Source: Colwellia polaris
GTDB taxonomy: Bacteria > Pseudomonadota > Gammaproteobacteria > Enterobacterales > Alteromonadaceae
Length of the DNA stretch: 64,000 bases
Direction: 5' to 3'
Assembly: GCF_002104515.1 (NCBI RefSeq)
Contig: NZ_NBOE01000006.1
Coordinates: forward strand, 124,001-188,000
Each line of letters begins with the position of its first letter. The first letter of the stretch is position 1. Positions 1 to 64,000 of this stretch are shown one piece after another. The notes beneath the pieces were generated by a model. That model had not been told where the DNA came from. It was given only the letters and a program-made list of their open reading frames with translations, and did no database searches. The position numbers and the translations under genes are program-made.

Positions 1-588
1 CAAGCAATAATGCCATTGCGCGGTAAAATTTTAAATACTTGGGAAGTCGACTCAGGGCAAATTTTAGCCTCGCAAGAAGTACATGATATCTCTGTTGCTT
101 TAGGCATTGATCCCGATACCGATGATTTATCAGGGTTACGTTACGGTAAAATTTGTATTCTTGCCGATGCTGACTCCGATGGTTTACATATAGCCACCTT
201 GCTTTGTGCGTTGTTTACCCAGCATTTTTTACCTTTAGTGCAAGCAGGTCATGTTTACGTTGCTATGCCTCCGCTGTATCGTGTTGATGTCGGCAAAGAA
301 GTGTTTTACGCGTTAGACGAAGCAGAGAAAGACAGTATTTTAGACCGCATTGAAGCAGAGAAAAAACGTGGTAAAGTTAATGTTCAACGTTTTAAAGGTT
401 TGGGTGAAATGAACCCTTTGCAATTGCGCGAAACAACTATGGACCCTAATACTCGACGCTTAGTACAATTAACGGTTGATGAACACGCAGAGACGATGGA
501 ACTTATGGATATGTTACTGTCGAAAAAACGCAGTGGCGATCGCAAAGACTGGCTTCAATCTAAAGGCGACTTAGTTGAGTTAGATTAG
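1..588 (+). CDS. parE: DNA topoisomerase IV subunit B (ParE), C-terminal part
   Basis: The reading frame is open from the first base, so the gene starts outside the window; 195 residues are visible. They hold the end of the TOPRIM domain with the DxDxDG metal-binding motif (ADADSDG, fragment residues about 56-61) and the conserved C-terminal part (QRFKGLGEMN) that contacts ParC. ParE is the ATPase subunit of topoisomerase IV, which decatenates daughter chromosomes. The partner gene parC lies about 4 kb downstream on the same strand, separated by a VOC gene and two GGDEF genes. A hairpin with a T-run follows the stop. GyrB is the only close alternative; the nearby parC and the ending favour ParE. 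Confidence 0.95.
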   Translation, partial: QAIMPLRGKILNTWEVDSGQILASQEVHDISVALGIDPDTDDLSGLRYGKICILADADSDGLHIATLLCALFTQHFLPLVQAGHVYVAMPPLYRVDVGKEVFYALDEAEKDSILDRIEAEKKRGKVNVQRFKGLGEMNPLQLRETTMDPNTRRLVQLTVDEHAETMELMDMLLSKKRSGDRKDWLQSKGDLVELD

Positions 589-638
589 TCATGTAAGTAA
601 CTAAAAAATGAATTAGTCATTTTTTGCGTTAATTTATC

Positions 639-671
639 AAGGTATAGTTTTTAATAACTATACCTTTTTAT
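639..671 (+). terminator. Rho-independent terminator after parE
   Basis: An 11-bp inverted repeat (AAGGTATAGTT / AACTATACCTT) with a short loop is followed by a T-rich tract. It lies between the parE stop and the VOC gene, so the VOC gene probably has its own promoter or depends on read-through. Confidence 0.75.
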
Positions 672-687
672 TTTTGAAAGGAACATT

Positions 688-1095
688 ATGATTGAGCATC
701 GACGTTTACGAAGTATATGTCACGCATCAGTGGGGACTAATGATTTAAAGCGTGCTAAGGCCTTTTATACGCCAGTGCTAGCAACATTAGACATTACTTT
801 AGTGAGTGAATATGAACAAGCCGTAGCTTACGGTAAAGGTTATCCTGAGTTTTGGCTGCAACAGCCCTTCGATAAAATGCCTGCGACAGCTGGAAATGGT
901 GTTCACTTTGGTTTTGTTGCGTTAAATAAGCGACAAGTAGATGAGTTTTATCAATGTGCTATTGCTTTAGGCGGAAGGTGTAATGGCACACCAGGTGCAA
1001 GACCAGAATATGGAACACCTTATTATGGTTGTTTTATTATCGATTTAGATGGTAATAAAATAGAAGCAAGTTATTGGCAAGTTACTGAAAAGTAA
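688..1095 (+). CDS. VOC (glyoxalase/bleomycin-resistance fold) protein
   Basis: This 135-residue protein has the single-domain vicinal-oxygen-chelate layout. There is an N-terminal His in a beta strand followed by a helix (CHASVGTNDLKRAKAFY) and a C-terminal strand with Glu (DLDGNKIEASYW). These are the usual positions of metal ligands in the family. The members range from glyoxalase I to dioxygenases and antibiotic-binding proteins, and the substrate cannot be read from sequence. The start is supported by AAAGGAAC just upstream. It sits alone behind a terminator and before the GGDEF pair, with no clear functional link to either. Confidence 0.8.
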   Translation: MIEHRRLRSICHASVGTNDLKRAKAFYTPVLATLDITLVSEYEQAVAYGKGYPEFWLQQPFDKMPATAGNGVHFGFVALNKRQVDEFYQCAIALGGRCNGTPGARPEYGTPYYGCFIIDLDGNKIEASYWQVTEK

Positions 1096-1224
1096 TGGTA
1101 TGTTGCTAATATTCAACGACCCATTAATTACTTTTTTATCAATATAAATAATAGTTTATCATTTACACAAAATCGTTTTATACTGTATTTGGTACATAAT
1201 CGCACATGCTGTTGGAGCGAGAAT

Positions 1225-3141
1225 TTGTTTAGAAACATTGTAAAATTCACTTTTCAAAACTGTGCCCAAATTCTCTTTGTTTTATTGTTAATTTCTTGTA
1301 AATCAAATGCATTGCAATCGTTAACAAATAACGATTTTAATGCTTTTCTAGTACGTGCTGAGCAATTAAATAATAGCGATCCCAAAGCCGCTTTAATTCT
1401 CTTAAATTCACATAAAGATTCATTAAACACTCAACCAATATCTAGCCAAGTAAACTATTACCGTATTCAATCTGCGGCCTATTCAGACCAAGCACTTTAC
1501 AGTTTAAGTGAAGCATCGGCAGAAAAAGGGTTAATGCTAGCTAAACAAATGAGTAATCCAAGTGTATTTATTGCTGAGCTCGCTTACACCAAAGGTTTTT
1601 CATTAGAAAGCCAAGGTGATTTCGAAAGCGCATTGCAAATATACCAAAATGGCTTAGACGTTGCCCGCTCGATGAATAATCAACAACTTACTGCTCGTGG
1701 GTTAACGAATATAGGGGCAATATTATATTTGCAAAAAAACTACAAACAGTCGTTAATAACGCTAAACCAAGCGCTAACCTTAGCGAATAATATTGCAGAT
1801 GAAGCTCTTTTAGGTGACATCAATAGTGAATTAGGTATTTTATACGGTTACATAGGTGAAGAGAAACAAGCAAATAATTACTTTCAACAGTCATATCAGC
1901 ACTTTAAAAAAGCAGGGAAACATAATTACGCACTGAATAGTTTGCATAATGTGGCTAATAACCATGCTAATGAAAAAAGGTATGAAGAAGCCTTAGAAGT
2001 TTATAGAATTTTAGAAAGCGAGATTTTACCTAATACGAGTAACCACTTCATCGCTAGTATTTACCGAAACATAGCTTGGGCATTGGTTAATCAAAAAACG
2101 CCCGATACAGAAAACGCTTATCGCTATATCATTTTAGCTGGTGAATACGTAAAAGAAGTTGAACAACATGCGGTAAAGCTACAATATATGGTTAATAAAG
2201 TTTTTGTATTAGAGAAAATGGAGCGTTATCAGGAGGCATTAGATAACTTAGATCAAGCGCAAGCTTTATTAGCGCTTAAAGACAGTAATATCTATGATAC
2301 CAGCGAATTAAATATTCTATTTTTGAGAGCTAAATTACAGTCTGTTTTAGGCGATTACAGTCAAGCTATTGAAACTCAATCTACATTCTTTAAAAAATCA
2401 ATTGCATATAAAAAAGTACGAGAAACTAATGAGGTTGATGAGTTAATTTTACAATATGAAAGTGAAACCGCTCAGCGGCAGAATGACATCCTAGAGAAAA
2501 AACAACGATTACAAGATTTACAACTACAACAAATGACAAGTAATGCTGATAGTCGTGAGATACTTGTTATAATTTTAGCCGTATGCACTTTGCTTTTAGC
2601 TTGGTTTTTACTGCGAGTTATTACCGGGCAAAAAAACTTAGTTCGAGTAACCAGAATTGATAGTTTAACCGGAGTAGTTAATCGGCGAAGGTTGCTTGAA
2701 TTAGGAGAAGACTTATTCAAGCAGTCGAAACAGGAACAACAACCATTTAGTGTTTATATGATAGATATTGATTTTTTCAAACAAATAAACGATAAATTTG
2801 GTCATAGTGTCGGCGATAAAGCATTACAAGAAGTTGCTATTTTAGGGCAAAACTTAATGCGTGATAGTGATGTATTTGGCCGATTTGGTGGTGAAGAATT
2901 TATTGCGCTATTGCCTGATACTGATCATAAACAAGCGTTTGAAGTTGCACAGCGACTAAGACAGCACATTGAAGAAACAAACTGGCAAGCGCTACAACTT
3001 AGTCAATTAACGATCAGCGTTGGCGTAGCGACATTTGAGAGTGACAATTATAACGATTTTTCAATTTTGCTAAAAGCTGCCGACGAAGAGTTATTAAAAG
3101 CCAAGCAATCTGGTCGAAATAAGGTTAGTTCAGATGTATAG
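1225..3141 (+). CDS. TPR-containing membrane diguanylate cyclase (GGDEF)
   Basis: The protein has an N-terminal lipoprotein-like leader (LLLISC), then TPR-type helical repeats over about residues 20-440. A membrane segment lies near residues 446-466 and a C-terminal GGDEF domain follows. The active-site motif is GGEEF (about 555-559), and an RDSD inhibitory I-site lies five residues before it, so an active, product-inhibited c-di-GMP synthase is expected. I chose the TTG at 1225 because GGAG stands seven bases before it; another TTG at 1189 would add 12 residues but has no ribosome binding site. There is no in-frame ATG near the start. The end overlaps the next GGDEF gene by 8 bases, indicating a translationally coupled pair. 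Confidence 0.85.
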   Translation: MFRNIVKFTFQNCAQILFVLLLISCKSNALQSLTNNDFNAFLVRAEQLNNSDPKAALILLNSHKDSLNTQPISSQVNYYRIQSAAYSDQALYSLSEASAEKGLMLAKQMSNPSVFIAELAYTKGFSLESQGDFESALQIYQNGLDVARSMNNQQLTARGLTNIGAILYLQKNYKQSLITLNQALTLANNIADEALLGDINSELGILYGYIGEEKQANNYFQQSYQHFKKAGKHNYALNSLHNVANNHANEKRYEEALEVYRILESEILPNTSNHFIASIYRNIAWALVNQKTPDTENAYRYIILAGEYVKEVEQHAVKLQYMVNKVFVLEKMERYQEALDNLDQAQALLALKDSNIYDTSELNILFLRAKLQSVLGDYSQAIETQSTFFKKSIAYKKVRETNEVDELILQYESETAQRQNDILEKKQRLQDLQLQQMTSNADSREILVIILAVCTLLLAWFLLRVITGQKNLVRVTRIDSLTGVVNRRRLLELGEDLFKQSKQEQQPFSVYMIDIDFFKQINDKFGHSVGDKALQEVAILGQNLMRDSDVFGRFGGEEFIALLPDTDHKQAFEVAQRLRQHIEETNWQALQLSQLTISVGVATFESDNYNDFSILLKAADEELLKAKQSGRNKVSSDV

Positions 3142-4396
3142 ATATTCTAGCATTAGATCTTATCTAATATCTTGTTCACTCATGCTCTTTAGCTTTCAAG
3201 TTTTTGCTGATGAAGCTAGTAATTCACAACAAGTATTTACGTCTGCTGATAGTCCACAGATTTCCCTGGCTCAATCAACAAAAGTTATGGTGATAAGTGG
3301 AGCGGTATTCTCATTAAAAACCTTGAGTGAACATGATAAGAGCGCAGCGCAAATTCAACTTTTAGAGATACAGTCTTCAGGGGTAACGTTCAATATCGCT
3401 GAACAATACTTACTAAATGTAATTCGTGCCAATATCTCTAATACTGAAGGGCAAGAGCATAAAGTTATTAACTGGCTCAATAAAGCAATCTCACTTGAAC
3501 CATCGCTTGCTAAAAAACAGCTCGACTCACCCTTATTTGCAGATGCTTATTTGCTGTTATCAACTGTATATCAACGCCAAGGTCAAGATAAACTGGCTTT
3601 TGATAATAAGAAAAAGTACATCAAAAAGTATTTCTCACACTTAAAGCAACAAAAAGAGCTACGTGTTAAGCGTTTAAATGAAATATATAATATTGAAAAA
3701 AAACATGAAGAGAACGAACTGCTCGCCCAAAACAATGAAATAAAACAATATGCACTTTCTCGTGCAGAGTCTGACCGTACACAACAACACATTCATATTG
3801 CGATTTTTATTATCGCTGTCAGTGTGTTTTTCTTATTATTAGTTCGGCAGTTTAAAATACGTCGAGCATTAAAGTTATTAGCTAAAACAGATAGTTTAAC
3901 GCAATTGCCAAATCGGCGTTCATTCTTTAGCTGTGGCGATACCTACATGAGTAAAGCATTGTCTTCTGATAAAGAGCTTAGTATTTTAATGCTTGATATT
4001 GATGACTTTAAAACGATAAACGATAATTTAGGTCATGATGCTGGCGATAGTGTTATTTGCAATGTTGCCACTTTAGCGGCCGAGACTATGCGCTCACGCG
4101 ATTTTTTTGCTCGTATTGGTGGTGAAGAGTTTGCAGCGATTTTACCTGACGCTACCATAGAACAAGCACGTTCTATTGCAGAGCATATACGTGAGAAAAT
4201 TCAAGATAACGCCAGTGCTAATATCAGTGATAATGAAAACCATAAGCAAACGGTAACTGTTAGTATTGGTATTGCGAGTATCAGAGATGTAAAAAAAGAT
4301 TTCGATAGTTTATTACATGCCGCTGATTTAGCCATGTATCAAGCTAAGATTAAAGGCTGCAATCAAGTTTATAGTTTCACTAAAGCAGAAAAATAA
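3134..4396 (+). CDS. Membrane diguanylate cyclase (GGDEF)
   Basis: This 420-residue protein begins with a signal peptide (cleavage probably after FA-D, residue about 25). A periplasmic helical region of about 190 residues follows, then one membrane segment (about 219-239) and a cytoplasmic GGDEF domain. The motif is GGEEF at 329-333, with an RSRD I-site five residues before it. It is therefore likely an active c-di-GMP synthase that senses something in the periplasm. Its start lies inside the end of the preceding GGDEF gene. The similar layout of the two proteins suggests an old duplication, but the sensor regions differ clearly in length and sequence. Confidence 0.87.
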   Translation: MYRYSSIRSYLISCSLMLFSFQVFADEASNSQQVFTSADSPQISLAQSTKVMVISGAVFSLKTLSEHDKSAAQIQLLEIQSSGVTFNIAEQYLLNVIRANISNTEGQEHKVINWLNKAISLEPSLAKKQLDSPLFADAYLLLSTVYQRQGQDKLAFDNKKKYIKKYFSHLKQQKELRVKRLNEIYNIEKKHEENELLAQNNEIKQYALSRAESDRTQQHIHIAIFIIAVSVFFLLLVRQFKIRRALKLLAKTDSLTQLPNRRSFFSCGDTYMSKALSSDKELSILMLDIDDFKTINDNLGHDAGDSVICNVATLAAETMRSRDFFARIGGEEFAAILPDATIEQARSIAEHIREKIQDNASANISDNENHKQTVTVSIGIASIRDVKKDFDSLLHAADLAMYQAKIKGCNQVYSFTKAEK

Positions 4397-4542
4397 AACT
4401 AAAATTAATTACCGTTGTGAGATATTTATCCGCTAAAAGTATTCTTTCCTCAAGTATAATCAGCTAAGCTACCCCTAGAACAATAATAATAGAAGTTACG
4501 TTTAATAACTCGGCATTAATCGAACTTTTAAGGAACAATTTC

Positions 4543-6837
4543 ATGTCAGATGCGATCGACTTTAGTTTAGACGGTATTGAACAACGCCCATTAAGGCAGT
4601 TTACCGAAGAAGCTTATTTAAATTACTCTATGTATGTCATTATGGACCGTGCCTTGCCGCATATTGGTGACGGATTAAAACCGGTTCAACGTCGTATCGT
4701 TTATGCAATGTCAGAACTTGGCTTGTCTGCGTTGGCAAAATATAAAAAATCTGCGCGTACGGTAGGGGATGTATTAGGTAAATTTCATCCTCATGGTGAC
4801 TCAGCTTGTTATGAGGCTATGGTGTTAATGGCACAGCCATTTTCATACCGATATCCATTGGTTGACGGACAAGGTAACTGGGGTGCTCCTGACGACCCTA
4901 AGTCTTTTGCGGCAATGCGTTATACCGAAGCCCGTTTATCACGCTTTAGTGAAGTTTTATTAGCAGAATTAGGCCAAGGCACCGTTGATTGGTCGCCGAA
5001 CTTTGATGGCACAATGAAAGAGCCTAAAACGTTGCCTGCACGCTTACCTCACATATTACTTAACGGTATTACCGGTATTGCTGTCGGTATGGCAACTGAT
5101 ATTCCACCTCATAATGTGAGAGAAGTGGCCAGTGCTTGCGTGCACTTAATTGAGCAACCTAAAGCAGAACTGTCAGATTTACTTGAGATTATTCAAGGTC
5201 CTGATTACCCAACCGATGCCGAAATAATTACTCCTAAAGCCGATATAGAGAAAATTTATCAAACGGGTCGCGGCAGTATTAAAATGCGTGCAGTGTATGA
5301 AATATTGCATGGTGAAGTGGTTATTACCGCTTTGCCACATCAAGCATCTGGCGGGAAAATATTAGAACAAATTGCGAATCAAATGCAGGCTAAAAAACTG
5401 CCAATGGTGGTAGATTTACGTGACGAGTCTGATCATGAAAACCCTATTCGCTTAGTTGTTGTTCCACGTTCAAATCGTGTAGATATAGAACAATTAATGC
5501 AGCACTTGTTTGCCACAACGGATTTAGAGAAAAACTTCCGTGTTAATTTAAACATGATAGGTTTAGACAATAAACCAGCGGTTAAAGATATTAGAACCAT
5601 TTTAAGCGAGTGGTTAGAGTATCGTCGTGAAACTGTGCGACGTCGTTTACAGTATCGATTAGATAAAGTGTTAGCGCGTTTACACATTTTAGACGGCTTA
5701 CTTATTGCCTATTTAAACATTGATGAAGTTATTGAAATTATAAGAGGTTTTGATAATCCTAAAGCTGAGTTAATGTCTCGTTTTGACTTGTCTGATCGCC
5801 AAGCTGAATCAATATTAGAAATTAAATTACGCCAACTTGCTAAGCTAGAAGAAATTAAAATTCGAGCTGAGCAAGACGAGTTAAATATTGAACGCGAATA
5901 CCTTGAAAAAACACTTGGCTCAAAAGCGCGTATGAATACGCTAATGAAGAAAGAGATATTAGAAGCAGCTGAAAAGTATGGTGATGATCGCCGTTCAGTT
6001 ATTGTAGAACGTAGCGAAGCAAAAGCATTATCAGAAAAAGATTTAATGCCGAGTGAGCCAGTTACTGTAGTGGTTTCTCAAAAGGGTTGGGCACGTTGTG
6101 CTAAGGGGCATGACATTGACGCGCAAGCACTTAGCTACAAATCAGGCGATGAATATTTATGCTCAGCTAAAGGGCGCAGTAATCGCCCTGTGGTGTTTAT
6201 TGACTCAGCAGGTAGAGCATACGCTACCGATGCTCATAGCTTACCTACAGCACGTAGCCAGGGCGAACCATTGACAGGGCGATTCAACTTAGCCAGTGGC
6301 GAGTATTTTGAAAAAGTATTGATGGCTGATGACGAAAGCCGATACTTGTTAAGTAGTGATGCAGGTTACGGTTTTGTCGGTAGCTTTGGCGATATGGTTA
6401 GTCGAAATAAAAACGGTAAAGCGCTGTTAAGCTTGTCGGCTGCGGCTAAGGTAATGACCCCACGGGTTGTTAATAATATAGATACTGAATTGGTGCTTTC
6501 AATTACTTCAGAAGGGCGAATGTTAGTTTTCCCAATTAAAGATTTACCTGTGTTAAGTAAGGGTAAAGGTAATAAAATTATTAATATTCCAACCGCAAGG
6601 GCAAAAGCGCGTGAAGAATATGTAACTTTGCTTGAAGTATTACCACCAGGCAGTGCTGTAACTTTACATGCGGGTAAACGAAAGCTTACCTTAAAAGCGA
6701 GTGATATTGAGCACTATAAAGGCGAGCGTGGTCGTCGAGGTAACAAGTTACCTAGAGGGTTACAACGTGTTGATAATATTGTTGTTGAGCAAACAGGTGC
6801 AGGGATAGAGCCTGAAATGCCTGAAAGTGAAACTTAG
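4543..6837 (+). CDS. parC: DNA topoisomerase IV subunit A (ParC)
   Basis: At 764 residues the protein is close to the family's usual length. It opens with the typical breakage-reunion domain and has the catalytic Tyr127 ([10 protein letters not shown]). The quinolone-determining region reads [18 protein letters not shown], with Ser87 and Glu91 matching E. coli Ser80 and Glu84, so the common resistance changes are absent. The C-terminal part is the beta-pinwheel DNA-wrapping domain. AAGGAA precedes the ATG. A terminator follows the stop. It is the partner of ParE, whose gene is upstream. Confidence 0.97.
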
Positions 6838-6907
6838 CAGTATCAACCATTATAAAAATGCAGAGCACATAACTCGCTAGTAATGTGTGTTTAGTTGAAC
6901 TTCAATG

Positions 6908-6941
6908 AAGCCTTAAGTATAAATATCTTAAGGCTTTTTTA
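6908..6941 (+). terminator. Terminator after parC
   Basis: A 10-bp inverted repeat (AAGCCTTAAG / CTTAAGGCTT) with a 9-base loop is followed by TTTTTT, about 70 bases after the parC stop. Confidence 0.85.
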
Positions 6942-7069
6942 TATCTGGTCAAAAGTATTACTGCTAAGGCTAGTGTCATTTTCTACTTTTATTATTCTTC
7001 CCTTTACTCAGGCTCACTTGAAGTACTTAATAATTAATTTGAAAGTTAAGATATTTATTAGCCTAGCTG

Positions 7070-7675
7070 CTAGGTAGCTGATGTTTCAGATGGTAATAAT
7101 TGCTTAATCAACCCAGCTAACTGTATTATTTTGACATTCGATAGTTGTCGATAATCGAAATATGGACAGATAATTAAACCTAATTCAGTATTCATTGCAA
7201 AATCGTCACTCAGCCAAGTACTTTCATTAGTTAGGCTAAGTTCTTGCGCATATCCTTTGCCCAACACAATATGTAATGTTGTATCGGCTGAATCTTTTGT
7301 AACCTTGGTAAGGCGTGTAGCTTGCGAATTAGAATTAGTAGGCTGACAAAAGGCTTTATCAGTCGATAAGCTTGGTATTAATTTAGGCGCTGAAAAAAGT
7401 AAGCAGTGCTGACTGTGTGCTTGTAAAAGCTGGTCATCTCTTAATTGTTGCCAGCTAGAAAACTTATCAGCTGATAATTCAAATAATAACTTAGCATAAA
7501 CATTAAATACTTTACGCCAATGATTACCGGTTTCTTGGCATATATGGCTAACTTCACCAGGTATTAGCGGTTTAACACTATTGAGGTTTTGATACGTTTT
7601 GAGGGGCGGGCGATTACGAATATAGAAAATAATATTGGCGTTATCGTTGCCAAGACCAACAGGGAGATTAAGCAT
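7070..7675 (-). CDS. Conserved hypothetical protein, about 200 residues
   Basis: I do not recognise a named domain. The protein is soluble-looking, without signal peptide or membrane segment, and carries several Trp and Cys residues. The chosen ATG at 7675 starts MLNLPVGLG and has a weak AAGAAG upstream; a GTG at 7693 would add six residues but has no ribosome binding site. It lies convergent to parC. Upstream is a bidirectional hairpin that separates it from the small DUF3545-like gene. Coding character is supported by the long uninterrupted frame and normal amino-acid composition. Confidence 0.6.
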   Translation of the reverse strand: MLNLPVGLGNDNANIIFYIRNRPPLKTYQNLNSVKPLIPGEVSHICQETGNHWRKVFNVYAKLLFELSADKFSSWQQLRDDQLLQAHSQHCLLFSAPKLIPSLSTDKAFCQPTNSNSQATRLTKVTKDSADTTLHIVLGKGYAQELSLTNESTWLSDDFAMNTELGLIICPYFDYRQLSNVKIIQLAGLIKQLLPSETSAT

Positions 7676-7716
7676 TTTGCTTCTTATACTCACATGATAT
7701 TAATTAACTGTTAATA

Positions 7717-7743
7717 AAAAACCCGGGTAAATACCGGGTTTTT
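7717..7743 (-). terminator. Bidirectional-type terminator after the DUF3545-like gene
   Basis: A 10-bp stem (AAAAACCCGG / CCGGGTTTTT) with a 7-base loop has A and T tracts on both sides. It lies 38 bases after the stop of the small minus-strand gene. Confidence 0.85.
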
Positions 7744-7781
7744 AGTCGTTTTAAATATTTTATTAGCACTACATTGCTTAG

Positions 7782-7955
7782 TTAAAACTCTTTCAGCATA
7801 CTTTCCAAAGAATCATCATATGCTTTTAATTCTTTTTCCAGCTGAAATTTTTCTTTCAGTTGTTCGATTTCACGCCACTTTCTTTTTTTATTATTACTCG
7901 GACTTGCTTTCGGCTGAGCGCCTATTGAATCCAATACTTGTTGAAATTTTTCCAT
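7782..7955 (-). CDS. Small DUF3545-like protein, 57 residues
   Basis: The protein is short, highly charged and probably one long helix. The core RKWREIEQLKEKFQLEKEL resembles what I recall of the DUF3545 family of gammaproteobacterial proteins of about 60 residues and unknown function. The start at 7955 is decided by AAGGAG six bases upstream; a longer frame extends to 8030 but lacks a ribosome binding site and would begin with an unrelated Cys-rich stretch. It has its own terminator and sits downstream of the transaldolase gene on the same strand, about 130 bases away. Confidence 0.75.
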   Translation of the reverse strand: MEKFQQVLDSIGAQPKASPSNNKKRKWREIEQLKEKFQLEKELKAYDDSLESMLKEF

Positions 7956-8085
7956 GGTATGCTCCTTATTTCTACAACTGCAGCTTTTTAATACCACAGT
8001 TGCCGATAAAAAAGAAACAATTTTTTGCATTTTAATTACAAAAATTTACATTTCAACTTGCATCTCAACAAGTTTGATAAAAAAT

Positions 8086-9039
8086 TTAAAGCATTGCTTT
8101 TAATTGTTGCTCTAGTTTTACTTGGTCAATGGTGAAGTTACGAATACCTTCTGCTAATTTTTCAGTTGCCATAGCATCTTCATTCATTTGCCATCTAAAC
8201 TGCGCTTCAGTTAAAGCGGCTTCTTGCGCGATTGGTGCTTGCTCACTAAATAACTTTTGCTCAACTGTTTCTGTTGAATTCGCTAATTCGTCCATTAGGT
8301 TAGGGCTAATCGTTAAGCGATCACAGCCGGCTAATTCAAGTATTTCGCCAATATTGCGGAAACTTGCACCCATTACAACCGTATTATGACCTTTTGCTTT
8401 GTAGTAATTGTAAATGCTAGTCACTGATACAACACCAGGATCTTCACTTGCTGAATAATCGGTGCGGCCAGTGTCTTTTTTGTACCAATCTAATATGCGG
8501 CCAACAAAAGGAGAGATAAGGTAAATTTTAGCTTCAGCACAAGCTTGTGCCTGCGCAAAGCTGAACAGTAATGTTAGGTTACAGTTTATACCTTCACGCT
8601 CTAATTGTTCAGCAGCTTTAATGCCTTCCCAAGTAGAGGCTATTTTAATTAATATGCGATCATTATTAATGCCAGCTTCGTTGTACATAGCGATTAGTTT
8701 ATGTGCTTTTGCAATCGATGCTTGCGTATCAAATGAAAGACGAGCATCAACCTCTGTTGAAATTCTACCGGGTACTATCTTTAAAATTTCTAAACCAATT
8801 AATACTGACAGTTTATCTGCAGCATCAATCACTTGTTGATCAGCATCAGCAGATTGAGTTTTTGCCCATTCTACCGCTGTTTTTAAAAGTTGTTGGTAAT
8901 TTGGTAACGACGCTGCTTTTAATAATAGCGATGGATTTGTTGTGGCATCTTGTGGTTGAAACTTAGCAATAGCTTCAATGTCGCCAGTATCTGCAACAAC
9001 GGTTGTCATCGCTTTTAATTGTGATAATTGGTCGGTCAT
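8086..9039 (-). CDS. tal: Transaldolase
   Basis: The 317 residues match TalB/TalA length exactly. The Schiff-base lysine is Lys132 in [12 protein letters not shown], the same number as in E. coli TalB. Other family blocks are visible ([10 protein letters not shown] near 31-40 and [11 protein letters not shown]). The enzyme transfers a dihydroxyacetone unit between sugar phosphates in the non-oxidative pentose phosphate pathway. AGGACATATT stands before the ATG. The gene stands alone, divergent from yaaA across about 290 bases. Confidence 0.97.
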
Positions 9040-9329
9040 AATATGTCCTTGATATAAATAGTGGTACGTATGAGCACGTAAAATTTGATGAAATATTACA
9101 ACGTTTTTCGAGCAAGATAGGTGAAATTGCTAGGTATCTGTTTTATTCGCTACTATTTGTATCAAATTTTCATAATTTTTCAAGTGCGATAATGAAATAA
9201 ATTAGATAAAAACGTTATTGTAAGCGGTATAGGCTATTAGTTAGATGATTAATTAATAATGCCGCTAATTATATTCGTTTTCTCCTGTGTTATAGTGTGA
9301 AAAATTTTTTAAAGTTGAGTAGATATATA

Positions 9330-10106
9330 ATGTTGCTTGTTGTTTCTCCCGCTAAGAATCTTGATTATGAATCCCCCGTTGCTACTGACAAATATACCCA
9401 ACCTGAGCTGTTAGAACACAGCGAAGTGTTAATAAAAAAGTGTAAAACATTAACCCCAGCAGATATCAGTTCATTAATGGGCATTAGCGATAAATTGGCA
9501 GGGTTAAACGCTGCACGTTTTGGTGAATGGTCAACCCCTTTTACCCCAGGCAATGCTCGCCAAGCGATCTTAGCCTTTAATGGCGACGTGTATACAGGAC
9601 TAGACGCTCAAACATTCAGCGAGAAAGACTTTGAATTTGCTCAACAGCACATGCGGATATTGTCGGGTTTATATGGCCTGTTAAAACCGTTAGATTTAAT
9701 GCAAGCATACCGTTTAGAAATGGGGAAAAAGCTTGATAATGATCGAGGTACCAATTTGTATCAATTTTGGGGCGACATTATTACCGAAAATTTAAATGCG
9801 GCAATTGCAGCGCAAGGTGACGATGTTTTAATTAACCTTGCATCAAATGAATACTTTAAATCGGTAAATAAGAAAGTATTAAAAGCTGAAATTATTACCC
9901 CAGCATTTAAAGATTGGAAAAATGGTCAATATAAGATGATCAGCTTTTTCGCTAAAAAAGCCCGTGGTTTAATGGCGCGTTATATCATTGAGAACAAAAT
10001 TACAGATGTTGAAAAGTTGAAAAATTTTGATGTGGCAGGTTATCAGTTTTCAAGTGAATTTAGCAAAGGTAATGACTGGGTATTTACCCGTAAAGAGCTT
10101 GATTAA
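9330..10106 (+). CDS. yaaA: Peroxide stress protein YaaA (DUF328/UPF0246)
   Basis: The protein opens [14 protein letters not shown] and is 258 residues long, as in E. coli YaaA. A GTG further upstream at 9297 gives an extension absent from the family, so the ATG at 9330 is preferred. The conserved blocks [23 protein letters not shown] and [13 protein letters not shown] are visible. In E. coli YaaA binds DNA and limits iron-driven oxidative damage during peroxide stress. A terminator follows. Confidence 0.93.
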
Positions 10107-10172
10107 GTTAAGTATGTTTAATTAAAATAACCGCTATTAAGGTTAGGCTTAATTATTTAAAGCGGTTAAGAG

Positions 10173-10217
10173 AAAGCACAATATGAACCATAAAACCGGC
10201 TCATACTGTGCTTTTTT
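10173..10217 (+). terminator. Terminator after yaaA
   Basis: A 14-bp stem with one mismatch (AAAGCACAATATGA / TCATACTGTGCTTT) is followed by a T-run. It lies between two convergent genes, yaaA and the S9 peptidase. Confidence 0.8.
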
Positions 10218-10244
10218 AATATTAGTACGCGAGGTAATAATCGG

Positions 10245-12230
10245 TTAGTTAACCGGGTTATATTTATTTAGGAACTGAATTACTTTTTCATAATAGGCAA
10301 TTCTATTTTTAGGCTTGTAAAAGTAATGCCCTTCATTTTCAATTTCAAGCCATTGATATTGATTCTTATACTTCTTTAATTGTTTTATTAATACCTCAGC
10401 TTGTTTTACATCCACTGTGTCATCTTTGGTGCCGTGTACTATTAATACAGGGGACTTTAAATGTTCAATAGCGTTAATGGGTGAATGATTGCTTTGTATA
10501 TCCTCTAATCCTATTCTTTTAGTTAAGGCTCTGCCAACTTCTGGCTTTTCATCTTCAACTTGCAGTTGTATATCGTAAACACCTGAAGTTGCGATTGAGC
10601 ATTTGAATAAATCAGGTGCGATAATACTACTTTGAATCGCGCTATAACCGCCAAAGCTCGCCCCCATAATACATAGACGACTTTTATCTAAATATTGTTT
10701 TTCGACTAGGTAGTCTATGCTGTCGAGAATATCAAATTGCACTTTTTCTCCCCATTGTTTAAAGCCAGAAGCTTCAAACTCCCAACCGAAGCCAGTAGAA
10801 CCACGAAAATTAACTTGAACAACGGCATATCCGCGTGACGACAACAGTTGTACTTCAGGGTCAAACCCCCAATAATCACGTGAATGTGGACCACCGTGGA
10901 CTAATATCACTGCAGGAGGTGGTGCATTGTCTATTTTTACCGGCAAGGTTATATATCCCTGAATAGGAGTGTTATCTCTTGCCATAAAGTTAAAAGAATA
11001 TTGAGGATTCAATTGCTCTGTATTGACATTCTTATTGCTGTTAGCAACAAAAGTTAGTTTGTTTTTTTCGCTATCAAACAAGTACCATAACCTTGGTTGA
11101 ATATCACTTGAGAGGGTAATAAGTGCTTTTGTTTCGTCTGTACTGTTCCAGTTTACGTTTACTCTATAGCCTGCAAACTTTTCTAAAAAACCAGAAAGTT
11201 GCTGTGCCATAGTATGGTGGTTATCTAAAATTTTATATTGTGGGTATTCATCAAAGTACGAAACAGCATAAGGGATGTTTTCTTTATCTAAATACAACCA
11301 GTTGGTATCATATCCATCAACTTGATATAAAGGGCTTAGCTCTTTATTCATTGGGTCAAAAAGGCAAATAGATATTGTATTGTTGCCACAGTAATCACTA
11401 ACGATGAGTTTTTCTTCATCTTTGTATTTACTAATGATTGATAAATTATCGCTAGCATCAAATAATGGATACTCTAGCCATGACTCATCTTCAAAATCAT
11501 AACGCGCTATAATGTTATTTTCATTCTCTTGTTTGCTACTAAGCCAAAGCTCTTGGTGAGTATCAAAGTAATGTAATCTAGTTGATTTGTGGTCTGCGTT
11601 GCTATCATCAACCTTCGCTAACGTTTCTGTTTTTCCGTTATATATATTTAATTTAAAGACCCACATGCCCTTATCTTGATATTGCGATGTTGAAATGATG
11701 ATGTGCTCAGGATCATTTTCTAATATGCTGATTATTTTAGGGTGGGCTAAATGTTTTTCGTAGTCGAGAGACTGAACATTCTTCTTGATTTTTCCTCTAC
11801 TCACTAAAGAACGAATGCCAAAAATAAACCTTCCTTCAGCTTCATCGATGTTAATACTATAAATTTCACCGTAATAGGCATCTCTTTCTTTTTTTCTTTG
11901 CTTACTAGAGAGAAAAATAAGTAACCTTTCGTTATTCGCCCATGAGTAGCTTCCAACATTGTCTTTATTGGCAAAAGAAATTTGATTAATTGCTTTCATC
12001 GTTTCAACGGCAACTACGATAAGAACTGACGTACCTTGTTGATTCTTTATTAAAGCAATATGTTTACCGTCTGGAGATAAACGAACATCTCGGTAGTCAT
12101 CGTCCTGAAATAGGGCGCTAATAGCTAATTTTGGGGTTTTAACATTGTTTGATACTTGTGCTGAAACTATTAAACTGCAGCCAAATATAAGGCTAAATAA
12201 GATAATAATCTTCATTGTTCGAAGGTACAT
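10245..12230 (-). CDS. Secreted S9 family serine peptidase (prolyl oligopeptidase type)
   Basis: A signal peptide (LFSLIFGCSLIVSA) precedes a beta-propeller region of about 400 residues and a C-terminal alpha/beta-hydrolase domain. The catalytic serine is Ser525 in GASFGGYS; the acid is Asp603 or Asp604 in HGTKDD, and the base is His635 in EGHYF. The layout matches acylaminoacyl-peptidase/dipeptidyl-peptidase enzymes acting on peptides in the periplasm. AAGGATG before the ATG at 12230 supports this start over the internal Met at codon 6. The gene stands alone with a convergent neighbour on its 3' side. Confidence 0.9.
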   Translation of the reverse strand: MYLRTMKIIILFSLIFGCSLIVSAQVSNNVKTPKLAISALFQDDDYRDVRLSPDGKHIALIKNQQGTSVLIVVAVETMKAINQISFANKDNVGSYSWANNERLLIFLSSKQRKKERDAYYGEIYSINIDEAEGRFIFGIRSLVSRGKIKKNVQSLDYEKHLAHPKIISILENDPEHIIISTSQYQDKGMWVFKLNIYNGKTETLAKVDDSNADHKSTRLHYFDTHQELWLSSKQENENNIIARYDFEDESWLEYPLFDASDNLSIISKYKDEEKLIVSDYCGNNTISICLFDPMNKELSPLYQVDGYDTNWLYLDKENIPYAVSYFDEYPQYKILDNHHTMAQQLSGFLEKFAGYRVNVNWNSTDETKALITLSSDIQPRLWYLFDSEKNKLTFVANSNKNVNTEQLNPQYSFNFMARDNTPIQGYITLPVKIDNAPPPAVILVHGGPHSRDYWGFDPEVQLLSSRGYAVVQVNFRGSTGFGWEFEASGFKQWGEKVQFDILDSIDYLVEKQYLDKSRLCIMGASFGGYSAIQSSIIAPDLFKCSIATSGVYDIQLQVEDEKPEVGRALTKRIGLEDIQSNHSPINAIEHLKSPVLIVHGTKDDTVDVKQAEVLIKQLKKYKNQYQWLEIENEGHYFYKPKNRIAYYEKVIQFLNKYNPVN

Positions 12231-12494
12231 AAAACATCCTTTTATTATTATATTTTGAACGATTATATCTGCCCTTTTTAATAAAGGGCAATCTTCATAG
12301 CTATTAAATTAGTTTAAGTTGTTAGAATTATTATGTTTTTAGATAGCTATAATGAAGCTTAAATAAATTGAAGTGGTGTGATGGTTTTTGTTGATGTTCG
12401 TATTTTTACCTGACAATTAATCATACTTTAAGAACGTACTCGTTTAATTATCAGTCGTTTAGTCATAGTTCTAGTTTAACAATCACTAAAACAA

Positions 12495-12524
12495 AAAAAC
12501 CTAAACGAGATCGTTTAGGTTTTT
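12495..12524 (-). terminator. Terminator downstream of srmB
   Basis: A 14-bp perfect stem (AAAAACCTAAACGA / TCGTTTAGGTTTTT) with a 2-base loop has A and T tracts on both sides. It lies about 70 bases past the srmB stop. Confidence 0.8.
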
Positions 12525-12526
12525 GG

Positions 12527-12554
12527 CTAATAACTGACAGCTAATAACTGACAG
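12527..12554. repeat. Tandem 14-bp direct repeat
   Basis: CTAATAACTGACAG occurs twice with no gap, next to the srmB terminator. It is followed by a related stretch (CTGAAAGCTTGTAACTTAAAGC). It may be a remnant of a short repeated element. Confidence 0.7.
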
Positions 12555-12592
12555 CTGAAAGCTTGTAACTTAAAGCTTTTTTAAAACAGTTG

Positions 12593-13828
12593 TTACTTCT
12601 TCGCGCGTTTCGCCATTTTTTTAGCTTTAGCTTTCTTTTGAGCAACAGTTCTTTTAACTTTGGTTTTTTTTGTGGCAACACGTGCTTCTTTGTATTTCGG
12701 TCTTAGTGTTTCAATGACGCGACGTGCTAAGCGCTCTTTAATGTAACGCTCAATTTTACCGATAACTGTCATATCGTGGGCTTCTACCAATGAAATAGCA
12801 GTACCTTTATTACCCGCACGACCTGTGCGGCCAATACGGTGTAAATAAATATCAGCGGTACGAGGCATATCAAAGTTTATTACATGGGTTATATCATCGA
12901 TATCAAGACCGCGTTCGGCAACATCGGTGGCTACAAGCACATTAACAGTGCCATTGCGTAAGCGTTCAACAGAGGTGTTACGCTTGTCTTGTTGCATTTT
13001 GCCTTCAAGCCATACACAAGGCATGTTTTCAGCATAAAGCTTGCCTGATAGATACTGCACGGTTTCACGTTTATTGGCAAAAACAAGCGCTCGTTCGACT
13101 TCTTCTTGTTGCAATATGTTCATTAACAAAGCGAATTTATGTTCTTTGTCGTCTGCTAAGTGCATCCATTGATGAATTTTAGCTTTTTCTTTGCGCGAAG
13201 GGTTCGCTTCTAAAAATACGGGATCGTTTAAAAGTTCACGAGAAAAACGTACTACAGCAGCGCCTTCAAGCGTTGCAGAAAACAACATAGTTTGTTTACG
13301 CCAGCGCGCTTCACCAACAATGCGATTAATCGTTTCCGCAAAACCCATGGCAAGCATGCGATCGGCTTCGTCTAAGATAAGAATTTCTATTTCACGGCTG
13401 TCAAATTGCTCGCTTTCAATGTATTCCATTAAGCGACCAGGCGTTGCAACTAAAATATCAGTATGGCCGGTAAGCACTTCTTTATGGCTACCATAGTTAA
13501 CACCACCAGTAATTACCGCAGATTTAATGTTGGTTAGCGCAGTTAATTTTACACACTGTTCATAGGTTTGAATGGCAAGTTCACGCGTTGGTGACAAAAT
13601 TAACACACGCGGAAAACCTTGGCCTCGTCGAGGATAATCCAGTAAATGCTGAGCCGCAGGTAATAAAAACGCTGCTGTTTTTCCGGTTCCTGTTGGGGCT
13701 GAAGCTAGTACGTCTTTGCCGGTCATAGCAACAGGAAGTACTAATTCTTGGATAGACGTTGGCTTTTTAAAGCCTGCTTTTTCAATCCCGCCTAATAACG
13801 CGGAATCTAGGTCAAACTGCTCAAACAT
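12593..13828 (-). CDS. srmB: ATP-dependent RNA helicase SrmB (DEAD-box)
   Basis: All DEAD-box motifs are present: Q motif region (GFKKPTSIQ), motif I APTGTGKT, Ia PTRELA, II DEAD, III SAT, and VI HRIGRTGRAG. A Lys/Arg-rich tail (about residues 385-411) probably binds RNA. The N-terminus (MFEQFDLDSALLGGIEKAGF) and length fit SrmB best among RhlE, RhlB, DeaD and DbpA. SrmB helps assemble the large ribosomal subunit, most importantly in the cold. The gene is monocistronic. Confidence 0.9.
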   Translation of the reverse strand: MFEQFDLDSALLGGIEKAGFKKPTSIQELVLPVAMTGKDVLASAPTGTGKTAAFLLPAAQHLLDYPRRGQGFPRVLILSPTRELAIQTYEQCVKLTALTNIKSAVITGGVNYGSHKEVLTGHTDILVATPGRLMEYIESEQFDSREIEILILDEADRMLAMGFAETINRIVGEARWRKQTMLFSATLEGAAVVRFSRELLNDPVFLEANPSRKEKAKIHQWMHLADDKEHKFALLMNILQQEEVERALVFANKRETVQYLSGKLYAENMPCVWLEGKMQQDKRNTSVERLRNGTVNVLVATDVAERGLDIDDITHVINFDMPRTADIYLHRIGRTGRAGNKGTAISLVEAHDMTVIGKIERYIKERLARRVIETLRPKYKEARVATKKTKVKRTVAQKKAKAKKMAKRAKK

Positions 13829-13929
13829 GTAATAATTTTCTTTGGGGATTAATAACGCGGATTATAATGGCAAAATCAGTTTTTTCCTAAAGATCTTGCC
13901 AAATTAGTCTATTTATTATCATATTTCGC

Positions 13930-14454
13930 TTAATCAGTGAGAATCTCAGCGATTTCAAGGTTAATTTGTTGGCACCAAAGTTTAATACGCTCTTCACTGG
14001 CATCGTATTGGTTGTCTTCATCAAGCGCTAAACCAACGAATTGTTGTTTATCTTCAGTTAAGGCTTTTGACTCGGCAAATTCATAGCCTTGATTTGGCCA
14101 ATAGCCAATAACATAGCCACCTTGAGCCTGCACTTGCTCATGCAGCATACCCAACGCATCTTGAAACCAATCAGTGTAGCCAATTTGATCCCCCATACCG
14201 TACAGAGCAATAATTTTACCTTCTAGATCAATATCAGCAATTTCAGGCCAGTGTGATTCCCAATCTTCTTGAATTTCACCATAGTCCCAAGTAGATATTC
14301 CCAAAATTAAAATATCGTGATTTGCCATTTCAGTTAATGGTGTATCTTTTATATTAAATAAACTGACCATATCAGCGCCAAGTTCTGCTTGAATTTTTTC
14401 TGCAGCTATTTCGGTATAACAAGTGGTTGAGCCGTAAAATAATGCGATGTTCAT
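13930..14454 (-). CDS. fldB: Flavodoxin FldB
   Basis: The 174-residue protein has the flavodoxin FMN phosphate-binding loop (YGSTTCYTE, residues 8-16) and the aromatic loops [12 protein letters not shown] and [13 protein letters not shown] that sandwich the isoalloxazine ring. The STTCYTE variant and the C-terminal [10 protein letters not shown] are typical of FldB rather than FldA. It carries single electrons at low potential. In E. coli fldB neighbours xerD-dsbC-recJ; here it is divergent from dsbC. Confidence 0.92.
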
Positions 14455-14727
14455 TTATAATTTACCGAGTTTTAATACAAACCACTTTCGGTGGTTAGTG
14501 AGCTAATGGCGAGATTTTAACAAAATCTCAGTAAATAAGAAGCTTTGCATGCGTGGATAAATAAATACTTTATTGTAAATATTGGTTATTGGTAGGCTTA
14601 GTGTTATTGCAATTATACTATTTTCACTGTAATTTTAGCGGCATTAGAGCGGTCTTTGTATTTACCCTAAATTGCAATTGTAATTTTCCGCTAATTTCCG
14701 CTCACTCATTAAGGTTTGGATTTACTT

Positions 14728-15525
14728 ATGTATAAAAAAATTATATTGGCTGCCACATTCGGTGTACTAAGTTTAACGAACAATGTTACTGCATTCGCTG
14801 AGCCTGTTTCGTCTGCGAATAACAGTGTAATGTTACCTGCGGCGCAATCAGCTGAAATAACTGCTGTTAAAGCAAAACTTTCACAAACGTTAGGTTTTAA
14901 TGTTGCTAGTATTAAAGCTTCACCAATGCCAGGTGTTGTGGAAGTATTAACAGATCAAGGGTTGTTTTATGCAAGTGCTGATGGCAACTTTTTGTTGCAT
15001 GGAAAAATGTATGGTTTAGGCGATAACGTTAGTAATTTAACGGAAGAAAGTTTAGCGCAAGTGCGTGTTGATGGCATGGTTAAATTTACCGATAATATGA
15101 TTGTCTATCCAGCTAAAAACGAAAAACATGTGGTAACAGTATTTACTGATATTACCTGTGGTTATTGTCGTAAAATGCATGAACAAATGAGTGCCTATAA
15201 CGACAAAGGTATAACTGTACGTTACTTAGCGTATCCGCGTGCTGGTGTGAAAGATCGTAACGGAAGTTACTCTCAAGGTTTTAAAGATCTTCGCTCAATT
15301 TGGTGTCATGAAGATGCAGAAACTGCACTAACAAAGGCAAAAAGTGGTTCGTCTGTTGCTGCCCGTATTTGTGAGGCGCCGATAGAAGAAGAATTTAATT
15401 TTGGTCGTCAAGTGGGCGTAACAGGTACACCTGCAATTATGCTCAAAAATGGCATGATGGTGCCAGGCTATCAAGACCCTGATAAACTATTTGCCTTGCT
15501 AGAAACTACTCAACAAGGTAGTTAA
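14728..15525 (+). CDS. dsbC: Thiol:disulfide interchange protein DsbC
   Basis: The protein has a signal peptide (ILAATFGVLSLTNNVTAFA), a dimerisation domain, and a thioredoxin-fold domain with the active site CGYC in DITCGYCRKMH. A second conserved Cys pair (SIWCHED, ARICEAP) and the cis-proline loop GTPAI are also present. It isomerises wrong disulfides in the periplasm and is kept reduced by DsbD. The ATG at 14728 with GGA seven bases upstream is preferred over a TTG four codons earlier. It is followed by a terminator and then recJ, the normal gene order, but xerD is not upstream. Confidence 0.94.
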   Translation: MYKKIILAATFGVLSLTNNVTAFAEPVSSANNSVMLPAAQSAEITAVKAKLSQTLGFNVASIKASPMPGVVEVLTDQGLFYASADGNFLLHGKMYGLGDNVSNLTEESLAQVRVDGMVKFTDNMIVYPAKNEKHVVTVFTDITCGYCRKMHEQMSAYNDKGITVRYLAYPRAGVKDRNGSYSQGFKDLRSIWCHEDAETALTKAKSGSSVAARICEAPIEEEFNFGRQVGVTGTPAIMLKNGMMVPGYQDPDKLFALLETTQQGS

Positions 15526-15574
15526 TACCCCGTAAATAATACACTTGTGTTAGGTACAGCATTGTTTTTATTGA

Positions 15575-15603
15575 AAATGGCAAGTAATTAACTTGCCATT
15601 TTT
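15575..15603 (+). terminator. Terminator between dsbC and recJ
   Basis: An 11-bp stem (AAATGGCAAGT / ACTTGCCATTT) is followed by a T-run, about 50 bases after the dsbC stop. Confidence 0.8.
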
Positions 15604-15645
15604 GTATCTATCGTTTTTGGCATTAATCAGTATTAAGGTGCATTT

Positions 15646-17394
15646 ATGCATAAAGAAATCATACGTCGAGATCAAGTCAGCGACGAGCATTTACCTGATA
15701 GCTTGCATCCTATTATTCGACAAATCTATGCAAGACGTGGGGTTAAAAGTAAAGACCAGCTTGAATTGACCGCATCACACCTTTGTGCTGTTGACACTTT
15801 AAAAGGGCTGCCAGAAGCTTGCGAAATTTTATATCAAGCGCTGAAAGATAAAAAGAATATTACAATAATAGGTGATTTTGATGCTGATGGTGCTACGAGT
15901 ACGGCGTTAATGATGGAAGCTTTGCAAATGCTAGGCTCTTCAAATCATCATTTTTTAGTACCTAATAGATTTAAATATGGTTATGGACTAACCCCTGAAA
16001 TAGTTGATATTGCCGCTTCAGAAGGTGCGCAGGTATTAGTGACTGTTGATAATGGTATTAGCTGTATGGCGGGTGTTAAAAGAGCGAAAGAACTAGGCCT
16101 GCAAGTCGTGGTGACAGATCATCACCTACCTGGAGCCGATACACCGCCGGCCGATGCCATTGTTAACCCAAACCAGCGTGGTTGTAATTTTGCGAGTAAA
16201 TCGCTGGCGGGTGTTGGCGTAGCATTTTATTTTATGTTGGCATTAAGAAAATACTTACGCGAACACCAATGGTTTGAAGCACAAGGCTTTAAAGAGCCTA
16301 ATATTGCGCAATTACTCGATTTAGTGGCCTTAGGCACAGTTGCCGATGTGGTTTCACTTGATGCCAATAATCGCATTTTAGTTGAGCAAGGCTTAAAGCG
16401 TATTCGAGCTGGTGCCACACGCCCAGGCATACAAGCGTTAATTGAAATAGCAGGGAAGAGCCAACAGAAGTTAGTTGCTAGTGATTTTGGTTTTGCTTTA
16501 GGGCCACGAATAAATGCCGCAGGGCGTTTAGATGATATGGCCTTTGGTATTAATTGTTTATTGGCAAAAGACTTATCAACAGCAAGAGTAATGGCGGCCG
16601 ACTTAGATGATTTAAATAAAGCACGTCGTGAAATTGAACAAGGTATGCAAATTGAAGCTGAACAGGTGCTAGCGAGTTTAAAGTTTAGTGAAGACAATTT
16701 ACCCAATGGCATTAGTTTGTTTCATAGTGACTGGCATCAAGGTGTTATTGGCATTGTGGCTGGGCGATTAAAAGAAAAATATCATCGACCGAGTATCGTT
16801 TTTGCGAAAGGTAACGACGATCTTGATGAGCAAAGCGCTGCGGTTAATTCGGCAGAAATAAAAGGCTCTGCTCGTTCAATTCCAGGCCTGCATATTCGAG
16901 ATCTATTAGAATATATTGACAGCCAACATCCGGGTATTATTATCAAATTTGGTGGCCATGCTATGGCTGCTGGTTTATCGATAGCGGCGGATAAATTTCA
17001 ACAGTTTTCAACACTTTTCGAGAAGTATGCCAAGCAGTGGTTAAGCAAAGAAGCGCTTACGGGCACTATATCTTCTGACGGCGAGCTATTAACAAGCGAT
17101 ATCACGCTGACATTTGCTCAAGTATTACGTGAAGCGGGCCCGTGGGGGCAAAATTTTCCAGAGCCGGTATTTGATGATACTTTTACCTTAGTTCAGCAGC
17201 GTATTGTTGGCGAAAAACACTTAAAGTTAGTGGTAGAAAAAGATCAGCAAATTTTTGATGCTATTGCGTTTAATGTTGATATTAAACGTTGGCCAGATCA
17301 TCAAGCAAAGCAGGTTAAGTTAGCTTACCGTTTAGATATTAATGAGTTTCGAGGTAAACAAACGGTGCAATTAATGGTTGAACAATTGGCTTGA
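15646..17394 (+). CDS. recJ: Single-stranded-DNA-specific 5'-3' exonuclease RecJ
   Basis: The 582-residue protein has the DHH phosphoesterase core. It shows GDFDADGATST (about residues 77-87), VTVDNGISC, and the signature DHH in VVTDHHLPG, which together bind two Mn2+ or Mg2+ ions. The DHHA1 region contains KFGGHAMAAGLSI, and an OB-fold-like tail follows. RecJ degrades single strands in RecF-pathway recombination, mismatch repair and base excision repair. It lies between dsbC and prfB as in E. coli. Confidence 0.96.
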   Translation: MHKEIIRRDQVSDEHLPDSLHPIIRQIYARRGVKSKDQLELTASHLCAVDTLKGLPEACEILYQALKDKKNITIIGDFDADGATSTALMMEALQMLGSSNHHFLVPNRFKYGYGLTPEIVDIAASEGAQVLVTVDNGISCMAGVKRAKELGLQVVVTDHHLPGADTPPADAIVNPNQRGCNFASKSLAGVGVAFYFMLALRKYLREHQWFEAQGFKEPNIAQLLDLVALGTVADVVSLDANNRILVEQGLKRIRAGATRPGIQALIEIAGKSQQKLVASDFGFALGPRINAAGRLDDMAFGINCLLAKDLSTARVMAADLDDLNKARREIEQGMQIEAEQVLASLKFSEDNLPNGISLFHSDWHQGVIGIVAGRLKEKYHRPSIVFAKGNDDLDEQSAAVNSAEIKGSARSIPGLHIRDLLEYIDSQHPGIIIKFGGHAMAAGLSIAADKFQQFSTLFEKYAKQWLSKEALTGTISSDGELLTSDITLTFAQVLREAGPWGQNFPEPVFDDTFTLVQQRIVGEKHLKLVVEKDQQIFDAIAFNVDIKRWPDHQAKQVKLAYRLDINEFRGKQTVQLMVEQLA

Positions 17395-17587
17395 AAATTA
17401 TCAGAAAAATTGCCGTTTTATTTACTTAGATTATTGAAGTTAAAAAACAGTTAGCAAAATATAAAAAAATGACATTTCAAAGCACAAGCAAGCGTTTATT
17501 TAGTCGTATAATTAAGCTACAATGCGCGACTGTTTTTTGGTTCTATTGACCAATTATATTCAACCATAACGGCGTATCAGTAAAAGT

Positions 17588-18686
17588 ATGTTAGAAGTAA
17601 ACCCTGTACTCAATAAAGTTAAAGAAATTCGCGAACGCACCAACTTGCTTCGGGGGTACCTTTGACTACGACCAAAAGTCAGAACGTTTGGTTGAAGTTA
17701 CACGCGAATTAGAGTCAGCTGATGTTTGGAATGATCCAGAACGAGCACAAGCTTTGGGTCGTGAGCGTGCAGCGTTAGAAGCTGTTGTTGAAACCATTGA
17801 CGAGATGGACTCTGGTTGTGAAGATATCGAAGGCCTAGTAGAACTTGCTGTTGAAGCTGAAGATGAAGAAACTTTTAACGACGCAGAAGCGGAAACAAAA
17901 GCGTTAGAAGCCAGCCTTGAAAAATTAGAATTTCGTCGTATGTTCTCTGGTGAACATGACGCTAATAACTGCTACTTAGATATTCAGTCAGGCTCTGGCG
18001 GCACAGAAGCACAAGACTGGGCTGAAATGTTGATGCGAATGTATCTGCGTTGGGGTGAAGCTAACGGATATAAAACTGAAGCAATTGAAGTAACCGGTGG
18101 TGATGTTGCTGGCATTAAAGGTTGTACCATTAAGTACACCGGCGAATATGCTTTTGGTTGGCTGCGAACAGAAACCGGCGTGCATCGTTTAGTAAGAAAA
18201 TCTCCGTTTGACTCAAGTGGTCGTCGTCATACATCGTTTGCTTCTGCATTTATTTATCCAGAAATTGACGACAATATTGAAATTGATATTAACCCAGCAG
18301 ATTTACGCATAGATACCTTTCGTGCTTCAGGCGCTGGTGGTCAACATGTTAACAAAACTGACTCTGCTATTCGTATAACGCATGTTCCAACGGGGGCTGT
18401 AGTGGCTTGTCAAGCCGATCGTTCTCAGCATAAAAACCGTGCAACAGCAATGAAGCTATTAAAAGCTAAGCTGTATGAAATGGAAATGCAAAAACAGAAT
18501 GAAGGTAAGCAAGAATTAGAAGACGGAAAATCTGATATCGGTTGGGGGAGTCAAATTCGCTCTTATGTTTTAGATGACAGCCGCATTAAAGATTTACGCA
18601 CCGGAATAGAAAACCGCAATACGCAAGCCGTATTAGATGGTGATTTAAATAAATTTTTAGAAGCTAGTTTAAAATCTGGCTTATAA
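17588..18686 (+). CDS. prfB: Peptide chain release factor 2, with programmed +1 frameshift
   Basis: The zero frame starts at the ATG at 17588 and reaches an in-frame TGA at 17663-17665 (codon 26). Moving +1 there restores the frame as DYDQKSER. The frameshift site is the classic one: an SD-like CGGGGGTAC, then CTT TGA C. The joined product is 365 residues, the exact E. coli RF2 length. It contains the UGA/UAA-recognising SPF (RKSPFDSSG) and the catalytic GGQ ([10 protein letters not shown]). RF2 levels control the shift, an autoregulatory loop. A gene caller would otherwise start at a TTG near 17688 and lose the N-terminus. lysS follows, as in E. coli. Confidence 0.97.
17651..17666 (+). promoter_or_regulatory. 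RF2 programmed frameshift signal
   Basis: CGGGGGTACCTTTGAC contains the internal Shine-Dalgarno-like GGGGG, the slippery CTT codon and the TGA with a following C, which is a poor termination context. Ribosomes slip +1 when RF2 is scarce. Confidence 0.95.
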
Positions 18687-18850
18687 TAACCATTTCATGA
18701 CGTTATTAGTCACTTGTGTTAGCTAAAACAATTCAAAGCGCTTTATCTTGATTTGTTTTTCTTTGCACAATAAATTGATAAACCTAATGAAGCAGTTATA
18801 AACACATTCATTAACTTAAATAGAATATTACGTTAAACACGAGAAATAAA

Positions 18851-20392
18851 ATGACTGATCAAGCAAACCAAGACGAAAACAAATTGATTGCCGAGCGTCG
18901 TGGCAAATTAGCAAAAATTCGCGAAAACTGTCCGGCTAATGGCCACCCTAACAAGTTTGACCGAAAACATTATGCTGCTGATTTACAAGCCCAGCACGGT
19001 GAAAAAGATAAAGAAACGCTTGAAACTGAAACTGCTGAATACAGCATTGCTGGTCGTGTTATGGCAAAACGTGGTCCATTTTTAGTACTACAAGATATGA
19101 CCGGCCGTATTCAGGCTTACGCGCATAAAACAGTGCAAAAAGATATTAAAGAGCGTTGGGGCACTTTAGATATTGGCGATATTATTGGTGTAACCGGTAC
19201 TATGCATATGTCTGGTAAAGGTGATTTATACGTTAACATGGACAAGTACGAACTTTTAACAAAGTCGCTTCGTCCATTACCAGAAAAATTCCATGGTTTA
19301 TCAGACGTTGAAACTAAGTATCGTCAACGTTATGTTGATTTGATCATCAACGAAGATACCCGTAACACTTTTAAAGTTCGCTCAAAAATTGTTGATGGAA
19401 TTCGTAAGTTTCTAACTGACCGTGATTTTATGGAAGTTGAAACACCAATGCTACAAACTATTCCTGGCGGCGCATCAGCTAAACCATTTGAAACTTTCCA
19501 CAATGCTTTAGACATTCAAATGTATATGCGTATTGCACCAGAGCTTTACTTAAAGCGTTTGGTTGTTGGTGGTTTTGAAAAAGTATTCGAAATTAACCGT
19601 AACTTCCGTAACGAAGGTTTATCAACTCGTCATAACCCAGAATTTACTATGATTGAATTCTACCAAGCTTATGCTGACTATCATGATTTAATGAACCTTA
19701 CTGAAGATATGCTACGTACGTTAGCTGAAGACGTAATGGGAACTTCTGTTATCCGTAATACCGTTAAAAATGCTGATGGCGAAGTTGTGGAAGAGAAGTT
19801 CTATGATTTTGGACAGAAATTTACACGTTTATCAATGGTTGATGCCATTTTATTACACGGTAATAATTTAGACGAAAACATTTTACGTAACCCAGAAGAA
19901 AACTTTGACGCGCTTAAAGCAATGGCAAAATCTGTGGGCGTAAAAGAAACAGATGCATCTAAAGTGTGGGGCGCAGGTAAATATATTTGTGAGATTTTTG
20001 AAGAAGTTGCTGAGCACATGCTTGATCAACCAACTTTTATCACAGAATACCCGTGGGAAGTTTCACCATTAGCGCGTCGTAATGACGATAACCCATTTAT
20101 TACCGACCGTTTTGAGTTCTTTGTTGGTGGCCGTGAATTAGCCAATGGTTTCTCTGAGCTTAATGATGCAGAAGACCAAGCAGAACGTTTCCAAAACCAA
20201 GTTGAAGGTAAAGACGCAGGTGATGACGAAGCTATGCACTTCGATGCTGACTACATACAAGCATTAGAATATGGTTTACCGCCAACAGCAGGTGAAGGTA
20301 TCGGTATCGATCGATTAGTGATGTTATTTACTGACTCACCAACGATTAAAGACGTTATTTTGTTCCCACACATGCGTCCATTAGCCGAGTAA
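18851..20392 (+). CDS. lysS: Lysyl-tRNA synthetase (class II)
   Basis: The 513-residue enzyme has an N-terminal OB-fold anticodon-binding domain (about 60-160) and a class II catalytic core. Motif 2 is [20 protein letters not shown] and motif 3 is [12 protein letters not shown]. Other signatures are [17 protein letters not shown] and APELYLKRL. It charges tRNA-Lys. Its position directly downstream of prfB matches the E. coli prfB-lysS operon, although 164 bases separate them here. No terminator hairpin with a T-run follows immediately; a nested hairpin lies about 60 bases further. Confidence 0.97.
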
Positions 20393-20452
20393 ACTTATTT
20401 TGGGGGAATTTAATCATTACTGGTTAAATTCAAACTAAGTAAATATTGGTAG

Positions 20453-20495
20453 CTGCGATTTTAGTATGAGCTAATAGCTCTGTCTTAAATCGCAG
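20453..20495. repeat. Nested hairpin downstream of lysS
   Basis: The outer arms CTGCGATTT / AAATCGCAG enclose an inner stem GAGCT-AAT-AGCTC. There is no T-run, so it is not a normal intrinsic terminator. It may protect the 3' end of the lysS message. Confidence 0.6.
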
Positions 20496-20757
20496 TTATA
20501 TCATTCCAAGTTGGTATTACATCATTCATTCTTTAACGTTAAATTTCTGACATACCTTTCAATATCTTTGCTAGATATTTTTTTGTTCTATCTTCTTTAT
20601 GCTGCCTTATTTGTACTCCTTCTTTTATTATTTTCACTGTTATTGTGCTTAAAGATTTTTTGAATTAAATCACTGATCTATTTATCGGTATTGATATAAT
20701 GCTTAATATTAAAAAAGTTGCTTAACTCTTTCGGCTACATCAATGTATTCGACTATT

Positions 20758-20990
20758 TAACCTGAACTCTGGATAATGAGTGCTTGATACTCAAGTGAAT
20801 CAAAAGCTTAGGTGGTAAAGTAAATGCTATAGCAAGGTGAACATCACTAATTTACACCATCAATGCTTCATTTTATGCCATTTCCAAGGCAAAACGTTTA
20901 TGAATAGCGGGCTATTTATCGACGTTTCAACGCAGGTAATGGCTTAAAAGGGAGGATTGAGCAAGTACTGCTTATCCAGAGTTCAGGTTA
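20758..20990. mobile_element. MITE-like element, 233 bp with 19-bp terminal inverted repeats
   Basis: TAACCTGAACTCTGGATAA at 20758-20776 is repeated exactly, in inverse orientation, at 20972-20990. The similarity continues inward for about ten more imperfect bases. A second inverted repeat (AAACGT ... ACGTTT, 20892-20927) forms an internal hairpin. There is no transposase ORF, so it fits a non-autonomous element mobilised in trans. I see no clear target duplication. The family is not known to me with certainty. Confidence 0.75.
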
Positions 20991-21031
20991 TTTATGTTAT
21001 TGAAAATTAAAGTGCTAATAGGATGCATAGT

Positions 21032-21724
21032 ATGAAAATAAAAGTGTGGGACTTACCTGTTCGGATTTGTCATTGGTTATTAGTCATTATTATTGCTTTT
21101 CAATTTATCAGTGTAAAAGTGTTAGATGAATCAATGCTCTCTAATGCGACTCAATGGCACTTTTATGGTGGATACGCTTGTCTTGCTATCGTAATTTTTA
21201 GAATTTTGTGGGGAATACTAGGTACTTACTATGCTAGATTTAGCCAATTTATACAGTCTCCAATAAAAACCTTACAATATTTACGTGGTAGGGGAGAACA
21301 AAATCATTTAGGTCATAATCCCGCGGGTGCTTATTCTGTTATCGCTTTGTTATCATTAATACTTGCGCAGACAGTTAGTGGTTTATTTACTACGGATGAT
21401 ATTTTTAATGATGCCCCTTACTACGGTGTACTAAACGATTCATGGCAAACAGTGGTTAACTTTGTACATCATAATGTTGTGTATGTGCTTTTAGGTTTTA
21501 TTGTGTTGCATATCGGCGCAATTGTATTTTATAAAGTTAAACACAAAGAAAACTTAACCAGTGCAATGGTTACAGGTAATAAAATAGTACATAAAAGTGT
21601 GCAATCTCAAGGGCCGTTTCCATGGCTAGGCTTTATCGTCTGTTTAGCGATTACAGCGCTAACCGTTTACTTAATTATTGAAGTATGGCCACCTGAGCCA
21701 GTAGAAGATTATTTTGGTTATTAA
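21032..21724 (+). CDS. b-type cytochrome, cytochrome b561/Ni-Fe-hydrogenase b-subunit family
   Basis: The protein opens MKIKVWDLPVRICHWLLV, typical of the di-haem cytochrome b561 family in which His in the first helix is a haem ligand. Four hydrophobic helices are visible (about 12-32, 46-66, 96-114, 145-167), with His residues in RICHW, HFYGGY, HHNVVY and LHIGA, and a fifth helix near the C-terminus. Such proteins carry electrons between quinol and periplasmic c-type cytochromes. The ATG at 21032 is favoured by AGGA upstream; another ATG at 21023 has none. A cytochrome c' gene lies downstream in convergent orientation and may be a partner. Confidence 0.85.
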   Translation: MKIKVWDLPVRICHWLLVIIIAFQFISVKVLDESMLSNATQWHFYGGYACLAIVIFRILWGILGTYYARFSQFIQSPIKTLQYLRGRGEQNHLGHNPAGAYSVIALLSLILAQTVSGLFTTDDIFNDAPYYGVLNDSWQTVVNFVHHNVVYVLLGFIVLHIGAIVFYKVKHKENLTSAMVTGNKIVHKSVQSQGPFPWLGFIVCLAITALTVYLIIEVWPPEPVEDYFGY

Positions 21725-21928
21725 TGGCCTAAAATTGATAGATTAAGTAAATCTTTTGTTTTTCAATTGTTTAGGGGGTGGTAGGGAGAAGATAAAAAAG
21801 TGTGCTCTCATTGATTTTGTTCACTCAGAGCACATATTTGATAATGCCAATTTGATTAATTAAGTGAGCTACCTTTTCATTTTAAGCATTAAAAATGAGT
21901 AGCTAAATAATCAAATTTCTATAAGTAT

Positions 21929-22426
21929 TTAATCTTTTTTGTAGTCGTCGTGGCAAGACTTACAGCTTCCACCAACAGCTCCAATAGCTTTTTTAAAGCT
22001 ACCTGTCTCATTATTTTCACCAGCCATTTTTAAGTTATTAGCAGCGGTAACTAAGTTATCTACTTTATCGCTAAAATCTTTATGATTAGTCCAAATGCTG
22101 TCTTTAGCATCAGTGTTTATATTGAATTTTGAGGTATCTAGTGAAAAGTAGTCATGCATCATAGGTGCTAAAAAGGCGATACGTTCAGCATTTTTCGTGA
22201 TCACATCAGTATCCATTGGGATTTTACCTTTCGCCATAGCGCCTAACGGCCCCATATTACTGCTAATTAGCTGAAATACAGACTTACGGTAGGTAGTTAC
22301 TGCTTGAGCTTGTTTTTCATTGCTTGCTTGCTTTACTTCAGTGGCTTGCGCGCTACTTGATAATGCTAAGAAGCTTGCTGTTGATAAAGCTGCTGTAAGT
22401 AATATTAGGCTTGGTAATGTTTTCAT
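21929..22426 (-). CDS. Cytochrome c' family protein (class II cytochrome c)
   Basis: The 165-residue protein has a signal peptide (cleavage probably after AQA, residue about 28), then a four-helix region. The haem motif CKSCH at 155-159 stands near the C-terminus, which is diagnostic of class II cytochromes. The residues YRKSVFQLISSNMGPLGAM form helix 1. Family members bind NO or transfer electrons in the periplasm. It is convergent with the cytochrome b gene. AAGGAAAG stands just upstream of the ATG. Confidence 0.88.
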   Translation of the reverse strand: MKTLPSLILLTAALSTASFLALSSSAQATEVKQASNEKQAQAVTTYRKSVFQLISSNMGPLGAMAKGKIPMDTDVITKNAERIAFLAPMMHDYFSLDTSKFNINTDAKDSIWTNHKDFSDKVDNLVTAANNLKMAGENNETGSFKKAIGAVGGSCKSCHDDYKKD

Positions 22427-22539
22427 GGGCTTTCCTTATTAATAAAATTGTACTTTGACTTAATTTACCTCAAATACCCAAGGTAGTCTATTTAAGTGCT
22501 ATGGTGAATTGACTGACTCAGTTACCTATATGCAAATTG

Positions 22540-22710
22540 TTAATTGGTGATAAATAACATTAAGACAAAAAAAGCGATGATGGTGCCATTAAAAGCAAAT
22601 ATATAACCAAAGCCTTTTAAACCCTCTTTTATCGTATAGTTATTGCTTTTTAAATACCAATACCAAATAGCACACATAAGAATGGGAACGAGAAAAAATA
22701 GTTTGATCAT
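22540..22710 (-). CDS. Small membrane protein (56 residues) downstream of ampG
   Basis: The frame runs from an ATG at 22710, two bases beyond the ampG stop, to a TAA. AGGAG about 10 bases upstream lies inside the end of ampG, so translation is probably coupled. The protein has two predicted membrane segments (MIKLFFLVPILMCAIWYWYL and YIFAFNGTIIAFFVLMLFI) joined by a short loop with Lys and Glu. I know no family name. It could modulate or stabilise AmpG, which is inference from position only. Confidence 0.7.
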   Translation of the reverse strand: MIKLFFLVPILMCAIWYWYLKSNNYTIKEGLKGFGYIFAFNGTIIAFFVLMLFITN

Positions 22711-22712
22711 AT

Positions 22713-23972
22713 TTACGCTATCTCCTGCGTTGTTTGTTTAGTTGGCTCTCGCCATGGTGCAACTTTTAAAAGCATTAACATACCGGGTACTGCTAATGCT
22801 GTGCACATAAAATAAAAATTCGTCCAACCTATTTGCTCAACAATAACCCCTGTAGTGGCATTAGCGAATGTTCTAGGCAATGCGGTAAGTGCTGTAAATA
22901 GTGCAAATTGGGTTGCAGCAAATGCAGGGTTAGTCGCTCGAGCAATAAAGGCAGTAAAAGCCGCGGTGCCAAGTCCAACGCCTAAATATTCAAAGCCCAT
23001 AGCAAAAGCTAAAGCGTAGGTGTTATGGCCAATTTCTGCTAAAGCCGCAAAACCTAATATACTGACTATTTGCACAAAACCAAATAACCAAAGGGCACGA
23101 TTAATACTTAATTTAATCATGACTATACCACCAACGGCTAAACCAATGGTCATCGCAATTAATGATGCCGTTTTGGCGACAACACCAATTTCTGTTTTAG
23201 TAAAACCTAAGTCGATGAAGAATGGGGTTTGTAAGGCGGTTGCCATACTATCACCAAGCTTATATAAAAATAAAAAAGCAAGAATTTGTAGCGCTGATTT
23301 TATTCCTTTTCTATTAATAAAGTCTCTAAAAGGTAGCACTACCGCTTGGCGTAGTGTTTTAGGTGCCTGTAGTGTGTTGTTAAGCTCTTTAATGGTAAGG
23401 CTTAAGAAAATACCGATTAACATGAAGGCTGCAACTATCAAAAATACTGATTGCCAACTGATATGATCAGCAAGAATAAAAGCTAATGAGCCGGGCACTA
23501 AACCAGAAAGCCGATAAGCTTGTACATGAATGGAGTTACCTAAGCCAAGTTCATGTTCGGGTAATAATTCTCGTCGATAAGCATCTAACACAATATCTTG
23601 GCTTGCACTAAAAAATGCTACAGCGGCAGCTAAGTAAGCGACACTCCAAATGTTCATTATGGGGTCAACAAAGCCAAATCCGGCAATAGAAAATAGTAAA
23701 AGCACTTGTGTGAGTAACATCCAACTGCGGCGACGACCCAGTACAGGTAATGAGTACCTGTCCATTAATGGTGCCCAAACAAACTTCCAAACGTAAGGAA
23801 TACCTATAAGTGAAAATAGGCCGATTTCAGTTAGGCTAACTCCTTCAGAGCGCAACCATCCAGGCACAAGTTGATATAAAATAAACAGTGGTAACCCAGA
23901 GCTAAAGCCCATGAAAATACAAATTAGCATGCGACGATTAAATATCGCTTGCTTAAAGGTAGGAGACTGCAT
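22713..23972 (-). CDS. ampG: Muropeptide permease AmpG (MFS)
   Basis: The 419-residue MFS transporter has about 12 membrane segments. The N-terminus (IFMGFSSGLPLFILYQLVPGWL) and the SQDIVLDAYRRELL block are characteristic of AmpG. The protein brings anhydro-muropeptides from cell-wall turnover into the cytoplasm for recycling. In many gammaproteobacteria ampG neighbours yajG and bolA; here yajG, rlmG and bolA all lie within 5 kb upstream, which supports the assignment. Confidence 0.9.
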   Translation of the reverse strand: MQSPTFKQAIFNRRMLICIFMGFSSGLPLFILYQLVPGWLRSEGVSLTEIGLFSLIGIPYVWKFVWAPLMDRYSLPVLGRRRSWMLLTQVLLLFSIAGFGFVDPIMNIWSVAYLAAAVAFFSASQDIVLDAYRRELLPEHELGLGNSIHVQAYRLSGLVPGSLAFILADHISWQSVFLIVAAFMLIGIFLSLTIKELNNTLQAPKTLRQAVVLPFRDFINRKGIKSALQILAFLFLYKLGDSMATALQTPFFIDLGFTKTEIGVVAKTASLIAMTIGLAVGGIVMIKLSINRALWLFGFVQIVSILGFAALAEIGHNTYALAFAMGFEYLGVGLGTAAFTAFIARATNPAFAATQFALFTALTALPRTFANATTGVIVEQIGWTNFYFMCTALAVPGMLMLLKVAPWREPTKQTTQEIA

Positions 23973-24133
23973 TGATTAAGCCTAATGAAAGCGAGAAGGT
24001 AATGGTAATAGGCTACCAAAATGTACTAGTAAACAGAAGATTAATCTTTTGAAACAGGTAATTAGTTACTATAGATTTACCTATTGTTTTCTGAATTAGT
24101 GTAGCCGTATACCAAGGGGAATTAGTGAGTTAG

Positions 24134-24463
24134 TTACGGCAGCGGTCGCCAGCCTATACAATCAATCGGATAACTACCCTTGCCAGAGAAAAAATCTAAG
24201 CAGGTTGATATCTCACTCTTAAAGTAAAGATCGCGCTCGAGATCATGGGCACTATGAAGAGATAGTTCATGCATAATATGCCAAAAAACACGCTCTCTAG
24301 CATTACTCGGTGTTTCGTCATTCACACGGAGTAAAGTCCATTCTGCCATTGTATTATCGACAAAATGGTCGAGCTCAGTGTAATGGATAGAGTGATTTAT
24401 AACCGCGATGATGTAGGCACCGATTTGGGTGATTTTTTCATTGATAAACTGCTCAATTATCAT
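24134..24463 (-). CDS. Conserved hypothetical protein, 109 residues
   Basis: No named domain was recognised. The protein is mostly helical and rich in His and acidic residues (HSIHYTELDHF, HIMHELSLHSAHDLERDL), which could bind metal, although this is only a composition argument. It has no signal peptide. AAGGAATG precedes the ATG. It lies between the cyclophilin gene and ampG on the same strand, with gaps of about 285 and 160 bases. Confidence 0.6.
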   Translation of the reverse strand: MIIEQFINEKITQIGAYIIAVINHSIHYTELDHFVDNTMAEWTLLRVNDETPSNARERVFWHIMHELSLHSAHDLERDLYFKSEISTCLDFFSGKGSYPIDCIGWRPLP

Positions 24464-24748
24464 GACATTCCTTTTGAATTATTAAGCCAATACATAATTT
24501 AGCGTAAGAAATAAACAGTAATAGTTACCATGCGTTGTTGTTTGTACAGTTTAGTTATCGTAGAGAAAACTAGTATTGTCAAAGTTATAAGCCGGTAAAA
24601 TTGTAACTGAAACTTTATTTTCTAAGCCTAATAGCGTATTTCACACACTATTTTTGGAGTTGTATATTGACCGTTAATTTTATTATTATTATTTTTTATG
24701 TTTGAAATGCGCTACATTTTCTGAACATATATTCGTGCTAAAGATATC

Positions 24749-25333
24749 TTATAAAGCAGGTAATAAACTAGCTTTAATTAACATTATTGGTTCTAAAGGA
24801 ACATCCTCCCAGCCCATAGCTTCGTTGTAGTCTGTTGCAACTAATGCCATAGCGTCTACCACTTCTTGGCCTTCGATTACTGTACCAAAAACTGCATAGC
24901 CCCATTTTCTACCTGGATCTAAACTGGTATTGTCGCCCACATTGAAGAAAAACTGTCTGTTAGCGGTATGAGGGCGGCTTTCTTTTGCCATAGCAATCGT
25001 ACCTATTTCATTTTTTAGCCCGTTACCCGATTCATTTACTATTTCACCCAGTATTTTTTTAAGTTCAAAGTTTTCATTATATCCGCCACCTTGAACAATA
25101 AATTCACTTACAACACGATGAAATATAGTGTTGTTGTATTCATCTGAAACAACATAAGTTAAAAAGTTATCGACAGTTAGTGGAGCGCGAATTCTATCAA
25201 GCTCAACAACAATAACGCCCATCGATGTCTCTAATTTTACCTGTGGAAATAAATTGTCAGGATCTATCGATAAGTTATTAGCGCTAGAAGTAACTGACAA
25301 TAAACATAAAAAAATAACTGAAAAAAATTTCAT
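24749..25333 (-). CDS. Periplasmic peptidyl-prolyl cis-trans isomerase (cyclophilin)
   Basis: The 194-residue protein has a signal peptide (VIFLCLLSVTSSA) and a cyclophilin domain. Core residues are visible in YNNTIFHRVVSEFIVQGGGY, IAMAKESRPHTANRQFFFNV and WGYAVFGTVIEGQEVVDAM. The catalytic Arg is the one in FHRV. It catalyses proline isomerisation during periplasmic folding, comparable to E. coli PpiA. The gene lies 48 bases after yajG and probably shares its transcript. Confidence 0.9.
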   Translation of the reverse strand: MKFFSVIFLCLLSVTSSANNLSIDPDNLFPQVKLETSMGVIVVELDRIRAPLTVDNFLTYVVSDEYNNTIFHRVVSEFIVQGGGYNENFELKKILGEIVNESGNGLKNEIGTIAMAKESRPHTANRQFFFNVGDNTSLDPGRKWGYAVFGTVIEGQEVVDAMALVATDYNEAMGWEDVPLEPIMLIKASLLPAL

Positions 25334-25381
25334 TAGCTAACTCTCATTGTGAAAATCTTTAATCAGGCAACATAAAATTAA

Positions 25382-25951
25382 TTATTGCATGAATTGCTGT
25401 AACTCTTCGTTTTGAACGATTTGTGATAATAATTTGGTTAGTTGCTGATTAAAGTCACGCTCTAAAACTGCCAAGTCTGCCTTTAACGGGCCGTTACTGG
25501 TACCTGTAACTTTAAATGCTTTTGATAAAGTGCCTTTACTATTATGTATAACAACACGAATATTCATAAGATTACTCGCGCTATACTTCAACATTGCTTG
25601 CTTAACACTGACTAAGGCATTATCAATAATTATTTCAATTTGATTTGCCGCAGGGGTATTAAATCGCAAACCATTAGCTTTTAATGCTTTGGTCAGCGAT
25701 ATCTCTACGGTCTCTATAATAGCTTGTTGCGGAGAATATAATTTTGTGGCTTCACCTGTGCGCAAAATTTGTACTATATGAGGAGAGGTGCGTAAATCAC
25801 GCATAAGTAATTGTGCTTGCTTTAGCTGGTAAGCGTTGCTACTGCCAATATTCAACTCTGGACTTACAATTACTTGCTGTGTTGGTGATGAGCAAGCCAT
25901 TAATAAAGTCGTTGTACATAAAAGCATGAACTTAAATATAGTTGATTTCAT
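25382..25951 (-). CDS. YajG family lipoprotein
   Basis: The leader ends with the lipobox LLMAC, giving a lipidated Cys20. The following 169 residues match the YajG family in length and layout (SPELNI near the start). The function in the outer membrane is unknown. In E. coli yajG forms an operon with ampG; here the cyclophilin gene and a hypothetical gene lie between them. The 30-base gap after rlmG suggests co-transcription. Confidence 0.8.
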   Translation of the reverse strand: MKSTIFKFMLLCTTTLLMACSSPTQQVIVSPELNIGSSNAYQLKQAQLLMRDLRTSPHIVQILRTGEATKLYSPQQAIIETVEISLTKALKANGLRFNTPAANQIEIIIDNALVSVKQAMLKYSASNLMNIRVVIHNSKGTLSKAFKVTGTSNGPLKADLAVLERDFNQQLTKLLSQIVQNEELQQFMQ

Positions 25952-25980
25952 ATGAGTTTCTTAAGCGTTAAGTTGATTAA

Positions 25981-27120
25981 CTATCGTTTGATTGCTGAAA
26001 TAGTAACAAATTTATCGTTACTAGCAATCAATGTTTCATTACCAAAAATTCTTTTTAATTTAATATGATAACCGAGTTGTCGATTGCCAATAATGCGCAA
26101 TTCACCGCCTTTTTTCAACACTCTATGACTATCTTTAAACATCTGCCATGCAATATGGTCTGTGGTCGCTGTTTGTTGATGAAACGGTGGGTTGCATAAT
26201 ACTAAATCAACACTGCCTCCTTCAACGCTGGTTAAGCAATCGTTGACTTGGAATTGGCATTGCTCGGCAACGGAAGGTAAATTTTCGCTGATGTTTAATT
26301 TAGCAGATGCTATCGCCATGTATGACTCGTCTATAAAGTGAACATGTGCTTCGGGTTGTTTTGATAATACATTTAAGCCAATTACACCGTTACCACAGCC
26401 GAGATCGATAACTTTAGTGTCAGCAGAAATGCTTGGTAAATTCTCCATAAAGTATCTTGCGCCAATGTCGAGCTTTTCTCTTGCATAAACATTTGCGTGA
26501 TTATGTAAAGTAAAGTTGGTGTTTTCTAGTGGCCAAGATGTAGGGAAATTAGCATGTGTGGGCTTTTCATTATCGAGTTCACAAAATACCAATCGTGCTT
26601 TCTTAACCGCTAGCGATGTTTTAGTTGTACCAAGATATTGCTCAAATACTTTCAGTGTTGAACTATGAATTTCTTTAGCTCGATCACCAGCAATAAATAA
26701 AACGTCTTTGCTAAGCTTTTGCTTTATAGCGCTAAGTTGTTGGCAGAGTAACCCTTTGCTTTTCGGTATTTTATAAAGCACTACATTTATATCGCTCGGT
26801 AACTCATCTAAACTACTAAGCAAGGTTACATTTTCATTAGATAAGCCATTTTGTTCTAAATTAAGCTCAATGCCTTGGTGACTTAAAAAAGAGTCATTAA
26901 CACAAAACACTTGATGTTCAGTTAAGTTGCAGGTGATAGCACCAAAATTATCGTTGAAAATTAGAACTTTTTGTTTTGGTTTATCTAAGTCTTGTTGCGC
27001 TAAATAGCTAATAATATATTCATCAGCAGCATCCCACGCCTGTAGGCTTCGGTTCACTTGTCCGGTAGGAAAACGATCGAGAAATAGGTTTTTGTCATTG
27101 ATAATAAAAGGGCTGATCAT
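25981..27120 (-). CDS. rlmG: 23S rRNA (guanine-N2)-methyltransferase RlmG
   Basis: The 379-residue protein has two tandem Rossmann-like methyltransferase domains, as in RsmC and RlmG. The C-terminal one is active: VIDLGCGNGVIGL is motif I for S-adenosylmethionine, and NPPF at 310-313 is the catalytic motif of N2-guanine methylases. The N-terminal stretch RFPTGQVNRSLQAWDAADEY is characteristic of RlmG, which modifies G1835 of 23S rRNA. It heads the minus-strand run to yajG and is divergent from the alkB-like gene. Confidence 0.92.
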   Translation of the reverse strand: MISPFIINDKNLFLDRFPTGQVNRSLQAWDAADEYIISYLAQQDLDKPKQKVLIFNDNFGAITCNLTEHQVFCVNDSFLSHQGIELNLEQNGLSNENVTLLSSLDELPSDINVVLYKIPKSKGLLCQQLSAIKQKLSKDVLFIAGDRAKEIHSSTLKVFEQYLGTTKTSLAVKKARLVFCELDNEKPTHANFPTSWPLENTNFTLHNHANVYAREKLDIGARYFMENLPSISADTKVIDLGCGNGVIGLNVLSKQPEAHVHFIDESYMAIASAKLNISENLPSVAEQCQFQVNDCLTSVEGGSVDLVLCNPPFHQQTATTDHIAWQMFKDSHRVLKKGGELRIIGNRQLGYHIKLKRIFGNETLIASNDKFVTISAIKR

Positions 27121-27257
27121 AGTGATAAATACTTAGTTGGCGTAACAGATATTGTGACAAAGTTTATCTCTACGAGCTAGCTAATTACTAAAATTATAAG
27201 ATAATGAGACTAAAAAAGACAAAACAAACACTTAAGGTGATTAAGGAATAGTAAAAT

Positions 27258-27833
27258 TTGAAGATTAACTGTGCAGATGCTGATATTTATTATATTGAAA
27301 ATTTTTACCTTAAAGATGAAGCTGAAACTATTTTTCAAGACTTAAAGCAAAATCTAGCTTGGCGGCATGATGATATAAAAATATTCGGGAAAGTCATGAA
27401 AATACCAAGGTTGCAGGCTTGGTATGGCGATAATCACTTACGTTATAGCTATTCCAATATAACCTTAATTGCTAAACCTTGGTCAGAGCGCTTATTAGAA
27501 ATTAAAGCTAAAGTGAGTGGTTATTGTCAGCAAGACTTTAATGCGGTACTGGCAAATTTATATCGTAATCAAAATGATAGTGTAGGTTGGCACAGTGATA
27601 ACGAGCCTGAGTTAGGAAATATGCCAACGATTGCTTCGTTATCTTTTGGCGCTGAGCGAGAGTTTCAACTTAAACATATTATAACTAAAGAAAAAGTTAA
27701 TCTAACGCTTACCTCGGGTAGCTTGCTAATCATGAAAGGTAAAACACAACATTATTGGCAACATTGCATACCTAAAAGAACTAGAGCGATAACCAGTAGA
27801 GTTAATTTAACCTTTCGCAAAATTTGTATTTAG
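27258..27833 (+). CDS. AlkB-like 2-oxoglutarate/Fe(II) dioxygenase
   Basis: The 191-residue protein resembles the ALKBH2/3 group. The iron ligands are His112 and Asp114 in VGWHSDNEPELG, plus a distal His, probably His169. The 2-oxoglutarate-binding arginines lie in SRVNLTFR (181 and 187). Such enzymes repair alkylated bases by oxidative demethylation. The start is TTG, with AAGGA about 10 bases upstream and no in-frame ATG nearby that would keep the family N-terminus. No LexA box or Ada-type site was seen upstream. Confidence 0.9.
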   Translation: MKINCADADIYYIENFYLKDEAETIFQDLKQNLAWRHDDIKIFGKVMKIPRLQAWYGDNHLRYSYSNITLIAKPWSERLLEIKAKVSGYCQQDFNAVLANLYRNQNDSVGWHSDNEPELGNMPTIASLSFGAEREFQLKHIITKEKVNLTLTSGSLLIMKGKTQHYWQHCIPKRTRAITSRVNLTFRKICI

Positions 27834-27970
27834 CGTTATTCTTCATCAATCAGGCTAGCTTGAGATTAAAATATTAAATTACGCTGTTACTCACATAGAT
27901 AGATGGCATAATTACCTTCAGCGACTAAAATTAAACTGATCATACTATCGATCAATTTCAGGGAATACAT

Positions 27971-28294
27971 ATGACTATTGAAGCCGTAATCGAAGAAAAA
28001 TTACTTTCTGCTTTCTCACCTATTCATCTCGACGTTATAAATGAAAGCCACCAACACAATGTTGCCCCAGGTAGCGAATCACATTTTAAAGTTATTATCG
28101 TTTCTGAAGAGTTTGAAGGCGAGCGTTTAATTAAGCGTCATCGTGCAATAAACTCCATTCTAGCCGAAGAACTCGCAGACAAAATTCATGCATTAGCGCT
28201 GCACACTTATACGGAAAAAGAGTGGAAGAGTTATTATGCTGAGAACACCCCATTATCGCCAAAATGTTTAGGTGGTAGCAAAAGTAGTACTTAA
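27971..28294 (+). CDS. bolA: BolA family protein
   Basis: The 107 residues carry the BolA fold, with the class-II-KH-like signature FKVIIVSEEFEGERLIKRHRAINSIL and the conserved His in KRHR. BolA works with monothiol glutaredoxins in iron-sulfur cluster handling and, in E. coli, alters cell shape under stress. A GGGAATACAT stretch precedes the ATG. The divergent rlmG-yajG-ampG cluster nearby preserves the usual bolA neighbourhood. Confidence 0.93.
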   Translation: MTIEAVIEEKLLSAFSPIHLDVINESHQHNVAPGSESHFKVIIVSEEFEGERLIKRHRAINSILAEELADKIHALALHTYTEKEWKSYYAENTPLSPKCLGGSKSST

Positions 28295-28537
28295 TAGCCA
28301 AAGCTTATTCACTTGAATAGCAACCTAAAAATGAAGTTACAAAGGTTGGTTTTTTCAATATTCATTAAAAAATATCGAATATTGTCACTGGTCGCACCTC
28401 ATATTGGTGCAAGCAAGAGTAAACTAGGCGACAATTTCATTTTATAAATCAATTTTTCACTTAATAATCTCAGGTAGTCGGCTAAAATTATTAGCCTTAG
28501 TTTTTGATTATTAATGTGATATTAAGAAGGTATAGTT

Positions 28538-29728
28538 ATGGTTATCAAGCCAAAAATTCGTGGTTTTATTTGTACTAATGCTCACCCTGCAGGATGTGCA
28601 GCGCATGTTAATGAGCAAATTGCTTATGTTAAAAGCCAGCCGCAAGCTGATGTTAAACCGAAAAACGTATTAGTTATTGGTGCATCAACAGGTTATGGCT
28701 TGTCTTCACGAATTACAGCTGCTTTTGGTAATAATGCAAAAACATTGGGTATTTTCTTTGAAAAGCCACCAACAGAAAAGAAAACCGCTTCAGCGGGGTG
28801 GTATAATACTGCCGCCTTTCAAGCTGCTGCTGACAGTGCAGGTATTTGGTCAAAAAACATTAATGGCGATGCTTTCTCACATGAAATTAAAGCCAAAGCC
28901 ATTGAAACCATTAAAGCTGAGTTAGGTGAAATTGACCTGATTGTTTATAGCTTAGCATCACCGCGTAGAACGGATCCTGATACCGGCGAAGTATACTCGT
29001 CAACATTAAAGCCAATTGGTCAAAGTGTTACCACTAAGAATTTGAATACTTCTAAACGTATTATTGATTCAGTATCGGTTGAAGCTGCTTCAGAAGAAGA
29101 AATTCAAGGTACAATTGATGTAATGGGCGGCGCAGACTGGGAACTTTGGATAAAAGCCCTAGGCGAAGCAGGTGTTTTAGCTAAAGGCTTTAAAACGGTT
29201 GCTTATACTTATATCGGGAAAGAGTTAACTTGGCCGATATATGGCCATGCCACTATTGGTCGCGCAAAAGAAGATTTAGATCGCGCCTCTACAGCCATAA
29301 AAACTACAACAGCTGATATTAAAGGCGAAGCTTATGTTACTTCACTTAATGCAGTGGTAACTCAAGCAAGTTCAGCTATTCCTATTATGCCTTTGTATAT
29401 TTCAGCTATGTTTAAAGTAATGAAAGCTGACGGTACTTACGAAGGTTGTATTGAACAAATACAGGCGCTATTTAGAGAAAATATATACGGTAAAAACCCA
29501 ACACTTGATGAAGCAGGGCGTTTACGTCAAAACAATAAAGAGCTTGAAGACAGTGTTCAACAACGTGTAACTGATATTTGGAATACAGTAGATAGCGACA
29601 CAATTGACGAATTAACCGACTATGTTGGTTATCATCAAGAGTTTTTGAAACTGTTCGGCTTTGGCGTTACAGGTGTTGATTATGATGCTGATGTTAGTCC
29701 AGAATTAGCGATAAATAACTTACTATAA
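28538..29728 (+). CDS. fabV: Enoyl-ACP reductase FabV (trans-2-enoyl-CoA reductase family)
   Basis: The 396-residue length and the Tyr235-x8-Lys244 catalytic pair (PIYGHATIGRAK) match FabV; the wider spacing than in FabI (x6) is diagnostic. The NADH-binding glycine motif is VLVIGASTGYGLSSR (45-59), and SLASPRRTDPDTG is a family block. It carries out the last reductive step of fatty-acid elongation. FabV enzymes are naturally insensitive to triclosan, which is family knowledge and was not tested here. AGAAGG precedes the ATG. A terminator follows. Confidence 0.96.
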   Translation: MVIKPKIRGFICTNAHPAGCAAHVNEQIAYVKSQPQADVKPKNVLVIGASTGYGLSSRITAAFGNNAKTLGIFFEKPPTEKKTASAGWYNTAAFQAAADSAGIWSKNINGDAFSHEIKAKAIETIKAELGEIDLIVYSLASPRRTDPDTGEVYSSTLKPIGQSVTTKNLNTSKRIIDSVSVEAASEEEIQGTIDVMGGADWELWIKALGEAGVLAKGFKTVAYTYIGKELTWPIYGHATIGRAKEDLDRASTAIKTTTADIKGEAYVTSLNAVVTQASSAIPIMPLYISAMFKVMKADGTYEGCIEQIQALFRENIYGKNPTLDEAGRLRQNNKELEDSVQQRVTDIWNTVDSDTIDELTDYVGYHQEFLKLFGFGVTGVDYDADVSPELAINNLL

Positions 29729-30211
29729 GTTAGTTATTACTGTTTGGTTATAACTGAATTCGCAAATATTTATTGATACAAAAACCGGCGAATTGTCGGT
29801 TTTTTTATGTCAGTCTACCTTGTAAATATCGAATAATTTCAACTTTATAGCGGAGTAAAAATAATCAAGATTTACCTTTTTTTAACCTCTTTATTCAAAA
29901 GTTAGCGTTTAAAAAAGTATATTTTGTTCTATATTTGTTCTAAATAAAGATTATTCGACTAAATTATTATTATTTGTGGTGCTTAAGATAGAATCAAAAT
30001 ATGGTTTTGTGTTAGAATCGCGCCAGAAATTTTAACTAGAGCCAGTGAAGCTTAATTTATTGAAACTAAATTAAGATTTTACTGAAATACACTGAAATCG
30101 GTCTTTTATGTTATTAATTTGCATTTATTGTGGATTTTCGCAATATGTAAGTGTTTTTAATAACGCATTAATTGATTTTGATTACTCCCATCAAAAGTAG
30201 TGCAAGTGTTT
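29729..30211. other. Intergenic region upstream of the nqr operon
   Basis: No gene was found. The fabV terminator (29780-29806) is followed by about 400 AT-rich bases. A possible -10 (TAGAAT at 30013-30018) is present, but no matching -35 hexamer is clear. If that start is used, the nqrA message has a leader of roughly 190 bases. Confidence 0.4.
29780..29806 (+). terminator. Terminator after fabV
   Basis: The stem AAAAACCG / CGGTTTTT with a loop of about 9 bases is followed by a long T-run, about 50 bases after the stop. Confidence 0.8.
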
Positions 30212-31549
30212 ATGATTACGATAAAAAAAGGTCTGGATGTTCCTGTAGTAGGTGCCCCCCAGCAGGTAATCCATGATGGTCCGTCCATCAAAACTGTTGC
30301 AACATTAGGTGAAGAGTTTGTGGGTATGCGCCCAACCATGTTTGTTAAGGTTGGAGATAGCGTTAAAAAAGGTCAGGCACTTTTTGAAGATAAAAAGAAT
30401 CCTGGCGTTAAATTCACAGCTCAAGCTTCAGGTGTTGTTAAAGAAATAAATCGTGGTGAAAAGCGCGTATTGCAATCTGTTGTTATCGAAGTCGGTGGCA
30501 ATGAGCAAGAAACGTTTACCCGCTATGCCGCCAATGAACTTAATTCAATAGCACGTGAAGATGTTGTTGCAAACCTTGTTAATTCAGGTTTGTGGACTGC
30601 ATTGCGTACACGTCCATTTAGTAAAGTTCCTGCTGTAGATGCAACGCCTGTTGCTATATTTGTTAGCGCATTGGATACCAATCCTTTAGCTGCAGATCCA
30701 GCGGTTATTATTGCTGAGAAAAGTGAAGCCTTTGTTAATGGTTTAACTGTTCTTGCTCGCTTAACCGAAGGTGAAGTATTTGTTAGCAAAGCACCAGGTA
30801 GCGATATAGCTGTTAATTCAGCCGCTACAGTTACTGAATTTGCTGGTAAACATCCTGCCGGTTTAGTTGGTACACAAATGCACTTTTTGAAGCCAGTTAG
30901 TGCTGATAAAGTTGCATGGCATGCAGGTTACCAAGATGTTATTGCTATCGGTGAATTATTTACTACCGGTGAATTAGATAACAGTCGTGTTATTTCTTTA
31001 GCAGGTCCAGCAGCAAAAAATCCTCGTTTAATTCGTACGGTTTTAGGTGCAAGTTCTACTGAGATAATTGCAAAAGACAAAGCTGATGGCGAAGTGCGTG
31101 TAGTTTCAGGTTCATTATTACATGGCTCTGTTGCTTCAGGTGTTCATGGCTACCTAGGTCGTTACCATACACAGCTTTCTCTTATCCTAGAGGGTAGAGA
31201 AAAAGAATTTATTGGCTATATGTATCCAGGTCCTAATAAATTTTCTGTAACACGTGCTTATATGGGACATTTCTTTCCTAAGAAATTGTTCAACATGACC
31301 ACAACAACAAATGGTAGTGCACGCGCTATGGTGCCTATTGGTAATTTCGAACGCGTTATGCCGTTAGATATTTTACCAACTATGTTATTGCGCGATTTAT
31401 GTGCCGGCGATACAGACGGTGCGCAACAACTTGGTGCTTTAGAGCTTGATGAAGAAGATTTAGCCTTATGTACATTTGTTTGCCCAGGCAAAACAGATTA
31501 CGGCGTGATCCTTCGTGATTGCCTAACCACAATTGAGAAGGAAGGTTAG
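30212..31549 (+). CDS. nqrA: Na+-translocating NADH-quinone reductase subunit A
   Basis: The protein opens [16 protein letters not shown] and is 445 residues long, matching NqrA. A GTG four codons earlier (30200) is open but not family-like. NqrA is the soluble cytoplasmic subunit that takes part in quinone reduction. It is the first gene of nqrABCDEF, and nqrB starts two bases after its stop. The operon encodes the main respiratory sodium pump of many marine bacteria. Confidence 0.97.
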
Positions 31550-31551
31550 TC

Positions 31552-32754
31552 ATGGGCTTGAAAAAGTTTTTTGAAGATATTGAACCGCAATTTGAAAAAG
31601 GCGGTAAGTTTGAAGCTTGGTATGCACTTTACGAAGCTGTAGCTACCGGGTTATTTACTCCTGGCCAAGTTAACAAAGGTCAAACGCACGTACGTGACAG
31701 TATTGATCTTAAACGTATCATGATCACAGTTTGGTTAGCGGTTTTCCCTGCCATGTTCTGGGGTATGTATAACATAGGTTTTCAAGCAACTGACGCATTA
31801 GCGGCTGGTTATGCTTTACCTGATACGTGGCAAGTAGGTTTGTTTGAAATGTTAGGCGGTAGCTTATCGGCTGAATCTGGTTGGTTCACGATGATGCTAT
31901 ACGGCGCCGTATTTTTCTTACCTATTTATGCAACGGTATTTATTGTTGGTGGTTTCTGGGAAGTATTGTTTGCCTCAGTGCGTAAACATGAAGTTAACGA
32001 AGGTTTCTTTGTTAGCTCAATTCTTTTCGCGTTAATCCTGCCGGCAACTATTCCATTATGGCAAGCGGCTATCGGTATTACTTTTGGTATTGTTATTGCC
32101 AAAGAAATATTTGGTGGTACAGGTAAAAACTTCTTAAACCCAGCGTTAGCGGGTCGTGCGTTTTTATTCTTCGCTTATCCAAGTGAAATCTCAGGCGATG
32201 CTGTTTGGGTTGCTGCTGACGGTTTCTCTGGTGCTACAGCATTAAGTGCTGCAAACCAAGGCTTAATTGAATATACCATTAATGCTGACTGGTGGAATGC
32301 ATTTTGGGGTTATATCCCAGGTTCTGTTGGTGAAGTATCAACGGCCATGATTTTACTAGGCGGTGCATACATTCTTTATAAAGGTATCGCTTCATGGCGT
32401 ATCGTTTTAGGTGTATTCGGCGGTATGGTTGTGACGGCTATGCTATTCAACGCTATTGGTAGCGATACTAATGCGATGTTCGCTATGCCTTGGTATTGGC
32501 ACTTAGTTACTGGCGGTTTTGCCTTTGGTATGATGTTTATGGCAACTGATCCTGTTTCAGCGTCATTTACGAATACAGGTAAATACTGGTTTGGTGCTTT
32601 AGTTGGCATCATGGTAGTGCTAGTACGTGTTGTTAACCCTGCATTCCCAGAAGGTATGATGTTAGCTATTTTATTCGCTAACTTGTTTGCACCTCTTTTC
32701 GACTACTTTGTGGTTCAAGGGAATATCAAACGGAGGCTTGCTCGCAATGTCTAG
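31552..32754 (+). CDS. nqrB: Na+-NQR subunit B
   Basis: The 400-residue protein is an integral membrane protein with about ten helices. The FMN is attached to the threonine of [10 protein letters not shown] (Thr229). NqrB is a major part of the sodium channel and the electron route to quinone. It overlaps nqrC by 8 bases (ATG inside its end), so translation is coupled. Confidence 0.97.
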
Positions 32755-33517
32755 TAATAAAGAAACGTTTGGCAAAACGATTGGTTTTGTATTTGTTGTT
32801 TGTTTAGTTTGTGCGGCTTTAGTGTCAATTTCAGCTGTAAGCTTAAAACCATTACAAACCGCGAATAAGTTGCTTGATAAGCAAACTAAAATTCTTGAAA
32901 CTGCTGGTCTTTTAGACGCAGCAGGCGACGATATTGTTGGTACATATAACCAACGTGTTGACGCTAAAATGATTAACTTAGCTACGGGTAAAGTTGTTGA
33001 AGGTGATGTTAATACTTTTGAAGAACGTGCAGATGCACGTGACGCTAATAAAAGTTTTAAGCCTGAAAATGATATTGCTGGTTTAAACCGTGTTGCTAAA
33101 AATGCAGTAGTTTATCTGGTTAAAGATGAGCAAGGTAAAGTAACAACAATAGTTTTACCTATTGTTGGCTCAGGCTTATGGAACCTAATGTATGGTTTTG
33201 TTGGTTTAGAATCAGACATGAATACTGTTAAAAGCGTAATTTACTCAGACCACAGTGAAACTCCTGGATTAGGCGCAGAAGTGCTTAACCCTAAGTGGAA
33301 AGCACTATGGCCAGGTAAAAAAATGTTTGATGAACAAAACAATGTTGCTATTAAAATTGTTAAAGGCGGCGCAAAAGCCGGCGATGTTCATGGTGTAGAT
33401 GGCTTGTCTGGTGCAACATTAACCAGTAATGGTGTTGAAAACACATTGCGCTTTTGGTTAGGTGACGAGGGCTATGGTCCATTTATTTCTAACTATCGCG
33501 CTGGAGGACTGAACTAA
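32747..33517 (+). CDS. nqrC: Na+-NQR subunit C
   Basis: The 256-residue protein has one N-terminal membrane helix ([20 protein letters not shown]) and a periplasmic FMN-binding domain. The FMN acceptor threonine is Thr224 in [12 protein letters not shown]. The start at 32747 is supported by CGGAGG 10 bases upstream; the frame is open further upstream, but that extension overlaps nqrB and is not family-like. The TAATG junction joins it to nqrD. Attachment of FMN needs ApbE, encoded downstream. Confidence 0.97.
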
Positions 33518-34140
33518 TGTCTCAAGATACTAAAAAGGTTTTATTTGGACCTATTGTTGATAACAACCCTATTGCTTTGCAAGTACTTGGTGTTTGTTCT
33601 GCGTTAGCGGTTACAAGTTCTCTACAAAATGCTTTTGTTATGACAATTGCGGTAATGTTAGTAACAGGTTTCTCTAACTTGTTTATTTCACTTATTCGTA
33701 ATCAAATACCTTCAAGTGTTCGTATTATCGTGCAAATGGCGATTATCGCATCATTGGTAATTGTTGTTGACCAAGTGTTAAAAGCATTCTCTTATCAGCT
33801 TTCAAAAGAGTTGTCGGTATTTATTGGTTTAATCATTACTAACTGTATCGTTATGGGCCGTGCTGAAGCTTTTGCAATGAAAGAAAAGCCTGGTGTGAGC
33901 TTTTTAGATGGTATTGGTAATGGTATGGGCTACGGCGCAGTATTGATTGTTGTTGCTTTTTTCCGTGAACTATTTGGTTTTGGTACATTGTTTGGTATGG
34001 AAGTGTTTACTTTGGTACAAAATGGCGGTTGGTACCAAGGTAATGGCTTATTAGTTTTACCATTTAGCTCATTCTTCATTATAGGTTTAATTATCTGGGC
34101 AATTCGCCAGTACAAACCAGAACAAGTAGAGAAGGACTAA
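33517..34140 (+). CDS. nqrD: Na+-NQR subunit D
   Basis: The 207-residue protein has six hydrophobic helices and is homologous to NqrE and Rnf[22 protein letters not shown], followed by the conserved helix with [13 protein letters not shown], identifies NqrD. The conserved Cys residues in helices face those of NqrE and hold an iron-sulfur centre in the membrane. It starts at the stop of nqrC with a one-base overlap. Confidence 0.97.
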
Positions 34141-34146
34141 GCTGTC

Positions 34147-34770
34147 ATGGAACATTATATAAGTTTATTTGTTAAAACCATTTTTATTGAAAACTTGGCA
34201 TTAACTTTCTTCCTTGGTATGTGTACTTTCTTAGCTGTTTCAAAGAAAGTAAGCACGGCTATAGGTTTAGGTGTTGCTGTTGTTGTGGTACTAGGTATTG
34301 CGGTACCTGTTAACCAAATCATTTATCAAGCTATTTTAGCGCCAGGTGCGTTAGACAGTATGATGGGTGTTACGGATGCTGCTGATTCTATTGATTTAAG
34401 CTTTTTGTCTTTCATTACCTTTATTGGTGTGATTGCGGCATTAGTGCAAATTCTTGAAATGGTATTAGACAAATACTTCCCTGCTTTATATCAAGCATTG
34501 GGTATTTTCTTACCGTTGATCACAGTTAACTGTGCCATTTTCGGTGGCGTGTCATTTATGGTAGCGAAAAACCTTACCTTAGGCGAAAGTGTTGTTTACG
34601 GCCTTGGCTCAGGTGTTGGTTGGATGTTAGCTATTGTATTAATGGCAGGTATTCGTGAGAAGATGAAATACTCAGATGTACCAGATGGCTTAAAAGGCTT
34701 AGGTATTACGTTTATTACTGCAGGATTGATGGCATTTGGCTTTCTTTCTTTCGGTGGTATTTCACTTTAG
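34147..34770 (+). CDS. nqrE: Na+-NQR subunit E
   Basis: The 207-residue membrane protein pairs with NqrD and has the family blocks [23 protein letters not shown] and [13 protein letters not shown]. The Cys in GMCTF and in VNCAIFG are conserved. It begins six bases after nqrD, preceded by GGACTAAGCTGTC. The gap to nqrF (81 bases) is the longest inside the operon. Confidence 0.97.
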
Positions 34771-34851
34771 GTTAATGTCGGTTTTAGCTTGTTTTCATTT
34801 TAGTGTGAATACCAAAGCTAAAACCCTTAAAGAAGATTAAAGGAAAAGTCG

Positions 34852-36078
34852 ATGGAAATTATTATTCTCGGCGTATCGATGTTTACCGTGATAGTGCTTG
34901 CTTTGGTAATGGTTATTTTATTTGCCAAGTCTAAGTTAGTATCTTCAGGTGACGTTACGATCAGCATTAATGGCGACCCAGAGAAAGCTGTAACTACAGC
35001 GGCCGGTGGTAAACTTTTAGGTGCACTAGCTGACCAAGGTATTTTTATACCTTCAGCTTGTGGTGGCGGTGGTACTTGTGGCCAGTGTCGCGTAGAAGTG
35101 CATTCAGGTGGTGGTGATATCTTACCAACTGAATCAGGCCATATTAATAAGCGTGAAGCAAAAGCAGGTTGTCGTTTAGCATGTCAAGTGGCAGTTAAAC
35201 AAGACATGGATATTGAACTTGAAGATGAAATCTTTGGTGTTCAACAGTGGGAATGTGAAGTTATCTCTAACGATAACAAAGCTACGTTCATTAAAGAACT
35301 TAAGTTAAAAATTCCTAATGGCGAATCTGTACCTTTCCGTGCAGGTGGTTATATACAAATTGAAGCACCAGCTCATCATGTGAAGTACAGCGATTTTGAT
35401 ATCGATGAACAATACAAAGGTGATTGGAATCATTTTGGTTTCTTCGATGTAGAGTCAAAAGTTGATACAGACACATTACGTGCTTACTCAATGGCTAACT
35501 ACCCTGAAGAAGAAGGCATTATTATGCTTAACGTGCGTATTGCTACGCCGCCTCCTGGACGTTTGCATTTACCAGCAGGTAAAATGTCATCATATATCTT
35601 TAGCTTAAAAGCTGGCGATAAAGTGACTATTTCTGGTCCATTTGGTGAATTCTTCGCGAAAGAAACTGAAAACGAAATGGTATTTATTGGTGGTGGTGCA
35701 GGTATGGCGCCAATGCGTTCTCATATCTTCGATCAACTTAAACGTCTTAAGTCTAAGCGTAAAATGTCGTTCTGGTATGGTGCTCGTTCTAAGCGTGAAA
35801 TGTTTTATGAAGATGATTATAACGGTCTTGCGGCTGAAAATGACAACTTCGAATGGCATGTTGCGTTGTCAGATCCTCAACCAGAAGATAACTGGGAAGG
35901 CTTAACTGGTTTTATTCATAACGTATTGCATGAGCAGTACTTGAAAGACCACGAAGCCCCTGAAGATTGTGAGTACTACATGTGTGGTCCTCCAATGATG
36001 AATGCTGCCGTTATTCATATGCTTAAAGATTTAGGCGTAGAAGACGAAAACATTATGTTAGATGATTTCGGTGGCTAA
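34852..36078 (+). CDS. nqrF: Na+-NQR subunit F, NADH-oxidising flavoprotein
   Basis: The 408-residue protein has an N-terminal membrane helix, a 2Fe-2S ferredoxin domain with Cys70, Cys76, Cys79 and Cys111 ([18 protein letters not shown]), then FAD-binding ([11 protein letters not shown]) and NAD-binding ([12 protein letters not shown]) domains. It oxidises NADH and starts the electron path through the complex. A strong hairpin follows about 28 bases after its stop. Confidence 0.97.
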
Positions 36079-36105
36079 TTTTCGCCAATGAATTCATTGA
36101 ATAAT

Positions 36106-36128
36106 AAGGCGACCTAGGTCGCCTTTTT
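36106..36128 (+). terminator. Terminator between nqrF and apbE
   Basis: A perfect 20-base palindrome (AAGGCGACCT / AGGTCGCCTT) is followed by a T-run. It should separate the structural nqr genes from apbE-nqrM, at least partly. Confidence 0.85.
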
Positions 36129-36243
36129 AATATCTCATGCTTGTGGAACGACAAGCTTTTTCAAAAGTAACTGAGATTTATTTAGTTAAAGCAGCAATAA
36201 ACAGCAGATGTTTTAACTCAATAAATTTTATGAAGGTATTGTT

Positions 36244-37287
36244 ATGCAATATAGTTTTAACCTTAAAAAAAGTAGGCAAACGATTAAACTAGCGTTGATA
36301 GCCGCTACATTGGTGATACTTGCAGGGTGTTTTCCGAGTAATGATCTTGGTCGTGAAGAATATTTACTACAAGGTAGAACTATGGGAACAACCTATAATA
36401 TTAAAGTGGTAGGAGAAAATATCGATACTGAAAAGTTACAGCAAGGCATTGATGCAAAGCTAGTCAAGTTAAACCAGGAAATGTCGACCTATATTAAAGA
36501 TTCAGAATTATCGATATTTAACCAATCAACCTCGCTTGAGCCAGTTAAGGTATCTGAAGGCTTAGGTCGAGTGATTAACGAAGCTATACGTTTAGGTGAG
36601 TTAAGTGAAGGGGCGCTTGATGTTACCGTGGGGCCTTTGGTTAACTTATGGGGCTTTGGCCCAGAATACCGTCCTGAAACCGTGCCAAGTAAAGAATTAC
36701 TAGCAGCAACCAAGTCACGCATTGGTTTAGATAAACTTACCTTTGAACATGGCATGTTAAGTAAAAATATTCCAGATCTTTATGTAGATTTATCTACCAT
36801 AGCCAAAGGTTATGGGGTTGATTTAGTTGCAGAGTTTGTCGAGGCCAATGGTATTAATAACTACCTAGTTGAAATTGGCGGTGAAATGCGAATTAAAGGT
36901 TTTAAGCATACCGGTGAGTTGTGGCATGTTGCGATTGAAAAACCGGTGAATAACGAGCGTTCAGTGCATCAAATTATTATTCCTAAAGATAATGCCGTAG
37001 CAACGTCAGGCGACTACAGAATTTACTTTGAAGCTGATGGCCAACGATTTTCGCATATCATAGACCCAAATACTGGGAAGCCAATTAACCATAAACTGGT
37101 CTCTGTTACTGTAATACATCCATCTTCAATGACCGCTGATGGTTTATCTACAGCAATGATGGTCATGGGAGAAGATAAAGCTATAGCATTTGCTGAAGCA
37201 CATGATCTGGCTGTTTACATTATTGCTAAAACAGAGCATGGCTTTGTTGAGCAAAGCACGGTAAAATTCATGCAATATCTTAAGTAG
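36244..37287 (+). CDS. apbE: FAD:protein FMN transferase ApbE
   Basis: A lipobox (ILAGC, Cys29) precedes an ApbE domain (347 residues in all). Family motifs are GTTYNIKV near the start, EIGGEMRIKG, and SHIIDPNTGKPI near the C-terminus, which contributes to metal and flavin binding. The enzyme attaches FMN through a phosphoester to the threonines of NqrB and NqrC, consistent with its place after the nqr genes. AAGGTATTGTT precedes the ATG. Confidence 0.95.
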   Translation: MQYSFNLKKSRQTIKLALIAATLVILAGCFPSNDLGREEYLLQGRTMGTTYNIKVVGENIDTEKLQQGIDAKLVKLNQEMSTYIKDSELSIFNQSTSLEPVKVSEGLGRVINEAIRLGELSEGALDVTVGPLVNLWGFGPEYRPETVPSKELLAATKSRIGLDKLTFEHGMLSKNIPDLYVDLSTIAKGYGVDLVAEFVEANGINNYLVEIGGEMRIKGFKHTGELWHVAIEKPVNNERSVHQIIIPKDNAVATSGDYRIYFEADGQRFSHIIDPNTGKPINHKLVSVTVIHPSSMTADGLSTAMMVMGEDKAIAFAEAHDLAVYIIAKTEHGFVEQSTVKFMQYLK

Positions 37288-37402
37288 GTTTGCACTTTTA
37301 CTTAAATAAGTTAATTTGTTTAATATTTTTTAAAGGAAATAGTTGTTTCCAAACGTTTATATAAAAAATATTGATATGTTATAAAATAGGTAGGCACACA
37401 TT

Positions 37403-37624
37403 ATGGCTATATTTTTAATCACCTTCGGCTTTTTTCTCGTTATTTTTGCAGCAATGGCTGTTGGTTATATTTTTCAAAACAAAACCCTTGCTGGTAGTTG
37501 CGGCGGTTTAGCTAGTGTTGGTATTGATAAATCATGTAATTGTGATAACCCATGCGAAAAACGTCAAGAACGTGATCGTGTTGGCGCGTTAGCTGTTGGT
37601 GATATTAATGTGAAAAACATTTAG
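37403..37624 (+). CDS. nqrM: Na+-NQR maturation protein NqrM (DUF539)
   Basis: The 73-residue protein has one membrane helix (residues about 3-24) and four Cys (33, 45, 47, 51) in GSCGGL and KSCNCDNPC. This pattern defines NqrM, which is needed to place iron in the NqrD/NqrE centre. It follows apbE by 115 bases, as in Vibrio. A strong terminator ends the unit. Confidence 0.95.
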   Translation: MAIFLITFGFFLVIFAAMAVGYIFQNKTLAGSCGGLASVGIDKSCNCDNPCEKRQERDRVGALAVGDINVKNI

Positions 37625-37650
37625 GTTAAAACTGATGAGATAAACAATAG

Positions 37651-37677
37651 AAAAGGTGAGCTTTAGCTCACCTTTTT
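37651..37677 (+). terminator. Terminator after nqrM
   Basis: The stem AAAAGGTGAGC / GCTCACCTTTT with a 4-base loop and T-run lies 27 bases past the stop. Confidence 0.9.
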
Positions 37678-37784
37678 CATTTATAAACGTTTACTTTGTT
37701 GCTTAGTCGTTTAAAAACTATCAATACTTGTATGAAACCTAATGGCTCTCAATGTAAATCATAAAGTCGATAGAACTTATAAAC

Positions 37785-39077
37785 CTATCCTAGCAACCGT
37801 TCAAACAGCCAATAGGTAGCCATAATAGCGATAGCACCATTCAAGTTTTTTACCAGCCTAGTTTGATACCAGTTTTTGTTCCTAAACGGTAGTAAACAGA
37901 TAAAAGCTAAAGCAATAACTGTTAGTTGTCCAAGTTCAACACCGATATTAAAAGAAATTAAACTCAAAGCGTATTGGCTTTGCGGTAGCCCAACATCTGC
38001 TAATACCGATGCAAACCCTAGCCCATGTAATAAACCAAAAGCGAATATTACCGGCATACGAGTATGGCTTAAGGTATTACTTTTCGCGCGGTGGATATTT
38101 TCTAGAGCAACATAAACAATAGAGAGTGCAATTAGCGGCTCAACAATAGCGCTAGATACTTCTACAATGCCATATATTCCTAGTGCTAAGGTAATAGTAT
38201 GAGCAAGCGTGAATGCCGATACCTGCCAAAGTAAAACTGCACGGCTTTTGGCAAAAAGTAATAATGCTAAAACAAAAAGAATATGATCTAAACCGCGCGG
38301 AATAATATGAACAAAACCTTGATAAACATAATCAAGCGCATTGCTAACCTTCTCGGGCATTATTATTGAGTTTTCAGCCAATCCGGTGATGTTATCGTTT
38401 ACAAGATAGCGTTGACTTAATGTTGTTGCAGTAATCATTTCTTGTTGAGGTCGAACGACTTTAAGCACAATGTCGCCAAATAAAGGAGAGAAACGCACAG
38501 CAATGCTATTCGAACTTGAAGGAATATTACCGTTTGCAAATAACTTTGCCTTATCGCTGGTTAGATTTACTTGCTGAGCTAGTAATTGTTTTAGCTGTTG
38601 TAATGTTAAGCCGCTAAAAGAGACACTTTGCTGCTGTGTTGTTGCTGATGTTGTGGTGTGTTGATAATTTTCTTCTGTCTCAATGTCTATTTGAACATTA
38701 TTATCGGCAGTGTTATCTGCAGTGTTATCAGTGTTATCAGTGTAGTCAGCAGTGCTAGCAACATTATTAGCTAAAAATTCAAATTGAATGCTAGTTTGAT
38801 CACTCAAAATAGTCTTTACGTTTTCAAGTAGTTTTTTTTGTTCAAAAAATGATAGCTGATTGATTAACTCTATAACTTGATTATCGCTATTTGTAACAGC
38901 TAAATGCTTTTTTAACAGATGAATAAAATCAACCTCAACAACTAGTTGAAAGCTTTCAGCGTTCTCTAACGATAACGTTGCTTGGTTAATCTCATTAGAA
39001 TGGGCCGAACTCGTTGATGAAAAAAACGAGGCAGTAACAAGAACAATGCAAAGGTAAAAAAATGAAAGTGTGCGCAT
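37785..39077 (-). CDS. HupE/UreJ-like membrane protein with secreted N-terminal domain
   Basis: The protein (430 residues) begins with a signal peptide (cleavage after SSA-H, about residue 25). A periplasmic region of about 210 residues follows, then six or so membrane segments of HupE/UreJ type (GFVHIIPRGLDHILFVLALLLF, AFTLAHTITLAL, FGLLHGLGFASVL). Conserved His residues in these helices suggest a metal carrier, for instance nickel or cobalt, but the substrate is unproven. A Thr-Asp-Asn repeat lies near residues 106-126. It is convergent with nqrM. Confidence 0.75.
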   Translation of the reverse strand: MRTLSFFYLCIVLVTASFFSSTSSAHSNEINQATLSLENAESFQLVVEVDFIHLLKKHLAVTNSDNQVIELINQLSFFEQKKLLENVKTILSDQTSIQFEFLANNVASTADYTDNTDNTADNTADNNVQIDIETEENYQHTTTSATTQQQSVSFSGLTLQQLKQLLAQQVNLTSDKAKLFANGNIPSSSNSIAVRFSPLFGDIVLKVVRPQQEMITATTLSQRYLVNDNITGLAENSIIMPEKVSNALDYVYQGFVHIIPRGLDHILFVLALLLFAKSRAVLLWQVSAFTLAHTITLALGIYGIVEVSSAIVEPLIALSIVYVALENIHRAKSNTLSHTRMPVIFAFGLLHGLGFASVLADVGLPQSQYALSLISFNIGVELGQLTVIALAFICLLPFRNKNWYQTRLVKNLNGAIAIMATYWLFERLLG

Positions 39078-39524
39078 AGGTACAGTATTTAGCTCTTTGT
39101 AAGATAAAAAATAGCGTTACGCTATAGTATCTTTTATTAAATTAACAGCATTGTTTGTTGAAGTAACAAATTTTTTACATTATTCCAGATTTACACTAGT
39201 AATTGCGTTTATAAAATTAAAGTTTGTTTCTTTAGAAGGTGCTTTAAGCAAAGGTGGAAACTAAAAAGCAGGCTGTTTTATTTGATAAAGGCTGTCTGAT
39301 AAAGGTTGCTTGGTAATGACTTTCTGGAAAAGGGGCGTACAAATTATTAGCAATATTTTTTACTCTGTCGGTGTTAGTTCTGTAAAACAAATTGATACAT
39401 TAAAAGCGGAGTAAGTCACACAATTAAAAGGGAAAATAACCACTCTAAAACTGACAAAGCAACTTATCTATTCGTTCGCTTTAATAATCAGAACACTACT
39501 CGTTCAATTAGGTCACTGGTCATT
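39078..39524. other. Intergenic region between the HupE-like gene and nhaD
   Basis: No gene was found. It is the divergent promoter region of both genes. A small palindrome (ATAGCGTTACGCTAT, 39111-39125) lies 34 bases upstream of the HupE-like gene, and two near-copies of TGATAAAGGYTG occur at about 39279-39306. No riboswitch was recognised. Confidence 0.4.
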
Positions 39525-40946
39525 ATGATTAAAAAAATAGTATTAATTGTCTTACTTTCCTGTATTTCTGGTACTTCTTGGGCTGCGGGCCCTGGCAGTA
39601 TAGATTTAACCAGCTCGGTACTTGGTTTTACCGCCCTTATTTTGTTCTCCGTTGCTTACTTATTAGTGATTGGTGAAGATGTTATTCATTTAAGAAAGTC
39701 AAAACCTGTGTTGGTTGCAGCAGGTATTATTTGGCTGATTATTGGTTGGATTTACACGCAAAATGGTATTCCTTTAGAAGCAGAAGAGGCCTTTAACCAT
39801 AACTTACTTGAATATGCCCAACTTTTATTATTTCTATTAGTGGCAATGACCTACATTAATGCTATGGAAGAAAGAGGTATTTTTGATGGTTTACGTTTAT
39901 GGATGGTGTCTAAAGGCTTAAGTCTAAGATCATTGTTTTGGTTAACCGGGGTTTTAGCCTTTGTTATTTCTTCTTTTGCTAACAACCTAACTACCGCGAT
40001 GTTGATGTGTGCCATTATATTGAAGGTCGCTTCAAAAGATAAAAAATTCATCAACATTGCCTGTATTAACATTGTTGTTGCTGCTAATGCCGGTGGCGTA
40101 TTTAGCCCATTTGGCGACATTACAACATTAATGATTTGGCAATCAGGTTTGGTAAAGTTTGAACAATTTATTGTCTTGTTTATTCCATCTTTGGTTAATT
40201 TTTTGGTGCCAGCTATTATTATGAGTTTTTTCATTTCTAATGAAAAGTCAGTGGTTGATATTAGTGAAACTGTCGAAATTAAGCGCGGAGCTAAAAGAAT
40301 TGTCGGGTTGTTTATTTTAACTATCGCCACCGCTGTTTTATGTCACAGTGTAGTTAATATGCCGCCAGTGCTTGGCATGATGATGGGACTAGGTTACTTA
40401 AAGTTTTTCGGTTATTACTTACGAATGAGCCTACCGCGATCTTTAGATAAAAAGCGTAGCAAAGCTGAAGCAGCGAATGACGCTGAAGAATTGAAAAAGT
40501 TAGGGAACATAGTCCCTTTTGATATTTTCGATAAAATAGCGCGCGCAGAGTGGGACACTTTATTGTTTTTCTATGGTGTTGTGATGTGTGTTGGCGGTCT
40601 TGGCTTTATGGGCTATTTAAGTTTAGTGTCAGAAGCGTTATATAGTAACTGGAGTCCTACGTATGCCAATATAGCGGTTGGGGTGTTATCTGCCATTGTA
40701 GATAATATTCCGGTTGTATTTGCCGTATTAAGTATGAACCCAGTAATGGATCTTCAACAATGGTTATTAGTAACGATGACCGCAGGTGTTGGTGGCAGCT
40801 TATTGTCAATTGGCTCTGCTGCTGGTGTTGCTTTAATGGGGCAAACTAAAGGCGTTTATTCATTTATGGGTCACCTTAAGTGGAGTTGGGTAATTGCGCT
40901 AGGCTACGCAGCAAGTATTGGCGTGCACTTTTTAATTAATGGCTAA
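39525..40946 (+). CDS. nhaD: Na+/H+ antiporter NhaD
   Basis: The 473-residue protein has a signal-like first helix (VLIVLLSCISGTSWA) and about 12 further membrane segments of the ion-transporter superfamily. NhaD signatures are SSFANNLTTAMLMCAI and NAGGVFSPFGDITTLMIWQSG, in which polar residues in discontinuous helices bind Na+. It exports sodium or lithium for protons. Together with the sodium pump NQR upstream it suggests a cell with strong sodium energetics. A terminator follows. Confidence 0.93.
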   Translation: MIKKIVLIVLLSCISGTSWAAGPGSIDLTSSVLGFTALILFSVAYLLVIGEDVIHLRKSKPVLVAAGIIWLIIGWIYTQNGIPLEAEEAFNHNLLEYAQLLLFLLVAMTYINAMEERGIFDGLRLWMVSKGLSLRSLFWLTGVLAFVISSFANNLTTAMLMCAIILKVASKDKKFINIACINIVVAANAGGVFSPFGDITTLMIWQSGLVKFEQFIVLFIPSLVNFLVPAIIMSFFISNEKSVVDISETVEIKRGAKRIVGLFILTIATAVLCHSVVNMPPVLGMMMGLGYLKFFGYYLRMSLPRSLDKKRSKAEAANDAEELKKLGNIVPFDIFDKIARAEWDTLLFFYGVVMCVGGLGFMGYLSLVSEALYSNWSPTYANIAVGVLSAIVDNIPVVFAVLSMNPVMDLQQWLLVTMTAGVGGSLLSIGSAAGVALMGQTKGVYSFMGHLKWSWVIALGYAASIGVHFLING

Positions 40947-40980
40947 CCTAATTACTTTTCATCGTTAACTGATTATTTTT

Positions 40981-41025
40981 CTGCCTGTTATTAATAAGCT
41001 TAAATGACAGGCAGTTTACTTTTTA
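40981..41025 (+). terminator. Terminator after nhaD
   Basis: The stem CTGCCTGT / ACAGGCAG with a loop of about 18 bases is followed by a T-rich tract, 34 bases after the stop. Confidence 0.6.
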
Positions 41026-41155
41026 AACCTCAAAGGCGTACTGATTGTCTACAGCTTAAAAACAAGCTGTAATCCTTATGCTTACATCTAAAACTAATTA
41101 ACAGAGCCTTGATTATTCTTCTGTATTGACGTTAGCGCTATATATGGTATCGTTA

Positions 41156-41171
41156 CTGTGTTTATATACAG
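41156..41171 (+). promoter_or_regulatory. LexA (SOS) box upstream of dinB
   Basis: CTGTGTTTATATACAG matches the CTGT-N8-ACAG consensus exactly, with an AT-rich spacer, and is preceded by TTA. It is 223 bases upstream of the dinB ATG and 47 bases upstream of a small ORF. dinB is a classic SOS gene, so LexA control is likely. Confidence 0.85.
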
Positions 41172-41218
41172 CTTCGTTGTTAGTGTCATTCCTCAAGTTT
41201 ATTAATATGGAACGGTAA

Positions 41219-41398
41219 ATGTTTAGAGGGTACCAGAGTCAAAGAAAAATAATTTACATCGATACACCCTGTTATTGGCAACATAGCCGTGATGAAAAAA
41301 CATCAGTTTCAGTTTATATCCCTTCAACATCTTTGTTCATGTCTTTATTTTATCGTGTGAAAAGTGCGTATGTTTTTTTAAAACGAGCTAAGTCATGA
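41219..41398 (+). CDS. Small ORF (59 residues) overlapping the dinB start
   Basis: An ATG at 41219, with GGAACGG just upstream, opens a frame of 59 codons that ends in TGA overlapping the dinB ATG (ATGA). The product is basic (RGYQSQRKIIYIDTPCYWQH ... YVFLKRAKS), with no recognised domain. It lies between the LexA box and dinB, so it would be SOS-induced and translationally coupled to dinB. It may be a real leader protein or a chance frame; only the placement supports it. Confidence 0.4.
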   Translation: MFRGYQSQRKIIYIDTPCYWQHSRDEKTSVSVYIPSTSLFMSLFYRVKSAYVFLKRAKS

Positions 41399-42453
41399 AA
41401 AAAATCATTCATGTTGATATGGATGCCTTTTTTGTCTCTGTTGAAATCAGAGATAACCCACAATTAGCAAATAAAGCCGTTGCTGTTGGTGGCAAGTCTG
41501 ACCGACGCGGCGTGTTGTCTACCTGCAATTATATTGCAAGGCAGTTTGGTGTTAGCTCTGCTATGCCTTCTGCTGTTGCTTTAAAAAAGTGCCCTGATCT
41601 GGTTATAGTGCCGGGAAGAATGGCGGTATATAAAGAAGCTAGTCAGATAATTAGAGAGGTTTTTGAAAGATATACGGATAAAATTGAACCGCTTTCATTA
41701 GATGAAGCATACCTAGATGTAACTCATGTAGAACTGCATAACGGCTCAGCTACCTTAATCGCGCAAGAAATAAGGGCAGAAATATACAAAGCAACAGGCT
41801 TAACCGCTTCGGCTGGCATTGCGCCGTTAAAGTTTGTTGCAAAAATTGCCTCAGATCTAAACAAGCCCAATGGCCAGTGCACCATTGGGCCAAATGACAT
41901 TGATAACTTCCTTGAAAACTTATCCTTAAGAAAAATTCCAGGTGTTGGCAAAGTGACTTCAGAAAAGCTAAAAAACCTAGGTTTTGAAACCTGTGGGGAT
42001 ATAAGAGCTTCCAATGAAGCTTATTTGATAAATAAATTTGGTAAATATGGCCAAGTGCTCTGGCGAAGAAGCCACGGTATTGATGAGCGAGAAGTGCAAG
42101 TGACTCGCATTAGGAAGTCAGTAGGGGTTGAAAGAACGTTTGATAAAGACGTTAAAAGTCTTCAAGTGATGGATGAGATATTAAAAGAAAAACTAATACC
42201 AGAGCTTATTAAAAGGGCTGCTAAGCATTTAGAGACCAGAAAAATTAGCAAGCTGGGTGTAAAGGTTAAGTTTAATGATTTTCATCAAACAACAAAAGAG
42301 CAAACGTATTCAGACATAAATCCTAAGTTATTTTCTGAGTTATTAACTGAGGCGGTTAATCGTGGAAATGGCAAACCTGTCAGGTTATTAGGCGTACATA
42401 TTGGGCTTGCCGATGAAGCGGAAAAAACATTACAGCTTGGGTTAGACTTATAA
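41395..42453 (+). CDS. dinB: DNA polymerase IV (Y family)
   Basis: The 352-residue polymerase has catalytic Asp8 (VDMDAFFVSVE) and Asp103/Glu104 (SLDEAYLD), the same numbers as in E. coli Pol IV. The steric-gate aromatic is Phe13. The helix-hairpin-helix region IPGVGKVTSEKL and the little-finger domain follow, and the C-terminal QLGLDL is the beta-clamp-binding motif. It performs translesion synthesis past damaged bases. A LexA box lies 223 bases upstream. Confidence 0.97.
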   Translation: MKKIIHVDMDAFFVSVEIRDNPQLANKAVAVGGKSDRRGVLSTCNYIARQFGVSSAMPSAVALKKCPDLVIVPGRMAVYKEASQIIREVFERYTDKIEPLSLDEAYLDVTHVELHNGSATLIAQEIRAEIYKATGLTASAGIAPLKFVAKIASDLNKPNGQCTIGPNDIDNFLENLSLRKIPGVGKVTSEKLKNLGFETCGDIRASNEAYLINKFGKYGQVLWRRSHGIDEREVQVTRIRKSVGVERTFDKDVKSLQVMDEILKEKLIPELIKRAAKHLETRKISKLGVKVKFNDFHQTTKEQTYSDINPKLFSELLTEAVNRGNGKPVRLLGVHIGLADEAEKTLQLGLDL

Positions 42454-42876
42454 TTAATTACAAGTTTGACTCAAACCTACGATTATAAAAAACAGCGTGA
42501 AAGTGCCACAAGGCTTATTATCATTAACATCTCTTTTATAGCGTTGTTAGGCTCAATATCATGTTAAGACAGTTTTGTTAAACATAGCTAATGACAATGA
42601 ATTTAGTTTTGCCATATAGGATCTTATTATAGGCTTTTGGCTAGTATTATTTGCTGCGAGTGATCTAAGTTTTGCCTTTTCGAGTAACTTAGCGAGTAAA
42701 CAAGCGAGTAAACAAGCGATTAAGTTAATTCATATTCATTTTAGTAAAGCGGCCAAAAATCAGAATAGTAAAATAAATACCTACAAGAATTTTATGTGTA
42801 AGGTTAAAGTGATAAATAAGGTCTACGCTATTACCTATAAGTTTAGGTTTAACAATTATAATAAGACGAGGAAATT
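42454..42876. other. Intergenic region between dinB and the MBL-fold gene
   Basis: No gene with a normal start was found. It holds a 12-bp direct repeat (AGCGAGTAAACA at 42691-42702 and 42703-42714, with a third degenerate copy) and an open frame without a start codon. AGACGAGGAAATT just before 42877 is the ribosome binding site of the next gene. Confidence 0.45.
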
Positions 42877-43737
42877 ATGTTTAAAAAATCTTTAGTGGCG
42901 GTAACGTTGTTTTTTAGTATCGCAGCAACGAGTACAGCAAATGCACAATCTATGGCTGATAAAGAAATAACCGTACAGCAGGCTGCAGGCGATGTTTATA
43001 TGCTTCAAGGCCCAGGTGGCAATATTGGTGTATTAGCGACAGATAAAGGCTTACTATTAGTTGATGATAAGTTTGCACCATTAGCTGAAAAAATTGAAAG
43101 TGCGATGAAAGGGCTAGAAGACAAAGATCTTAAATATATTATTAATACTCACTTTCATGGTGATCACACGGGCAGTAATCAATTTTTCTCTCATAAAGCG
43201 CCTATTTTTGCGCATGAAAATGTCCGTAGCCGCTTGAGCAGTAAAGCAGAACACAGCGTCGAAAGCTTACCTGTAGTAACATACAAAGATGGTATTACTA
43301 TTTATTTAGATAATGAAGAAGTTCAGTTAACGCATTTACCAAAAGGTCATACAGACGGCGACACTTATGTTTACTTCAAAAAGGCCAATGTATTACATAC
43401 CGGCGACTTATTCTTTGAAGTTGGCTTTCCATATGTCGACTTAAAAAGCGGTGGTAGTGTTAAAGGTTATTTAGCTAGCGTTAAACACATGCTGAAAAAC
43501 ACACCAGACGATGTCGTTATTATTCCTGGTCACGGCAAACTCACCAATAAAGAAAGTTTACTAGCGTTTGCTGAGATGATCAGCTTCAGTATTGATAGAG
43601 TTGCATCAGCACTTGCGGCAGGAAAATCAGAAGAGCAAATACTTAGCGCAGGTATTGGTGAAAAATATAAGCATTTATCTTGGGCGTTTATCACAGAAGA
43701 AAAGTGGTTAAAAACCTTGGTTGCAGATTTAAAGTAG
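42877..43737 (+). CDS. Secreted metallo-beta-lactamase-fold hydrolase
   Basis: A signal peptide (cleavage after ANA, residue about 23) precedes an MBL-fold domain. The zinc motif is HFHGDH (His92, His94, Asp96, His97), followed by a His in KGHTDGD, an Asp in HTGDLF and a His in PGHGK. The layout matches periplasmic MBL hydrolases common in marine gammaproteobacteria, whose substrates are mostly unknown. The ordering resembles class B beta-lactamases, but activity on beta-lactams cannot be claimed. A terminator follows. Confidence 0.85.
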   Translation: MFKKSLVAVTLFFSIAATSTANAQSMADKEITVQQAAGDVYMLQGPGGNIGVLATDKGLLLVDDKFAPLAEKIESAMKGLEDKDLKYIINTHFHGDHTGSNQFFSHKAPIFAHENVRSRLSSKAEHSVESLPVVTYKDGITIYLDNEEVQLTHLPKGHTDGDTYVYFKKANVLHTGDLFFEVGFPYVDLKSGGSVKGYLASVKHMLKNTPDDVVIIPGHGKLTNKESLLAFAEMISFSIDRVASALAAGKSEEQILSAGIGEKYKHLSWAFITEEKWLKTLVADLK

Positions 43738-43826
43738 CAGCGAGTAATAGTAACGAAAAACTGTGATATTAGCTTCTTACACGTTAAGTTAATTATCATT
43801 TCACTTGGCTGTATTTTGGATTGATG

Positions 43827-43850
43827 AAAGGGCATTAAAGCCCTTTTTTT
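43827..43850 (+). terminator. Terminator after the MBL-fold gene
   Basis: The stem AAAGGGC / GCCCTTT with a 6-base loop is followed by TTTTTTT, about 90 bases past the stop. Confidence 0.85.
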
Positions 43851-44055
43851 CATGATGAGTGTTAAGTGATGTAGTTTCTAAACTTGAGTAAAGCCGGCAG
43901 GTAAATAGGTTATCGTTTGATTGTTAAAATAAGCGATAGCATATTGGTATAAATTTATTTTGAAATAGATGGTTTTGCCCCTTTACGGCTATTCAATCTA
44001 TAAGTTTTATCGGCAGCTTATCCGACATTGCGGACATTATAATTGTATTATTTAT

Positions 44056-44089
44056 GGGGGAGCTTAAAATAATGATTTTAAGCTCCCCC
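44056..44089. terminator. Very stable hairpin downstream of the esterase gene
   Basis: A perfect 15-bp stem (GGGGGAGCTTAAAAT / ATTTTAAGCTCCCCC) with a 4-base loop lies 26 bases after the stop of the minus-strand esterase gene. It has no T-run on either side, so termination may need Rho or the hairpin may protect the 3' end. Confidence 0.65.
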
Positions 44090-44115
44090 AAACAACTAAT
44101 ACGATCTAAACTTTC

Positions 44116-45321
44116 TTAAATCTTACTTTCGGCAGCAGCTACCATATCTTGTAAATAATCTATTACCGAATGGTCGGTTATGTTTTTTTTCTTAACAATT
44201 TCAAGTGCTTTTTCAAAGTGCGATTTTGCAAAAGAAAACTGCTTTGTACGCATGTATCCGCTCCCTAAATTGGAATGTGAAAATGATGACTTTGGATAAA
44301 GAACGGTAAATTTTTTCAATGTTTCAATTGCTTCACTATTTCGTTGATTTAAAAATTGTCCATCTGCTAAGTCTGAAAGCACAATTTCAGGAATTAATAT
44401 TTCATACTTGTAGCGCTTCGATAAAGAAGAGTAATAGTTTTGAATATCAATAATTGAAGCATATTTTCCATGGTTATCGGTTACTTTAAAATTTAAATCA
44501 TCGAATAATTTAACTAAGCCTTCGTAAATGCTTGGGTAAATTGTTGATTCATGAGTCTCGTTCTCAAATTGATTAAACCCCCAAGTAAATGATGCTGGTG
44601 CAACTTCTTCCAACTTAGAAGCGATTCTTAGAGCATTCGAATACATTCCTCGACCTTCATTCGCTACTGTCAAAAACAAGTTACCACTAAAGTTATTATG
44701 GGCCTTACTAAAAGTAGCTAGGTTTTCATCTATCTCATTATCTCCCCACCAAGCAGCAGGACTTATCAATAAATAATTTGTAAATATATTTGGTGAAGTG
44801 ACTAATGTGTGCAACCCAAATACACCTGCGTTTGAATATCCTATCATGGTTCTATTTGGTAGCACTTGATAAGCATCTTCTATATAAGGAAAAAGTTCAG
44901 ATTCCAAAAATTTAGAAAAGTTCTTTGTGCCACCAAATTGAGGGAATTTGTTTTTAATCCAGAGTTGATGATTGTTTTTGGGATCTCCATCAATGGGTGG
45001 TAAATAGTCCCTAACTCTAATTGTCGTTTCGACTCCTACAATAATTGAGGGTGGAATTTTCCGAGAGTTCACTAAAGCTTTTACAATACCAACTGTTGAG
45101 GTGAATAAATATTCTGCATCAAATAGGTAGATGACTTGATATTTTTTACTAGCGTCAAAATCACTAGGCTTATAGACCAAAATATTGCGGTTTTCGTTCA
45201 GGGTATTGGAGTGGATGGTTAGTTTTGTGCCAATGGTAATCGCTTCTTCTTTAATAACTTGAGCGAATGTTGATGTGGTAAACAATGTTACAACTAATAG
45301 AGAGTAAAAACGGAGGCGCAT
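44116..45321 (-). CDS. Secreted esterase (alpha/beta-hydrolase, IroE/Fes-like) with TPR tail
   Basis: The 401-residue protein has a signal peptide (SLLVVTLFTTSTFA), an esterase-D-like alpha/beta-hydrolase domain and a C-terminal helical region with a TPR-like repeat (SHSNLGSGYMRTKQFSFAKS). The nucleophile is Ser163 in IGYSNAG, a variant of the usual GxSxGG, and the base is probably His257 in ENETHES. The family includes enterobactin esterases and other carboxylesterases; the substrate is unknown. It is divergent from a membrane winged-helix regulator 119 bases away, which may control it. Confidence 0.85.
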   Translation of the reverse strand: MRLRFYSLLVVTLFTTSTFAQVIKEEAITIGTKLTIHSNTLNENRNILVYKPSDFDASKKYQVIYLFDAEYLFTSTVGIVKALVNSRKIPPSIIVGVETTIRVRDYLPPIDGDPKNNHQLWIKNKFPQFGGTKNFSKFLESELFPYIEDAYQVLPNRTMIGYSNAGVFGLHTLVTSPNIFTNYLLISPAAWWGDNEIDENLATFSKAHNNFSGNLFLTVANEGRGMYSNALRIASKLEEVAPASFTWGFNQFENETHESTIYPSIYEGLVKLFDDLNFKVTDNHGKYASIIDIQNYYSSLSKRYKYEILIPEIVLSDLADGQFLNQRNSEAIETLKKFTVLYPKSSFSHSNLGSGYMRTKQFSFAKSHFEKALEIVKKKNITDHSVIDYLQDMVAAAESKI

Positions 45322-45440
45322 ATTCTTTCCTTAAATTAAACATTAAAATCTCAATGTGTTACGGTAGCGAAAGTCATTCATTAATAACAATAAAAAACCT
45401 GATTTTTTGTTGATTTTCACCTGAAATTTTAAATAGCTAA

Positions 45441-47492
45441 ATGAAAAGTAATAATTTTGTACTTGGACAGCATCATGTTGATGTTGCTCGTAATCTAATA
45501 AAAATTAATGGTCAAATAAATCGGCTACCGCCCAAAGCAATTGCTTTATTATGCGTACTTGCCGAAAACCAAGGCGAAGTCTATAGTATTGAAGATATTA
45601 TGAAAATTGTTTGGGAAGATAGGATTGTTTCTTCCAATTCCTTGCAAAGCTGCATATCACAACTAAGAAAAGCTTTAAATGATGATGCGCAAACACAAAG
45701 GGTTATTAAAACCCATAGCAAAAAAGGTTATAGTCTAGAAATACCTGTTACTCACTTTGACTCCTCAAGTTCAAAAGCTAGCTACCTTAGACTCAACACA
45801 TTTTGGCGTATTTTATTTGTCACTTTAATTGTTGTGATTGCCTACTGGTTTCATCCTCTCTCAGAAAAAAATAAACAACATATTGAAGTTTCTCCTATAA
45901 CAAGTAGTGATGATTGGGAGTCTGGTGCTAGTTATGGGCCTGGAGGCAATTTTATTATTTTTCAACGGTATATAGACAATTGCTATAGTAATATTTGGTT
46001 AAAAGAGGTTTCGAGCCATAAAGAAAAACAACTTACGTATAATAAAGGTGTTTATGGCAAACCTAGTTGGTCCAATGATGGTAACCACATTACTTTTACA
46101 GAGCGCAATGCATGTAAACCAAGTCAAGTTGATGAAGAGTATTGTTGGTCTGTTAATACATTAAGCGTACTCGACGCAATAACGTCTCCTCAGAAGCCAG
46201 TAAGGAGGCTCGAATGTCAAAGCAACCCTGCTTGGCTCGCTAAGTGGTTGCCGACTGGGGATATCAGCTATTTAACTGAGAAAGACGGTAGTACAATGAT
46301 TCAGCTATATAGTCCTAAAACTCAGAAAGTTATAACTTTATTTGAGGTGCTTAGTAGTTACACATATAGTTATGATTTCTCAGTCGCAAATAGCACTTTT
46401 GCTCTTTTGAGTCTTAATGAAAAAAATGATCATGTATTTAGAGTGCTTAGCTTGACTGGCGAAGTGATATCCAAAGCTTTAATTAAGCTACCACTTAATT
46501 TTCCAAGAGATAGAGCGTTAAAAATTAAGTATCATCCTTCTGGGGAGTATGTAACTGTAAGCTCAGATAGCCGTATATACAGGCTGGATGTAGATGGAGA
46601 ATTATCAAAAATTGATATCGGAGGAAGACTAAATCTCACAGATTTTTCTTTCCACCCAAACGGCCAATTGCTTATCGCAACAGAGATCGTTGCTGACACT
46701 GATATTGTTTTGTTACCCAAAACACTTTTCAGAAAAAATATAGAAATATCATCTTTAGATGGGTACAAGTTGGCTAGATCTAACCTCAGTGAAGATATGC
46801 CCAAGTTTCAACCCTTGGGTGAACGAATCGCTTATACTTCAAATCGTTCAGGGATAAGACAACTTTGGCTTTTTAATAAAGAAAATGTGCAGTTAAGCCA
46901 AGGTGAATATGGGTTACAGAGTAAAACAATTGCTTGGTCACCTACCGGTACTATGATTGCTGGAATATCTGAAAATAAAGTTCAAATCTGGCAACTAGAC
47001 GGGCATTACCAGAAAATTGAAACAAAGCTCCATGTAGAGTCTGTTATGCAATGGTACTCGGTTAACGAGTTATTAGTTACAGCGATAATTGATGGGCATA
47101 GCACTTTACATAAACTCAATATTAAAACTAAAGCAATGAAAAATTTAGGAATAAAAAATATACTTTGGGCAAATTATGGCGACAATGGGCAACTTTTTTA
47201 CTTAAAACGTAACGGCAAGTTTTGGCGAAATGCAGTAAAACCTGTTGAAATGCCTAAATTAAACAATCAGTTTGAACAGCCTTTTGCTGTTTATAATTCT
47301 GGTGAGTTATATGGAATAAATAATGACCGACAACTTTGGGTCTATTCTATAGCTGATGATACCTTTGGAGTTTTATCTACGCTTCCTGAAAATGTACGCT
47401 ACTTATCTGATTTTAATGGAAGTGATTTCCTTATTACTCAAATGAAACAACTTAAAAAGGATCTGTTATTAATAAAACATAATGAGCAGTAA
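45441..47492 (+). CDS. CadC/ToxR-type membrane transcription regulator with TolB-like repeats
   Basis: The N-terminal residues 1-105 form an OmpR-type winged helix (LPPKAIALLCVLAENQGEVY, SLQSCISQLRKAL). One membrane helix follows (about 121-138), then a periplasmic part of about 540 residues with WD40/PD40-type repeats (YTSNRSGIRQLWLF, IAWSPTGTMIAGI). This is a one-component regulator that binds DNA in the cytoplasm and senses outside the membrane. No Shine-Dalgarno sequence is visible before the ATG. The divergent esterase is the likely target by position. Confidence 0.88.
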   Translation: MKSNNFVLGQHHVDVARNLIKINGQINRLPPKAIALLCVLAENQGEVYSIEDIMKIVWEDRIVSSNSLQSCISQLRKALNDDAQTQRVIKTHSKKGYSLEIPVTHFDSSSSKASYLRLNTFWRILFVTLIVVIAYWFHPLSEKNKQHIEVSPITSSDDWESGASYGPGGNFIIFQRYIDNCYSNIWLKEVSSHKEKQLTYNKGVYGKPSWSNDGNHITFTERNACKPSQVDEEYCWSVNTLSVLDAITSPQKPVRRLECQSNPAWLAKWLPTGDISYLTEKDGSTMIQLYSPKTQKVITLFEVLSSYTYSYDFSVANSTFALLSLNEKNDHVFRVLSLTGEVISKALIKLPLNFPRDRALKIKYHPSGEYVTVSSDSRIYRLDVDGELSKIDIGGRLNLTDFSFHPNGQLLIATEIVADTDIVLLPKTLFRKNIEISSLDGYKLARSNLSEDMPKFQPLGERIAYTSNRSGIRQLWLFNKENVQLSQGEYGLQSKTIAWSPTGTMIAGISENKVQIWQLDGHYQKIETKLHVESVMQWYSVNELLVTAIIDGHSTLHKLNIKTKAMKNLGIKNILWANYGDNGQLFYLKRNGKFWRNAVKPVEMPKLNNQFEQPFAVYNSGELYGINNDRQLWVYSIADDTFGVLSTLPENVRYLSDFNGSDFLITQMKQLKKDLLLIKHNEQ

Positions 47493-47706
47493 ACGGTTCC
47501 TATTAACGCAAATATGTTTTAGTTATTCGAAGTATGAATGTCTGCACAGCTTCATACAGCCTCAGAAAAGAGCAACAACACCCTAAATATGAACATGGTT
47601 TCATAAAGGCTAATGTCCGCTTTAGGCTCTTAGCAGCCTGTCAGATTAGATAAACCTAATCGTCAAAGCTGCATGTTCAAATATTAGCGACTACAGATAA
47701 AAGTCA

Positions 47707-48993
47707 CTAATTTAGCATTGCTAATAACTCAGCCTGTTGTTTCTCACGAGAAACGTACTTAATCCATTGCTTAGCTGTTTTTTCGGAAGCTTTTATGCTT
47801 TCTGCTTGCTGAAAAGAAGTAAGTGACTGACTAAATAATTTTACGTTGAAATAGCTCATACCAAGAATTAGATGCATATCACCTTCACGACTAATTCCAC
47901 CTCTATCTAACGCTTTTTTAGCCGTTTCAATTGCCTTATCCCAGTTTTCTAAATTTAAGTAAGCTTGTGCAAGTTGTGCATCAAACTTGCCTGTGTCAGC
48001 AATTTCTGCTGCTTTAGCTAAAACAGGGATCGCCTTTTCATCATTTTTTGCCGCTACATACGATTGCGCTAGCATTTCTAAATGTTTTACAGTTGCTACT
48101 ACTTTACCGCTGGCAATGGATTCATCAAGTAGTTTAGCTGCTTTAAAAGGCGCACCATTAAATCGGTATAGTTGAACTAAAGTAATAATATCTTGATCTT
48201 TAGTTATATAACCTGCTTGCCAAGCAGTTTCCATTGCGCCCATTTGTTTTTTCTCTTGGCCAATTTCACCGTACATGCTCGCAAGCTGTATCCAGTACTC
48301 GGGTTTACTATAAAGTTTGACCATAAGCTCCATCACTTCCGTAACTTTCTCTGGTTGCTTCAACTCATAATAATTTGCTCGCTGCAAGATTAACCAATTT
48401 TCTTTAGCTTTTTGATTATTTGCATTGGCGACTTCAATCGCATTACCGATTGAAATAAGCGACTGAGTAAAGTTGTTATCTTGATAGTGCACTTGAGCAA
48501 ACAGCATATGTTGACTAGCTGTTAGGGCTTTAGTGTTAACCTCTTTCCAAAGGTTTAAATAATTAAGTGTTTCTTCATGTGCTTGTTGTTGCATTGATAG
48601 CTGAGCAAGTGAGTACAGAGTAGATAATCGCAGTGACTCTGGTATTGCATCTTGTGCAACTACATTTTTAAAACTCGCTTTGGCCTGCACTAAATCTTCA
48701 TTAGCATAATGCATAAAACCATAGAAATTCCAAAGCATGGATTTTTCATAACTATTTAAGCTTTCTAAACGATCTTTTACAGCATCAAGTACCGCAAGGC
48801 CTTCTGCTTTATCGCCGTTATCTGCAATTTGCTGAGCCCTGGCAAGCTGCGTGTAAACCCTGTTTCGCATCGCAGGAACGCGCACTGATTTTTTTGTTTC
48901 TTCTGCTTGCGCTTTAGCTAAGCCGCCAACTAAGACAGGTGAAGCATATAGCGTGCTTATTGATAAAATAGTACACAATATTTTTTTCATCAC
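47707..48993 (-). CDS. TPR protein of the TonB operon
   Basis: The 428-residue protein has a signal peptide (SISTLYASPVLVGGLAKA) and consists of TPR-type helix pairs throughout (EGDMHLILGMSYFNVKLFSQ near the end). It is the last gene of the DUF3450-ttpC-exbB-exbD-tonB run and begins 12 bases after tonB. Proteins of this kind in Vibrio and Shewanella TonB2 loci are periplasmic; a scaffold role for receptor-TonB contacts is plausible but is inference. Confidence 0.85.
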   Translation of the reverse strand: MMKKILCTILSISTLYASPVLVGGLAKAQAEETKKSVRVPAMRNRVYTQLARAQQIADNGDKAEGLAVLDAVKDRLESLNSYEKSMLWNFYGFMHYANEDLVQAKASFKNVVAQDAIPESLRLSTLYSLAQLSMQQQAHEETLNYLNLWKEVNTKALTASQHMLFAQVHYQDNNFTQSLISIGNAIEVANANNQKAKENWLILQRANYYELKQPEKVTEVMELMVKLYSKPEYWIQLASMYGEIGQEKKQMGAMETAWQAGYITKDQDIITLVQLYRFNGAPFKAAKLLDESIASGKVVATVKHLEMLAQSYVAAKNDEKAIPVLAKAAEIADTGKFDAQLAQAYLNLENWDKAIETAKKALDRGGISREGDMHLILGMSYFNVKLFSQSLTSFQQAESIKASEKTAKQWIKYVSREKQQAELLAMLN

Positions 48994-49005
48994 TTACTCT
49001 CTTTT

Positions 49006-49626
49006 TTAACCGTCAATTTCAAATGAAATTTTGTTTTGAACACCGGCTACTTCTGTAGCTACGCCATCGACTACTCGCGGTTTATATTTAAACTTTAATG
49101 CGGCATCCATTGCAGCTCTATCAAAAATCCCTTCAGGTTGGGACTCTATAACTAAGGGATTTCGTACAGAGCCATTTTTTGTCACTGTAAATTCAACAAT
49201 AACGTAGCCTTCAATACCTCTTGATTGTGCACGCCGAGGATAAATTGGCGCCACTTTTACAATCGGAAGATAATCACCGTCTGCACTTTCTAGATTTAGC
49301 CCACCAGACAACCCTGAATCAGTTTGAACATCAGCGGTAAAACTTGTACTTACCGCATTAGTGTTAGGGTTAGCTTGTTGCATTTGTGGCTGTTGCATTT
49401 GAGGTGGAGGCTCTTTAGGCGTAGGCGGCTTTTGCGGCTTTCGTTCTTTTTTCTGCACTGTTTCATCTTGTTTTAAGCGAATAAAATCAAGTACATTACC
49501 TCGAGGCGGCTCGGACAATACGTCGTTACCACCAGCGATCAGGCGCTGCATACTCCACAAAAGAGCTATGGTTACCATTACAGCTAATACTAAAGATATT
49601 GCGTAACGTACTAGGTTCGTCCCCAT
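49006..49626 (-). CDS. tonB: Energy transducer TonB
   Basis: The 206-residue protein has an N-terminal membrane anchor (residues about 8-30), a short Pro/Gln-rich spacer (PPTPKEPPPQMQQPQMQQ) and a C-terminal TonB domain (YPRRAQSRGIEGYVIVEFTV and AMDAALKFKYKPRVVDG). The short spacer and the neighbouring TtpC-like gene are typical of TonB2-type systems. TonB carries proton-motive energy from ExbBD to outer-membrane receptors. exbD ends two bases upstream of its start. Confidence 0.95.
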   Translation of the reverse strand: MGTNLVRYAISLVLAVMVTIALLWSMQRLIAGGNDVLSEPPRGNVLDFIRLKQDETVQKKERKPQKPPTPKEPPPQMQQPQMQQANPNTNAVSTSFTADVQTDSGLSGGLNLESADGDYLPIVKVAPIYPRRAQSRGIEGYVIVEFTVTKNGSVRNPLVIESQPEGIFDRAAMDAALKFKYKPRVVDGVATEVAGVQNKISFEIDG

Positions 49627-49628
49627 AA

Positions 49629-50042
49629 CTAACTCTCTTGCGTCGCAATTGAGACATCAAATACGCCAGCAGCACGAGCAGAATCCATAACCTTGATTAA
49701 TAAGTCGGTCGTGGCTTTTTTATCTGCTTGGATAACCACTGTACCCTGTGGATTTTCAGCTTTTAAGCGTTCGATATTTGCTTGCACTGCACGAACATCA
49801 ATGCGACGTTTGTTAATCCAGATATCGCCTTTATCACTGATAGCTACTAGGATATTCGCTCGTTCTTTTTTAACGGCTGTAGCAGCTTCCGGACGATTAA
49901 CTTCAATACCTGCTTCTTTAACAAACGAGGCTGTAACAATAAAAAATATCAATAGAATAAATACAACATCGAGCATTGGCGTCATATTAATTTCTTCCGC
50001 TTCTTCTTGCTCTTGTAAAACTTTTGCTAATTGAGAGCGCAT
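49629..50042 (-). CDS. exbD: Biopolymer transport protein ExbD
   Basis: The 137-residue protein has one membrane helix carrying the essential Asp in INMTPMLDVVFILLIFFIV (Asp25), then a periplasmic domain. Together with ExbB it forms the proton-driven motor for TonB. It lies between exbB (21 bases upstream) and tonB (2 bases downstream). Confidence 0.95.
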   Translation of the reverse strand: MRSQLAKVLQEQEEAEEINMTPMLDVVFILLIFFIVTASFVKEAGIEVNRPEAATAVKKERANILVAISDKGDIWINKRRIDVRAVQANIERLKAENPQGTVVIQADKKATTDLLIKVMDSARAAGVFDVSIATQES

Positions 50043-50063
50043 GTTCTAAACCCTTTTAATTCG

Positions 50064-50591
50064 TTAGTGCGCCATTGGCAGCGCATCTTCAATCTGTTCT
50101 GTGCGACGTTTAGTTTTTCGTTGCAACCAAGTGACAATAAATACTCCTGAAAGTGAGCCAACCATGCCTGCCATTGTAGGAATAGTTGCCCTAGATACAC
50201 CCGATGCCATTGATCGTGCGTTACCACTGCCTGAAATGGCCATTACATCAAACACTTCTATCATCCCTGTCACTGTCCCAAGTAACCCCATTAAAGGGCA
50301 TAACACAACTAAACTTTGGATAAGCGCTACATTATGATTTAGTAATGCTGTAACACGCGATACGTTAGCTATTCTTATATGTTCAGCATTCCAAGATTTT
50401 CTTTCACCTCGTTGTAGCCACTGTTCGACAATTTGCTTTTTCACTTTTTTATAACCATAAAGAAAAAAGTACAAACGTTCAAAAATCAGTAGCCACATCA
50501 GGCAGATAACACCGGCGATTGCCGTTAACACCTGACCGCCAGTATCTAAAAATTCACGAATGCTATTCATCAACTCGATGAATAAGATCAT
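50064..50591 (-). CDS. exbB: ExbB-type MotA/TolQ/ExbB proton channel
   Basis: The 175-residue protein has three membrane helices (about 16-36, 88-108, 132-155), with the channel signature LCPLMGLLGTVTGMIEVFD and the conserved GVSRATIPTMAGMVGS segment. It is short compared with E. coli ExbB, as usual for the ExbB2 that accompanies TtpC. The gap after the ttpC-like gene is three bases. Confidence 0.93.
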   Translation of the reverse strand: MILFIELMNSIREFLDTGGQVLTAIAGVICLMWLLIFERLYFFLYGYKKVKKQIVEQWLQRGERKSWNAEHIRIANVSRVTALLNHNVALIQSLVVLCPLMGLLGTVTGMIEVFDVMAISGSGNARSMASGVSRATIPTMAGMVGSLSGVFIVTWLQRKTKRRTEQIEDALPMAH

Positions 50592-50594
50592 GGT

Positions 50595-51971
50595 TTACGC
50601 TCCCTTTAACTTAAGCACTTCATTTTCTGCACGCTCAGCAATAATGCCTGCACTTTGTTGTTGCAAGGTAGTGATAATGCCGCGGCTTAGCGTGTTAAGT
50701 AGGGTTGAAATAAAGACCATTGGAATCGCTACTACCAGGCCAAGTACAGTTGTAACTAACGCTTGAGATATTCCACCTGCCATCAGTTTTGGGTCACCAG
50801 TACCAAATAAAGTGATGGCTTGGAAGGTATTAATCATACCGGTAACCGTTCCGAGTAAACCGATAAGCGGTGCGACAACTGAAATGATTTTAATTAACGT
50901 TAAACGATTGGTTAACTTAGGCACTTCAGCAAGAATTCGCTCTGATAGTTTCAACTCTAATGTTTCAGTGTCTGCATTTTTATTTTGGTCTTTAACTAAC
51001 ATCACACGACCCAATGGATTATCGTTAGATGCCACATCAGTTTTAACTTGACGTTTCACTTTGCTACTCACTAAAAATAGAGAAATAAAGCGTTCTAGTG
51101 CAATTAATAATCCGATTGCACCTAAAGCAAGTATTACATAACCTACTGGGCCACCTTGGTCTACACGTTCTTGCGTATCTGGTGCCTGCACTAATAGCCC
51201 TAGAATAGAACCACTAGTTGGGTCAAGAGCAAAAGCAGTTTGCTGTCCGTTACTTTCTGATAAATCAGCAGCAGTATTTAAATAGCGACCTGTAGGTTGG
51301 CGAATAAGCTCAGCAACCGAGCCTGTTTCATCAATATATTCTAAGTATTTCCCTTGCGATACTAAGTTAAAGCCACCAACACGAACAACTTCTTGATCAC
51401 TTTTTGAGCCGTCTGCTGCAACAACTTCTCGTGTAAACGTGTGAACTTTACCGGATTCAGTCATTTCGCGTTGTAACTCAAACCAAAGTCGCTCTATTTC
51501 TTCAATAGAAGCAAGCTTTGACGATGACCCCATGCTTTGAGCAAATTCATCTAAGAATACCCCACGACCAGGTATTTGTGCCGAAACTACAGAGGTTTGA
51601 AATTTACTGCGTAAATCTCCAGATACCTGCTGTAAAACACCAAATAATTCTTTTAACTCGCCCATTCGCTTATTTAAAGCGTCAGTACGGTTACCAATTT
51701 TAATTTCATTATTTTGAAATGTAGCTTCAAGCTCGGTACTCAAGTTAACGGCGTTATCACGTGTATTCCTTGCGCTTGCAAGCATTTGATCTTGTTCTGC
51801 TTTGCGAGCATCAAACTCAGCTTCACGTTGCTGATTCTCTTTGCTTTGTGCTATTTGTCCTTTCTCTAATTGAGAAAGTAACTGATCTAAATTCGTAGCA
51901 TCTTGTGCCAAAGTTAGGTTTGCAACTGAGCCTAGCACTAACGCTGACAATACTTTTGTTACTAATTTCAT
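50595..51971 (-). CDS. TtpC-like large MotA/TolQ/ExbB family protein
   Basis: The 458-residue protein has a signal peptide (VLSALVLGSVANLTLA), a coiled-coil periplasmic region (about 25-130), a mixed region to about 260, and three membrane helices with the proton channel block VVAPLIGLLGTVTGMINTFQ. This is the TtpC layout, the extra subunit of TonB2 systems in Vibrio and related bacteria. A frame upstream to 52019 would overlap the DUF3450 gene, so the ATG at 51971 is preferred; it lies 13 bases after the DUF3450 stop. Confidence 0.9.
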   Translation of the reverse strand: MKLVTKVLSALVLGSVANLTLAQDATNLDQLLSQLEKGQIAQSKENQQREAEFDARKAEQDQMLASARNTRDNAVNLSTELEATFQNNEIKIGNRTDALNKRMGELKELFGVLQQVSGDLRSKFQTSVVSAQIPGRGVFLDEFAQSMGSSSKLASIEEIERLWFELQREMTESGKVHTFTREVVAADGSKSDQEVVRVGGFNLVSQGKYLEYIDETGSVAELIRQPTGRYLNTAADLSESNGQQTAFALDPTSGSILGLLVQAPDTQERVDQGGPVGYVILALGAIGLLIALERFISLFLVSSKVKRQVKTDVASNDNPLGRVMLVKDQNKNADTETLELKLSERILAEVPKLTNRLTLIKIISVVAPLIGLLGTVTGMINTFQAITLFGTGDPKLMAGGISQALVTTVLGLVVAIPMVFISTLLNTLSRGIITTLQQQSAGIIAERAENEVLKLKGA

Positions 51972-51984
51972 TTTATGGTCTACC

Positions 51985-52761
51985 TTATTCAGCCGAATTT
52001 TGTGCGACTGGCACAACAATTAAATCTGGTGCTAATTGCTTACGGGCAATTCGCAGAGCTTTGTTTAGGTCTGTACGATACTCAGCACCAAGTGGCTTCC
52101 AACTTTGGCTACCTTCATCCCAAACCCCCATACTTTGTCCGTCACGAGTGCGATAAACAAAACTCACGCGACCTATACGCAGAAAGTCTACGTCTCGCTC
52201 TTGACCATTAACGTTTTGTAAACCTGTATAAGCTTCAATAGTGCGGCCGTACTCAACTTCTACTTGATAGGCTTCAAGTACTTGACGAAATTTCTCTGCA
52301 ACAGAGACATCTGCACGGTCTATTGCCGTTCGTAAGTTGGTTATACGTTGAGAGCGTTCTTCCGGTAAGAACGGCACATCCAACTCAACAAACTTTGCTA
52401 AAGTGTCTATCATACGTGCCATTAAAGGAGAAACTTGACGTTCGATAACACTCACTTGTTCCATCGAGTTAGCAAGCTGAGACAGCTCATTTAATTGGTT
52501 ATCTATTTGTGTTTGCATTTGACCGTTATAAACATTTAAACCGTCAATTTCTTTATTTACGTTTTTGAATTGTTGCAGTTTGCTTAGGATTTGCTCACTA
52601 ATACGATCCACACGCTGTTGCGATTGATTTGCAGATTGCGTGATTTTCTTGCCAGCATCAACGACCTCATTTAAGTCAGTCTCTTGCGCTGAAAAGCCAT
52701 AAAATGACAAGGTAGCAGAACTTAAGAAAACACCTGCTTGTGCCAGTTTGGACAATTTCAT
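51985..52761 (-). CDS. DUF3450 protein, first gene of the TonB operon
   Basis: The 258-residue protein has a signal peptide (ATLSFYGFSA), a coiled coil (about 30-110, ITQSANQSQQRVDRISEQIL) and a compact C-terminal region (FLRIGRVSFVYRTRDGQSMG). DUF3450 proteins regularly precede ttpC-exbB-exbD-tonB genes in marine gammaproteobacteria; their role is not settled. AAAGG precedes the ATG. About 145-172 bases upstream are three PhoB-like half-sites. Confidence 0.88.
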   Translation of the reverse strand: MKLSKLAQAGVFLSSATLSFYGFSAQETDLNEVVDAGKKITQSANQSQQRVDRISEQILSKLQQFKNVNKEIDGLNVYNGQMQTQIDNQLNELSQLANSMEQVSVIERQVSPLMARMIDTLAKFVELDVPFLPEERSQRITNLRTAIDRADVSVAEKFRQVLEAYQVEVEYGRTIEAYTGLQNVNGQERDVDFLRIGRVSFVYRTRDGQSMGVWDEGSQSWKPLGAEYRTDLNKALRIARKQLAPDLIVVPVAQNSAE

Positions 52762-52904
52762 AGTTAAACCTTTATTATGATTAAAGCTGCAATGTTGCAG
52801 TTAGCCCAAAAGCATTGCTTTGTTTTGAGCTTGATAAACGACTATGAAGAATTCTAAAGGTGAATTATGACGGCAAAGTTTCAGTAATATTGCAACTTTA
52901 TTAA

Positions 52905-52933
52905 ATGACAAAAAAGTTACAAAAATCTTACAA
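52905..52933 (-). promoter_or_regulatory. Three tandem PhoB-like half-sites
   Basis: On the minus strand TTGTAAG, TTGTAAC and TTGTCAT follow each other with starts exactly 11 bp apart, the spacing of PhoB half-sites (CTGTCAT units). The match to the 7-bp consensus is partial in the first two. The region is AT-rich, so chance is possible. Confidence 0.5.
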
Positions 52934-53047
52934 TTACAAAGAAATTAAATAACAAAAAGCGAATTGAAAATCGCTAAAACTAAGCATAAATTGTCTATAT
53001 TACGGTTTAATGTCAAACAGATGTAAACGATTAACTAATGGGAATAA

Positions 53048-53080
53048 AAAACCTCTTACCTAAACAGGGTAAGAGGTTTT
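53048..53080 (-). terminator. Strong terminator after the TonB-dependent receptor
   Basis: A 13-bp perfect stem (AAAACCTCTTACC / GGTAAGAGGTTTT) with a 7-base loop is followed on the minus strand by a T-run, about 65 bases past the receptor stop. Confidence 0.9.
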
Positions 53081-53144
53081 GTGTTTTACGTGCAGGAATA
53101 CTTAGCTAAGTATTCTTAGGGGTTAATGACTAAATAAGACCAGC

Positions 53145-55817
53145 TTAATCAAATTCCCATTTAAATTGAATGTCGAACCCTATGCCACGTGTTTCGCTGC
53201 GAAGTAGTGTGTCGTCAAATTCAATCTCTTTTTCTTCATCTAGAATGTTTTGTACTTTAAACTTCAACGTTGTCGCAAACGTTGGGTAATAAGTATAAAT
53301 TAAGTCTAAAGAATGAACCGGTTGCTCGTATGCGTCGTCTTTATTATCAATGCCAGGAATGATGATACGTTCGCCAAATACATTGTATGCTAATGTTGCT
53401 GTGTGATTTCCATTTGGGTGGTCATAACCTAGGTTCATGTTAACAACATATTCAGAGTGGCCTGTCATACGACGAGTTGGGTTAGTAATAGCTGTTGAAA
53501 CACCTGTTTGCTCAACCACTTTTTGCGTATCGATGTTAATTTCTGAATCTGAAAGCGTTACGTTACCTGATAAGAAGAAGTCATTTCCCATTCCACCTAA
53601 GAAAGCGAAATCTTTCATAAACTCAACTTCAACACCGTATACTTCACCATCATCAGCATTTGCAATTCGAATTAGCGGCGGACCATCTTGAGAGGGGGAT
53701 TGCACTGATTCAATAGGGTCTTCCATATCTTTGTAGAATAAACCTACCGATAAGTTTTCACCTGTTTCCAAATACCATTCCCAACGCAAATCATAATTTT
53801 TAATTTGCGTACTACGCACAGCAGGTGTACCACCAATAGGGAATTCAGTTAATGGGTCAATATAAGTTGCAGGCGCTACTTCACGTAGGTCTGGACGAAT
53901 AGTTGTTTCACCGTAAGAAGCCCTAAACTGCATCGTTTCATCTAAAATATAGGTAAGTGCTAAAGCGCCGTAGTAGTCATCTTCTTTAAAAGTTAACTCA
54001 GCCAAGTCTTCTTTCGTTGGCTCTGCAGGAATATCAAACTGTCCTGTTGCGGGATCTAATGGAGCCACAACTTGACGGAAGTCTTCCCAACGAACTCCAC
54101 CACTAATACGCCAGGTATTATCTAAAAAGACATCTACTTCGAAATAATAAGCATCAACTTTTTGTGCCGATAAGTAATCATCGCCCGCAATAGAGGTATC
54201 GCGTATTAAACGTTCACTACCCGTTAATGGATGGTTTAATACCTTGTCATCATTAAGGATTTCATTCATCTCGTAGCCAGATAAATCTAAATTATCGAAA
54301 GCTAACGTGTTAACGTCGATACGGCGCGCAAATGCTTCACGTGTTTTCTCGATATATTTAGCACCCGCTTTTAATTCAACTTCAGTTGTATCGAACATCA
54401 GCGGTAACGAAAGATTCCAACCAGCATCTTCTACATCATCATCCAAATTTTGGAAAGTATAACGAGATGCTGTTGTTGCTTTTCGCAGAGAGCTTTCGTT
54501 TGCTAAATCAAATACACCATCTTCATTCTCATCTGCTAATATATAGCGAGTAGAAATATTTCCTGGTGCATAACGATTTGAGCGCGAGTCTGAATATAAC
54601 CAATCAAACCCAATAAACCAGTACTTTGAAAAAGTATGGCTACCACGTAGCTGATTAACGATTAATTCACGCTCTTCATAGGCAACATCAACATCACGTA
54701 CACGTAAACCATCAGACAACAATACGTTGTTAGTGTTACCGTACTTCTCTTTGATTTGATCGCGAGTATCATGAAGAATCGTCGAACTAAAGTCGATCTT
54801 ATGATCGCGCAGATATTCAACACCAAAGTTAAACATGCCAGACCATCTAACGGAATGCTCTGTAGAAATTACATCATCAAAGCCTCGAATAAGCTTATAT
54901 GACTCATCAGCTTGTAACGCAAAATCTTGACCTTCGAACTCTTCAGAAACCTGCCATTCATTATCATAAGATAATGCGGTTAAGAAACCGTAGCGGAAAT
55001 CACCTGAGTCAGAGTCAAAACGATTACCAATAGTCATATCTAGACCAAAATCTGGTATTGGATCTTCAGACTGAGGATCGTAATCTTTATATAAATCTGC
55101 TGCAATTACTCGGTTTTCTTCTTGAGATAAATCACCTAATGCATCGTAATTTTTCCACAAAGTGCGAAGTGCTTTTGGAGCTTGTCGTGTACCGTCATCA
55201 AGACCATACCAATCATCACCGCCACCTTCATACGTTAAGCCGTTATTACTATTCTCCGAACTACCGCCAACATTGCCAGCAATATTAAATACAAACGTTG
55301 AGGGAATAGACTTTAAACGGATATCAACATTACCACCACCGAAGTGAGCAGGCATTGATGGTGAATATGACTTTTGAACCGATAATGATTCAATAATCGA
55401 TGATGGAAATAAATCGAGTGGGATAACGGTACGTGTTGGATCTGGAGAAGGTACAGCGGCACCATTTAATTGCGTACTTGAATAACGTTCACCTAAACCA
55501 CGTACGTAAATAAATTTACCGTCGACCAGTGTCAAACCTGTCACACGACGAAGTGCTGCAGCTGCGTCACTATCACCGGTACGCGCAATTTGTTCAGCAC
55601 CTAATATGTCAGCAACGAACGCTTGGTTTTTACGCTCTTCAATAACGGCATTTGCGGTACCTTTTAAGCGACTAACTTTAACAACAACTTCTTCAATTGC
55701 TTCGTCGCTTTCTTGTGTTGGGCTAACTTCTTGTGCAGTCGCCTGAATACCTATTAAGCCTGACAAAACAGCCACAGCTAAACTTGATAAACCAAAGCGC
55801 TTAATATTCGTGTTCAT
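53145..55817 (-). CDS. TonB-dependent outer-membrane receptor
   Basis: The 890-residue protein starts at 55817, where AGAGG stands upstream; a longer frame to 55859 lacks a signal-like start. The signal peptide is SSLAVAVLSGLIGIQATA. The plug domain follows (RKNQAFVADILGAEQIARTG, FIYVRGLGERYSSTQLNGA). A beta-barrel of the 22-strand type ends FDIQFKWEFD. The ligand cannot be read from sequence. It follows the repeat lipoprotein gene by 207 bases on the same strand, and a terminator separates it from the TonB energising operon. Confidence 0.95.
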   Translation of the reverse strand: MNTNIKRFGLSSLAVAVLSGLIGIQATAQEVSPTQESDEAIEEVVVKVSRLKGTANAVIEERKNQAFVADILGAEQIARTGDSDAAAALRRVTGLTLVDGKFIYVRGLGERYSSTQLNGAAVPSPDPTRTVIPLDLFPSSIIESLSVQKSYSPSMPAHFGGGNVDIRLKSIPSTFVFNIAGNVGGSSENSNNGLTYEGGGDDWYGLDDGTRQAPKALRTLWKNYDALGDLSQEENRVIAADLYKDYDPQSEDPIPDFGLDMTIGNRFDSDSGDFRYGFLTALSYDNEWQVSEEFEGQDFALQADESYKLIRGFDDVISTEHSVRWSGMFNFGVEYLRDHKIDFSSTILHDTRDQIKEKYGNTNNVLLSDGLRVRDVDVAYEERELIVNQLRGSHTFSKYWFIGFDWLYSDSRSNRYAPGNISTRYILADENEDGVFDLANESSLRKATTASRYTFQNLDDDVEDAGWNLSLPLMFDTTEVELKAGAKYIEKTREAFARRIDVNTLAFDNLDLSGYEMNEILNDDKVLNHPLTGSERLIRDTSIAGDDYLSAQKVDAYYFEVDVFLDNTWRISGGVRWEDFRQVVAPLDPATGQFDIPAEPTKEDLAELTFKEDDYYGALALTYILDETMQFRASYGETTIRPDLREVAPATYIDPLTEFPIGGTPAVRSTQIKNYDLRWEWYLETGENLSVGLFYKDMEDPIESVQSPSQDGPPLIRIANADDGEVYGVEVEFMKDFAFLGGMGNDFFLSGNVTLSDSEINIDTQKVVEQTGVSTAITNPTRRMTGHSEYVVNMNLGYDHPNGNHTATLAYNVFGERIIIPGIDNKDDAYEQPVHSLDLIYTYYPTFATTLKFKVQNILDEEKEIEFDDTLLRSETRGIGFDIQFKWEFD

Positions 55818-55937
55818 TTCAAACCTCTTTAGAATGGCTAGCTCGAAATAAATTTGCAAGCTAGTTGTAGAGCTTAGGGTTAAAACCTAAAGGAAGTTAT
55901 TAGTGTCGGTTGCAGAGAACTCATGTGAGAGCAAAGA

Positions 55938-55986
55938 AGAGGCGCTTTAACTTATAAATAACTTACAAGTGTAAATAAGCACCTCT
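55938..55986 (-). promoter_or_regulatory. Hairpin in the lipoprotein-receptor intergenic region
   Basis: The outer arms AGAGGCGCTT / AAGCACCTCT pair fully only as minus-strand RNA, through a G-U wobble. An inner stem (ACTTGTA / TATAAGT) also pairs with one wobble. There is no T-run. It could be a processing or attenuation point between the two genes. Confidence 0.5.
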
Positions 55987-56024
55987 AATAAAGCTATCGC
56001 AAGAATTCGCAATAACCTAGCTAA

Positions 56025-58760
56025 TTACTCTAGACCTACTGTCCACCCTGCAGTCCAATCATTGCTTTCTGATACCGCACCGATGTGGTCAGCGTTATCG
56101 AAGAATGCATGTGAACCGAAGCTGTAAGGCACTGTAGCATCGATTGTGTAGATACCGTTGATAACATCTGCAATACCAGCTTCTGTGCTGTTGTCAGCGT
56201 TGATGTTGATAACCCAATCCATGAGGTCAAATGCACCTGTTGAGCTGTCTTGGCTCTTAAAGTTTTCGTTACATGCAAATACTGAGTTAGTAATGACTGT
56301 TTCGTTCGCAATAGCTTGGTCAACGGTCACACCAGTCTCTAACTCTAAACACTCACCAGCAGCATTAGTTACTACGAAGTTATGTAATTGAGCACGAGTA
56401 CCTTCACGTAAGTAGATACCTTCAGAGTCTTTATCGGCAGTATCGAATGAGTTACCAATAATTGTCATGTTAGCAATCGTAGGGTTTGATTGAGGATCTT
56501 TGCTTGGATTTGAACCGTCATTATCCGCTTCAATTGCACGATTAGACTCGCCGCCATTTTCGTCATGCTTAACTAAAACGTATTGCATGTTACCGCGGAA
56601 GCCGTTATCCCAATCAACTGAGTCATCTTTGTTAGATGTTAAAACAACATACTTAGCGTTAACCGCACCACCGAAGAATTCAACACCATCATCCGCATTT
56701 TCATGAACTTGGATAAACTCAACGGTTGTTGCTGAACCAACACCACCAAACGTAATACCGTTTAATTCGTTATCCGGTGCAACTTCAAAACCAGCATGTT
56801 TAACAACTACATAGCGTAATGTACCTGAGTCATCTTCCCAGTTATCACCACCGAATGTTGCACCTTCTTCAACACCTTCAACTTGTAATGAACAAGAAGG
56901 GTCAATAGCACCACCAGCTAATGTAGGACACTTATTAGAAGGAGCGTTACCTAGAAGTACCATACCACCCCATTGGCCAGAGCCAGTTTCTTCACCATTA
57001 ATATCTTGGCTAGAAGTGAAAGTGATTGGTGCTTGAGCTGAGCCTAGTGCTTCAATTTTCGAATCGCGGCTAACGACTAAGTAATCGCCACCTGAACGAC
57101 CAAAAACAGTTGTTCCTGCTTCGATTGTTAACGTAGCTGAGTCAGCACGGTTGTTACCAACGAATACTGGGCCGTCTAATGCGTATAAGTTATTAGACGT
57201 TAAAGTTAAATCTGAAGTGATAGTACCTGAGATCTCACAAGTAGTTTGACCATTTACTGGTGCAATTGCAGAAGTCCCGGTAGGACAACCTTCTTCTTCT
57301 GGCGGCTCTGTAATTACACCACCACCGAAACCAAATGCCCAACCTTCACGCCAGTCAGTTGCACCATCAAAAGCCCCTTGGTAGTCAGTTACATCGAACC
57401 AAGTATCAACAGCTGATGTATCTTGACCTGTACCTAATAATGGCGATTGTGAGCTTGGCACACCGTCTTCATCGATAAGAATTGAAGTGCTAACCATGTT
57501 AGTTGCTTCACCGGTAAACCATGCCTCTAAATCGAAGTCACCAGCGTTTTTGAAGTTTTCGCCATTGTTACAAGCGATCGTGCTGTTTTGAATAACAATG
57601 TTACCTGACTCAGCATTTGTTACTGTTTGACCAGCTTCAAACTCTAAACACTCGCCCATTTCAGCAGGACCTGTAATTACTGTGTTGTAGATGCTCGCTG
57701 AGGTACCTTCACGTAAGTAGATACCTTCTGAGTCTTTATCAGCAGTGTCGAAATTGTTACCCATAATTGTCATGTTCGACAGAGTAGGGTTAGACATTGG
57801 CTCTTTATCTGGTGTTGAACCGTCGTTATCAGCTTCGATAGCTCGATTTGCTTCACCAGCATTTGCAGCATGTTGTACGAAGATATGCTGTAAACGACCT
57901 TTAAAGCCATTATCCCAGTCAATGCTGTCATCCTTGTTACCCGTCAACACTAAGTGCTTAGCATCTACGGCACCACCAAAGAATTCTACACCGTCATCAG
58001 CATTGGCGTGAACTTGTAAGTAATCAACAGTTGTACCTGAACCAACGCCACCGAAAGTAACACCGTTTAATTCATTGTCTGGTGCAATTTCATAACCTGC
58101 GAACTTAACAACTACGTACTTAAGTACACCTGAATTATCTTCCCAGTTGTTACCGCCAAAGACAGCACCTTCACCCACACCTTCTATTTGAAGTGCACAC
58201 TCACTGCCGTCTGATGGACACTTATTAGAAGGAGCATTACCTAAAATTACAATACCACCCCATTGGCCAGCAGAAACTTCTTCACCTTTAACATCTTGTA
58301 ATGATGTGAAGATAATTGGCTCTGATTTAGTGCCTTCTGCCATGATCTTAGCATCACGATGAACAACTAAGTAATCGTTACCAGATTGACCAAATAACAC
58401 TGCATCTTTATCAATAGTTAACGTAGCACCACCCATAATTTCTAAGCCACCGCTAATGGCATAAAACACAGGTTTAGAACCATCACTGCTTGCTAAAGTA
58501 GTGTCTTCAGTAACTTGTCCGTCAACTACTTGAACTTGTACATCAAAACCTACTGCTGCGCTTACTTCAGCAGATAAAGATGAAGAAGGGATACCCGGTA
58601 ACTCTACACCTAGATCTGGATTTACTGGTGCAGGGTTATTAATAACAGTATCGCCAACTGAATTATCTACGTCTGATGATAGTTCAATGTCACCACCACA
58701 ACCGGCTAATACTAAAGCTGCTGAAATAGCACTTATTCTAAAAAATTTTGTCATTTGCAT
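56025..58760 (-). CDS. Outer-membrane-type lipoprotein with two tandem beta-helix-like halves
   Basis: The leader ends with the lipobox LVLAGC (Cys21). The 911-residue protein then contains two homologous halves of about 400 residues (roughly 80-480 and 510-911). Shared blocks include GQWGG-(I/M)V-(I/L)LGNAPSNKCP, DNELNG-(V/I)TFGGVGS, ADDGVEFFGGAV, NKDDS-(I/V)DWDNGF and DTADKDSEGIYLREGT. The repeating short strands suggest a right-handed beta-helix, and the many Asp/Asn turns could bind Ca2+. The function is unknown. A near-consensus PHO box and a second partial one lie upstream, and the receptor gene follows, so it is probably a phosphate-regulated surface partner of that receptor. Confidence 0.8.
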   Translation of the reverse strand: MQMTKFFRISAISAALVLAGCGGDIELSSDVDNSVGDTVINNPAPVNPDLGVELPGIPSSSLSAEVSAAVGFDVQVQVVDGQVTEDTTLASSDGSKPVFYAISGGLEIMGGATLTIDKDAVLFGQSGNDYLVVHRDAKIMAEGTKSEPIIFTSLQDVKGEEVSAGQWGGIVILGNAPSNKCPSDGSECALQIEGVGEGAVFGGNNWEDNSGVLKYVVVKFAGYEIAPDNELNGVTFGGVGSGTTVDYLQVHANADDGVEFFGGAVDAKHLVLTGNKDDSIDWDNGFKGRLQHIFVQHAANAGEANRAIEADNDGSTPDKEPMSNPTLSNMTIMGNNFDTADKDSEGIYLREGTSASIYNTVITGPAEMGECLEFEAGQTVTNAESGNIVIQNSTIACNNGENFKNAGDFDLEAWFTGEATNMVSTSILIDEDGVPSSQSPLLGTGQDTSAVDTWFDVTDYQGAFDGATDWREGWAFGFGGGVITEPPEEEGCPTGTSAIAPVNGQTTCEISGTITSDLTLTSNNLYALDGPVFVGNNRADSATLTIEAGTTVFGRSGGDYLVVSRDSKIEALGSAQAPITFTSSQDINGEETGSGQWGGMVLLGNAPSNKCPTLAGGAIDPSCSLQVEGVEEGATFGGDNWEDDSGTLRYVVVKHAGFEVAPDNELNGITFGGVGSATTVEFIQVHENADDGVEFFGGAVNAKYVVLTSNKDDSVDWDNGFRGNMQYVLVKHDENGGESNRAIEADNDGSNPSKDPQSNPTIANMTIIGNSFDTADKDSEGIYLREGTRAQLHNFVVTNAAGECLELETGVTVDQAIANETVITNSVFACNENFKSQDSSTGAFDLMDWVININADNSTEAGIADVINGIYTIDATVPYSFGSHAFFDNADHIGAVSESNDWTAGWTVGLE

Positions 58761-58824
58761 CTTAGTTACCCACTCCGCAGAGTTTATTGTTTTAATAAAA
58801 TTGCGGTCATGCTACGTCGCAAAA

Positions 58825-58842
58825 ATGACAGAAATATTTTAG
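58825..58842 (-). promoter_or_regulatory. Partial PHO box, proximal
   Basis: CTAAAATATTTCTGTCAT on the minus strand has a perfect downstream half-site (CTGTCAT) and a weak upstream one, 11 bp apart. A TAGCAT stands about 10 bases downstream, where a -10 would be expected. It ends 65 bases before the lipoprotein start. Confidence 0.6.
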
Positions 58843-58868
58843 AAATATGTAGTTTTTGTTTAGGAAAA

Positions 58869-58886
58869 GTGACAGTTAGATGACAG
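58869..58886 (-). promoter_or_regulatory. PHO box (PhoB binding site), distal
   Basis: CTGTCATCTAACTGTCAC on the minus strand carries two CTGTCAY half-sites 11 bp apart, almost the consensus PHO box. It lies exactly 44 bp (four 11-bp units) upstream of the proximal site. Confidence 0.8.
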
Positions 58887-59159
58887 ACTAAAGGTGATTA
58901 TAAATAAATAAAATAGTACGTATGCTAGGTAGATAAAGGGATAAAGCTTATATTGAATAGCTAAAACAATGACAGTTAAATTGCTTAATCTTTAATTTAA
59001 ATCACGACTAATTTTTAGGTAAATGCGTTCAATTTATATTTTTAAGTTACTTTGAAGACTATGTTAATCTTTATCTCACAAGCGATAAGTTTGAGTGTAG
59101 TTTCCTACTTACAGCACTTTATTAGTAACATCAATGAATGGCCGCTTAAGGATCATCAT

Positions 59160-59189
59160 TGTTATTAACTTAAGCTTAAGTTAATAACA
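59160..59189. repeat. 30-base perfect palindrome
   Basis: The sequence is fully self-complementary with no loop (centre AAGCTT at 59172-59177, arms ending TGTTATT / AATAACA). It lies downstream of the MarR gene and far upstream of the lipoprotein gene. It may be an operator or a cruciform-prone site; no T-run follows. Confidence 0.7.
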
Positions 59190-59317
59190 TTGTTAGGCTC
59201 CAAGCAGTTTTTAGCTTTTAGTAACTTTAAGCCTCAAACAGCTTTCACCCAATCTTAATATTCCCTATACGCTAAGCACTCTAGCAAACAAAGCTATGCG
59301 TGCTTTTAACTTTCTCA

Positions 59318-59734
59318 TCACTCATTCAAGTTAGCTTTAAGCGTTTGGGATAATTGAATAAAGTCAGCAACTTCTTCAGCTGAAACATTGTTGACCATTT
59401 TATCGAATAGCTGTTTCTCAGCTGTTTTAAATAACGTGATTATTTCAATGCCCTTAACCGATAAGGTTAATAAATGACTACGTTTGTCTTTTTCATTATC
59501 TGTTTTGATAATGAGCTCTTGGCTTAGTAGCTCTTTAATTAATCTATTAATTTGGGCTTTATCTCGGCCCATAAAGTCAGCTAACTTTTGCCCTGTGCAT
59601 TCATCTATGTGTGATATTACTTTTAAAGACTTTAAGTGCATTGGAGATAAATCTATGTTTAATAGTTTTATTTCTTGCTTCATGTTGTTACGTACTGCGT
59701 GCACTAAATTAAAAAGAGCTTCACTTAATTCCAT
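59318..59734 (-). CDS. MarR family transcriptional regulator
   Basis: The 138-residue protein has the winged-helix MarR fold (MHLKSLKVISHIDECTGQKLADFMGRDKAQINRLIKELL for helices 2-4, then the wing with DNEKDKRSHLLTLS). The start at 59734 has GGAA 8 bases upstream; a longer frame to 59788 lacks a good site. It is divergent from the DUF2798 gene, and an inverted repeat between them is a likely operator. The effector is unknown. Confidence 0.9.
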   Translation of the reverse strand: MELSEALFNLVHAVRNNMKQEIKLLNIDLSPMHLKSLKVISHIDECTGQKLADFMGRDKAQINRLIKELLSQELIIKTDNEKDKRSHLLTLSVKGIEIITLFKTAEKQLFDKMVNNVSAEEVADFIQLSQTLKANLNE

Positions 59735-59790
59735 CGTTATTTCCGCATAAATTAATGATATAAAAATATAGTTGACAATATCAACCAATA

Positions 59791-59823
59791 TACAATATAG
59801 TAGACCTTATTAACTATATTGTA
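59791..59823. promoter_or_regulatory. Inverted repeat, likely MarR operator
   Basis: TACAATATAGT (59791-59801) and ACTATATTGTA (59813-59823) are perfect inverse copies with an 11-base spacer. A TTGACA at 59773-59778 with TATAGT 18 bases later gives a plus-strand promoter that the left arm overlaps. Confidence 0.65.
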
Positions 59824-59835
59824 TTGAGAGTTGTT

Positions 59836-60279
59836 ATGCCACTTAAATTTAAAAGAGTAACTATTATGTTTTTGGTGATGCTGTTCATGGTCGCTAGTAT
59901 TACGGCGATTATGACCATTGCAAATCTTGAGGGCTCACAGGGTTTTCTTAATGTTTGGTTAAATGCTTTTCTGTTTACCTTTTTAGTATTAATTCCTACC
60001 GGAGGCTGTGTTTTTATCATATTAAGTAAGCTGATAAATCATTACTGCTCAGCATGGTCTGTTTTGCAAAAAAACTTATTACAAGGTTTGTTAATGGCTG
60101 TCGCTATGGAGTCGATTATGGCAGCAGTTCTGACCATAAAAAGTGGTGTTTATGAATCAATAACACACTTTTTTGCATTATTTTTTAATAGTTTACTTTA
60201 TGCATTACCCGTAGGGATTACGTTGTCGCTTATTATGACGTTAGTGATAAAGCCAAAGCTTGATGAAGGTGTTGTTTAG
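59836..60279 (+). CDS. DUF2798 membrane protein
   Basis: The 147-residue protein has four membrane segments arranged as two related halves (about 7-27 and 38-60; 82-104 and 112-136). Each half resembles the short DUF2798 unit, whose signature includes NVWLNAFLFTFLVLIPTG. The function is unknown. The ATG at 59836 has GAGAG upstream; the frame opens at a TTG four codons earlier. It is divergent from marR and probably controlled by it. Confidence 0.8.
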   Translation: MPLKFKRVTIMFLVMLFMVASITAIMTIANLEGSQGFLNVWLNAFLFTFLVLIPTGGCVFIILSKLINHYCSAWSVLQKNLLQGLLMAVAMESIMAAVLTIKSGVYESITHFFALFFNSLLYALPVGITLSLIMTLVIKPKLDEGVV

Positions 60280-60285
60280 CATGTT

Positions 60286-60445
60286 ATACCAATTGATATA
60301 AACAATCGATCATTCTAAAGCGGTTTAAATATCCAGTATCTACGTTGCTTTCAATCCCAATAGCCTGCTATTGCTCAATCAAGCGCCTTGCTGCTGAAAA
60401 TTTATCCTCGTTTAAAATTGATCGATTCATTAAATCAATTGGTAT
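60286..60445. mobile_element. MITE-like element, about 160 bp, between the DUF2798 and SIP-type genes
   Basis: The ends are inverted copies of 27 bases with three mismatches (ATACCAATTGAT at the left, ATCAATTGGTAT at the right). TTA occurs directly at both ends (60284-60286 and 60445-60447) and could be a 3-base target duplication. No ORF is inside. It splits what may have been a DUF2798-SIP transcript. Confidence 0.7.
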
Positions 60446-60477
60446 TATTTAATTTAGATAAAAAATAGGAGAATATT

Positions 60478-61203
60478 ATGGGACCCACTATGCGAATGAC
60501 ACAGGTTTTATCTATTAATGATTTATCGCCACACATGAGAAGAATTACCTTAACGGGAGATTCACTTGCTGACTTCCCAGAGGGTAAAGAAAGCGCCCAT
60601 GTAAAAGCCATTTTTCCTGCGCCTAGTTCAAGTAATAAAAAGCCTAAACTAGGCGTATATTTGGGCTTTAAGAATTTCATGCGCTCTTATACCATTAGAT
60701 CGTTTGATAAAGAAAATTTAGCGTTAACGATTGATTTTGCTGTAAACGATCACCAAGGTTTAGCGACTAATTGGGCACTTGCAGCGAAAACAGGTGATTA
60801 TCTTGGTATAGCTGGGCCAGGCGATGCAAAACATGCCGATTTAAACGCACCAAATCACTTGTTTTTTGGTGATATAACCGCATTGCCCGCCATTGCTGCA
60901 ACATTGGAGAAACTGCCAGAGAATACAGCGGGACATGCTTATATTCAAATACCTAACGAGCAAGATAAACAAGTGATAGCAGCGCCAAAAGGAGTAAAGC
61001 TACACTGGCTTGTAACAGCAAATAAATTCACAGAAGATTTCCTTATAGGACTTAAGTCACTAGGCAATGATATCAGTGATACCGCGATATTTATTGCTGC
61101 AGAGGCTAGCGTTGTTAAGCAATTAAAGTCGCATTTAAACACCAGCTGTGAATATGATAAAACTAAACTTTATGCCAGCGCATATTGGAATCAGAAAAGG
61201 TAA
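60478..61203 (+). CDS. Siderophore-interacting-protein (SIP) family flavoprotein
   Basis: The 241-residue protein matches the SIP/ViuB family of FAD-dependent reductases. It has HMRRITLTGDSLADFP and YTIRSFDKENLALTIDFAVN (FAD-binding), then GPGDAKHADLNAPNHLFFGDITALPAIAATLE for the nucleotide-binding half and a C-terminal SAYWNQ motif. Such enzymes release iron from ferric siderophores in the cytoplasm. AGGAG lies six bases before the ATG. No Fur box was identified. A MITE-like element ends about 30 bases upstream. Confidence 0.9.
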   Translation: MGPTMRMTQVLSINDLSPHMRRITLTGDSLADFPEGKESAHVKAIFPAPSSSNKKPKLGVYLGFKNFMRSYTIRSFDKENLALTIDFAVNDHQGLATNWALAAKTGDYLGIAGPGDAKHADLNAPNHLFFGDITALPAIAATLEKLPENTAGHAYIQIPNEQDKQVIAAPKGVKLHWLVTANKFTEDFLIGLKSLGNDISDTAIFIAAEASVVKQLKSHLNTSCEYDKTKLYASAYWNQKR

Positions 61204-61260
61204 ATAGCGCTAGGAGTGTATATTTTAATCATGATGACTTAAGTTTTACTTTCAGCAATA

Positions 61261-61286
61261 AAAAAACCGCATTAATGCGGTTTTTT
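61261..61286 (+). terminator. Bidirectional terminator between convergent genes
   Basis: AAAAAACCGCATT / AATGCGGTTTTTT is a perfect 13-bp stem with no loop and T-runs on both strands. It serves the SIP gene and the minus-strand repeat protein gene. Confidence 0.9.
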
Positions 61287-61367
61287 ATTATTTATACTTT
61301 ATCTATTTTACTCGCTTTGCCACCTGTTTATGTGGCTTAAAAATAGGCGTATACATTTTTCCTGCTC

Positions 61368-64000
61368 TTATTGATGAGAGCGCAATTTTAATGTTGATGT
61401 GCTGGCGTCATAAATAATTACTCGCTGGTACTCTGGCAGAAAATAATGCTGTTTTGGACTATCAGCAATAATTAATTCTGACCAAAGTTCAACTTGAGCA
61501 GCATTGTATTTAGTTAATACCATTCCCTGTGTTTGATCAAAGCGATAGAAATAACTGTTGTCTTCGGTATCAGAGATTGTATTAATGGTTTGAACATTAG
61601 CATTTGTGTGCAGTAAGCCATTATCGGTATATGTTGTACCGTCAAAACTTGCCCATTCAGAAGTGCTATTGGCGCTATAAATGGTGTTGCCATCATGGTT
61701 CAAACTTATGCTTGTTAGGCTGACAAAAGCGTTATTAGTATAAGCTGGGTTATTCATTACTGAAACCATTTCACTGGCATAGGCATTATAGCTAAGCGCA
61801 TAGCGCTCTAATGACGTTGTTGATTGCTTGTATGCCATTACAATATCAGCGCTATTAGCTTGTCCAATAGTTGAGGTAAAGTAAGCATTTTCTTGATCCC
61901 AATACTGGCGAACTAAGTTTAAATCAGCGTATTCAAGAGTTTGTGTGATAACAACCGGTGCGCCAGCGACTATTTTAATTAAAACTGGGCGAAACGCTAT
62001 GGTGATATTCTCACTGTCGATTTCACTAAACTGATAATTACTTAAGTTAAATTGGTAATGATTCACCCGTGTTTGTTCAACTTCATTTTCATCTAAATAG
62101 GTTTCACTGTTAGATGCCAATAGCATTGAACCGTCTGGATGAATAACTAAGTTAGTTAAATCTACATCAGCCAAGGGGGAGTTAGCAGTATTGATTAAGG
62201 TACCAGAAATAACGTGGTAAGTATTAATTTTGTCACCTGAAGCGATATAAACATAAGGTCGCATTGGGTCAAGTACTAAACCTGAAGCATTGACCGTAAC
62301 ACTTTCAACATCAATATCTGCACTGTCATCAGCGCCTTTGTTAAACGTTACGTTAATGCTACCCGCTAAAGCTGAACCTTCGGTCGTCGGTGTTAAGTTA
62401 ATTACTGCGCTATAGACACCGTCAGCAGTTAAATTAGCAGGAATTGCGTTAATGCTAAGGGTATTATTTGTGTTGTTTGCTGACAAAGACAACCAGTTAA
62501 CATCGGTGCTTGCTTGCCAAGCAATAGGTGTTTCGCTGTTCGTTATAATATCAACGGTATGTTCTAAAGTTTGTTCGGTCGCTAAGCTGTTAAAGGCTAA
62601 TGATGGATAGTTGCTACTTAACCTTATCGCGTCAATCGCAAGTTCTACCGTTATAACTTTTGTTGTGCCACTTGCAGGGTCGAATATAGATATACTGGCA
62701 GACATTAAGCCCCAACCTGTAATTAGGCTGCGATCGATATCAATTAAAATAGCATCGCCATTTTCATCGCTTTGCTGGGTTAATATCAACCAAGGAGCGC
62801 TGGCAGATGCTTGCCAATCTGCGCCAATATTCGACAGTGTCAGTGTTTGTTGGTTAATAACACTATCACCAAAATTGGTGGTAAAGCTTAAGGTTTCAGA
62901 AGAAGTAGAAAATTGACTTAAATTAATAACATCTATGCTGTTAGCGTTTGGCGAAGGTAGCACAGCTCTGCTATCACCGTTGGCTATTAGCATTTGAGTG
63001 GGTTGGTTTGAACCTAATGTAATACGGTTAGCAATGGTTTGTTCTTCGTTATAAACATCAATGCTAAAGCCTGTTTCGGGATCAAATCTAACAAAGTGAG
63101 GGCGATCATTCGCTGTATGTGCTAGCGCTAAATCTATAATAGCTTCGTCGCTATTAAGTACACCATTGTCAGTAAAAGTTGTACCATCAAAGCTTATCCA
63201 TTGGCTTGTTGGGCTTAGGGCATAAATGTTTTTTTCATCTGAAGTAACATAAAAGTCATTAATTTGATCGTTCTCACCTAATAACTCTGGGCGGTAGCTG
63301 TGACTAATGCTGGTTGTAATCGGGTTACGGCCAAAGTCGTTCACCATAGCTTCAATACGCTTTATCGACATTAAATCATCAGCTGAACTAATATCTAAAG
63401 CAAACAGAGTTTGATTTTGTTCTGCGACATTAAATGCTCTGGCGAAAAAGGCATTAGCGGTATCAAAACCAACTTGCATAAGGTTTTCATCAGCAAACTC
63501 TAAAAGTGCTGTTGCAACAAAATAGCGGCCGTCAATGCGAATAAATTTAACCGGCTCATTGATAATATCGATATCGGTTAATTCAACAAAGCTCATATCG
63601 TCAAGATTAATTTTATATCTGTGTACTGTGGTTTCAGTGGTGTCTTCATCAATAACAACGGTTTCAGTCGCCTTGGCTAGTATTATGCTAGCGTCAGGGT
63701 GGATGATCAGTTGCTCTAATGTTGTTTCTTCAGGTGAAATTACCGTTGATGATAATAATTCGTTGCTATAAAGGTGATAGCTTCGTAGCTCGTTATTAAC
63801 GGCTACATAATATTGCGGCAATAAAGGATCAGTAACTATGCCATCGGTATTAGCAATAATGTCTAAAGAATTGTTTTCAGTGTTCAAGTCAGATTTATAA
63901 AAGCTCACTTGTATTGTGTTTGCCATTGCTGTGGTTTGATCATTTGGGCTAAGGGTTATTTCAGCCAGGGTTGTAGTGTTATTGGCTAGTGCACTGCTGT
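61368..64000 (-). CDS. Large surface-type protein with propeller-like and BACON-like repeats (5' end outside window)
   Basis: The frame stays open to the right edge, beyond the first internal ATG at 63926, so the true start lies outside; 876 residues are visible. The arrangement is an end of a BACON-like beta domain, a propeller-like region (about 30-365), two BACON-like units with the typical WL (APWLILTQQ and VNWLSLSAN), then a second propeller-like region (about 570-876). The two propellers share PYVYIAS/PQYYVAV, HPDGSM/HPDASI and FDGTT-(Y/F)-TDNG. The family is unknown to me; Ig-like folds would be an alternative for the middle units. Cell-surface binding is inference. Confidence 0.65.
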   Translation of the reverse strand, partial: SSALANNTTTLAEITLSPNDQTTAMANTIQVSFYKSDLNTENNSLDIIANTDGIVTDPLLPQYYVAVNNELRSYHLYSNELLSSTVISPEETTLEQLIIHPDASIILAKATETVVIDEDTTETTVHRYKINLDDMSFVELTDIDIINEPVKFIRIDGRYFVATALLEFADENLMQVGFDTANAFFARAFNVAEQNQTLFALDISSADDLMSIKRIEAMVNDFGRNPITTSISHSYRPELLGENDQINDFYVTSDEKNIYALSPTSQWISFDGTTFTDNGVLNSDEAIIDLALAHTANDRPHFVRFDPETGFSIDVYNEEQTIANRITLGSNQPTQMLIANGDSRAVLPSPNANSIDVINLSQFSTSSETLSFTTNFGDSVINQQTLTLSNIGADWQASASAPWLILTQQSDENGDAILIDIDRSLITGWGLMSASISIFDPASGTTKVITVELAIDAIRLSSNYPSLAFNSLATEQTLEHTVDIITNSETPIAWQASTDVNWLSLSANNTNNTLSINAIPANLTADGVYSAVINLTPTTEGSALAGSINVTFNKGADDSADIDVESVTVNASGLVLDPMRPYVYIASGDKINTYHVISGTLINTANSPLADVDLTNLVIHPDGSMLLASNSETYLDENEVEQTRVNHYQFNLSNYQFSEIDSENITIAFRPVLIKIVAGAPVVITQTLEYADLNLVRQYWDQENAYFTSTIGQANSADIVMAYKQSTTSLERYALSYNAYASEMVSVMNNPAYTNNAFVSLTSISLNHDGNTIYSANSTSEWASFDGTTYTDNGLLHTNANVQTINTISDTEDNSYFYRFDQTQGMVLTKYNAAQVELWSELIIADSPKQHYFLPEYQRVIIYDASTSTLKLRSHQ

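Follow-up and report, generated by a model that had tools for sequence, protein, structure and literature searches.

A PHO-box-bearing lipoprotein-receptor pair and Ttp-type TonB energiser in Colwellia polaris: a probable phosphate-starvation import system

Scarcity of phosphate restricts growth in parts of the ocean and, to our knowledge, how marine bacteria pass large phosphorus compounds across the outer membrane is poorly known. A locus of Colwellia polaris, in which a lipoprotein gene, a TonB-dependent receptor (TBDR) gene and a TonB energiser operon lie behind PhoB-like sites, raises the question of whether these genes form an importer for such compounds. In this study, we analysed a 64-kb stretch of contig NZ_NBOE01000006.1 (the window), and at the level of sequence we show the gene content of the locus, its two PHO-box promoters, the pairing of lipoprotein and receptor, and a separate energiser clade that is linked to this pair.

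Genes and promoters of the locus

The eight genes listed by a first-pass annotation of this DNA are present in the order that it gave, all on the minus strand. The features used below are:

58869-58886, minus strand: PHO box of the lipoprotein-receptor transcript, CTGTCATCTAACTGTCAC, 108 bp upstream of the start codon
56025-58760, minus strand: ElpS-like lipoprotein, 911 aa; LAGC lipobox with Cys21, read from the sequence; two predicted beta-helix modules
57306-58490, minus strand: lipoprotein module 1 (about residues 91-485), predicted beta-helix
56028-57305, minus strand: lipoprotein module 2 (residues 486-911), modelled alone (AlphaFold2 pLDDT 94.4, pTM 0.94)
53145-55817, minus strand: TBDR, 890 aa, with Pfam Plug and beta-barrel domains
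53048-53080, unstranded: terminator-like hairpin of 14 pairs between the two gene groups, from a hairpin scan of the region
52905-52922, minus strand: PHO box of the energiser operon, TTGTAACTTTTTTGTCAT
51985-52761, minus strand: TtpB (DUF3450; PF11932, E 7.5e-86), role as described in PMC6957404
50595-51971, minus strand: TtpC-like protein of the MotA/TolQ/ExbB family with a long N-terminal extension (PF01618 at residues 320-438; tree)
50064-50591, minus strand: ExbB (PF01618)
49629-50042, minus strand: ExbD (PF02472)
49006-49626, minus strand: TonB (PF03544)
47707-48990, minus strand: TtpD, a TPR protein that closes the operon (TPR Pfam families; position and kind as described for TtpD2 in PMC6957404)

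The last six genes, from DUF3450 to TPR, are separated by 2-21 bp, the lipoprotein and TBDR genes by 207 bp, and the TBDR and DUF3450 genes by 383 bp. Since this last gap carries a long terminator-like hairpin, the locus is likely to form two separate transcripts (lipoprotein-TBDR, and DUF3450 to TPR), in line with the first-pass annotation. The hairpin, which the scan reports for the plus strand only, the genes being on the minus strand, greatly exceeds in length the other nine such sites detected in the region; their total of 10 is not above chance (9.4 in shuffles).

PhoB-like sites had also been proposed before both transcripts, and here they were recovered. The box upstream of the lipoprotein is the sole exact match to CTGTCATNNNNCTGTCAY in the 4.43-Mb genome. 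When all window positions on both strands were scored with a matrix made from 69 sites of relatives, the source genome excluded, this box ranked first (24.0 bits) and the box at 52905-52922 second (14.8 bits); the third site (12.4 bits) also lies inside the DUF3450 promoter, so that ranks 1-3 all fall in these two promoters. The DUF3450 promoter holds more PHO-like sites at 52867-52950 and 52999-53016, several of them at 11-bp spacing. By plain consensus the box at 52905-52922 is weak (10/14, chance level), and its support comes from the matrix and from the relatives.

Promoters of relatives were counted as carrying a PHO box when their best site on either strand reached at least 11/14, the expectation being taken from dinucleotide shuffles. 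A box was found at 51 of 69 lipoprotein promoters (2.9 expected) and at 22 of 29 DUF3450 promoters (0.9 expected; locus L079, unreadable, is left out), and the regions upstream of the TBDR, an internal control, showed no enrichment (2/68, 3.0 expected). In this test just about 240 bases were present upstream of the lipoprotein at the source locus, promoter-to-start distances are approximate because the farthest in-frame start codons were taken, and locus L101, whose lipoprotein start is misplaced because its open frame is broken, was retained and counted as a miss. The conservation check proposed with the first-pass annotation was also run by lineage, on 64 of 65 lipoprotein rows (one was dropped for its short upstream region), and the boxes are kept in most lineages, with counts of 0/4 in lineage f20, 0/1 in f15 and 5/9 in f7. 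Upstream regions read backwards, of which 18/65 for the lipoprotein, 1/64 for the receptor and 1/27 for TtpB reached 11/14, were rejected as a control because ACTGTCA is identical when read backwards, and a reversed-pattern genome scan (38 against 46 matches; 6 against 12) is invalid for the same reason. The controls relied on are the dinucleotide shuffles, the receptor upstream regions and paralogous operons.

PHO boxes of the source genome also precede phoB, a pstS-family gene and a pstC-pstA-pstB cluster. The proposed phosphate control of the module is supported by these sequences, and its genes are probably switched on at low phosphate; from the PHO box at each promoter, we infer that PhoB acts on both transcripts.

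Distribution of the pair and of its energiser

The co-occurrence of lipoprotein and receptor, on which the first-pass annotation had staked its proposal, is almost perfect. Among 394 genomes of the order, 65 have both, none has the receptor only, and one (G322) has only a weak lipoprotein match; absences are less sure than presences, since just the best few candidates per genome were scored (two in the lipoprotein and receptor searches, four in the energiser-clade search). With G322 left out, loci were obtained from 64 of the other 65 genomes, and the two genes are adjacent in 63 of these 64, the remaining locus stopping at a contig edge. The receptor gene lies directly downstream of the lipoprotein gene in C. 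polaris and also in relatives. Judged by gene content and order, the two behave as one unit.

Phosphate-regulatory genes are found beside the lipoprotein in part of these loci. The examined stretch includes phoB, mostly with phoR and pstS, in 15 of the 64 loci of this first set and in 7 of 80 loci of a second set (the best 80 of 545 confirmed candidates). The two sets overlap, with at least eight contigs in common (L155/L090, L171/L094, L176/L100, L178/L080, L184/L125, L186/L121, L192/L113 and L194/L101). phoB stands beside the lipoprotein in one of four plasmid loci, and the Alteromonas macleodii plasmid pBGP9 carries the entire cassette along with phoBR and the gene of a phosphate-binding protein.

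The energiser operons that accompany the pair group together. A TtpC tree of 36 rows, made from the usable TtpC of 25 of 30 pair-linked loci (L065, L074, L132 and L134 were counted as linked, lying inside the cluster despite the distance rule) and of 11 of 21 loci taken as paralogues, separates, by a branch with support 100/99, the 25 linked and two unlinked PHO-box operons (27 rows) from nine paralogues; the branch of row L258 is very long. PHO boxes were found at 2 of the 21 operons away from the pair that were taken as paralogues, both being clade members, and at 9 of 10 clade operons without an adjoining pair, a set that re-includes these two exceptions (L272 and L274). The sole boxless operon of the ten, L265 in genome G234, may in truth be linked to the pair, because both it and the G234 lipoprotein are close to contig ends.

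This clade was detected in 39 of the 394 genomes of the order, and all 39 also have the pair. It was also detected in 147 of 196 family genomes, of which 146 have both energiser and lipoprotein, 16 the lipoprotein only, one (G455, without a lipoprotein match) the energiser only and 33 neither; this overlap was tallied by hand from two lists, with up to four and up to eight candidates scored per genome, and the draw overlaps the 394-genome set. Since 26 of the 65 pair genomes gave no clade member, the clade is not obligatory for the pair. These comparisons point to a distinct clade of Ttp-type TonB energisers that bears PHO boxes even elsewhere in the genome and is almost confined to genomes with the lipoprotein. 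The earlier description of the module as self-contained gains support from this clade accompanying the pair, and applies to only part of the pair's range.

The lipoprotein and its published relatives

The lipoprotein matched no family in Pfam (E 0.001), the SusD domain included, or in NCBIfam. Its fold is predicted as right-handed beta-helix modules, the two modules sharing 56% identity across 392 alignment positions; their mutual arrangement is unsure because the two-module model has a pTM of 0.59. Members of the family have one, two or three such predicted modules with invariant acidic residues (in the Colwellia protein D255, D256, E259, D277, D278 and D281, with equivalents in module 2), and size forms of about 550, 930 and 1365 aa occupy the same locus slot. 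Searches of solved structures returned no sequence relative of the lipoprotein, the receptor or TtpB, only chance-level rows. Because nothing more specific than generic right-handed beta-helices came out of the fold searches, we do not call the protein a lyase.

Caulobacter crescentus ElpS (CC0170) is described as a surface lipoprotein that is produced in phosphate starvation and whose gene directly precedes that of the TBDR CC0171; its authors reported the pair as conserved in Shewanella and Bacteroides and suggested a functional link between both proteins (PMC2996285). The likeness to C. polaris is one of published description and of gene order, lipoprotein then receptor. Alphaproteobacterial members of the lipoprotein family (e.g., L135-L138 and L140-L144) have the order lipoprotein-receptor-T2SS, as in Caulobacter, and one of the alphaproteobacterial proteins (L066) has 33% identity to the Colwellia lipoprotein in the best piece. 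ElpS, at about 50 kDa, has the size of one module, whereas the Colwellia protein has two, size not being kept in the family. The Caulobacter pair is accompanied by a T2SS, whereas five T2SS proteins used as queries found no relative in the window at E 1e-4; here the pair is followed by a Ttp-type energiser operon that has a PHO box of its own.

In Flavobacterium johnsoniae, the PUSIII and PUSIV lipoproteins FI and FII and nearby TBDTs are reported to be induced by phosphate depletion, FI being the most abundant exoprotein in that condition (18.7%) and FII lying in the phoBR cluster; an identity of 31-36% to the Caulobacter protein is reported (PMC8115612). The published description matches the Colwellia pair in a low-phosphate-induced lipoprotein beside a TBDT; it differs in the phylum, and the account of these proteins in PMC8115612 mentions no dedicated TonB energiser. 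A surface lipoprotein that partners a TonB-dependent transporter is also described for SusCD/PusCD (PMC8115612) and BtuB-BtuG (PMC10404256), from which the Colwellia lipoprotein differs in its predicted beta-helix and its lack of a SusD or other Pfam match. As for the energiser, DUF3450 and TPR proteins, as TtpB and TtpD, are described as parts without which the TonB2 system of Vibrio vulnificus does not work; there, DUF3450 comes first, TtpC, ExbB, ExbD and TonB lie between and TPR is last, as in C. polaris (PMC6957404). The first-pass statement that the roles of DUF3450, TPR and the lipoprotein were undescribed is therefore not supported, since both TtpB/TtpD and the lipoprotein-receptor pair, the latter as a phosphate-starvation pair, appear in these papers. 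Beyond the cited papers, we found no phosphate-linked Ttp system and no later ElpS study in the open PubMed Central literature; what is apparently absent from that literature is the combination of an ElpS-type pair with a PHO-box Ttp energiser clade.

Import of a phosphorus compound and other readings

We consider it probable that the locus encodes a phosphate-starvation importer, in which a PhoB-driven ElpS-type lipoprotein, a TBDR and a Ttp-type motor serve a phosphorus-rich macromolecule or its fragments. At low phosphate, phosphorylated PhoB would turn on the two transcripts, one giving the lipoprotein, anchored, by analogy with ElpS, to the exterior of the outer membrane, together with its partner receptor, and the other a Ttp-kind TonB motor (TtpB, TtpC, ExbB, ExbD, TonB and TtpD) of the pair-associated clade. 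The beta-helix modules, with their stacked invariant acidic residues, may either cut the macromolecule or bind it, perhaps via calcium or another metal; the lipoprotein would contact the receptor directly and pass on the macromolecule or its fragments, and the motor would open the receptor. Transport would be inward, and the ligand would contain phosphorus. Three observations in Caulobacter count against this explanation: cc0171 was reported to be expressed in rich and poor medium (data not shown), deletion of elpS left phosphatase activity unchanged, and no internal phosphate change was detected on a shift to poor medium (PMC2996285). Also against it are the missing or less frequent boxes before the lipoprotein in lineages f20, f15 and f7, the 26 pair genomes that gave no energiser-clade member, the clade member of G455 and a Fur-like site upstream of the source genome's lipoprotein.

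The lipoprotein might instead bind or cleave a polysaccharide under phosphate stress, with the receptor importing sugars and the link to phosphorus being regulatory only. The predicted right-handed beta-helix agrees with this, as do the best, albeit weak, hits of the fold searches (PL6 lyases and chondroitinase B), matches to Pfam Beta_helix in 9 of 53 aligned family members at E ≤1 (best 2.6e-05; none for the window's own module), and the polygalacturonase-like homology models given to the Flavobacterium relatives (PMC8115612). However, query TM-scores were low (0.09-0.19 and 0.18-0.36 in two fold searches, among the 50 matches listed in each), the lipoprotein sequence matched no catalytic family, and none of the ten proteins scanned is a carbohydrate enzyme, so we regard glycan scavenging as unlikely. 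That a released lipoprotein activates an extracellular phosphatase, a proposal already made for ElpS, with the receptor aiding display, release or signalling rather than import, would suit the report that ElpS overexpression raised phosphatase activity while ElpS itself was inactive (PMC2996285). Of 60 lipoprotein-receptor loci of the second set (from the best 80 of 545 confirmed candidates), 17 have a GspD-like gene close to the pair, and in L066 T2SS genes follow it. The lack in the window of any relative of the five T2SS queries at E 1e-4, and a linked PHO-box TonB energiser, which points to energised transport, make this reading improbable.

Iron would be the expected substrate if the operon served siderophore or haem uptake like the six-gene TonB2 operon of Vibrio, which is iron-regulated and serves siderophore receptors (PMC6957404), phosphate control then being a side effect. 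Fur-like sites of at least 14/19 are present in 5 of the 69 lipoprotein promoters, where two-base block shuffles would yield 1.2, one of 15/19 lies upstream of the source genome's lipoprotein, and the receptor weakly matches a haem/transferrin-receptor model (33 of 323.75 bits, far under the cut-off). Yet none of the 29 TtpB promoters has a Fur-like site of at least 14/19, as against 22 with a PHO box, the best Fur match at the source genome's TtpB promoter is 11/19, and the receptor stays below the cut-off of every siderophore-receptor model. Iron control is a feature of the Vibrio case and not of the Ttp machine, and we hold a role in iron uptake to be very improbable.

Returning to import of a phosphorus compound, a more far-reaching and doubtful proposal is that this is the first phosphorus-dedicated TonB energiser clade, joining a PhoB-wired capture protein, a receptor and a private motor. 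The repeat-variable beta-helix lipoprotein would then capture and trim a phosphorus-rich polymer (e.g., teichoic-acid-like or nucleic-acid) and pass it to its receptor, phosphorus being imported as a macromolecule rather than stripped by phosphatases outside. The locus thus points to a pathway of its own by which a compound containing phosphorus may be scavenged, and the linked PHO-box energiser clade makes the import hypothesis directly testable.

Gene content and the lipoprotein-receptor pair

Eight genes lie on the minus strand from window position 58886 down to 47707, confirming the gene content read there in the first-pass annotation:

58886-47707 (-), in gene order: ElpS-like lipoprotein, TonB-dependent receptor, TtpB (DUF3450), TtpC, ExbB, ExbD, TonB, TtpD (TPR)
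56025-58760 (-), ElpS-like lipoprotein, 911 aa
53145-55817 (-), TonB-dependent receptor (TBDR), 890 aa
47707-52761 (-), Ttp-type TonB operon (energiser), TtpB to TtpD
58869-58886, PHO box of the lipoprotein
52905-52922, PHO box of TtpB

The receptor and TtpB are separated by 383 bp containing a terminator-like hairpin, and the gaps from TtpB through TtpD are 2-21 bp. In this genome of 4.43 Mb (28 contigs), a search of the contigs found a single copy of the lipoprotein family, and a second Ttp operon is present elsewhere (locus L003). Directly upstream of the module (59318-61203) are a MarR-type regulator and a protein resembling, by eye, siderophore-interacting proteins; in Pseudoalteromonas, too, a MarR gene lies about 8 kb 3' of the receptor, along with a gene annotated as a siderophore-interacting protein (L065, 25756-26793). 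Convergent with the operon end is a regulator combining a CadC/HilA-like DNA-binding domain with TolB/WD40-like propeller repeats (45441-47492).

Of the 394 genomes searched in the order, 66 gave a match to the lipoprotein at E 1e-3; 65 of these also gave one to the receptor at E 1e-30, and no genome had the receptor alone. The remaining genome, G322, has a weak lipoprotein match and no receptor match. The lipoprotein comes first with the receptor adjoining in 63/64 fetched loci of the order, the remaining one being cut by a contig end. In a wider set (Alpha- and Gammaproteobacteria, Bacteroidota and other groups; best 80 of 545 candidates), 60 loci keep this order, eight are reversed, eight reach a contig edge and four are non-adjacent; a GspD-like gene is nearby in 17 of those 60, as published for Caulobacter. 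Judged by co-occurrence and gene order, the two genes are one unit, and the pairing proposed earlier holds by sequence, 65/65 receptor genomes carrying the lipoprotein. In a Deltaproteobacteria MAG and Pseudobacteriovorax (L202, 9-18 kb; L205, 9-19 kb), a single-module lipoprotein is followed in a different order by TtpC-like, ExbD, TonB and TBDR genes; the same machine may have been assembled independently there.

The lipoprotein consists of two modules of about 400 residues with a mutual identity of 56%. Relatives of ~550, ~930 and ~1365 aa occupy the same gene slot and are read as one-, two- and three-module forms. The fold is predicted to be a right-handed beta-helix (whole protein, pLDDT 89.5, pTM 0.59; module 2 alone, pLDDT 94.4, pTM 0.94), and the nearest solved structures in Foldseek, with low TM-scores, are PL6 lyases, chondroitinase B and tailspikes. 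Across 48 family members, H251, D255, D256, E259, D277, D278, D281 and E309 of module 1 and D690, D691, E694, D712, D713, D716 and E744 of module 2 are invariant; the acidic pairs are spaced by 22 residues, about one coil, and these residues may form an acidic, possibly metal-binding face.

PHO boxes and neighbouring phosphate genes

The only exact match to CTGTCATNNNNCTGTCAY in the genome is the PHO box 5' of the lipoprotein. Similar boxes, all correctly oriented, precede phoB by 51 bp, a pstS-family gene by 75 bp and, by 59 bp, a pstC-pstA-pstB cluster, counted from its first open frame (gene identities from NCBIfam). With a matrix built from 69 sites of relatives, this genome left out, the three top sites of the window fall in the lipoprotein promoter (one) and the TtpB promoter (two). 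We surveyed our locus, four plasmid loci and 64 loci of the order for sites matching the consensus at 11/14 or better, and these were present in 51/69 lipoprotein promoters (2.9 expected), 22/29 TtpB promoters (0.9 expected) and 2/68 receptor upstream regions (3.0 expected). On the coding strand alone, for our locus and those of the order, the corresponding counts are 46/64, 20/27 and 1/64. Since related sequences are not independent, the count by genus is safer than those by locus: in 22 of the 27 genera, one or more loci have a coding-strand box 5' of the lipoprotein. Lineage f7 has it in 5/9, and no coding-strand box was found 5' of the lipoprotein in lineages f20 (0/4) and f15 (0/1). A reversed-sequence control failed, as part of the pattern reads the same backwards. 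The phosphate control proposed in the first-pass annotation is supported by promoter sequence.

Among other PHO-box-like sites in the genome, one lies 69 bp 5' of a choice-of-anchor I domain protein in the right orientation (G000:C24:53379, L297). Two more run opposite to the gene concerned, one near a further Plug-domain TonB-dependent receptor (C25:86622, L299) and one near a membrane protein, 7TM-sensor-like by eye (C22:236087, L009).

The phoB-phoR-pstS genes are on the same contig as the module, ~118 kb away. In 15/64 loci of the order, 7/80 of the wider set (best 80 of 545 candidates) and 1/4 plasmid loci, the retrieved sequence next to the lipoprotein also encodes a PhoB with 55% identity or more to that of C. 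polaris, in most cases together with PhoR and PstS. In Alteromonas macleodii plasmid pBGP9 the order is phoB-phoR-phosphate-binding protein-2OG-Fe(II) oxygenase-lipoprotein-receptor-Ttp operon, a possible phosphate-scavenging island. This plasmid (L067, NZ_OX359244.1; 239 kb, typed non-mobilizable) carries phoB, phoR, the phosphate-binding protein gene and the whole module at 528-23879, near a Tn3-like transposase.

Relation to known systems

Caulobacter ElpS is reported to be a surface lipoprotein of phosphate starvation, with TBDR and then T2SS genes downstream, that itself lacked phosphatase activity in the authors' tests, and a functional link to the receptor was suspected (PMC2996285). 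The likeness to our locus is the lipoprotein gene 5' of a TBDR, but T2SS genes follow in Caulobacter. In a later study the Caulobacter PhoB regulon is listed as including the T2SS and various TBDRs (PMC11208175). The Flavobacterium low-phosphate lipoproteins FI, FII and FIII are ElpS relatives, FI and FII being in clusters with induced TBDTs (PMC8115612), and the TonB2 system of Vibrio vulnificus requires both TtpB and TtpD (PMC6957404). Because of the ElpS, Flavobacterium and Vibrio reports, pair and motor were each already known. The earlier interpretation is partly supported: phosphate control and pairing stand by sequence, but its statement that some parts were undescribed does not, TtpB and TtpD being described for Vibrio. 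What we did not find in the open-access literature is the union of the pair with a Ttp motor under PHO boxes, together with a separate motor clade.

The motor clade and possible exchange of the pair

In a TtpC tree of 25 operons beside the pair, two unlinked PHO-box operons (genomes G272 and G172) and nine paralogues from lipoprotein-bearing genomes, the first 27 split from the paralogues with branch support 100/99. Among TtpB promoters away from the pair, 2/21 had a PHO box, those of the G272 and G172 operons. A follow-up search of 27 chosen genomes (25 with lipoprotein, two without) found a clade member away from the lipoprotein, as assembled, in ten (535-695 bits); 9/10 of these operons had a coding-strand PHO box, as did 1/20 fetched general-clade operons (at most 389 bits; 4/20 on either strand). 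At E 1e-130, with scores of 511 bits or more, 39/394 genomes of the order have the clade, and each of the 39 also has the pair. When 196 genomes of the family were drawn in a second sample that overlaps the first, 162 had the lipoprotein, 147 the clade and 146 both, G455 being the sole clade genome without a lipoprotein match. No clade member was found in 26 of 65 pair-bearing genomes, including all of lineages f6, f15, f16 and f20, and the pair is therefore more widely spread, the energiser occupying part of its range.

The lipoprotein and receptor of C. polaris share 91% and 90% identity with their counterparts in G234, which belongs to another genus, while three of the seven congeners listed gave no match and the other four only a distant form of the lipoprotein. 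The TtpC of C. polaris is closest to that of genus g16 (83-84%), in which, at locus L128, lipoprotein and receptor are 31% and 40% identical to those of C. polaris. Set against G234, G321 and G397, the genome has a lipoprotein-receptor cassette like that of another genus and an energiser like that of a third, as though only the cassette had been exchanged. It seems, as judged from identities rather than from a tree, that the lipoprotein-receptor pair moves as a unit, separately from the motor.
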